From a virus, in the IMG/VR virus record IMGVR_UViG_3300003324_000211, positions 13,057-46,026 of that record: a stretch of 32,970 nucleotides of DNA; one strand, written 5' to 3'. This document shows positions 1 to 32,970 of the stretch, in pieces. A model generated the notes under the pieces. The model was not told the DNA's origin. It was given only the letters and a program-made list of their open reading frames with translations, and did no database searches. The translations under genes and the position numbers were made by a program. Within the stretch, counting starts at the first letter, position 1, and every line of letters begins with the position of its first letter.

Positions 1-324
1 GCATATATCTACTCATCATCTACTCTACGTGTTGGTGTTGTGTACTCACTGATTTACCTGAGTAGAGCCTCCGGAGTATCAGTACATCAAGCTATCATGT
101 TATCCGGAGTATCATGGGTGCACCCTTTGATGACGAAATGAGCATGGGTGCCGATAGGCCGCGCCCCGGTATCGTACAGATAAGCCAAAATTCCTGGGAT
201 CAACAGATGTGAGTAGGGTAGCTGTAAACTATGTACCCCAGGGGTAGGGGGTTGTTCTTGAGACTGGCTGATTTGATACATCTGGGGATCGGACTGATCT
301 AAGATCCCCAGATTTTCTGACTGA
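1..324. other. Gene-poor region beyond the terminase large subunit
   Basis: No convincing gene lies here. The only long frame (minus strand, 87-533) overlaps TerL by about 200 bases in another frame and has a low-complexity Ser/Thr-rich product, so it is taken as a shadow. A 12-base direct repeat, tccggagtatca, occurs at 70-81 and 103-114. Two inverted repeats lie at 280-313 and 315-330. The function of the repeats is unknown. Confidence 0.5.
280..313 (-). terminator. Inverted repeat downstream of terL, possible terminator
   Basis: Perfect 11-base arms, atctggggatc at 280-290 and gatccccagat at 303-313, enclose a 12-base loop. The hairpin lies 12 bases past the TerL stop on the minus strand. 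There is no clear U-run on the minus side; a short T-run (313-316) is on the plus side. It may be a weak or bidirectional terminator, or simply an mRNA 3' end stabiliser. Confidence 0.45.
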
Positions 325-330
325 TCAGAA
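315..330. repeat. Small inverted repeat spanning the terL stop codon
   Basis: The arms ttctga (315-320) and tcagaa (325-330) surround a 4-base loop ctga. The TerL stop codon (325-327, minus strand) lies inside the right arm. The repeat sits directly beside the larger inverted repeat at 280-313. The role is unknown. Confidence 0.35.
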
Positions 331-1746
331 GAGTCCGCCGACTTTCTTACGCTGGCGGGTGAGGAAGTGGAATGCTCCTGATGAAGCGTCGATCTGATCT
401 TTGTACTTACTGAAGGGGAAGTAGCGCATCTCTTCGATGTAATCATCAATCCATGATGCTCCGAGCTTGAGGTAGACATGGCCGTAATTGACCTGCACAC
501 TGAAGGGATCAGCGCGGTGAGTCTTATCACCATCAGCCTTGCCTACCTTCCAGACGCGGACGCGATAACCAGCGAGGCGACGTACGGTGGCCTCAGCTGA
601 CTCCTTTCCGCCCTCACCTCCTGATTGTTCGATGCCGATGAGGGTGTTGTGTCCGTCGCGGGCTGCTGTATTGAGGATGATGCGTTCACGTTCGGCAGAG
701 TCTACCTGGACGCGAATGACATCGAGGATCCAGAAATGACCGTCAACATCAACTCCCATGAGGACACCGACGGAGTAGGCACCGCCACCGTGTGTACCTG
801 CCTTGTCCCAATATCGACACTTGCGTACGATCTGGTCGGGTGAGGGGATGGCGAACTTGAGGCGGTGTGTCTTGAACATGCCACCGCCAGCCGGGATCGG
901 GTCCTGCCGATATTGAGCAGAGTACCCATACTCACCGATGTCCTGGAGTGCCTCGCGGAGCACTTCCTTGTTCAAGCGTACGGGGTCCATCAAGCCATCG
1001 GTGTACTTCTTGCGGAGTTCCCGCGGTGAGACTTTTTGGGACAGTTCGGCAGGGAGGCAGACGTGGCGGACGTTCTTGCGCTTGAGGAAGAGTTCGGTGG
1101 GATCATCCTGGTGGAGACGTTGCATGATAAGAATGGTGGGTGTTACACTCTTATCAACCTTCCGGCTGGGTAGGGTCTCCCGCAACCAGTGGTTAGCGGC
1201 TTTGAGGTCAGCTTCCGACATCGCTTGATTCGGGTCCAGGGGATCATCGATGATGATGAAGTGACCGTGCATACCCATCACGGAGCCCATGACACCGACA
1301 CCGTAGCGGGTTCCGCCACACGTGTTAGCGAAATAGCCCTTGGTGTTCTGATCGTCCCTGAGTTTGATGTCAGGGAAACAGGCACGGTACTTTTCGGATG
1401 TCACAACGTCGCGGGACTTCCGGCTGAGGTCCAGTGCCAGGGGGTAGGAGTAGGACCCGCAGATGTGCCGGGCGGTCGGCATGCGGGTCCAGGTCCAGGG
1501 CGGGAACAGGATGGAACAAACACTGGATTTGGAGGTCCCGGGTGAGATATTGATCACTTCATCGTGCAGTTTGGGCTCGCCCTTGAACACCCGTTCGGCC
1601 AGCGTCTGCATCTCGTTACAGATGTATTCGATGTGCCAGTTCCAGATCGGGTGTTCGGGAACGACGGTGTGCCAGAACTCCTTGACGAACTCATAGAAGC
1701 TCTGTCGTGTGACGGACGCGACCAGATCATACTCGTTAACTTGCAT
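325..1746 (-). CDS. terL: Terminase large subunit (packaging ATPase and nuclease)
   Basis: Motor of DNA packaging: an N-terminal ATPase drives DNA into the prohead through the portal and a C-terminal RNase H-like nuclease cuts the concatemer. A degenerate Walker A (SPGTSKSS, residues 68-75), a Walker B strand (HFIIIDDPL, 152-160) and a coupling motif (ILIMQRLHQDD, 195-205) are visible. Nuclease acidic candidates are D314 (RYWDKAG), E373 (GIEQSGG) and D450/D453 (KDQIDASSG). The 473 residues are normal for the family. The ATG at 1746 has GGAG about 8 bases upstream and overlaps the preceding small gene by 11 bases, suggesting coupled translation. It is the last gene of a minus-strand operon divergent from all other virion genes. 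The Walker A lacks the usual GKT/GKS spelling, but the overall pattern leaves little doubt. Confidence 0.95.
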   Translation of the reverse strand: MQVNEYDLVASVTRQSFYEFVKEFWHTVVPEHPIWNWHIEYICNEMQTLAERVFKGEPKLHDEVINISPGTSKSSVCSILFPPWTWTRMPTARHICGSYSYPLALDLSRKSRDVVTSEKYRACFPDIKLRDDQNTKGYFANTCGGTRYGVGVMGSVMGMHGHFIIIDDPLDPNQAMSEADLKAANHWLRETLPSRKVDKSVTPTILIMQRLHQDDPTELFLKRKNVRHVCLPAELSQKVSPRELRKKYTDGLMDPVRLNKEVLREALQDIGEYGYSAQYRQDPIPAGGGMFKTHRLKFAIPSPDQIVRKCRYWDKAGTHGGGAYSVGVLMGVDVDGHFWILDVIRVQVDSAERERIILNTAARDGHNTLIGIEQSGGEGGKESAEATVRRLAGYRVRVWKVGKADGDKTHRADPFSVQVNYGHVYLKLGASWIDDYIEEMRYFPFSKYKDQIDASSGAFHFLTRQRKKVGGLF

Positions 1747-1960
1747 CGTCTAGCTCCGATTGGGGGACGTACACGTCGAGGCGTTCGTTCGGACAGTGGG
1801 GAGCACGGCGTTGATGATCGTCCAGACAGGCAGCGGCTACTTTGTAGGCGTAATCCTTGAACGACTCTTCAGCACTCCGGGGTCGGATGGGGACAGGGAC
1901 CGCGCCCCAGAGACACTGAATGCAGCGATAGCGTGCAACCACCAGAGTATTAGCGCTCAT
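1736..1960 (-). CDS. Small Cys/His-containing protein between terminase subunits
   Basis: A 74-residue protein of no family I recognise. A CIQC pair (C13, C16) and a later C45/H49/H55/C56 cluster could form a zinc site. The ATG at 1960 has AGAGGA about six bases upstream. It overlaps the upstream gene by 11 bases and the TerL start by 11 bases, so all four minus-strand genes look translationally coupled. This tight packing, rather than any homology, is the main support that it is real. A role beside the terminase complex is only a guess. Confidence 0.6.
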   Translation of the reverse strand: MSANTLVVARYRCIQCLWGAVPVPIRPRSAEESFKDYAYKVAAACLDDHQRRAPHCPNERLDVYVPQSELDDAS

Positions 1961-2129
1961 CCATGTCCTCTTCTACGGGTTGCAGTTCCAGGCTTCCATC
2001 TACCACCCGCCAGACCAGCCGGGGACCGCCACAGCACACGAAATACCAATCGACATCATGATCGTCGGAGTCGTGCATCTTGTGACAGAACGGGCACTGC
2101 TGAATCGTACGTACCGGGTGTTTACTCAT
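1950..2129 (-). CDS. Small zinc-ribbon-like protein in the terminase operon
   Basis: A 59-residue protein with CPFC (C12-C15) and a CC pair (C32, C33), with His residues between them, followed by an acidic tail. This resembles a small zinc-ribbon fold, but I cannot name a family. Several in-frame ATGs exist (2138, 2135, 2129). The one at 2129 is chosen because GGAGG lies 9 bases upstream, whereas GGAGG directly abuts 2138. This start overlaps the end of the small terminase gene by 8 bases, and the stop overlaps the next gene by 11. It may be a DNA-binding accessory of packaging, which is inference from position only. Confidence 0.6.
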   Translation of the reverse strand: MSKHPVRTIQQCPFCHKMHDSDDHDVDWYFVCCGGPRLVWRVVDGSLELQPVEEDMDER

Positions 2130-2928
2130 CGTCATCATCCTCCAGGTCGGCTTCCTCTTTTACCCTCTTGACGATCTCTGCGTCGATGACGTCATCCTCA
2201 GACTTGGCTGCGGGTAGGGCCTTCGCCTGGGCTTCACGGATCTTGTCGAGGATGAGCTTGCGAACTTCGATCGGCAGGTCCAGGGATTCGATGTTGACCA
2301 TCGCGTGCTGGTGTTTGTGATTGTGTTCTACCTGGATCTTGGAGTCATACCCACGATCACGATTGAGCGTCCGGTTGGCGAAGATGGTAGCGGCGCTGTC
2401 GCCCTGGGCTACGAGGTTGACCAGTGCCCCCTCAAAGAAGTTCTTCTTGTGGAAGTGTATTTCTTTCATCAAGCGACCGAACTCCGGCTCTCGGATCTCC
2501 CACTCGTACACAGTGGAGTAATCAATTCCGATCTTGCGACAGGCTTCGCTCGGGTTGAAGTTCGATGCTACGAGGGCGTGGATGAACAGTTGCTGACGGA
2601 CGCGCTTGCCCTTGTCTTTGAGTAACGACTCCAGTTTCGTTTGGGATGCGTTGTGTCCGAACGCATTAATCTCATCCCACAGACTCTTCAGTTTATCTGG
2701 CAGACGACCGTAACAGTATTTGATGAAACTGCCGGTACTGTGCTTGCCCAGGTTCCGGCTGCCCCGGCGGATGGCCAGGTCCAGCAGCGGGTGAACGGTC
2801 CGCCACTTACGCAGGGTCGGACGGGAGACCCCGAGACCGTCGGCGATCCGACTCTCGCTAGAACCAGCCTTCGCCATGTCGTAAGCGATGAAAATCATGT
2901 CGACGTGCCACTTTTCCGGTCCAGGCAT
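2122..2928 (-). CDS. terS: Terminase small subunit (HTH DNA-recognition protein)
   Basis: Recognises phage DNA and loads the large terminase. The 268-residue protein has two helix-turn-helix-like segments, at about residues 24-43 (SESRIADGLGVSRPTLRKW) and 125-144 (NPSEACRKIGIDYSTVYEW). A TIFANRTLNRDRGY segment at 181-194 is typical of small terminases. The C-terminus is strongly acidic (DLEDDDDE). The ATG at 2928 has GGAGA about 8 bases upstream. It is the first gene of the minus-strand operon ending in terL. Duplication of the HTH element is seen in other small terminases. Assignment rests on the motifs plus the operon context. Confidence 0.85.
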   Translation of the reverse strand: MPGPEKWHVDMIFIAYDMAKAGSSESRIADGLGVSRPTLRKWRTVHPLLDLAIRRGSRNLGKHSTGSFIKYCYGRLPDKLKSLWDEINAFGHNASQTKLESLLKDKGKRVRQQLFIHALVASNFNPSEACRKIGIDYSTVYEWEIREPEFGRLMKEIHFHKKNFFEGALVNLVAQGDSAATIFANRTLNRDRGYDSKIQVEHNHKHQHAMVNIESLDLPIEVRKLILDKIREAQAKALPAAKSEDDVIDAEIVKRVKEEADLEDDDDE

Positions 2929-3180
2929 GATCGTTCTCCGGGAAGATAGAGCCCGGGGACCAACATACCAGACCAGGCCCCGACGTGCCAGGGGTGACAG
3001 TTGTAAATACCCAGGAGACCAGTTGGGAGCGCTCTGCCCAGGACTATCTTAAGCAGACCCGGGTTCGGACCGTTTACAGAAATGATGACATGGGAGTGAA
3101 GCGTTTTGACAGGGCGGCAGGGGGGTTGGTACAAATGGTAGCGTACCACGGCCGCCGACGTCATGACGGAGGCAAAATCA
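2929..3180. promoter_or_regulatory. Divergent intergenic region between terminase operon and virion operon
   Basis: A 252-base region between the leftward terS start (2928) and the rightward start at 3181. A short overlapping frame here (2985-3191) has no good start site and conflicts with the next gene, so it is not called. A candidate rightward promoter lies at 3106-3135. I found no convincing leftward promoter. Confidence 0.55.
3106..3135 (+). promoter_or_regulatory. Candidate sigma70-like promoter for the rightward virion genes
   Basis: A perfect TTGACA at 3106-3111 and a TACAAA at 3130-3135 are separated by 18 bases. They lie about 50 bases upstream of the first rightward gene. The -10 matches the consensus at four of six positions. 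It could serve the long rightward series of virion genes. The host sigma factor is unknown. Confidence 0.45.
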
Positions 3181-3585
3181 ATGGCTGGTAAGCTCAAAAA
3201 GAAAAGCCTTCCCTTCCAGACGGGTGTGGTGGGGGATGTGAGTTTCACCGTTGGCGCTGAGGCGACGAACGTTGTGAACGTCGCCGGACAGGTCAAGGAT
3301 GAAAACGGCAAGGCCATCACGCAGCGGGTCATGCTACACGTGTGGCTGTCTGACGTTGCTACGGGTCTGGGTCTTTGCGCCGTTGCCCCGTCCGGCACTG
3401 TCGTCATCGGCACCAACGGCACCATTCTGGCGTCGATCGTAGCGAAAACCTGCCTTCTCATTCAGACCGACGCAAGCGGGCGCTTCGATCTGAACATCAC
3501 GGAGGCTGGGGCGAAGACGCTTTACGTGGGGGCACGTCTTCCTGACGGCACGTTCAAGGTGTCCAGCGTCGCTACCTGGACGTGA
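3181..3585 (+). CDS. Small virion-like protein upstream of portal
   Basis: A 134-residue protein rich in beta-strand-forming residues, with phrases (FTVGAEATNVVNVAGQVKD, LNITEAGAKTLYVGARLPDG) that I have seen in small structural proteins of several tailed phages. It has a basic N-terminus (KLKKK) and no signal peptide. The ATG at 3181 is chosen over one at 3163 because GGAGG at 3168-3172 is 8 bases before it. It is the first gene of the rightward block, directly before the portal. A head-decoration or capsid-associated role is plausible but not shown. Confidence 0.7.
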   Translation: MAGKLKKKSLPFQTGVVGDVSFTVGAEATNVVNVAGQVKDENGKAITQRVMLHVWLSDVATGLGLCAVAPSGTVVIGTNGTILASIVAKTCLLIQTDASGRFDLNITEAGAKTLYVGARLPDGTFKVSSVATWT

Positions 3586-3666
3586 CCTGCAAGCGGAGGT
3601 CGGGAGGAAGCTGACGGGAGAGGGGTGTAAACCGACTCCGTTGCTTTGCTAATCCTGCGTGCGTTG

Positions 3667-5157
3667 ATGAGTGCCAAACCGACCTTTACCCTCAATGAAG
3701 TCCTGACGGCGATGCTCTTCTCAAGGGCGTCGTTGTTTGGAATCATTGATCCTAAGGGTCGGGACATCAACAAGGAATGCGGGTATCCGGACCATGTCAC
3801 GATCGAACAACTCAGGCAGTTGTACGAGCGGGAGGGACCTGCGACCCGTGTGGTGCAGGTTCTTCCGAGCGAGACGTGGAGCGTTAATCCGGAACTGTAT
3901 GAGGTTGAGGACGCCACCAAAACCCCGTTTGAGCTTGCATGGGACGAACTCCAGCTAAAGTTCAACATCTGGTCATACCTTCACCGGGTGGACGAACTGT
4001 CGGGGATCGGACACTACGGGGTGCTGCTACTTGGCGTGGACGACAATAAGGACCTGTCCGAACCCATCGATACAATTGACGAACGCGGGGAGCAGGTTGC
4101 GAACGGCAAGAAATACAACCTGATCTTCTTGCGGGCTTTCGATGAGTATCTGGTACGGGTAGACTCCTATCAGTCCGACCCGACTAACCCGCGGTTCGGT
4201 CAGCCCCTATTGTATGACATCCAGTTCGCGGACCCTGGCGCTGTCAGTGGCACCAATTCAACGACGTTGGTAGACACGACACGCAAAAAGGTGCACTGGA
4301 GTCGGATCATCCACGTCGCGGACAATCGTAAGTCCAGCGAAGTGTTCGGTGTTCCGAGGATGCTGCCAGTCCTGAATCGGATCTACGATCTCAGGAAGGT
4401 ACTCGGCGGCTCCAGTGAGATGCTGTGGAAGGGGGGCTTCCCTGGGTATTCGTTTGAGACAACACCAGAGGTGAACGCTGGTGACCTGGACATCGACACC
4501 GCCTCGCTCAAGAAGCAGATTGAGGCTTACCAGAACGGCCTCCAACGCTATCTTGCACTCCAGGGCGTGTCAGCGAAGAGTCTCGCTCCCCAGGTCGCAG
4601 ACCCAAGCAACCACATTGAGCAGAACCTTCGCATCATTGCGATGACGTTGGGGGTTCCCCTTCGGATCTTCCTGGGTTCGGAAGCAGCCCACTTGGCGTC
4701 TACCCAGGACACCGGAACGTGGAATCGACGCTTGGGTCAGCGTCAGGAGATCTACGTCACACCCATGATCATTCGACCGACAGTGGACCGGTTGATGATG
4801 ATTGGTGTACTGCCTAAAGTCAAGCAGTATTTTGTGTCGTGGAAGGACCTCAACACACTCACTGAAAGTGAAAAGGCCGACATCTCCCTGAAGCGTTCGC
4901 AAGCCCTCCTAGCGTACATTAGTTCTGGTTCTGAAGTGGCTATTCCGCCGCTTGAGTTCTGGACTAACATCATGGGCATGACGCTTGACCAAGCCGTCTC
5001 CATCGTTGAAGCGGCAAAGAAGAACGCTGATAAGATGACGACGGTAGACCAGAACCCGCCGGCTCCGACGTCGGCTCAACAGGGGACCAAGGGTAACCCG
5101 GACCAGAACCCGGGACCGCCGAAGCCGGCTAACCCGGGGTCCGCCGCTGCTGCGTGA
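3667..5157 (+). CDS. Portal protein (DUF1073/PF06381-like)
   Basis: Forms the dodecameric ring at the capsid vertex through which DNA enters and to which the tail attaches. The N-terminal third (about residues 15-130) carries the pattern of PF06381 portals: FSRASLFGIID, then a VTIEQLRQLYEREG helix, then a long GIGHYGVLLLGVDD strand region. The C-terminus from about residue 465 is Pro/Asn/Gly-rich and disordered. The length of about 496 residues suits a portal. The start is uncertain: TTG codons at 3646 and 3664 are also in frame, and none has a good Shine-Dalgarno site. PF06381 is also named after an anti-CBASS Acb1-like N-terminal domain; I see nothing to support an immune role here rather than a portal. 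Confidence 0.88.
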   Translation: MSAKPTFTLNEVLTAMLFSRASLFGIIDPKGRDINKECGYPDHVTIEQLRQLYEREGPATRVVQVLPSETWSVNPELYEVEDATKTPFELAWDELQLKFNIWSYLHRVDELSGIGHYGVLLLGVDDNKDLSEPIDTIDERGEQVANGKKYNLIFLRAFDEYLVRVDSYQSDPTNPRFGQPLLYDIQFADPGAVSGTNSTTLVDTTRKKVHWSRIIHVADNRKSSEVFGVPRMLPVLNRIYDLRKVLGGSSEMLWKGGFPGYSFETTPEVNAGDLDIDTASLKKQIEAYQNGLQRYLALQGVSAKSLAPQVADPSNHIEQNLRIIAMTLGVPLRIFLGSEAAHLASTQDTGTWNRRLGQRQEIYVTPMIIRPTVDRLMMIGVLPKVKQYFVSWKDLNTLTESEKADISLKRSQALLAYISSGSEVAIPPLEFWTNIMGMTLDQAVSIVEAAKKNADKMTTVDQNPPAPTSAQQGTKGNPDQNPGPPKPANPGSAAAA

Positions 5158-5164
5158 GTAAACT

Positions 5165-5371
5165 ATGAAACGACCGACCACGCCAGAGGTCCGGGGTCCG
5201 TTTCCAGATGACGCCATGTTGAGGAAGCACGGTTTCAAGGTCGTGTCTCACTCAAAAGACAACGTTAGGATCTGGCGACGGGGCGAAAGGGAGTACACGC
5301 AAACCCAGGCTCTCGAGGTCGCTCGTTTCGAGGAGGAAAGTCTCCTAGAGAAACAGCGATCTGAGAAATAG
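5165..5371 (+). CDS. Small charged hypothetical protein
   Basis: A 68-residue highly charged protein starting 8 bases after the portal stop. It has a Lys/Arg-rich centre (SKDNVRIWRRGEREYT) and a Glu-rich helical C-terminus. I recognise no family. The ribosome site is weak. Its frame is bounded neatly by the portal and the next membrane protein, which supports it being real. Confidence 0.55.
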   Translation: MKRPTTPEVRGPFPDDAMLRKHGFKVVSHSKDNVRIWRRGEREYTQTQALEVARFEEESLLEKQRSEK

Positions 5372-5391
5372 GCTCAGATCGGAGCCCAGGC

Positions 5392-5895
5392 ATGCCGAAC
5401 GAGGTTGTTTGGACCGGTGTCGGAGGGATCGTCACTGGTCTGGTAACTGTCACAGTCTGGGCAATCAGAAAGATCTGGCTCACAAAAAGCAACATCGATC
5501 GACGCAGACAAAAGGATGATGAAGAATCAGAGAGACGAGCGACGGTGGACCGTCGCAACGAACTCTGGGATTACATCAACCGTCTGAATACTGATCTTGA
5601 GACTGAACGGGAGGAGAGGCGTCGGGACCGGGAGGAACTTGAGAGGAAGATCGAAAAGGAACGGGAGGAAAGGGAAGCGTGCGAGGACCGACACTTGGAG
5701 GCTGTCAGGTTTCGGACACAGGCTGAAACCTGGATCAGAACAGTCACGGGCATCCTTCATGCACGCAACATCAAAGTACCACCTTACGATCCTGTTGGTG
5801 GTGACCCTGGCTCCGGCGCCCACCGTCCGCTAGGCTCCGGTGCTTTCCCTGTGCCGCCGGGACCTCCGAAGCCGCATAATGAGGAGCAAACGTGA
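5392..5895 (+). CDS. Membrane-anchored coiled-coil protein (holin/spanin-like topology)
   Basis: A 167-residue protein with a single N-terminal membrane segment (about residues 6-27, GGIVTGLVTVTVWAIRKIW) followed by a long charged coiled coil (about 35-105, rich in Glu/Arg). The tail is Pro/Gly-rich. This topology is seen in inner-membrane spanins and in some holins, but no family motif confirms either. ATG at 5392 has GGAG about 9 bases upstream. Its stop overlaps the next GTG start as GTGA, so the two genes are probably translated together. It opens a run of membrane and extracytoplasmic proteins, consistent with action at the host envelope. Confidence 0.65.
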   Translation: MPNEVVWTGVGGIVTGLVTVTVWAIRKIWLTKSNIDRRRQKDDEESERRATVDRRNELWDYINRLNTDLETEREERRRDREELERKIEKEREEREACEDRHLEAVRFRTQAETWIRTVTGILHARNIKVPPYDPVGGDPGSGAHRPLGSGAFPVPPGPPKPHNEEQT

Positions 5896-6278
5896 TCCTT
5901 TTTGGTGCGGACGTCACGGCACCCCATCCCGGCTGGACTCGGGATGACTATCTGGCAGCAATCCATGCGCTGGTATGGGTCGCAGTCATCCTGGCGGCCC
6001 TCATTCTGTTCGTGGCGATCTGTACGTTCGTCCTCAAGGTCATCATTTACATCCGCATGATGGGGGTGATGACCAACGTAGAAACACTGCTGCGTCTTTC
6101 CCAGGCTGAGCAACATATGGCTCGCCAGCAAAAGGAGAAAGCTGCAGAGGTACTCACGGAGGTAAAACACACAGTCGCCGAAGTCAAGAGTGCAGTTGAT
6201 GGTGGGAGTCAGTCCGGAACCAGACTCCCGACCGTGAAAGTGGACCTACCATCCACCAGCAGTGGAGCGAGAACGTGA
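5892..6278 (+). CDS. Second small membrane protein with coiled-coil tail
   Basis: A 128-residue protein with a strongly hydrophobic segment at about residues 28-55 (ALVWVAVILAALILFVAI), then a helical, Glu/Lys/Ala-rich tail suggestive of a coiled coil. It starts at GTG 5892 and ends at 6278, and both ends overlap neighbouring genes as GTGA. Together with the preceding gene it forms a pair of bitopic membrane proteins directly upstream of a metalloprotease. A holin or protease-partner role is inference. No homologous family was recognised. Confidence 0.65.
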   Translation: MILFGADVTAPHPGWTRDDYLAAIHALVWVAVILAALILFVAICTFVLKVIIYIRMMGVMTNVETLLRLSQAEQHMARQQKEKAAEVLTEVKHTVAEVKSAVDGGSQSGTRLPTVKVDLPSTSSGART

Positions 6279-7228
6279 GTAAGCACAATGCGGAGGTCGG
6301 AACCATGGAGATTCCGGCTCGTGTCATGACGTGTCATCCTGTGATGCTTCCCCAAGAGGAGTGGGGAGCAGCCCGTCGGACCGCCATCAAGCACAACCCG
6401 AAGAACCGGGGTAACGAGGACGCCCTGGCTTCCCTTTTGGGGACAGCGTTGGTGGAAGCGTCGGATGCGGACGTTCTGATTCCGCAGGCCATCGCGATCA
6501 TGACCACGAAGTATTGGGGTCCGCAAGGCGTGACCCTGGACGTGTTTTTCATGGACGTGCGGGATACCACGCTGCAGAACCGGATCCTCGCCCACATGAA
6601 TGCGTGGTCGGACCGGTGCAACGTCAAGTTCACCCTGTCCAACAGTCCGGCGGCGAAGGTTCGGATCAGTACCGGACCGGGCGGCTACTACAGCTACCTC
6701 GGTACGGACATTCTCCACATTCCCCAGGGCCAGCAGACGATGAACCTGGAGGCGTTCAATCTGAACACTCCGGAGTCGGAATATCGGCGCGTCGTTCGTC
6801 ACGAGACCGGACACACTTTGGGGTGTCCCCACGAGCACATGAGGGCCGAAATCATCGCGAAGCTGGACCCGAACAAGACCATCGCGTATTTCCGCGCGCA
6901 TTACGGATGGTCGGCACAGACGACACAGCAGCAGGTTCTCACTCCGATCAGTGAGCAGTCTCTCATGGGGACGCCACACCCGGAGCAGGACAGCATCATG
7001 TGTTACGAGTTCGATGGTGCGTGCACCCTCGACGGCCGTCCGATCATCGGTGGAACGGACATCACGGAGGACGATTACAGGTACATGAGTACGTGGTATC
7101 CGAAGCCGAACGTGCCAGTAGTACCTCCGCCGCCTCCCCCTCCCCCTGGCGACACGAACCTGCCGGTGTCGGTTCCGCTGTCCCGCATCATCGACGCACT
7201 GGCGAAGGTAGGCAAGAAGGTGATGTGA
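6275..7228 (+). CDS. Astacin-like zinc metalloprotease (M12A/metzincin)
   Basis: Probable peptidase. The zinc motif HETGHTLGCPHE gives ligands H176, H180 and H186 with general base E177, and E187 completes the astacin signature. A Met-turn SIMCY follows at 240-244, at the spacing expected for metzincins. No signal peptide is visible. A polyproline stretch (284-291) leads to a short helical tail (LSRIIDALAKVGKKVM). The GTG start overlaps the upstream stop as GTGA, and the stop overlaps the next ATG as TGATG. It is set among membrane proteins and lies between portal and prohead protease genes. Substrates could be host envelope proteins, other phage proteins or a proprotein. Metzincins are uncommon in phage virion modules. 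Confidence 0.85.
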   Translation: MSKHNAEVGTMEIPARVMTCHPVMLPQEEWGAARRTAIKHNPKNRGNEDALASLLGTALVEASDADVLIPQAIAIMTTKYWGPQGVTLDVFFMDVRDTTLQNRILAHMNAWSDRCNVKFTLSNSPAAKVRISTGPGGYYSYLGTDILHIPQGQQTMNLEAFNLNTPESEYRRVVRHETGHTLGCPHEHMRAEIIAKLDPNKTIAYFRAHYGWSAQTTQQQVLTPISEQSLMGTPHPEQDSIMCYEFDGACTLDGRPIIGGTDITEDDYRYMSTWYPKPNVPVVPPPPPPPPGDTNLPVSVPLSRIIDALAKVGKKVM

Positions 7229-7341
7229 TGAGTCCGGAGAGTAAGGAGTTCGCGAGACTTTTCATCTGGTACGTGATCGCCTTCCTAATCGTGATGGCGG
7301 TCATAGTCGCGTGCCTCCGACCTCTGTTTCAGGGTCGGTAG
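7228..7341 (+). CDS. 37-residue single-pass membrane protein
   Basis: A tiny protein with a short charged N-terminus (MSPESKEFARL) and one membrane span at about residues 12-30 (FIWYVIAFLIVMAVIVACL). The ATG at 7228 shares a base with the protease stop (TGATG), and AAGG lies about 7 bases upstream inside the protease gene. Tight coupling to the metalloprotease suggests a joint role, for example as a small holin or membrane anchor. This is inference. The size alone would make it easy to miss. Confidence 0.6.
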   Translation: MSPESKEFARLFIWYVIAFLIVMAVIVACLRPLFQGR

Positions 7342-7356
7342 GTAGCGGAGACAGGT

Positions 7357-9357
7357 ATGAGGGCCTTGGTCCTGACGCTTACAGCGGTAACCGCTGTAAC
7401 ACCAACACAACAACCGGAACAAAAGACACCTAACCCTCAGGAGAATACACTCAAGCTCAGGGGATGTACGATCAAGATGACGCCATCCCCGGCAGACGCG
7501 GTCGCACTTGCGGATGCTGATTCGCAGAGTCTGGGAACAGATGCTCCGTTCTTTCGGTACATCTGGATAGAAGACTCTGACATCGAAACCCTCAAGGCGA
7601 TGTCACTGGCGATAAACTACACCAGTCAGGCGTCTGTGATCGTAAGGCCGACACCTGTAATCGTCGGTGAAACGATGCTTCTGAGGGTGGACCTCAGAAA
7701 TTACGCTCCGAAGCCGGAACAACTGGAGCAATTTCTGAAGTTCTGGGAGGATTACCAAAATGATCCAAAGTTCTCCATCCTGATAACGAAGGCGATCCTC
7801 GCCAACCTCAAATTCCCTGATGACAAAGTTCCTGTCGTCAAGGTGAAGAAGAAGGTTGAGAAAAAGGTCCTCAAGTCCAAGGGTGAGGACAAGGTCGAGT
7901 GGCGTACTGAGCTGCGGGAGAACGTATACCACCCAGGAGGTGATTACACTTACCCAGACGACACCGGGCGGGTATCCAAAAATGTACCTGCTGGCACGTA
8001 CAAGGTTGAGCTGAAGTTCAAGAAGGTTACTCCAGGAGAACCAGTGTATGAGGTGATTGTTGTTGAGGAGTTCGTTGAGGTGAAGATTACTGACATCAAA
8101 GATGTCAACCTCATTCGGATTCCTGGACAGCATATCGATCTCACACGATATGACACTCTTGTGGGACGCCTGCGGACAGCAGCCCCGGTCGTAAGCCACA
8201 GCTACTGGATGTGCCGACACCTGGCGACGTTCAAGGGTAAGGGGGTGTTTGCGGAGCTGTACGGCGGACGCTATTACGAGTTCATGCTCTACCGTCGTGA
8301 TGGCAAAGGCACTGACGAAGATCGGATTCTTGAGGACTTCGGTATCGGCAATATCGAAGCAGGGGTCACGGCGGAAAAGCTCTTTGATAAACTGCGGTCT
8401 GACCAGCGCTTCGCGATCTTCAAATCGAAGGTCACAAGCAAGCCCAGGCGCGGGGACTTCTTCCGGAGTCCGTCTGGTCGTGAGGGTACGGGTCTGATCT
8501 CAATCACGCATGATCTGGTTGACGAAGATGTGGACATCGACGTTCACCCGATCATGAATCTACTCAAGTTCCAGGACGCCGGACGGGAGGGCATTGGGGA
8601 AGCAGCGAACGGTCTCCACAAGTTCTGGATCACGAACGGACAGGGCGTGCTACAGGACGCTGCACCACAGAACCTTGTGGAAGACTCTGAGATCCCAGCA
8701 CCGTACACCCGACGGCTCCAATGCGCGATCAGTTGCATTAGGTGTCACGGAATCGGTCGTGCCGACGGATGGAAGGTAGCCGAGAATGACGTGAAGAAGC
8801 TCTTGAAAATCAACCCGATGAAACTCGGAGTTGATGTGTTCGGCGACACGACGAACAAAGGAGTGACCACTACAGACACAAACGACCGAATCGCTGGTCT
8901 GTACGCTGGTGATCCTGAGAACCGTGTGTTTCCTCGTGGTCGTGATGACTACGCAGCGGCGGTACTCAAAGCCACTGGACCGTGGAAGGGTAGTAAGGAC
9001 CAAGTGGATGTGGTTACCCTGGCTTCGGCTCGGCTGTCGAAAGTGTGGGCGGACCGCAATTACCAGATGGTCACCCCACAGACCGCACTCAAGGAGCTTG
9101 GTATATCCCCACGTTCGCCGAAGATCTTAGGCGCATGGATGGGTACAGAAGAGGACACAGACTCTCAAAAGGTCCTGGAGGCGTTACTACCTCCAGTCGT
9201 TGAGGAAGGGATCTACGGGATCGTACCAGAGGACCCGCGAGTTGCCGCACTCAGGCAAGGGATTCCAATCAATCGCGCGGATTGGGACCTAATCTACGGG
9301 TTTGTGGCTGCCCGGGTTCAGAAGTCACTGGTTGCTCTCAGCAAGGAGAAAAAGTGA
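7357..9357 (+). CDS. Large secreted-type protein with a CxxCH haem motif
   Basis: A 666-residue protein of no named family known to me. A short hydrophobic N-terminus (MRALVLTLTAVTAVTP) could be a signal peptide. Residues 150-180 are a Lys-rich stretch (VKVKKKVEKKVLKSK). The only CxxCH is C460-I-R-C463-H464, preceded by C456, in the setting CAISCIRCHG. This is the covalent haem c attachment pattern. The C-terminal 200 residues are mixed helix. The style recalls planctomycete multidomain proteins with embedded cytochrome c motifs. ATG 7357 has GGAG about 7 bases upstream. The stop overlaps the next gene, which has a second CxxCH, as GTGA. Haem attachment is predicted, not shown; a zinc or disulfide role for the Cys residues is possible. 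Confidence 0.7.
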   Translation: MRALVLTLTAVTAVTPTQQPEQKTPNPQENTLKLRGCTIKMTPSPADAVALADADSQSLGTDAPFFRYIWIEDSDIETLKAMSLAINYTSQASVIVRPTPVIVGETMLLRVDLRNYAPKPEQLEQFLKFWEDYQNDPKFSILITKAILANLKFPDDKVPVVKVKKKVEKKVLKSKGEDKVEWRTELRENVYHPGGDYTYPDDTGRVSKNVPAGTYKVELKFKKVTPGEPVYEVIVVEEFVEVKITDIKDVNLIRIPGQHIDLTRYDTLVGRLRTAAPVVSHSYWMCRHLATFKGKGVFAELYGGRYYEFMLYRRDGKGTDEDRILEDFGIGNIEAGVTAEKLFDKLRSDQRFAIFKSKVTSKPRRGDFFRSPSGREGTGLISITHDLVDEDVDIDVHPIMNLLKFQDAGREGIGEAANGLHKFWITNGQGVLQDAAPQNLVEDSEIPAPYTRRLQCAISCIRCHGIGRADGWKVAENDVKKLLKINPMKLGVDVFGDTTNKGVTTTDTNDRIAGLYAGDPENRVFPRGRDDYAAAVLKATGPWKGSKDQVDVVTLASARLSKVWADRNYQMVTPQTALKELGISPRSPKILGAWMGTEEDTDSQKVLEALLPPVVEEGIYGIVPEDPRVAALRQGIPINRADWDLIYGFVAARVQKSLVALSKEKK

Positions 9358-10526
9358 AGACGCTGAAGTTCGTGATCATGATCCTGTTGGTTCTGATCGT
9401 CTTCGCTGTCCCGGCGTACGCGGACACTTACCCGAACGGATACATCAACAACGACGGTTACACCTGGCGGGACGGGTATTGGTGGAAGGGAGGCAAAGCG
9501 TACAAGTACGAGCAATACTACGTGGCAGGTTACTCGTACTGGTCGTGCGGATACTACTACAGCAAACCGGGCTACTACGATTACAAGTATGTGGAGTACC
9601 CGGTCGCCTACCAGTATTCACCGCCTCCTGTCTACACCCCGCCGGCGCCCGCCCAGGTCACCCCCAATGACCCGGGCTGGCGATCGAAACTCCTGGACAT
9701 TGCCGCAGCCCGGGACAAGGCGGAGTCGGAATGGCGGAAAGGTGCGTACGAGCAGAAGTATTTTCTCGACGCTGTCCAGGCACTCGGACTGCAGGGGAAC
9801 TTTCGGTGGGAAGGATACGGGGCTGCACCCCCATACCCGGCGGTGGCCCCAGGGTACAGCAGTACCTATTATGGAGGGTATGTCCCTCTGAACGGGATCT
9901 TTACCCACCAGTTTCAGCTCGGGTCATATGGAGCCAACGGATCAACGATCTATGGCTCGAGCTACAAGCAGCTTGCTGATTACTACGGGGATGCAAGCAT
10001 TCCTCAGTTGTACCAGCAGGCGAACCGACTCGCCGAAAACGCTCAGAAGCTGGGCGGACAGGCTACCACAGACTTCTCAGCGTTGGTGCAAACGGAGGGG
10101 GCTAACCGCGCGCGTGTTGCTGAGATCCTGGCTCGCGGGCAAGCAGTCCAGCAGTTCATGCAATCGCTGGACGGCCCGCCGCGGACGGAAACTCAGAAGC
10201 TCGAAGTGGGGCCAGGGAGTGCGAACCCGCAGCCTCCTCCGATCCCACAGGCGCAACCGAACCCACAACAGTCCGTGAACCCAGGCGCCAGGAAGGCGCA
10301 GTTTGAGGCCAACTTCAAGACGGATTGTGCGTCGTGTCACAGTGGCGCGAAGGCCAAGGGAGGCTTTACCCTCCAAGCGTACTACGGCATGACCCCTGCA
10401 CAGAAGCAGGAGGTGTGGAAGTTGCTTTTAACGGATGACAAGGCCAAGATGATGCCCCGGAAGCCCGATGGGAGTGCAGGTGCCTACCTGCCGCTTGACC
10501 GGGTCAAACTGTGGACGGAAAACTGA
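9354..10526 (+). CDS. Exported c-type cytochrome-like protein with Tyr-rich N-terminal region
   Basis: A 390-residue protein. The GTG at 9354 is chosen over an upstream TTG at 9282 because it gives a clean signal peptide (MKTLKFVIMILLVLIVFAVP, cleavage after AYA at 21-23) and the GTGA overlap seen elsewhere in this operon; GGAG is 8 bases upstream. Residues 24-95 are Tyr/Gly/Trp-rich, then a helical middle (110-270), a Pro/Gln linker (285-312) and a C-terminal mono-haem cytochrome c-like domain: C325-A-S-C328-H329, with M366 or M367 (KMMPRK) as the probable sixth ligand. It would act outside the cytoplasmic membrane and rely on host cytochrome maturation. A phage-encoded cytochrome c is unusual. 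The haem domain looks intact. Confidence 0.8.
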   Translation: MKTLKFVIMILLVLIVFAVPAYADTYPNGYINNDGYTWRDGYWWKGGKAYKYEQYYVAGYSYWSCGYYYSKPGYYDYKYVEYPVAYQYSPPPVYTPPAPAQVTPNDPGWRSKLLDIAAARDKAESEWRKGAYEQKYFLDAVQALGLQGNFRWEGYGAAPPYPAVAPGYSSTYYGGYVPLNGIFTHQFQLGSYGANGSTIYGSSYKQLADYYGDASIPQLYQQANRLAENAQKLGGQATTDFSALVQTEGANRARVAEILARGQAVQQFMQSLDGPPRTETQKLEVGPGSANPQPPPIPQAQPNPQQSVNPGARKAQFEANFKTDCASCHSGAKAKGGFTLQAYYGMTPAQKQEVWKLLLTDDKAKMMPRKPDGSAGAYLPLDRVKLWTEN

Positions 10527-10529
10527 GTA

Positions 10530-10548
10530 CACAACCACTGGGGTTGTG
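10530..10548 (+). terminator. Hairpin just after the cytochrome-like gene
   Basis: Arms cacaacc (10530-10536) and ggttgtg (10542-10548) enclose a 5-base loop, starting 4 bases after the stop codon at 10526. No U-run follows, so it may stabilise the mRNA 3' end rather than terminate transcription by itself. Confidence 0.4.
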
Positions 10549-10576
10549 AGTTCGCCCAACCATGAGAGGAGTCGGT

Positions 10577-10927
10577 ATGAAGATGATCGCGATGATGGCT
10601 GTCCTGGCCATCCTGTTGCTCGGTGTGACGACGGCCCAGGCGTGTGACCCCGCCTCCCAGCAGTTCATCCAGTACCAGATCGTGCAGCAGAGCACCATGC
10701 CTGGCTACGCGACCGGCGGGTGTGGCAGTGGCGTGACGCCGGGTGCGTTCTTCGCGCCGTCCGGCGGGTACGGGTACGGCGCCCTCCCGGTCCGGCAGCA
10801 GTTCTTCTTCCGTGCGCCTGTCTACACGCCGTCCCGAGGGCAGTTCTTCTTCGCGCCGACCACCGGCTACGGCGCCGGTGCGGGGACGTTCATCCAGCAG
10901 CGGGGTCTCATCAACCGCATCCGCTGA
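10577..10927 (+). CDS. Small secreted Gly/Tyr/Phe-rich protein
   Basis: A 116-residue protein with a clear signal peptide (MKMIAMMAVLAILLLGVTTA, cleavage after AQA at about residue 22). The mature part is low-complexity, with repeated Gly-Tyr and QFFF segments (two copies, RQQFFFRAP and RGQFFFAP). ATG 10577 is chosen over 10562 because AGAGGAG at 10564-10570 lies 6 bases before it. It has hairpins on both sides, like a separately regulated cargo gene. Function is unknown. The QFFF repeats and aromatic richness suggest a self-associating extracellular protein. Confidence 0.65.
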   Translation: MKMIAMMAVLAILLLGVTTAQACDPASQQFIQYQIVQQSTMPGYATGGCGSGVTPGAFFAPSGGYGYGALPVRQQFFFRAPVYTPSRGQFFFAPTTGYGAGAGTFIQQRGLINRIR

Positions 10928-10948
10928 CCTGCAGTACAACCGGAGACC

Positions 10949-11013
10949 GTCCGGGCTGGGGGTTGTTGTTCCGGCAGCCACGGCGTCCACGTCCGCCGTA
11001 ACCCAGCCCGGAC
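10949..11013 (+). other. Nested inverted repeat between two small genes
   Basis: Outer arms gtccgggctggg (10949-10960) and cccagcccggac (11002-11013) are perfectly complementary over 12 bases. The 41-base interior contains a second pair, acggcg and cgccgt. The element fills most of the gap between the genes ending at 10927 and starting at 11039. There is no U-run, so it is more likely an RNA structure (processing or stability element) than a simple terminator. Confidence 0.5.
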
Positions 11014-11038
11014 ATTCTACAGATCAGAGGAATGTACA

Positions 11039-11407
11039 ATGACCCTGCAGGGCGTGTACGACAAGCTCAAGGAAGCCAAGGAATATCTGAAGGAAATCAC
11101 CGCTGACGCCCTTGACAAGACGGCAGAGGTACTGGACAAAGTAACCAGTGCCGTCAAGGACGCAGCCAAGTTCGTCCACAACGTCGATCAGAATGACGGT
11201 CAAGAGGCCGAAGGGGAAGAACAGGCCCCGAAGGAAGTTCGGAATCAGCTTGAAGCGCTGATGGACGAGTGCAACGAAGAGGCGCACCCGCCGCACCGCG
11301 CGAAGGGGGCTGCGAAGGCTGGTGTTCTGGGCGGCGGTCTGAAGACCGTGCTCGCCGAACTCCTCAGCCGGGTGATCCAGAACCTCCTCGACAACCTGGG
11401 CAAGTAA
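11039..11407 (+). CDS. Small amphipathic helical protein
   Basis: A 122-residue protein. Residues 1-50 are a regular Lys/Glu/Ala helix (for example YDKLKEAKEYLKEITADALD) resembling apolipoprotein or LEA-like repeats. An acidic linker (54-66) follows, and the C-terminus is a Leu-rich helix (LKTVLAELLSRVIQNLLDNL). ATG 11039 has GAGGA 8 bases upstream. No family was recognised. It lies at the end of the accessory island, just before the prohead protease. A membrane-surface or scaffolding role is possible. Confidence 0.6.
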   Translation: MTLQGVYDKLKEAKEYLKEITADALDKTAEVLDKVTSAVKDAAKFVHNVDQNDGQEAEGEEQAPKEVRNQLEALMDECNEEAHPPHRAKGAAKAGVLGGGLKTVLAELLSRVIQNLLDNLGK

Positions 11408-11440
11408 CCGTCTCGAAGTGCGGACACACGAGAGCTGAAA

Positions 11441-12973
11441 ATGGGCGTTCTGGTACTCAACACGGCTCCGGTGTCCGCACTTCAGCGGATCACCTGCAAC
11501 ATCGGCGGTGGTGTTCGCTTTGACACTCTTGATGGTGAAGAGTGCCTGGTGGTGGACACTGCCATGCTGGCGGAGGGTGTTTGGGAAGGCTCAAACGGCC
11601 CCCTATACTACCCAAAGGATGAGCTAGTCCAGAACGTCGATGCCTGGAACCACATGCCGATCGTAGTGTACCACCCGACGAACAACGGGGCTGGTATTTC
11701 GGCACGTGATCCTGACGTTCTGAAGACGCGCGGCGTCGGTATCATTCTCAACACCCGGTACGACGACAAGCTCCGTACCCAGGCATGGATGAAGACACGT
11801 CGGCTCAAGGAAGTCGATAAGCGTGTTTACGACGCGCTGACGGCGAACAAAACGATCGAAGTCTCAACAGGACTCTACACAGAGAACGTCGGACCGGAAG
11901 GTGAGTTTGGTGGTAAGAAGTATGTGGCGAAGGCTACCAAGCACCGCCCAGACCATCTCGCCATCCTTCCTGATAAGGTTGGGGCATACTCGGTCGCTGC
12001 TGGCGGCGGAATGCTCCAACTGAACGAATCACATGAGCCGGAACGGACCACCCGTATCCTGCGCCGGGGGTTGGAAGAGCATCTGAAGGCAATCGGTGTG
12101 ACTGTCGTTGCAAATGAGATGTCATTCTCCGACGTGTCCCGTGCCTTGTGCGATGCCCTGGCTACCGCCTACGGACGTCCCGGTCAGTATTGGGACGGGT
12201 ATGTGGTTGAAGTGTACGCCGATCGGGTGATCTTCCGAGGGGAAGATAATAAGCTCTGGCAGGTGGACTATACGTCGAGCGACGCCGGCGTGAAACTGAC
12301 AGGAGACGCCCCGATCCAGGTTGTTCGAGTGTCCGAGTACCGCGCTGTTACCACACAGAACAGTGCAAGCACCCAGAAGGAGGGCCATATGGCCTTTGAC
12401 AAGAATGCCCACATCGCCTCACTGGTGGGCAACGGTTTCGAGGAAAAGGATCGGGAGTGGTTGAGCAAGCTGCCGGACGATCAGCTTGCTAAGATCACGC
12501 CGAAGCAGACCGTTCCTCCGACGCCGGCAACGCCGAACCCGGTCCAGGTCGCGAACGCTGTGCCGGCGCCCGTCCTGACCCCTGCTTCGACGGTGCAGCC
12601 GGTCGCCCCGGTCCAACCGACCTACCAAGACTGGCTCCGGTCCGCCCCGCCGGAAGTTCAGCGGGTGGTCAACAACGCGCTTGCGGTTGAGACCCAGCGC
12701 AAGACGGAACTGATCGCGATCATCACCGCAAACACGAACAACCCGTTCAGCAAGGAATTCCTCCAGATGAAGGACGTTCCGGAGCTGGAAGGTCTGGCAC
12801 GACTCGCCCAGGTCCAGCAGCCGGCGCCGACCGTCCCGACCGTCAACGGCGTTCCGATGTTCGGTCCGAACTACGCGGGTGCGGCTGGTGGACTGCCGAC
12901 CATGAACAACAGCGTACAGATCAAGGAGGAACCGCTGTCGGCGCCTGAGCTGTTCGCACCAGCGACTAAGTAA
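11441..12973 (+). CDS. DUF2213-like prohead protease with C-terminal scaffold domain
   Basis: A 510-residue head morphogenesis protein. Residues 1-195 resemble DUF2213 (PF09979), including the segment RPDHLAILPDKVGAYSVA at about 168-185. A small beta domain follows at about 215-295. Residues 317-510 form a separate Pro/Ala/Gln-rich and helical part that looks like an internal scaffold. An in-frame ATG with a strong Shine-Dalgarno site at 12389 would make this last part alone. It lies directly upstream of a DUF2190-like gene and the capsid gene, the usual place for protease and scaffold. The protease label for DUF2213 comes from family context; I did not identify catalytic residues with certainty. 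Confidence 0.8.
   Translation: MGVLVLNTAPVSALQRITCNIGGGVRFDTLDGEECLVVDTAMLAEGVWEGSNGPLYYPKDELVQNVDAWNHMPIVVYHPTNNGAGISARDPDVLKTRGVGIILNTRYDDKLRTQAWMKTRRLKEVDKRVYDALTANKTIEVSTGLYTENVGPEGEFGGKKYVAKATKHRPDHLAILPDKVGAYSVAAGGGMLQLNESHEPERTTRILRRGLEEHLKAIGVTVVANEMSFSDVSRALCDALATAYGRPGQYWDGYVVEVYADRVIFRGEDNKLWQVDYTSSDAGVKLTGDAPIQVVRVSEYRAVTTQNSASTQKEGHMAFDKNAHIASLVGNGFEEKDREWLSKLPDDQLAKITPKQTVPPTPATPNPVQVANAVPAPVLTPASTVQPVAPVQPTYQDWLRSAPPEVQRVVNNALAVETQRKTELIAIITANTNNPFSKEFLQMKDVPELEGLARLAQVQQPAPTVPTVNGVPMFGPNYAGAAGGLPTMNNSVQIKEEPLSAPELFAPATK
12389..12973 (+). CDS. Nested in-frame scaffold gene inside the protease gene
   Basis: An internal ATG at 12389 is in frame with the protease (codon 317) and preceded by a near-perfect AAGGAGG at 12377-12383 with 5-base spacing. 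The predicted 194-residue product begins MAFDKNAHIASLV, then has a Pro/Thr/Gln-rich linker and a helical segment (APPEVQRVVNNALAVETQRK) typical of scaffolds. The layout matches the known lambda C/Nu3 arrangement, where the scaffold is the C-terminal part of the protease made from its own start. The start strength is seen directly; the scaffold function is inferred. Confidence 0.6.
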   Translation: MAFDKNAHIASLVGNGFEEKDREWLSKLPDDQLAKITPKQTVPPTPATPNPVQVANAVPAPVLTPASTVQPVAPVQPTYQDWLRSAPPEVQRVVNNALAVETQRKTELIAIITANTNNPFSKEFLQMKDVPELEGLARLAQVQQPAPTVPTVNGVPMFGPNYAGAAGGLPTMNNSVQIKEEPLSAPELFAPATK

Positions 12974-12997
12974 CCCAGACCCAAGCAACACCAACAC

Positions 12998-13019
12998 AAG
13001 ATCGCCCAAACCAACACAC
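12998..13019 (+). repeat. Leader direct repeat, copy 1
   Basis: A 22-base sequence beginning aagatcgcccaaacc lies in the leader before the DUF2190-like gene and recurs exactly at 13490-13511 before the capsid gene. Only short flanks are similar. It may be a shared translation enhancer, RNA-processing site or promoter part. Confidence 0.7.
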
Positions 13020-13034
13020 GCAGGGGACTCACGA

Positions 13035-13469
13035 ATGGGATACCACACGATCATTTTGAAGGGAGATCTGAACGAGCGCTACGAGGAAGGGCGCGCAGGC
13101 GGTACGATCACCCCGGGTCATATCATCAAGCTGAACTCCAGTGATCAGCTTGTCGTCCACGGGACGGCGGGTGGGTTCGGTGAGACGGCGGTCGCCATCG
13201 AAGATGCGCTTCGTGGCAAGACAATCGATGACAACTACACGTCTGGGGACTTGGTGCGCTACCAAGTCCTGCAGCCGGGGGATGTGTTCTACGCCCTGCT
13301 GCCGGCGGCTGCTACGGCGGTTGTCGTCGGGGACCAGCTCATCAGCAATGGTGATGGTTGCCTTAAGAAGACGACGGGTTCGCCTACCAAGGTGTTCGGT
13401 ATCGCCCTGGAGGCGGTGGACAACTCGGGGGGCAGCGGCACCGCCCGAATCAAGTGCCGGGTAATGTAA
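13035..13469 (+). CDS. DUF2190-like capsid-associated protein
   Basis: A 144-residue protein with the features of DUF2190-type small head proteins: an early phrase with ITPGHIIKL, a central AVAIEDALRGKTIDDNYTSG segment, and a C-terminal beta domain ending in GTARIKCRVM. Such proteins sit next to the major capsid gene and are thought to decorate the head. ATG 13035 has AGGGG about 9 bases upstream. It is flanked by the two copies of a 22-base leader repeat, which suggests matched high expression with the capsid. Confidence 0.75.
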   Translation: MGYHTIILKGDLNERYEEGRAGGTITPGHIIKLNSSDQLVVHGTAGGFGETAVAIEDALRGKTIDDNYTSGDLVRYQVLQPGDVFYALLPAAATAVVVGDQLISNGDGCLKKTTGSPTKVFGIALEAVDNSGGSGTARIKCRVM

Positions 13470-13489
13470 CCAACACCAGACCGTCCCAT

Positions 13490-13511
13490 AAGATCGCCCA
13501 AACCAACACAC
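13490..13511 (+). repeat. Leader direct repeat, copy 2
   Basis: An exact second copy of the 22-base element at 12998-13019, here 18 bases before the major capsid start codon. The capsid Shine-Dalgarno (aaaggaaagga) follows it. Confidence 0.7.
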
Positions 13512-13529
13512 AAAAAGGAAAGGATACTG

Positions 13530-14606
13530 ATGGAATTCATCATGAACAATCAGGCGTTTGGCGGAACTGTCGCCAACCGCTTGCTGATGACCAACATGGA
13601 TCCCGGGGTGCTGCGCCCCTGGGTTGGCGCGGACGGACGGTCGTACATCGCCCTCAACATGGGCGTTGACCAGCAGACCGGCAAGCCGAAGCGCCAGGTC
13701 TACACGACCAACGCTGCTGCGACGCTTCGCAAGGACGAATGGATTCGTCTGGATGAGACGGTACTCCGGGTCGCGCGTCCGCAGCTCCGCGTGTGGGGGG
13801 ATCTAGTTCAGGCTGGTCTCACGTACAACGTGCCAAACGGCATGGGTACGACGGTCCTCCAACACCAGACGATGACCGACGCCGGCGAAGCGACGATGAG
13901 CATGGACGGGCTGCGTCGCAGCAACCGGGACCGTCCGCACTTCGACCTGGCGGGCCTGCCGCTACCCATCGTGCATTCGGACTTCAATTTCTCGCTTCGC
14001 GAGATCATGGTGAGTCGGAACACGGGTACTCCGCTCGACATGACGATGGCGGAGCAGGCAAGCCGGAAGGTCACAGAAACGATCGAGAAGCTGACTCTCG
14101 GTACGCTGTCCTCGTACAGCTACGGGGGTTACACGATTTACGGCCTGACCAACCACCCGAACCGGATCACCAAGAGTCTGACCCTGCCAACGGATGTGAG
14201 CTGGACGCCACAGACGCTGGTCGGTGAGATTCTGGACATGATCCAGTCTTCTCAAGATATCTACTTCAACGGCCCGTGGGGTCTGTACTTCAGCCCGGCG
14301 TGGTCGAAGTACCTGGACAACGATTACTCGCAGACGTACGCGGGCAACAGTCTCCGGACCCGTCTCGCCCAGACGGACGGACTGTCGTGGATCCGCAAGA
14401 CTGATTACCTGACCGGGTATCAGGTACTGCTGGTCAGCCTGCGTTCCGACGTCGTTCGAGCGGTAACCGGCATGGGTCTCACCACCCTCCAGTGGGAGGA
14501 AGAGGGCGGGTTGGAGATTCACTTCAAGGTGATGGCGATCATGGTGCCTCAGATTCGTGCGAACAGCGACGGTGTCACGGGTCTGGTGCACGGCGTCGCG
14601 GCATAA
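13530..14606 (+). CDS. Major capsid protein (HK97-fold, encapsulin-related type)
   Basis: A 358-residue protein forming the icosahedral shell. The pattern of an N-terminal arm, a VPNGMGTTVLQHQTMTDAGE segment at about residues 101-120, RPHFDLAGLPLPIVHSDF at 134-151 and YGGYTIYGLTNHPNR at 202-216 resembles HK97-fold capsid proteins related to encapsulins. ATG 13530 has a strong Shine-Dalgarno 6 bases upstream and sits after the shared leader repeat. Gene order (protease/scaffold, DUF2190-like, capsid, connectors) supports the assignment. No delta domain is separate from the protein; the scaffold appears to be encoded in the protease gene. Confidence 0.9.
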   Translation: MEFIMNNQAFGGTVANRLLMTNMDPGVLRPWVGADGRSYIALNMGVDQQTGKPKRQVYTTNAAATLRKDEWIRLDETVLRVARPQLRVWGDLVQAGLTYNVPNGMGTTVLQHQTMTDAGEATMSMDGLRRSNRDRPHFDLAGLPLPIVHSDFNFSLREIMVSRNTGTPLDMTMAEQASRKVTETIEKLTLGTLSSYSYGGYTIYGLTNHPNRITKSLTLPTDVSWTPQTLVGEILDMIQSSQDIYFNGPWGLYFSPAWSKYLDNDYSQTYAGNSLRTRLAQTDGLSWIRKTDYLTGYQVLLVSLRSDVVRAVTGMGLTTLQWEEEGGLEIHFKVMAIMVPQIRANSDGVTGLVHGVAA

Positions 14607-14670
14607 CCAACAACCCCCCGACGCCCAGGGGGCTACCATTCGCCCTACCACACACATTTGAGGTGATAAC

Positions 14671-15288
14671 ATGCCGAAGTTTAAGGTGTTGGACAGCATC
14701 CACTACGACGACGAGGGTAAGCAGTACAAGAAGGGTGCGATCGTCGAGGATGACCGAGACCTGGATGTGCTGTTCGCGAACAAGTTCGAACGCATCGAAG
14801 CCCAGACGTTGAAGCCCAGGGACCGGGACGACAGCCCCGATACCTCCGGTCGGGTGATGGACCCGCCTCTGCACAAGCGTATGAAGGTGGAGGCAGCCAA
14901 GGCGACCGGCGACGAGAAGAAGGTCACCAAAGCGTCCGAGGAGCCGGACTTCGGTGATGATGACACGGCGGACCCGGCACTCCCCATCACCGGTGCGGAA
15001 CGGCCCAGGGACAAGGCTGCCGCAGCAGAGGCGCGGGGTGAGACCGACGAGGAGGAAGACGAGACCGAGTCTGAGACCCCGGCAGGCGAGGAAGAGGAAG
15101 AGAGCGAAGAGGGTCTAGGTGTCGATGTCTCAAGCCAGTTCGCGGATGCCAAGAAGGCGGATCTCCTGGTGTTCCGCAACGGCGCGAAATACTTCGTGGC
15201 CGACAAGGACGAGCCGTCGAAGAGTCTCAAGAAGGAACCGATGAAGAAGTCTGAGGTAGCGAAGTACCTCAAGTCTCAAGTGAAGTGA
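14671..15288 (+). CDS. Acidic low-complexity virion-region protein
   Basis: A 205-residue protein. A short N-terminal domain (1-50, FKVLDSIHYDDEGKQYKKGA) looks like a small beta fold found in other phage head genes. The centre (75-150) is highly acidic, Glu/Asp/Thr/Ala-rich and probably disordered. The C-terminus (155-205) is Lys-rich and folded-looking. ATG 14671 has GAGGTGAT upstream. It lies between capsid and connector genes. A head-tail or decoration role is likely, but I recognise no exact family. Confidence 0.7.
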   Translation: MPKFKVLDSIHYDDEGKQYKKGAIVEDDRDLDVLFANKFERIEAQTLKPRDRDDSPDTSGRVMDPPLHKRMKVEAAKATGDEKKVTKASEEPDFGDDDTADPALPITGAERPRDKAAAAEARGETDEEEDETESETPAGEEEEESEEGLGVDVSSQFADAKKADLLVFRNGAKYFVADKDEPSKSLKKEPMKKSEVAKYLKSQVK

Positions 15289-15292
15289 GACC

Positions 15293-15697
15293 ATGCCGCG
15301 GACAACCGCCGATGCTGTGAAGGCTATCATCGAAGTAGATGACGGGGTGGACCTGACCCCGTTCATCGAGGGGGCGAACCGTCTGGTCACGGACATTTGT
15401 GCTCCCCATTACGACGATGATGTCCTTCTTGAGATGATCGAGCGGTGGCTGTCCGCGCATGTCTACACAATCTTCTCTCCCTTGCCCCTTAGTGAGCAAG
15501 CGGGACAGGTTCAGCAAACGGTGGAGTCCAGGGTCGGCCTAGGACTCCAAGGTTCGGAATACGGTCAGTTCGCGATGCGGTTGGACACCGGCGGCTACCT
15601 AGCGGCGCTTGACAACGCACTCAACACTGTCAAGAAACAACTCCCGGGCTCAGGTAAGAAGTTCGGAGTAACCTGGCTCGGTACTGAGTGTGACTGA
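15293..15697 (+). CDS. Head-tail adaptor (connector) protein
   Basis: A 134-residue mostly helical protein of the size and position of head-tail adaptors (HK97 gp6/SPP1 gp15 type) that bind the portal ring. Helical segments at about 5-33 and 43-65 (LLEMIERWLSAHVYTIFSP) and a C-terminal GSGKKFGVTWLG segment are typical of this group. It starts 4 bases after the previous stop, and its own stop shares a base with the next ATG (TGATG). Assignment is by fold style and gene order. Confidence 0.7.
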   Translation: MPRTTADAVKAIIEVDDGVDLTPFIEGANRLVTDICAPHYDDDVLLEMIERWLSAHVYTIFSPLPLSEQAGQVQQTVESRVGLGLQGSEYGQFAMRLDTGGYLAALDNALNTVKKQLPGSGKKFGVTWLGTECD

Positions 15698-16035
15698 TGA
15701 GGATCATCAAAAAAGTCCTGAGACAAACTGCGGTGTATTGGGCACCACCCACTCAGGATGAAAATGGGGAGATGACTTACGGGTCGCCAGTTGAGATCAA
15801 GTGTCGGTGGGAAGACATAGTGACCAACTTCATCGACACCAAAGGCGACGAACAAACAAGCTCCGCTGTGGTAATGGTGGATCGAGACATCAACACAAAA
15901 GGCGTGTTATGGCTTGGTCTACTCACGGATGCACAACCACAGCCTTTTGATAATCCCGGAGCTTATGAGATCAAGAAGTTCGACAAGCTCCCGGATTTCA
16001 AGGCAAAGGACTTCGTGAGAACCGCCTACCTGTGA
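15697..16035 (+). CDS. Head closure (stopper) protein
   Basis: A 112-residue beta-rich protein in the second connector position. The opening (QTAVYWAPPTQDENGEMTYG) and central CRWED segment are typical of stopper proteins, which plug the head after packaging. ATG 15697 overlaps the upstream stop, indicating coupled translation. The next gene follows after 7 bases. Gene order and length are the main evidence. Confidence 0.7.
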   Translation: MRIIKKVLRQTAVYWAPPTQDENGEMTYGSPVEIKCRWEDIVTNFIDTKGDEQTSSAVVMVDRDINTKGVLWLGLLTDAQPQPFDNPGAYEIKKFDKLPDFKAKDFVRTAYL

Positions 16036-16042
16036 GGATGAC

Positions 16043-16417
16043 ATGGTCAACGTTGGCGCGAAAGTGGAAGGCCTTGAGGTGTTCCTGCGCGCCATCGGGA
16101 AGGCCAAGAGTAAGGACGCTATCGCAGTCGCGGAAGGACTTGAGAAGGCTGCTAACGTCATCCTCAAAAAGTCTCAGATATACGTCCCTGTGGAGTCAGG
16201 TGACCTGAAGAAAAGCGGGCACGTGGAGGTCGAAGGGAAGGGGATGGGTGCGAAAGCAACGGTCGTGTACGACGCTGATTATGCAGTGTTTGTACATGAG
16301 GACCTTGAGGCCAAGCACACTCCTCCAACCTGTGCCAAGTATGTCGAGCGTGCCGTCAGGGAGACGCGGGGAACGACAGCCAGCATCTGCAAGCGTGAGT
16401 TAGAGATCGGACGATGA
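16043..16417 (+). CDS. HK97 gp10-like neck/tail completion protein
   Basis: A 124-residue protein matching the HK97 gp10 style: a helical N-terminus (VAEGLEKAANVILKKSQIYV), then VPVESGDLKKSGHVE, and a C-terminal VYDADYAVFVHED segment with a conserved aromatic. These proteins join the head to the tail tube. ATG 16043 has GAGGA upstream. Its end overlaps the next gene as ATGA. Confidence 0.82.
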   Translation: MVNVGAKVEGLEVFLRAIGKAKSKDAIAVAEGLEKAANVILKKSQIYVPVESGDLKKSGHVEVEGKGMGAKATVVYDADYAVFVHEDLEAKHTPPTCAKYVERAVRETRGTTASICKRELEIGR

Positions 16418-16839
16418 CAGACTCACCAGCAGAAATCCTTCGGGAGTGGCTAACTGCTAACAACCTTGGTTCTGAGGTCGGCTCGAACCAGTTGTGGCCA
16501 GTATACTCATTCAAGAAGCCTAGCGCACCTGATCAGGTGATTGTGGTCTACAACACCACAGCAAACCCTGACGGTCGCTACATGGACGGGACGGTGGTTG
16601 AGCATCCGGGAGTACAGATATACCTCCGGGCAACTAACGACCGCCCTGCCTGGGTGAAGGGCATCGACATCCAGCAAGCGCTTGCTGGAATCAAAGGCGA
16701 CATGGTGACCATTGGCCCTGTGACGTATTTGATCAGGTCCTTCACCCGGACGTCATCACTCACCTTCATTGGTGAGGAAGAGCAGAACAAGCGTCGCCAG
16801 TACACCATCAACGGTACTCTCACAATTGAGGTAGCGTAG
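16414..16839 (+). CDS. Tail terminator-like protein
   Basis: A 141-residue protein in the tail terminator position, directly after the gp10-like gene and before tail-tube genes. It has an N-terminal helix (PAEILREWLTANNLG) and a later beta-rich part with PGVQIYLRATNDRP and FIGEEEQNKRRQYTINGTL, as in minor-capsid/tail-terminator families. The ATG overlaps the upstream stop (ATGA). The exact family was not confirmed. Confidence 0.7.
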   Translation: MTDSPAEILREWLTANNLGSEVGSNQLWPVYSFKKPSAPDQVIVVYNTTANPDGRYMDGTVVEHPGVQIYLRATNDRPAWVKGIDIQQALAGIKGDMVTIGPVTYLIRSFTRTSSLTFIGEEEQNKRRQYTINGTLTIEVA

Positions 16840-16840
16840 C

Positions 16841-17434
16841 ATGTCGAACCTGAAGATCGAGACCGGTGCGACGCTGCTTGGCAAGACGTACAAGAGCAAC
16901 GTTACGGTCTCAGCCGATGGCGTCACTCAGAAAGATCCGGAGGTCCCTGCCGCCAAGGTGGGACAGCTCACCACACGTACCGACAATGATACGGGCGTGG
17001 TGACGATGACGGGCGGACACGGGTTCATCACTGGCGACAAGATCGACCTATATTGGAGTGGTGGTTCCCGTGTGCGGATGGCTGCCACTGTCGCTGTCAA
17101 CGCTGTTACGCTTGATGGCGGCTCTGGTGATGTCCTGCCGGCGAACCTGACAGCAGTCACCGCCATGAAAGCCCGGGTTGAGGATTTCGTGGTCACTGGT
17201 GATAACGTTGTTGGAATCACCGCCAACTTCCCGACCCAGGGCTCGATCGTTTTCGCGAACTCTGACGACTCTTTCACCTACCCGGTTCGCACGGATGACG
17301 CGGGTGCCTGGATCTGGTACACCGGCAGCGGTGTGACAAACCCGCTTGCGGGTGAAAGCATCACGAAGGTGTATTTCAGTCACGCGGATGCTACCAGTTC
17401 GCAGACGATCACTGTCGCCGCCCTGTTCGATTAA
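16841..17434 (+). CDS. Beta-rich virion structural protein
   Basis: A 197-residue protein, almost wholly beta and Thr/Val/Gly-rich, with no signal peptide or membrane span. It starts one base after the previous stop. The segment TMTGGHGFITGDKIDLYWSG resembles a small beta-barrel. Position between the tail terminator and the major tail protein suggests a tail or decoration component. I do not recognise the family. Confidence 0.7.
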   Translation: MSNLKIETGATLLGKTYKSNVTVSADGVTQKDPEVPAAKVGQLTTRTDNDTGVVTMTGGHGFITGDKIDLYWSGGSRVRMAATVAVNAVTLDGGSGDVLPANLTAVTAMKARVEDFVVTGDNVVGITANFPTQGSIVFANSDDSFTYPVRTDDAGAWIWYTGSGVTNPLAGESITKVYFSHADATSSQTITVAALFD

Positions 17435-17449
17435 CCTTCGGAGGGTCCA

Positions 17450-17875
17450 ATGGGCTACTTGACCGACGGACACCCAACACTCATCACGTTCTCAAACGCT
17501 CCGACAATCAAGCTCAAGGAGAAGACTGTCAAGCCGCCCGGTGTCGATATGGGCGGTCCCAACGACACCACGACTTTTCGCAATAGCGTGTGGCGGACCC
17601 AGCAGCCGAAGAAGCTCAAGAAGGGTACGGCCATCACGTTCACTGCGGCTTATGACCCAGCTGTGTACGATACCATTATCGCACAAGCAGGGGTCAACCA
17701 ACTTGTGACCGTCACTTTCTCCAACGGCGACACGCTCGACGTCTGGGGATGGATTGACAAGTTCGAGCCCGGCGACAGCACCGAAGGGGCGCAGCCGACC
17801 GCCAGCGTGACAGTCGAAATCTCGAACCAAGACAACAGCGGCAACGAAATAGCCCCAGACTACAACGCCGCGTAA
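17450..17875 (+). CDS. Major tail (tube) protein
   Basis: A 141-residue protein directly before the tail-assembly chaperones, the usual place of the tube protein. It has a beta-rich pattern (AITFTAAYDPAVYDTI, LVTVTFSNGDTLDVWGWIDK, TASVTVEISNQD) fitting tube monomers. ATG 17450 has a strong Shine-Dalgarno (GGAGGG) 5-6 bases upstream, as expected for an abundant protein. It is short but within the range of siphovirus tube proteins. Confidence 0.78.
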   Translation: MGYLTDGHPTLITFSNAPTIKLKEKTVKPPGVDMGGPNDTTTFRNSVWRTQQPKKLKKGTAITFTAAYDPAVYDTIIAQAGVNQLVTVTFSNGDTLDVWGWIDKFEPGDSTEGAQPTASVTVEISNQDNSGNEIAPDYNAA

Positions 17876-17918
17876 AGGATGTCGGTTTCCAGGGTCAAGC
17901 AAAACGAGGAGAAGCCCC

Positions 17919-18317
17919 ATGTCCGACGACAAGCCCCCTACCGAACCCGGCGCCGACCCGGACATCATTCGGGTCCGTCTGGTTCGCGCCATCAAGACGG
18001 TACAGATCGAAGATGAGAATGGCCAGGTCCAAGACTACACCGTGCGTGAGATGACGGGAGCCGAGAAGGGTCGTTGGCAAACCGTCATGTCCAAGCGCAT
18101 GAGGTTCGACAGCAAGGGACAACCCGCCGGCATTGCGGACTGGACCGGACTCGAAGGCTCTCTCATCACCAAATGCCTTTACGACTCCAACGGCAAGCAG
18201 GTCCCGGAGACGGTGATCGCCAACTGGCCTACCACCGTCCAGAAGACTCTGTTCGCCCTGTGTCAGAAGATCAACGGTCTGACCGACGAGGATGAGGAGA
18301 AGGCAAAAAACGGCTAA
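17919..18317 (+). CDS. Tail assembly chaperone, upstream frame (gpG-like)
   Basis: A 132-residue acidic protein upstream of the tape measure, in the place of lambda gpG. It should bind the tape measure and help tube polymerisation. ATG 17919 has GAGGAGAAG upstream. The gene ends in a slippery heptamer A AAA AAC (18305-18311) just before the stop, from which a -1 shift continues into the next frame. The segment VREMTGAEKGRWQTVMSKRM is typical of gpG-like chaperones. Confidence 0.8.
   Translation: MSDDKPPTEPGADPDIIRVRLVRAIKTVQIEDENGQVQDYTVREMTGAEKGRWQTVMSKRMRFDSKGQPAGIADWTGLEGSLITKCLYDSNGKQVPETVIANWPTTVQKTLFALCQKINGLTDEDEEKAKNG
18305..18311 (+). promoter_or_regulatory. -1 ribosomal frameshift site (slippery heptamer)
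   Basis: The heptamer A AAA AAC is aligned in the zero frame as gcA AAA AAC, fitting the X XXY YYZ rule. The zero-frame stop is at 18315. The -1 frame is open from here through to 18808. A Shine-Dalgarno-like aggaggg follows at 18318-18324. I did not establish a downstream pseudoknot. Confidence 0.8.
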
Positions 18318-18808
18318 AGGAGGGTGACGAGTACGCCTGGCACGCAATAGCTGACAGACTCAAGATGAGTGTCAGCGAAGCTAAAGAAAGCGTGCCTGTA
18401 ACCGAAGCCCTCCGATGGTCTGAGTACATTTGGGAGAGGGAGTGGGGCAGTCCGAGTAAGACGGATCTCTATCTTGCTCGGATATGCTATCAACTATACC
18501 TCCTTTTCTTCCTGCTGGGCGGCAAGCCTGACAAGACAATCAAGGACTTCATATACGAGTTCCCGCGTCCTGATAAGAAGGACGAGCAGGCTACACCGGA
18601 ACTCACGTATGAGGAAGAGGTCGCACAGGCTGAAAAGCTCTCAGCAGAATCCAGGGCTGCCTGGATGGCGGCTGCTGGCGTGATGGGTAAGAAGATCGCA
18701 AAGGAGATCAAGAAAACAGACACCAAACCCAAGCAGCCGAAGGTGACTCCGGTAGTTAAACTCCCTGACACACCGAAACGCAAGCACAAGCCCAGGGGTG
18801 GGCGGTAA
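18311..18808 (+). CDS. Tail assembly chaperone, frameshift extension (gpT-like)
   Basis: The -1 frame after the slippery site gives 165 more residues, making a fusion of about 296 residues with the upstream frame. The joined sequence begins RLKEGDEYAWHAIADRLKMS, matching the GT-type pattern of a Trp-containing helix followed by a short-motif helix, and then continues with WSEYIWEREWG. An ATG at 18365 lies inside it but lacks a good Shine-Dalgarno site, so independent translation is less likely than frameshifting. The C-terminus is Lys/Pro-rich. The stop overlaps the tape measure start (TAATG). Confidence 0.8.
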   Translation, partial: RLKEGDEYAWHAIADRLKMSVSEAKESVPVTEALRWSEYIWEREWGSPSKTDLYLARICYQLYLLFFLLGGKPDKTIKDFIYEFPRPDKKDEQATPELTYEEEVAQAEKLSAESRAAWMAAAGVMGKKIAKEIKKTDTKPKQPKVTPVVKLPDTPKRKHKPRGGR

Positions 18809-21063
18809 TGGACGTCGAACGTGTGATCGTAAAGATGATGGCGGACTCTACGCAGTACACCCGTACTATGGATGGTACGGTGGTGACTGCGCAGCGTACC
18901 GCCGCAAACATTACGATGGCGTTTCGTGGCATGAGCAGTAGCGGGGCGTCCTCCCTGGGTATGCTAGGGCAAGCTGCAAGCTCTGTTGGGAGCGTGTTTT
19001 CGAGTATCCTTGGCAAAGCCATCGATTTCGCCAAGTACGGCCTAATCGGTCTGATCGGTGTCGCAGCGGTTGCTGGCTACCACGCGATCCAGTTGGCAGC
19101 TGATTACGAGCAAGCCTCAATCGCATTTGAGGTGATGACAGGAAGTGCCGAAAAAGGCAAGAAGGTACTCGATGACATCACACAAATGGCGGTCACAACG
19201 CCATTTACATCCGGTCAGTTGATCGAGACAGCCCAGCAACTCAAATCGTTCGGTATTCAGACGGACCAACTCATACCAACGATGCGAGCCCTGGGCGACG
19301 TCGCCGCTGGTGGCTCCGGTGGGAGTCTGGACGTTCGGATGCAGCGTCTCAGCCTCGCCTTCGGGCAGGTGATGACTGCCGGCCGTCTAATGGGCACGGA
19401 GCTACGCCAGTTCAACGAAGCCGGCGTGCCTTTGATCCATTACCTGTCCGAGGAGCTGGGTGTCCCCGAACAGAGAGTCAAAGGGCTGGTTGAAGCTGGT
19501 CGTGTCAGCTCAAACGCTGTCATCGGTGCGTTTAACCGCATGACTAGCGCTGGCGGGTTGTTCGCGGGCATGATGGACCGCCAGTCTGAGACTGTGGCAG
19601 GTAAGTGGTCTACTCTCAAGGACAACATCCAGATCCTACTCCGGAACGTTGGCCTAGCAATGGTCAGCGGGTTTGGGATCAAGGGTCTGCTTGATGATTT
19701 CGCCAACGCGGTCCAGGACGCTTCCGGCGGTGTTGGTAAACTTGAGGGCATTTTCGGGAATCTTCGCAAGGTTTTCGATGCGTTCCGCGCTGCTGTGATG
19801 GGTGTCGGCAAAGTCCTGTTCAAGCAGTTCACAAGCGAGGGCGGTCTTGATTGGGACCGGATCGAACAGATTGCAACCGACGTCCTGAAGGGTATCATCT
19901 CATGGGTTGGTAAACTCATTGATGCTCTTGCCAAAGCCGGGGTGTTCATCTCTGAGAACATCTTGATGCCCATCATAAAGACGATGGAGCAGATTGGGGT
20001 GTTTGAGAACCGGAACGCGCAAGGCGAAGCTACAACGATCTATCAAGCACTCCGGGACAGGGGCGAAAACAGGTTCGTGTCAGGTGTCGCCGGTTTTGGT
20101 CTCGGAATTTATGACGAGGCTGCTGGTGGTAAATACACCGAGGGACTTCGCCAGCGGGGGGTGTTGGGACAGGGCGAAAGTGCGGCGGTTACTCAATTCA
20201 AGGAGATGGCCGAACGACTCAAGAAGGTAGATGCTGCTGGCACGGCTGAGCAGATGATCAAAGAAATGGAGGCCTATCAGGAGCAACTTCGTAAGGCTCG
20301 TGAGGCCACTGCTCCAATTGTTCCACTTGCCAAAGAGGAACAGGAACGCATTCGCAAGGAGCAGATGGCATGGGCGAAAGCCTACGCCTACCAGGAGCAG
20401 AAGTTCGGACAGATGAAGGCTGATGCTGGTGGTGCAGCGCTGGGCGGTCTGGGAATGGCCGGTGGTGGACAGGGCGCGCTATACGCAGAGCGGTACTATC
20501 GTGAGTCCCTTGAGAAGATGAAAGGGATGGACGAGTATTTCGCAGCCCAAAAGCGTGCCAAAGAAGGCGCTGAGAAGATGGCGAAGAAGTGGGAAATCAG
20601 CGCTGATGCGATGGACTTTGCGAACAAACTCCAGAAGGAGATGGTTGATGGAACTTCCGCCCTTGAGAAGTTCAATTACACAACCAAGCTCCTGAACGAA
20701 GCCAGGGATAAGAGTCTGGGTTTCGGTGCGCTGGGCGGTGGCTGGTCGCCTGGACATGGCGGAATCCTCAGCGAACAAGAGTTTCAGTATGGGCAGTACA
20801 AGTCTTTCATGGAGTTGCGTCGGTCCCTTGGTGATCGGATGGAGGTCAAACTCCCACCAGCAGCCCTGCGCGGGTCCACCGAAGCGCAGGAAATCATCAA
20901 CCGAACCTCCATGCAAACTGGCAACTGGCAGGATGAGGTTCTGCGGGTGATGACAGCGGCCAAGGACGCGCAGCTCGAAGAACGCCAGACCATGAAAGAG
21001 GTTCTGGAACAGCTCAAGAAGCTGAACGAGGATGATTCGTTTGAACTCGGTGATATCGAATAA
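18808..21063 (+). CDS. Tail tape measure protein
   Basis: A 751-residue protein that sets tail length and is ejected during infection. It has an N-terminal helical region, a hydrophobic Gly/Ala stretch (FAKYGLIGLIGVAAVAGYHA) at about 72-91 and the tape-measure core pattern MTGSAEKGKKVLDDI and LIPTMRALGDVAAGG between about 109 and 170. The later part is long helices rich in Lys, Glu, Gln and Ala. At about 1.5 angstrom per residue it implies a tail near 110 nm, fitting a siphovirus. The ATG overlaps the chaperone stop as TAATG. No tail sheath gene is present. Confidence 0.93.
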   Translation: MDVERVIVKMMADSTQYTRTMDGTVVTAQRTAANITMAFRGMSSSGASSLGMLGQAASSVGSVFSSILGKAIDFAKYGLIGLIGVAAVAGYHAIQLAADYEQASIAFEVMTGSAEKGKKVLDDITQMAVTTPFTSGQLIETAQQLKSFGIQTDQLIPTMRALGDVAAGGSGGSLDVRMQRLSLAFGQVMTAGRLMGTELRQFNEAGVPLIHYLSEELGVPEQRVKGLVEAGRVSSNAVIGAFNRMTSAGGLFAGMMDRQSETVAGKWSTLKDNIQILLRNVGLAMVSGFGIKGLLDDFANAVQDASGGVGKLEGIFGNLRKVFDAFRAAVMGVGKVLFKQFTSEGGLDWDRIEQIATDVLKGIISWVGKLIDALAKAGVFISENILMPIIKTMEQIGVFENRNAQGEATTIYQALRDRGENRFVSGVAGFGLGIYDEAAGGKYTEGLRQRGVLGQGESAAVTQFKEMAERLKKVDAAGTAEQMIKEMEAYQEQLRKAREATAPIVPLAKEEQERIRKEQMAWAKAYAYQEQKFGQMKADAGGAALGGLGMAGGGQGALYAERYYRESLEKMKGMDEYFAAQKRAKEGAEKMAKKWEISADAMDFANKLQKEMVDGTSALEKFNYTTKLLNEARDKSLGFGALGGGWSPGHGGILSEQEFQYGQYKSFMELRRSLGDRMEVKLPPAALRGSTEAQEIINRTSMQTGNWQDEVLRVMTAAKDAQLEERQTMKEVLEQLKKLNEDDSFELGDIE

Positions 21064-21072
21064 GGCTTGCTC

Positions 21073-22092
21073 ATGGCATCGTTGAACGACTATTACGGGC
21101 TAGTAGACGAACTGCCAGAAGGGCGGGCGGGTACTCCGTTCAACCACGGAGGAGCCAGAGAGTACACTCGTAAGTTCCTCGTACACATCAAGAATAAGGA
21201 GATGGGTCCGGTCGCAGTCTGCTGGCACCCAGGTCTGCCCAAACGGTATGATTTCTACAAGAGCAAGAGTGGAGTCGAGTATGACTTGACCTCACTCTGT
21301 ATCAAGAAATCAGCCGTACCGAAGAACACCCAACAGGGAGATGATTGGGTCCAGTGGATTGTTACTTGCGAGTACAGCTCTGAGCTTGGCAAGATGGCAG
21401 CCCCGGACGATCCCGGTGACCCGGGTGACCCTGGCAAGCCGGAGTCTGGGGACTCCCCGAAGTCTGCCGGGGCTTCGACCAACCCGGAGCTAGAGCCTCC
21501 CGAACTTGAGTGGGATTGGGAGATCAAGAATGAGGCTATTCCTGTTGACCTGGACGGACAGCCGTTCATCAACAGTGCAAACCAGCCTCTGAGTCCTCCC
21601 CCGACAGTCGAGGTTGCGTTTCCCGTGTTAGTCGTAACACGGAACGAACTCCAATACGACGTTGATGTAGCAGCGGAGTATGCATACGCTGTTAATCAGG
21701 ATGTTTTCATGGGCCGGGATGCCGGCACGGTCCAGTGCATGCCCGCCAGGGCAAAGGCGGTATATCGGGGCTTCCTCCAGTATTACCGCGTAACGTACAG
21801 ATTGAGAATTCGGACGGACGGCAAAACGTGGCAGCCGGAGTACCTGGACGCCGGGACCTGTCGTCTTCAGAATACCCCGGGAGCCCCCAACCAAGGTCAG
21901 CCTGTCCCAATCATTAGGTTCGGCGCCCCCATTACCCAACCCGTCCTGCTAAAGCAAGGCCAGCCCCAAACTCCCCCTTTCAAGCCTTATTACATCCGTC
22001 GGCGGGTCTACGAGTCCAAGCCGTTCAAACGGGTGTTCACTGAAGGCAAGGGGATGACAAAGCCTCCAACCCCACCCAAGAAGGGCAGGTAA
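21073..22092 (+). CDS. Tail-tip protein after the tape measure
   Basis: A 339-residue protein in the distal-tail/baseplate position. ATG 21073 is chosen over a TTG at 21067; AAGG is 7 bases upstream. A folded N-terminal part (1-110) is followed by an acidic Pro/Gly/Asp linker with GDPGDPGKP (about 115-145), then a beta-rich domain to about 320 and a basic Pro-rich end. I recognise no family. It may be a tail hub or adaptor connecting the tube to the fibres. Confidence 0.65.
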   Translation: MASLNDYYGLVDELPEGRAGTPFNHGGAREYTRKFLVHIKNKEMGPVAVCWHPGLPKRYDFYKSKSGVEYDLTSLCIKKSAVPKNTQQGDDWVQWIVTCEYSSELGKMAAPDDPGDPGDPGKPESGDSPKSAGASTNPELEPPELEWDWEIKNEAIPVDLDGQPFINSANQPLSPPPTVEVAFPVLVVTRNELQYDVDVAAEYAYAVNQDVFMGRDAGTVQCMPARAKAVYRGFLQYYRVTYRLRIRTDGKTWQPEYLDAGTCRLQNTPGAPNQGQPVPIIRFGAPITQPVLLKQGQPQTPPFKPYYIRRRVYESKPFKRVFTEGKGMTKPPTPPKKGR

Positions 22093-22096
22093 AACC

Positions 22097-22585
22097 ATGC
22101 GTGTTGACAAAGATCTAACCGTCCCTGGCACACTTACTGTGGGTAACATCACCTTACCTGCAAACGTTGTAGGTGATACTGAGTTCAATGGTTCTGATCC
22201 TCTTAGCTGCGCCAAGCAGAGTCACCAGTTCCTCAAGGACTATAAGCAGAACAAGACAACGACCGTCGCAGCCGATCGTCAGTTCCTCCACATGGCTTTC
22301 GGCGACGGCGACATGGTTGGATTTCGTGCGTGTTTGATCGACACGGTGAACCTGTCTGGTGCTACGATCACCGTCAAGATCTACAAGAATGGTGTTGACA
22401 TCACCGGCACTGCGTCGATTATCACTGACGCACACGCACTTTATGAGGTGGTGGAAGGTACTCTGTCGAGTCTTCCATATTCAGCAGATGACGTGTTTGA
22501 GGTTGTTGTCACTGTCGCCGCTGGGGGCGGGACGCTGGGCAAGGGCCTGTGCGTAACAGCCATCTTCCGTGAGGATGCCGAGTAA
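22097..22585 (+). CDS. Tail fibre-associated protein
   Basis: A 162-residue beta-rich protein. The start MRVDKDLTVPGTLTVGNITL is a common fibre or appendage opening. Its beta-sandwich pattern (FRACLIDTVNLSGATITVKI) may bind a receptor or carbohydrate. It is followed directly by the main fibre gene, whose ATG overlaps its stop (TAATG). Function rests on position and style. Confidence 0.65.
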   Translation: MRVDKDLTVPGTLTVGNITLPANVVGDTEFNGSDPLSCAKQSHQFLKDYKQNKTTTVAADRQFLHMAFGDGDMVGFRACLIDTVNLSGATITVKIYKNGVDITGTASIITDAHALYEVVEGTLSSLPYSADDVFEVVVTVAAGGGTLGKGLCVTAIFREDAE

Positions 22586-24021
22586 TGGCGCGACGGGGAG
22601 TAGCTTTCACAAACCGAGATGAGTTTGACCGCATGTCTGCTGCTGTCCGACGGACAGAGCAGATGTGGCGGTCAGATGAGTTTTCACCTGCTCCTGACGG
22701 CCAGTACGGCGCCGTTCCTGTCGATGTCCAGATCACTTCCGCGACCGCGACCGCGGGTCTGTACCCTGGCAAGTTCGTCGCGTACAACCAAGACACCGGT
22801 TCATGGTACGATCTTGATGACGGAACGTGTCGTGTGAAGGACGTTGGTGGGGGAGCCCTGATCAACGGAGCCAGGTACAAAGGCACGATCACCGGTGTCA
22901 CAAACGAAGGGTCGGAGACCAGCGGAACAAACAACGGCTATCCGATCGTGACGGTTGTACTTCCAGGGGGCCGCTCACCATCGTATTTCGTTGATTATTC
23001 TGGTGATACAACTGTCCCACTTACAGGCAACGTCTATGCCTTAAACGGCTCATTCGTATGGACGATTGGGACACTAATCACCGATCTCGTATATCCGATT
23101 CAGGTACGAGACTACCAGATAGCATTTAGTAATCTGGTAGACTTTCCTGTTTTCCCCGGGGCGACTGGTCTGATCTATCCAGACAGTGGTCAGCCTACCA
23201 AATACGCCTTGCTGCCATTCCAGTACGCTGATTACTACGTCCCGAACTCAACGTACTACGGAGGCATGCTAAAACCCACAGGTGCTCAGCGAGTCGGAGC
23301 TTCTGTCACATGGGATGGAGCAGCCTACTTCAACAGTGACGCCACAGTCAACGGCACTTTCTACTGCAATGGGAAAGCGCTGTTTGCGGGCGGTGCCGAC
23401 GCGGTAAAAACCAACGGCGGAGCGAGTATTAGTGGGGGGCCGTTTCCTTCAGACCTGGACGTCAACGCCAAGGGACCTGCAGTCTTTGGTGATTCTCTTT
23501 CCATTATCCTCGGGGGTGAATATGGCACAGTTGGACATTTCGACTATGTAATGATCTCTTGGGTAGACATGACTGCTTATGGGTTCGGCTCATCTTGTCC
23601 CCAGCTCACCATGAATGCTGTCGGGTTTGGTGGCGGGATTACAGCCGTTCCAGGAGGGTTCCTTGGAGGCGGGGCGACGTTTGGCGAATTCATCTCGGCA
23701 TACTGCTTGCATGTATGGGATGCAGGTACTGTATATGACGGGGTGAGTTACAACGTGACTGGTTCACTGACGGGTCAGCCGTCTTTCAAAGGCGGTATTC
23801 TCATCAATGCCGGCTCTGGGTTCGGAGGAACAGTTACTAGTGTTGATGTATCGGGTGGTACGACCGGCCTAACTTTCTCTGGTGGTCCTGTATCCACATC
23901 TGGTACTTTGACGATGTCCGGCACACTTGGTCAAAGTAACGGCGGGACCGGGCAGACGTCATTCCTTGCAGCACTAGGCGCAGCCGGCGGCAGTGCTACC
24001 TCTGGTAGTCTGACTCCCTAA
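22585..24021 (+). CDS. Tail fibre protein
   Basis: A 478-residue protein of the left phage. The N-terminus (1-60) is helical and probably attaches to the tail tip. The middle is Gly/Tyr/Thr-rich beta structure. The end contains the widespread fibre phrase [18 protein letters not shown] followed by [20 protein letters not shown], seen in many phage fibres. It is followed by a second fibre gene after 23 bases. Confidence 0.8.
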
Positions 24022-24044
24022 CCCATTTTGTTAGAGTTACCAAC

Positions 24045-25550
24045 ATGGCCGCACGGAAGTTCCTCAATTCGCTCAGTTGGGCTGCTGGTGGTCTGGTGAT
24101 TTCAGCAGCCAATGATTACATTCTTGCGACAGACCTCCCAGATCTGTCGGGAACGTATCAGCCGTTAGATGATGATCTGACCTCCCTTGCGGCAGCGTCG
24201 TCAACCGGTGCGATCTACTATCGGTCTGCTGCCTCTACCTGGAGTCCGGTCACCATCGGCTCTGGTCTAACGTTCACAAGTGGTACACTTTCGGCATCCG
24301 GATCTTCGTACACAGACGAAATGGCGCAGGACGCTGTTGGTGGGATTTTCGCAAGCACTACTACCATCACAGCAACTTACGACGATGTCGGCAACTCAAT
24401 GTATTGGGCTGTGGTTACCCAGATGTCCATCACTTCTGATGGTTCTGGCCTCAAACTGTCTGGTGATAGTGCCTCACCTGGCAACTCAAAATACTACGGT
24501 ACTGATAGTGGTGGCACGAAAGGGTGGTTCTCACTTCCCACAGTGCCACCAGCTTACACAGACGAGATGGCACAAGATGCTGTTGGAGCAATGATTGATA
24601 CTACTTTAGTTTATGTAGATGGTACACCTTTATTGACTCGTGCTGAATTGACTGGTGATGTAAGTTGTCCACAAGGTAGTAATGTTACTACAATTGCACC
24701 AGGATTAGATGCAGCTAAAATAGGAACAGGAACTGTAAGTAATACAGAATTTGGTTACTTAGATGGTGTTACATCAGCAATTCAAACTCAGTTTACTGGT
24801 AAGCAAGATACTTTAGTATCGGGATCTAATATCAAAACTGTTAATAGCAATTCTCTAGTTGGAAGTGGTAATATAGCTGTAGGAGATGCGTTGGTAGCTA
24901 ATCCTTTATCTCAATTTGCTGCTACAACATCTGCACAATTAGCAGGTATTATAACTAATGAAACAGGAACTGGAAGTTTAGTATTTGCAACAAGTCCCAC
25001 ATTAGTAACTCCTGCATTAGGAACTCCTACTTCAGGAATATTAACTAATTGTACAGGATTACCTTTAACTACTGGAATAACTGGAAACTTACCCGTTACT
25101 AATCTTAACTCAGGTACAAGTGCAGCTATCTCTACATTTTGGAGAGGAGATGGTACTTGGGCTACTCCTACTGGAGTTACATCAACTGTAATTTCTTCAC
25201 AAACTCCTACTACTGTATCGGGAGGTACTTTCACACTAATTAATAGTATGACTGTTACTCCTGGAGCTGGAACTTATCTAGTATTCTTTAATGCTGATAT
25301 GGAACATGCTACAGCTAATGCTAACTTTAGTTATGCAATATATGCAAATGGTGTTCAAGTAGTTGATAGTGTTAGATCTTGTGAGCAGCCTATAGCGACT
25401 ACACTAGGCGCGGCTGCAATTCAAAATTATGCTACTCATACTGTAGTAACTATTTCTGGAGGACAAGCTATTGAAGTTAGAGGTAGTGAAACTGGTACAG
25501 GTACTCTTGGTGTTAATAATAGAACTTTGACCATTTTAAAAATAGCCTAA
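24045..25550 (+). CDS. Tail fibre protein spanning the GC-rich/AT-rich junction
   Basis: A 501-residue fibre in one open frame. Codons up to about 175 are GC-rich like the left phage; from about codon 185 they are AT-rich like the right phage. A repeat [11 protein letters not shown] occurs at about residues 89-99 and 171-181. After the second copy comes the widespread module [20 protein letters not shown], then the [11 protein letters not shown] motif (about 365-375). The C-terminal 120 residues look like a C1q/TNF-like beta-sandwich for receptor binding. The gene may be a true hybrid or an assembly join; the frame is intact either way. Confidence 0.75.
24309..24340 (+). repeat. Fibre repeat unit, copy 1
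   Basis: A 32-base unit encoding [11 protein letters not shown]. It matches copy 2 (24555-24586) at 28 of 32 bases by hand count. The differences are at synonymous-type positions and copy 2 has more A/T. Confidence 0.8.
24555..24586 (+). repeat. Fibre repeat unit, copy 2, at the composition break
   Basis: The second copy of the [11 protein letters not shown]-coding unit. AT-rich sequence begins within or just after it. Its four differences from copy 1 shift codons towards A/T, so it may already belong partly to the right-hand sequence. Confidence 0.8.
24570..24600. other. Sharp composition break (chimera or recombination junction)
   Basis: Hand-counted 60-base samples give GC of 65% (13561-13620), 48% (24481-24540), 38% (24601-24660) and 30% (29461-29520). 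Third codon positions switch from mixed/GC to A/T within about 30 bases. Shine-Dalgarno sites occur on the left and not on the right. Confidence 0.85.
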
Positions 25551-25600
25551 GCAATAATAAATCTTTATCAAATATTATAAAATATAATTAATATAAATAA

Positions 25601-25933
25601 ATGGAAACTACTGTAAGTGTAGCTTTAGTTATTGCTTTAATAGGTTCATTAATTGGTATAATTAATTGGATTCGTCAAGGTAAGATTGACGCTACAGGAT
25701 TAGAACGAAGATTAAGTTCTTCTGAAATTAAAATTGATACTCTACAGACTATAATAAACAATTATAATCTTGCAAATGTAATTAAGATGGAACAACAGTT
25801 AGATAACTTAAAAACTAGAGTTGAGAAGCTTGATACAGATGTAGAGAAAAAGATTGACCAGTTAACAGATAAGATTGATAGCTTAATGATTAAGATTAAC
25901 GACTTATCTATACAGATAGCTAATAAAAAATAA
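25601..25933 (+). CDS. Membrane-anchored coiled-coil protein (AT-rich part)
   Basis: A 110-residue protein with one N-terminal membrane span (about residues 5-23, SVALVIALIGSLIGIINW) and a long coiled coil (about 35-105, with LDNLKTRVEKLDTDVEKKID). The topology is similar to that of the left phage's protein at 5392-5895, but the sequence differs. No Shine-Dalgarno site is present; the start is preceded by AT-rich sequence. Lysis, membrane or virion roles are possible. A strong terminator follows it. Confidence 0.65.
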   Translation: METTVSVALVIALIGSLIGIINWIRQGKIDATGLERRLSSSEIKIDTLQTIINNYNLANVIKMEQQLDNLKTRVEKLDTDVEKKIDQLTDKIDSLMIKINDLSIQIANKK

Positions 25934-25967
25934 CTTAAAGATTTAAAGTATATTTAAGAAAAACACT

Positions 25968-26000
25968 AAGGACACAAGGATTATCCAAGTGTCCTTTTTT
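25968..26000 (+). terminator. Rho-independent terminator
   Basis: Arms aaggacac (25968-25975) and gtgtcctt (25989-25996) are perfectly complementary with a 13-base loop, followed directly by a run of T to 26000. It separates the fibre/membrane-protein genes from the ring-protein block. Confidence 0.85.
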
Positions 26001-26031
26001 ATATCTAGATATTTCAAACTCAATTTTATAT

Positions 26032-26721
26032 ATGAGTAAATACGATTTAGTTAGAAGTCATATAGATTTTGTTCGTCAAAGTATGAAGGAAATTAGTGAT
26101 GATTCAGAGTTTACAGATGAACAAATCTACATGGCATTGCTTGAAGCTAGAGGATTAATTCTTGAGAGAAGACTTGAGAAGCACAAAGAGCTTCCTGAAG
26201 ATTTGTATCAGACTATTTGTATGCCGCTTTGTTTAGATGATTATAATGATTGTCCTGAATGTATGGATATTCCTGAAGACTGTAAAGTTCTTAAAACTGA
26301 AGATGAAGTCCCAGCAGGATTGTTTGATGGTAATATGGAGATTGTAAGAGTAGCAACATTGAATGGTAGAGAAATAGCTCCATCAAATGAAGCTCTTCAT
26401 AGAAATAGAATCTATAGAAAAACAGGTCATAATAATTATTATTATCTTAGGATGAGTAATCGCTTAACTATCTTTAATGTTCCTGGAAATAGGCTTCGTA
26501 TGATTCGTTTAAAAGGTGTATTCTTAGACCCAGTTGAAGCACAACTATTAAATAGATGTACAGAGTCTTGTACGGATTTATTGGAAGCTAAATTTGGAAC
26601 AAGAGTAGCTGATAGAATAGCTATTCGTGAAGAGGCTTTAAAAGCCCTTTTAAGAACGAAACAGATGCCAGATGATAGAAGCAATAACGCAGACTCAATC
26701 ATTCCAAATACAGCCCTTTAA
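26032..26721 (+). CDS. crAss-like tail ring/adaptor protein (P22 gp4-like)
   Basis: A 229-residue protein. The helical N-terminus (DLVRSHIDFVRQSMKEISDD) and a Cys-containing segment (CLDDYNDCPECMDIPEDC, about residues 66-83) precede a beta region and a C-terminal helix (IREEALKALLRTKQMPDD). In crAss-like phages a gp4-like adaptor heads the tail block and connects the portal to the tail. Position at the head of a block with an IHF-like gene and a muzzle gene supports this. No Shine-Dalgarno site is present; the start follows tatatATG. Exact ring identity is not certain. Confidence 0.65.
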   Translation: MSKYDLVRSHIDFVRQSMKEISDDSEFTDEQIYMALLEARGLILERRLEKHKELPEDLYQTICMPLCLDDYNDCPECMDIPEDCKVLKTEDEVPAGLFDGNMEIVRVATLNGREIAPSNEALHRNRIYRKTGHNNYYYLRMSNRLTIFNVPGNRLRMIRLKGVFLDPVEAQLLNRCTESCTDLLEAKFGTRVADRIAIREEALKALLRTKQMPDDRSNNADSIIPNTAL

Positions 26722-26764
26722 ATGCATTATAGAGGGTATTTAAGCAACTAAATAAAATAGTAAA

Positions 26765-27232
26765 ATGGAAGCAAGAAGAATTAGCATAGTTGAAACTTAT
26801 AAAACTTATATAAAAAAGTATCCGAAAGGTACAGTTCATTATCTTACTAAGGGAGAATATATTAAAGTAATGAAAGCTATTGGAGAAGAATTAGCTTATT
26901 TCTTAATAACTACAGGTAAGAGAGTTAATATGCCACATAAACTAGGATGGTTTCAAGCTGTAAAGTATTATAAGAGAGAAGTAGACTTTCCTGGAAAATG
27001 GGAGAAGAAACATAAGTTTAATCGAAGACGTGTAGTAACTCAAGGATTTAGAACAACTATTCATTGGAGTATTTATCATAATCTTCTGTTTAAGAATAAA
27101 TCTAGATATGTCTTTAATGTGTCTAGACCTAATCTTAGAGTTACCAAGAATAATAAAACAAAGCCAAGAGTCTGTTTATATCAATTCTTTAGGGAAATGG
27201 GCTATAGACTTTATGAGATTAAAAGATTTTAA
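26765..27232 (+). CDS. crAss-like IHF/HU-fold virion protein
   Basis: A 155-residue basic protein. Residues 30-65 (LTKGEYIKVMKAIGEELAYF, then GKRVNMPHKLGWFQAVKY) resemble the IHF/HU DNA-binding fold, which crAss-like phages carry in their tail gene block as a structural or completion protein. The C-terminal half is Lys/Arg-rich. There is no Shine-Dalgarno site. It is placed between the adaptor-like and ring-like genes, as in crAss-like genomes. Confidence 0.6.
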   Translation: MEARRISIVETYKTYIKKYPKGTVHYLTKGEYIKVMKAIGEELAYFLITTGKRVNMPHKLGWFQAVKYYKREVDFPGKWEKKHKFNRRRVVTQGFRTTIHWSIYHNLLFKNKSRYVFNVSRPNLRVTKNNKTKPRVCLYQFFREMGYRLYEIKRF

Positions 27233-27251
27233 ATAATTTAAAACTTTAAAT

Positions 27252-28268
27252 ATGAGTAATTATTTAAAGAATATCAGAACAGCTCCATTAAAAGCTGTAG
27301 CTGCCAGAGTTCTAGAATTCTTACCAAAGGATTCTATTAGTGTAGATAAACTAGAAGAATGGGCTTATCAATCATATGAGTCAATTGCTCCTAGAGAAAG
27401 CTATGAAGTTAGATTTAAGTATATTCCTATAACTAATCATCAAGGAGGATTACCACCTGATATGTTTGTATTAGAGATGGTTCTGTTTAGAAACTTTACA
27501 ATGCTGCATGAAGCTAGAACAGCTCCATATAGCAATCAGAAGACAGAGTTTTCTACAACTACAGATGTTTATACTGGAACTACTGAAGATAAAACTACAA
27601 AGGCAACTGTCACAACAGATATTGCTAGACGAAATGTTCATCTTAACACAGGAATGGATATTGAAGTATTTAAGCAAGATGCTGATGGACATCTTACTAA
27701 AGAGCAACTATATTATTATCAACGAGGAGGGCATTCTGGATGGAAACCTTTAAGATTAGCTACTAATGTATTTCATGCTAGTGTTATTATGGGGACTCCT
27801 CACGATGTGTATGCTAATTGTGAAGAAGCATTTAGTGTACAACATGGATGCATAATTACTACATTCTCTGAAGGAGAAGTAATGATAGCTTATACAGGTT
27901 TACCTACGAATGAGGAAGGAGAGTTTGTGTACTCCGATTATGAATATGTAAGTGCTGCAATTGAAGCAGCTTTATTGAAGAACTATTGGAAATGGAAATT
28001 AAATACTGGTAATGAAGCAGGTGCATTACAAAAATATCAAATGTTTGCACAAGAGTATGAATTCTTATCAGCTAAAGCAACTGCTAGTTTAATGATGCCA
28101 AGTTTAATCCAATATCAAAATATAAGAAATATGAATAAGTTTGTTAAAGAAGATTCTCCATTTGCAACTGTAATGGGAGCATTAAATAATAGAGAGAAAA
28201 TAAACTTTAACAATATGCATGGAATGAGAAATCCCTTATTCTATGGACTTTCAGTTAATAATCATTAA
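27252..28268 (+). CDS. crAss-like tail hub/ring structural protein
   Basis: A 338-residue protein. Helical N-terminus (SISVDKLEEWAYQSYESIAP), then a beta-rich part (RFKYIPITNHQGGLPPDMFV), and a helical C-terminal half with AAIEAALLKNYWKWKLNTGN. I recognise the style as a conserved crAss-like tail-block protein upstream of the muzzle, but I cannot say which ring it is. It begins without a Shine-Dalgarno site, 19 bases after the IHF-like gene. Confidence 0.6.
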   Translation: MSNYLKNIRTAPLKAVAARVLEFLPKDSISVDKLEEWAYQSYESIAPRESYEVRFKYIPITNHQGGLPPDMFVLEMVLFRNFTMLHEARTAPYSNQKTEFSTTTDVYTGTTEDKTTKATVTTDIARRNVHLNTGMDIEVFKQDADGHLTKEQLYYYQRGGHSGWKPLRLATNVFHASVIMGTPHDVYANCEEAFSVQHGCIITTFSEGEVMIAYTGLPTNEEGEFVYSDYEYVSAAIEAALLKNYWKWKLNTGNEAGALQKYQMFAQEYEFLSAKATASLMMPSLIQYQNIRNMNKFVKEDSPFATVMGALNNREKINFNNMHGMRNPLFYGLSVNNH

Positions 28269-28279
28269 AACTAAATAAA

Positions 28280-31200
28280 ATGCAAAAAGATACTGTACAA
28301 TTATTAAAAGGAATGTACAAGCAAGCAAGTGCTAAACAACAACCTGAAGGTACTTGGGCATTTGCATTGAATGCTTTATTTGGTTCTTGGTTAGGAGATT
28401 CTTCATCTATAACTAATGAAATAGGTAACCAAACTTGTGTAATTATAGAAGATGATGAAGCGTTTCGTTATACACTAATTGGTGCAAGCTTATTACCTGA
28501 TAATAAATTTGTCTTATTCTTTACTACAGATACTGTTCATGTAATAGGAATACATAATCCAATGGATTGTAGTTTCGAGATATTAATCAAAACTGATTGT
28601 CCAGAGCTAGGATTTAAAAGGCACAGACAGCTTACGACTCGTAATAGAATTATTGCAGGTTGTAAAAGAGTAGTATATTTCTCAGATAAGATTACTAAAT
28701 ATAAATCTATCTACATAGATGATTTAGAGCAATATCTTAATATTAATCCTGATGGTACACCTATATTCCCATTAAGTACAGCGAATGATACTTTGAATTA
28801 TCCTACAGCATGGAATTGTGTTAAACTAAATCATTTTACATCGTTTGTTCCAGGGTTAATATCACTAGATTCTATTGTAAATGGTGGAGGCGAAATCAAA
28901 GCAGGTGCGCATGAGTTTACAATGAGGTATCTTGATGGTAGTTTAAATCCTACTAATTGGTCACCTTTAACTCAACCCATATTTATTTATTCTGAGCATG
29001 TTATATTAAACATAGCAGATGGTGAAGCTGCTGGTACAGTTACAGATAAAAGTATAAAATTTATCTTAAGTAATCTAGATCCTTCTTTTAACTTTGTTCA
29101 ATTAGCAGTAGCTTCTTCTGTATTAGGTACAGGAAATGTAGATGAAGTATTTATCTTAGATAAGATTCCAATTCAAGTATCAGGTGGAGTAGGTTCTGCA
29201 ACTTATACTTACAGCGGATTTAATTCTTCTACGCATACAATATCTTCATTGGAAGAAATTACGACTCCAACTATTCCTTTTTCTGGAGTAGTCGCACATG
29301 AGATCATTGATAATAGATTATTGTTAGCAAATGTATCTAATCTCAATGAGGATTGGGCAAGTTTACAACGAGCTACATTATTAGCTAAAACTAAATGGAG
29401 AATGTATCATGATTATGTTACAGACCCTGTAGGATTAGAATCAGATGGAGATGTACAAGCAGCTACTAATGCAGAAATTATCTTTGAAGGAAAAACTTTA
29501 CTTCGAGATGAAATATATGCATTAGGAGTTATCTTCTTATTAGATGACGGCTCTGAATCTCCTGTCTTTCATATTCCTGGAAGAGAAAAAGATATAGATT
29601 ATGCAGGCAATGATTTAGTAACTGTTGCAGCAAGTATGCCTAATCAAAATTCTCATAATACTAGAGGGAACAATACAATAGCAAATTGGGATTCTACTAA
29701 TTTAGAGATTGTATTCGATGCTGTTATGCAAGCAGGAGATGAAGATGACAAAGTAGCTTATAGTAATATAGTACATATGCTAGACTCATTGACTAATTGC
29801 AGTACTACTCCTGTCATTGCAGATAAGTTAAACACAGCTACTTTTAGTATTCATTTAGTAGGTCCTCCAGCAGTATTTACTTTAAATTTTGCAGATCCTT
29901 TAGATAGAGCATTAGTCAGAATTAGTGTTCAAGGAATTAGAAATGATTATACAACTGAAAGTGTATTTAGACATCTTGACAATCTAAACAATACTTTATC
30001 TGTTCCATATAATGACCCAGTTAGAGAGATAATAACAATAGAAATATTTTATTGGGATGGAGTTAACCAAGTAGCTTATCATGAAATTACAGGAGGAGAT
30101 AAGTTAGGCTTCATAGGATTTCCATTAGTTGCAAATAGAACACTTTACTTAAATAAATGTGTATATAAAAAACATTCTTGCGATGATATAGAAAGATGGC
30201 AAGTACATAATACATTTGTTGTAGAAAGTGATGCAGGAACTGGGGAGTATGAAGGTTATATGGGCTATCATGAAAACTCTAATTGTTTGTATCCAAGAGT
30301 TGAGGATTGTTCAGGTACATCTATATTCGATGCAAGTTCACTACAAAGAGCAGATTTAACATTTGGACCAAACCTAGTAGGCTCTAATATTAGACACCAT
30401 AGAATGCCTGATTGTGGAGGGCATTCTACAGAATTTGGATATTATGGAAATGAGATGGGATTAACTCAGCGAGTTTGGGTAGATGAAGATGACATTATCG
30501 ATGGTCCTACTGGAGATTTACAGTTAAAAACTAAACTTAATAAGCTTGGTTTAATTGTAGATTTATCTGATGTTTATCTTAATATACCTACTGCACTTAA
30601 AGATAGAATTGTTGGACATTATATAGCTTATGGTAAACGTAATACGATAGATAAAACAGTCATAGATAAAGGATATATGTGGAGGAATCATAACTATGCT
30701 AATTATTGGTATGATACTTTGCAAAATGAATGGCATTACGATATGTGGACTTTTAATAAACCTACTGGTTTATCATATGATGATTGTTCTTTTCCATTTC
30801 CACTTACTGATATAGGTAGAGTATTACCTACTAATTATTCTATAGCACAAGGAATTAGAGCTGACTTTTGTTTCACTTCATCTATCCCTGCATACTTAGG
30901 ATATGGTTATGGAGTACCAATAACAAATACACCTCCCTCGGTTGGGCATCCTGGAAATCTAGGTTCACATGGTTCTCCTTTGAATGTTACAGAATATATT
31001 TCTCCTAGTACTATATTTGATCAAAAAGTATTAACTGGAGATTATGTTAAAATAGAATGTCCTATTGTAAGTTATTTCCCTGATTTAATTAATATAGGAG
31101 ATGCAAGTGAATTAGAAATTACTCAAGTAGAATCTTTAGACTTAGGAGGATGTCCTTTTCCAGGCGTTGTTAGGCAAAATTGGTTTGAGACATTAACTCA

Positions 31201-32970
31201 TGCTGGATTTAATAATATTTCAACTCATGTAGTACAACCCACGGATTCTCAGGCTACAGGCTATGCAATAGACCCTACTGATTTAGCTTACTTAGGTTTT
31301 CACCGTAAGATGTTAGGAGCAGCTATTATTCCTAATCACTCTACTGGTAATCCTGGAAACTTCACAGTATCTGTCACACTTAACACTGATTCATTTGGAC
31401 AAGTTAGTTCATTCTATCAATTAGAGCAACCTTTTCCATTACCATTAAGTGTAGGCATGACTCAATGGGGAGATATTATGGCTGGTTGGGCAGATCCTTT
31501 AAATGTAGCAAACACATTCTGGAATGTAGCAGATGTTATAAGTGAAATTAAAGGAAGAGGCATGTCTAATTTTTATGTAGCTATTAAGAATTATAAAAAT
31601 GTTTTCTGTTCTCTTGAAGATATTACTTATATTAGAATGAATACTTATTATATAGATAAGGATTTAGATTCGAGCTTAGAAGTTATTAAAGGCGGAGATA
31701 CATTCATTACAAAGATGCGAGCTGTTAAAACTTGGTCAAAGAAATCAGGTGATGGAGATAAGTTTACTAATATAAAGAATGTAGCTTGTTCTATGGAAGG
31801 ATTTGTAGAATCTGATAAGGTTAATAGTGCATTAGCACATTCTAGTGTAGATGAATCTAACTATGCTTTAAAATATTTTAGTAGATTTTATTATTTATCT
31901 ATTGGTAGAAATGCTGATTCTTTTAATAAAAATACCTTATGGGCAGATGGCTCTGTAGATTTTTCTGATAATTCATCTATGGCTGTGTATGGCTACAGAG
32001 AATTTAAGTTTCAAATGAATCCTGACTTCAGTAAATCCCTTAATGAAAATCCTGGATTTCCTTTAAGTGACTCTTATGATTATTGTGATAACTGCGATGG
32101 TAGAGAACCTAATAGTATTTATTATTCAGAGAAAGGCTATGCTGAGAATATAGCAGATAACTTTAAGTTAATAACAGCTAATAATAAATTTACAATTCCT
32201 AGTGAATCAGGACCTATTACTAACTTGTTTCTTGAAAATGACCAGCTCTATGCTCATACTAATAAAGCTTTATTTGCCGTCCAAACTAGACCACAACAGC
32301 TTAATAGCGATTCAGCTACTATCTTTGTAGGAACAGGAGAAATTGGTTCTATTCCTCCACAAAGATTAGTTTCTGTACAATACGGATATGGTGGTTCTAT
32401 TGATTCATTTGCTACTGTCGGTACTCAATATGGAACCTTTTATATTGATTCAGATAGTGCAAGAATCTTCATATTTGGTAAAGGTTTAAATGAAATATCT
32501 CGTGTAGGTATGGAACAATGGTTTCATTATTACCTACCTTTAGAATTGAAGAAACAATTCTTTAGTATTACTGGTGTAGAGTATCCTGTTAAAGATACTT
32601 CAAGTGATAATAGTATTGGCTATCAAGCTACATATGATACTAGAATGAATAGAATCATTCTACATAAGAAGGATTACTATATAAGACAAACTGATGATAA
32701 TGGAGATCCATTAACTGTGGATGCTATAATTTATGCAAGTATATTAGATATAACTCCTCCTGCGCCTATACCTAATAATATTCTATATATTGTTCGAGAC
32801 GAGTTTGATTATATAAGATTTTATATTTGGGATGGATTAGACTTTATAGAAATAACTCTGAATAATAAGGATAGATTTGAGAATAGTAGCTTTACTATTA
32901 GTTACTCATTAGATGGGAACTTTTGGGTTAGCTTTCATAGCTATCAGCCTAACTTCATGTATAATGATAA
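28280..32970 (+). CDS. crAss-like muzzle / P22 gp10-like tail protein (partial, no stop in window)
   Basis: An open frame of at least 1,563 codons that runs off the window. The N-terminus (MQKDTVQLLKGMYKQASAKQ, then EGTWAFALNALFGSWLGDSS) matches the start of crAss-like muzzle proteins related to P22 gp10 DNA-stabilisation proteins. Conserved late features are IPPQRLVSVQYGYGG at about residue 1357, GLNEISRVGMEQWFHYYLP at about 1402, and SFHSYQPNF near the window end. A Cys pair motif YCDNCDG occurs at about 1268. It forms the tail tip that closes the channel. All codons are AT-rich and no in-frame stop of any kind is seen. There is no Shine-Dalgarno site. Confidence 0.78.
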   Translation, partial: MQKDTVQLLKGMYKQASAKQQPEGTWAFALNALFGSWLGDSSSITNEIGNQTCVIIEDDEAFRYTLIGASLLPDNKFVLFFTTDTVHVIGIHNPMDCSFEILIKTDCPELGFKRHRQLTTRNRIIAGCKRVVYFSDKITKYKSIYIDDLEQYLNINPDGTPIFPLSTANDTLNYPTAWNCVKLNHFTSFVPGLISLDSIVNGGGEIKAGAHEFTMRYLDGSLNPTNWSPLTQPIFIYSEHVILNIADGEAAGTVTDKSIKFILSNLDPSFNFVQLAVASSVLGTGNVDEVFILDKIPIQVSGGVGSATYTYSGFNSSTHTISSLEEITTPTIPFSGVVAHEIIDNRLLLANVSNLNEDWASLQRATLLAKTKWRMYHDYVTDPVGLESDGDVQAATNAEIIFEGKTLLRDEIYALGVIFLLDDGSESPVFHIPGREKDIDYAGNDLVTVAASMPNQNSHNTRGNNTIANWDSTNLEIVFDAVMQAGDEDDKVAYSNIVHMLDSLTNCSTTPVIADKLNTATFSIHLVGPPAVFTLNFADPLDRALVRISVQGIRNDYTTESVFRHLDNLNNTLSVPYNDPVREIITIEIFYWDGVNQVAYHEITGGDKLGFIGFPLVANRTLYLNKCVYKKHSCDDIERWQVHNTFVVESDAGTGEYEGYMGYHENSNCLYPRVEDCSGTSIFDASSLQRADLTFGPNLVGSNIRHHRMPDCGGHSTEFGYYGNEMGLTQRVWVDEDDIIDGPTGDLQLKTKLNKLGLIVDLSDVYLNIPTALKDRIVGHYIAYGKRNTIDKTVIDKGYMWRNHNYANYWYDTLQNEWHYDMWTFNKPTGLSYDDCSFPFPLTDIGRVLPTNYSIAQGIRADFCFTSSIPAYLGYGYGVPITNTPPSVGHPGNLGSHGSPLNVTEYISPSTIFDQKVLTGDYVKIECPIVSYFPDLINIGDASELEITQVESLDLGGCPFPGVVRQNWFETLTHAGFNNISTHVVQPTDSQATGYAIDPTDLAYLGFHRKMLGAAIIPNHSTGNPGNFTVSVTLNTDSFGQVSSFYQLEQPFPLPLSVGMTQWGDIMAGWADPLNVANTFWNVADVISEIKGRGMSNFYVAIKNYKNVFCSLEDITYIRMNTYYIDKDLDSSLEVIKGGDTFITKMRAVKTWSKKSGDGDKFTNIKNVACSMEGFVESDKVNSALAHSSVDESNYALKYFSRFYYLSIGRNADSFNKNTLWADGSVDFSDNSSMAVYGYREFKFQMNPDFSKSLNENPGFPLSDSYDYCDNCDGREPNSIYYSEKGYAENIADNFKLITANNKFTIPSESGPITNLFLENDQLYAHTNKALFAVQTRPQQLNSDSATIFVGTGEIGSIPPQRLVSVQYGYGGSIDSFATVGTQYGTFYIDSDSARIFIFGKGLNEISRVGMEQWFHYYLPLELKKQFFSITGVEYPVKDTSSDNSIGYQATYDTRMNRIILHKKDYYIRQTDDNGDPLTVDAIIYASILDITPPAPIPNNILYIVRDEFDYIRFYIWDGLDFIEITLNNKDRFENSSFTISYSLDGNFWVSFHSYQPNFMYND

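Follow-up and report, generated by a model that had tools for sequence, protein, structure and literature searches.

A siphovirus and a crAss-like phage meet inside one tail-fibre frame of an IMG/VR virus record, probably through misassembly

In phiCrAss001, the ring proteins and the muzzle form a long podovirus-like tail barrel (PMC10172136). The hosts of the Crassvirales are Bacteroidetes (PMC10136315). A second kind of phage that bears on the present locus is an uncultivated siphovirus group (L143, L170) that includes an 80-kb IMG/VR record (G005) and has homologues of the terminase, portal, neck, tail and tape measure genes of the left part described below. In simulated viromes, misassembled scaffolds made up about 1-3% overall and 15-21% at lengths of at least 50 kb with two assemblers (PMC5253355). 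The contig studied here is like such chimeric scaffolds in that two genomes lie in one scaffold.

The window is the whole stretch of 32,970 nucleotides that was analysed, positions 13,057-46,026 of the 46,026-base record IMGVR_UViG_3300003324_000211, which is a fragment; coordinates below are those of the window. GC content is 53-56% before 24.5 kb versus 29-34% past 25.5 kb, and neighbouring 4-kb windows differ most at 24,600, where the jump reaches 22 points. This is about twice the largest step among 138 control phage loci, in which adjacent 4-kb windows differed by a median of 3.7 and at most 11.3 points. Trained on both sides, a second-order Markov model has its change point at 24,564 (24,547-24,601 within 3 lnL). 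Within the fibre frame, a change point based on synonymous codons falls at 24,566 (support, 24,537-24,578), with a gain in lnL of 274 over an all-left model and 87 over an all-right model. The union of both supports, 24,537-24,601, defines the join interval, to which no strand is assigned. GC3 is 66% in the left genes, 17% in the right genes, 49% in the left-derived portion of the fused fibre frame (24,045-24,566, plus strand) and 11% in its right-derived portion (24,567-25,550, plus strand). The frame itself, 24,045-25,550, stays open through the change point. Both change points and the shift in GC3 fall within this open fibre frame, and therefore the step is sharp, real and within a single gene. 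The original prediction had placed a sharp GC drop, a change in codon use and an in-frame join inside a tail-fibre frame between 24,500 and 24,660, and all of these are borne out by the measurements.

To the left of the join, the gene content points to a tailed siphovirus, as had been predicted, with a tape measure gene accompanied by portal, capsid and terminase genes. The terminase large subunit (325-1746, minus strand; PHROG 38, 6.5e-77) has 32 IMG/VR relatives, the best at about 59% identity, and a second gene (2122-2928, minus strand; PHROG 309, 8.4e-16) is like the terminase small subunit. The portal (3646-5157, plus strand) matches Phage_portal_3 (PF06381, 4.6e-29) and PHROG 146. The probable major head protein (13,530-14,606, plus strand) matches PHROG 771 and 264, DUF6260 and Linocin_M18; it has homologues in two Zixiibacteriota MAGs, at loci (L174, L175) that are probably proviruses. 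The tape measure protein (18,808-21,063, plus strand) matches PHROG 9959 (3.6e-53) and TMP_3 (PF20155, 3.7e-30), and as a query against IMG/VR it found one distant locus only. The gene directly 3' of it (21,067-22,092, plus strand) matches, at 41%, a G005 gene in the same position, and the tail protein before the fibre (22,585-24,021, plus strand) is similar over its N-terminal 133 amino acids to the G005 protein in the same position. The head-to-tail order of G005 is kept through the gene after the tape measure. Past the tape measure region, G005 has tail genes of its own, which lead on to other genes, unlike the present contig.

Several other features of the left phage were seen. The terminase cassette (325-3461) lies on the minus strand and the portal (from 3646) on the plus strand. 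Because terminase and portal share one orientation in relatives (L145, L155 and L143 are examples), the cassette is inverted in the window. Between portal and capsid, an ORF at 9282-10,526 has a signal-peptide-like start and, near its C-terminus, a CASCH haem-binding motif; its match to Planctomycete cytochrome C (PF07635, 8.9e-5) is barely above the cut-off, and it had no match among phage records. A search of the left relatives for the cytochrome-C family was negative, as was the control for that search. Outside the window, on its left, a MoxR-type ATPase gene adjoins one for a von Willebrand factor A protein (L132, 4429-7445).

To the right of the join, the first gene after the fibre encodes a small membrane and coiled-coil protein that may be spanin-like or holin-like (25,601-25,933, plus strand; PHROG 214, Rz-like, a weak match at 2e-4). 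It is followed on the plus strand by crassvirus tail ring protein 2 (26,032-26,721; CrAss_Ring_2, PF25702, 1e-25), a small gene (26,765-27,232), tail ring protein 1 (27,252-28,268; CrAss_Ring_1, PF24228, 7e-23) and a muzzle protein (28,280-32,968; crAss_MUZ, PF25731, 1e-28) whose frame is truncated by the right contig end. These four genes are collinear with those of an 87-kb crAss-like contig (G011), which they match at 63%, 42% (in the same position), 63% and 52% (over 1,563 amino acids) identity, respectively. The same ring 2, ring 1 and muzzle families occur in the same order in phiCrAss001 (gp40, gp43, gp44; PMC10172136). Matches of all three above the Pfam cut-offs argue that this part derives from the Crassvirales, in line with the predicted crAss-like podovirus tail block. 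It differs from the usual Crassvirales block in that only 8.4 kb are present, the muzzle is cut and the preceding genes come from another virus. In G011, ring 2 is preceded by a crassvirus capsid gene (PF23898) and several other structural genes; its match to ring 3/4 is weak and slightly below the Pfam cut-off. No crassvirus major capsid gene lies on the 8.4-kb fragment, a stretch too small to reach one, although G011 has it. Other marks of the group, a genome near 100 kb and genes for a large RNA polymerase and a DNA primase, would lie beyond this fragment, which stops within the muzzle gene. A muzzle query against IMG/VR gave no relatives by that route, but a ring 1 query does find G011. 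A Cpn60 chaperonin gene adjoins the capsid genes of G011 (L172, 14,526-16,184).

If only the fibre part had been exchanged, as in the ordinary acquisition of a fibre module, the contig would represent one working phage. The right fibre portion does resemble modules in over 590 IMG/VR contigs, in which its middle segment recurs, and it is therefore not diagnostic of crAss phages when taken alone. Codon use is what assigns this portion to the right phage. After a simple swap, however, the genome would be expected to return to the left type, and it does not: GC remains at 29-34% to the contig end, and the ring and muzzle proteins follow in crassvirus order. Since the join is followed by 8.4 kb of the crAss type and the left type does not come back, we rejected a module swap within one phage, which we regard as extremely improbable.

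Comparison with relatives separates the two parts of the contig completely. Among 47 proteins of G005, 13 had matches in the left part and 0 in the right, and 11 of 48 proteins from the Zixiibacteriota MAG loci likewise matched only the left. By contrast, 4/26 proteins of G011 matched the right part and 0/26 the left. In ten records of left relatives, G005 among them, neither the ring 1 nor the muzzle family was detected, although some of these records are fragments, so that absence is not proof for each record. The tape measure family was not found in the crAss-like record G011. Thus, when each half is searched against virus genomes, as the original prediction had proposed, the relatives match one half only, and two genomes with mutually exclusive relatives meet at a single point.

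The translation signals of the two parts differ as well. Of 18 left genes, 9 have a Shine-Dalgarno site, versus 2.5 expected (P = 0.001), as do none of the five right genes; on five genes alone the contrast is not significant (Fisher P = 0.12). In relatives, these sites were found for 24/45 left-type ORFs versus 0/24 crAss-type ORFs of G011. The loss of Shine-Dalgarno sites that had been noted at the join is therefore also seen between the relatives of each part. This contrast suggests that the hosts of the two phages probably belong to different phyla, which would make co-infection of one cell unlikely.

The left-type capsid genes in two bacterial MAGs raise another way to obtain such a contig, namely a bacterial chromosome with two proviruses, side by side or one inside the other, that a deletion running from one fibre gene to the other brought together. 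The translation signals indicate two host types. Furthermore, the crAss-type ORFs are intact, no tRNA was found and no host genes were recognised among the families searched. On the last ground adjacent proviruses were rejected, and we consider this origin to have hardly any chance of being correct.

The change point lies inside a short motif of the fibre protein ([11 protein letters not shown]; 24,555-24,587, plus strand). The left phage has its own copy of this motif 246 bases upstream of the copy at the join (24,309-24,341, plus strand), and the two copies show four synonymous base differences over 32. Twenty-two other contigs among those fetched, with local GC from 33 to 68%, carry this motif or one close to it. 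It opens modules of the left kind ('...[16 protein letters not shown]') in L002 and L003, with which the left-derived fibre portion has its module in common, and also opens modules of the right kind ('AMIDxxLxYVDxTPLLxRxxLTGDV') in L039 and L049. A 47-residue query of the motif and the sequence downstream of it had no match among phages. Within the motif, exact identity between contigs of unrelated phages extends over at most 26 bases, and exact sharing for the present join is 20 bases. The claim that the break falls in a common fibre module is thus upheld, with the change point inside a motif that recurs.

A natural crossover at such a site has to be considered. Fibre modules are known to transfer among phages, and the join is in frame, in register and within a motif that recurs across phages whose GC differs widely. 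Short homology at the shared motif could have let a siphovirus recombine with a crAss-like phage in one cell, the hybrid then being sequenced. Several points weigh against this. A siphovirus head and tape measure are not expected to form one virion with a podovirus-like crassvirus tail, in accord with the earlier statement that the two tail types cannot serve one virion. The hosts are probably of different phyla, and such a dead end would probably not reach the abundance that assembly requires. Exact patterns of 82 and 32 bases spanning the join found no second copy in IMG/VR, a search that near-identical records may escape, and so the same join was not seen in independent contigs. A near nucleotide search of each half against phage records gave no matches, and no near-identical contig of either parent came to light, again with the proviso that near-identical records may fall outside the search. 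We consider a crossover of this kind unlikely, and it is just as doubtful that a real siphovirus/crAss-like recombinant molecule existed in sufficient abundance to assemble.

The incompatible virion plans and the probable difference in host phyla make an assembly chimera of two phages the best explanation, and we hold it to be very probably correct. The earlier analysis had left misassembly and true recombination side by side; the evidence now favours assembly as the maker of the join, with recombination kept as a minor alternative. Contig bases 1 to about 37,620 (the window to about 24,564) derive from a siphovirus whose GC is about 55%, and the final 8.4 kb from a crAss-like phage that has about 31% GC and would have been present in the same sample. 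Each of them would have carried the mosaic fibre motif, and the assembler may have crossed between the genomes through a short, nearly identical stretch of it. Since the motif is coding and the crossing kept its register, the frame would have stayed open. We infer that both actual parents carried the motif and shared exact bases at the join. Since 20-26 exact bases are short for an assembler's final k-mer, the parents would need longer sharing or thin coverage.

These results indicate that the record is best regarded as an artefact and should be divided into its two parts. Left unsplit, it would imply a virus with virion genes of both siphovirus and crassvirus origin, mislead taxonomy and host calls and bring a fused fibre protein into databases. 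The results also suggest that the widespread motif is a spot where contigs of unrelated phages can join in frame.
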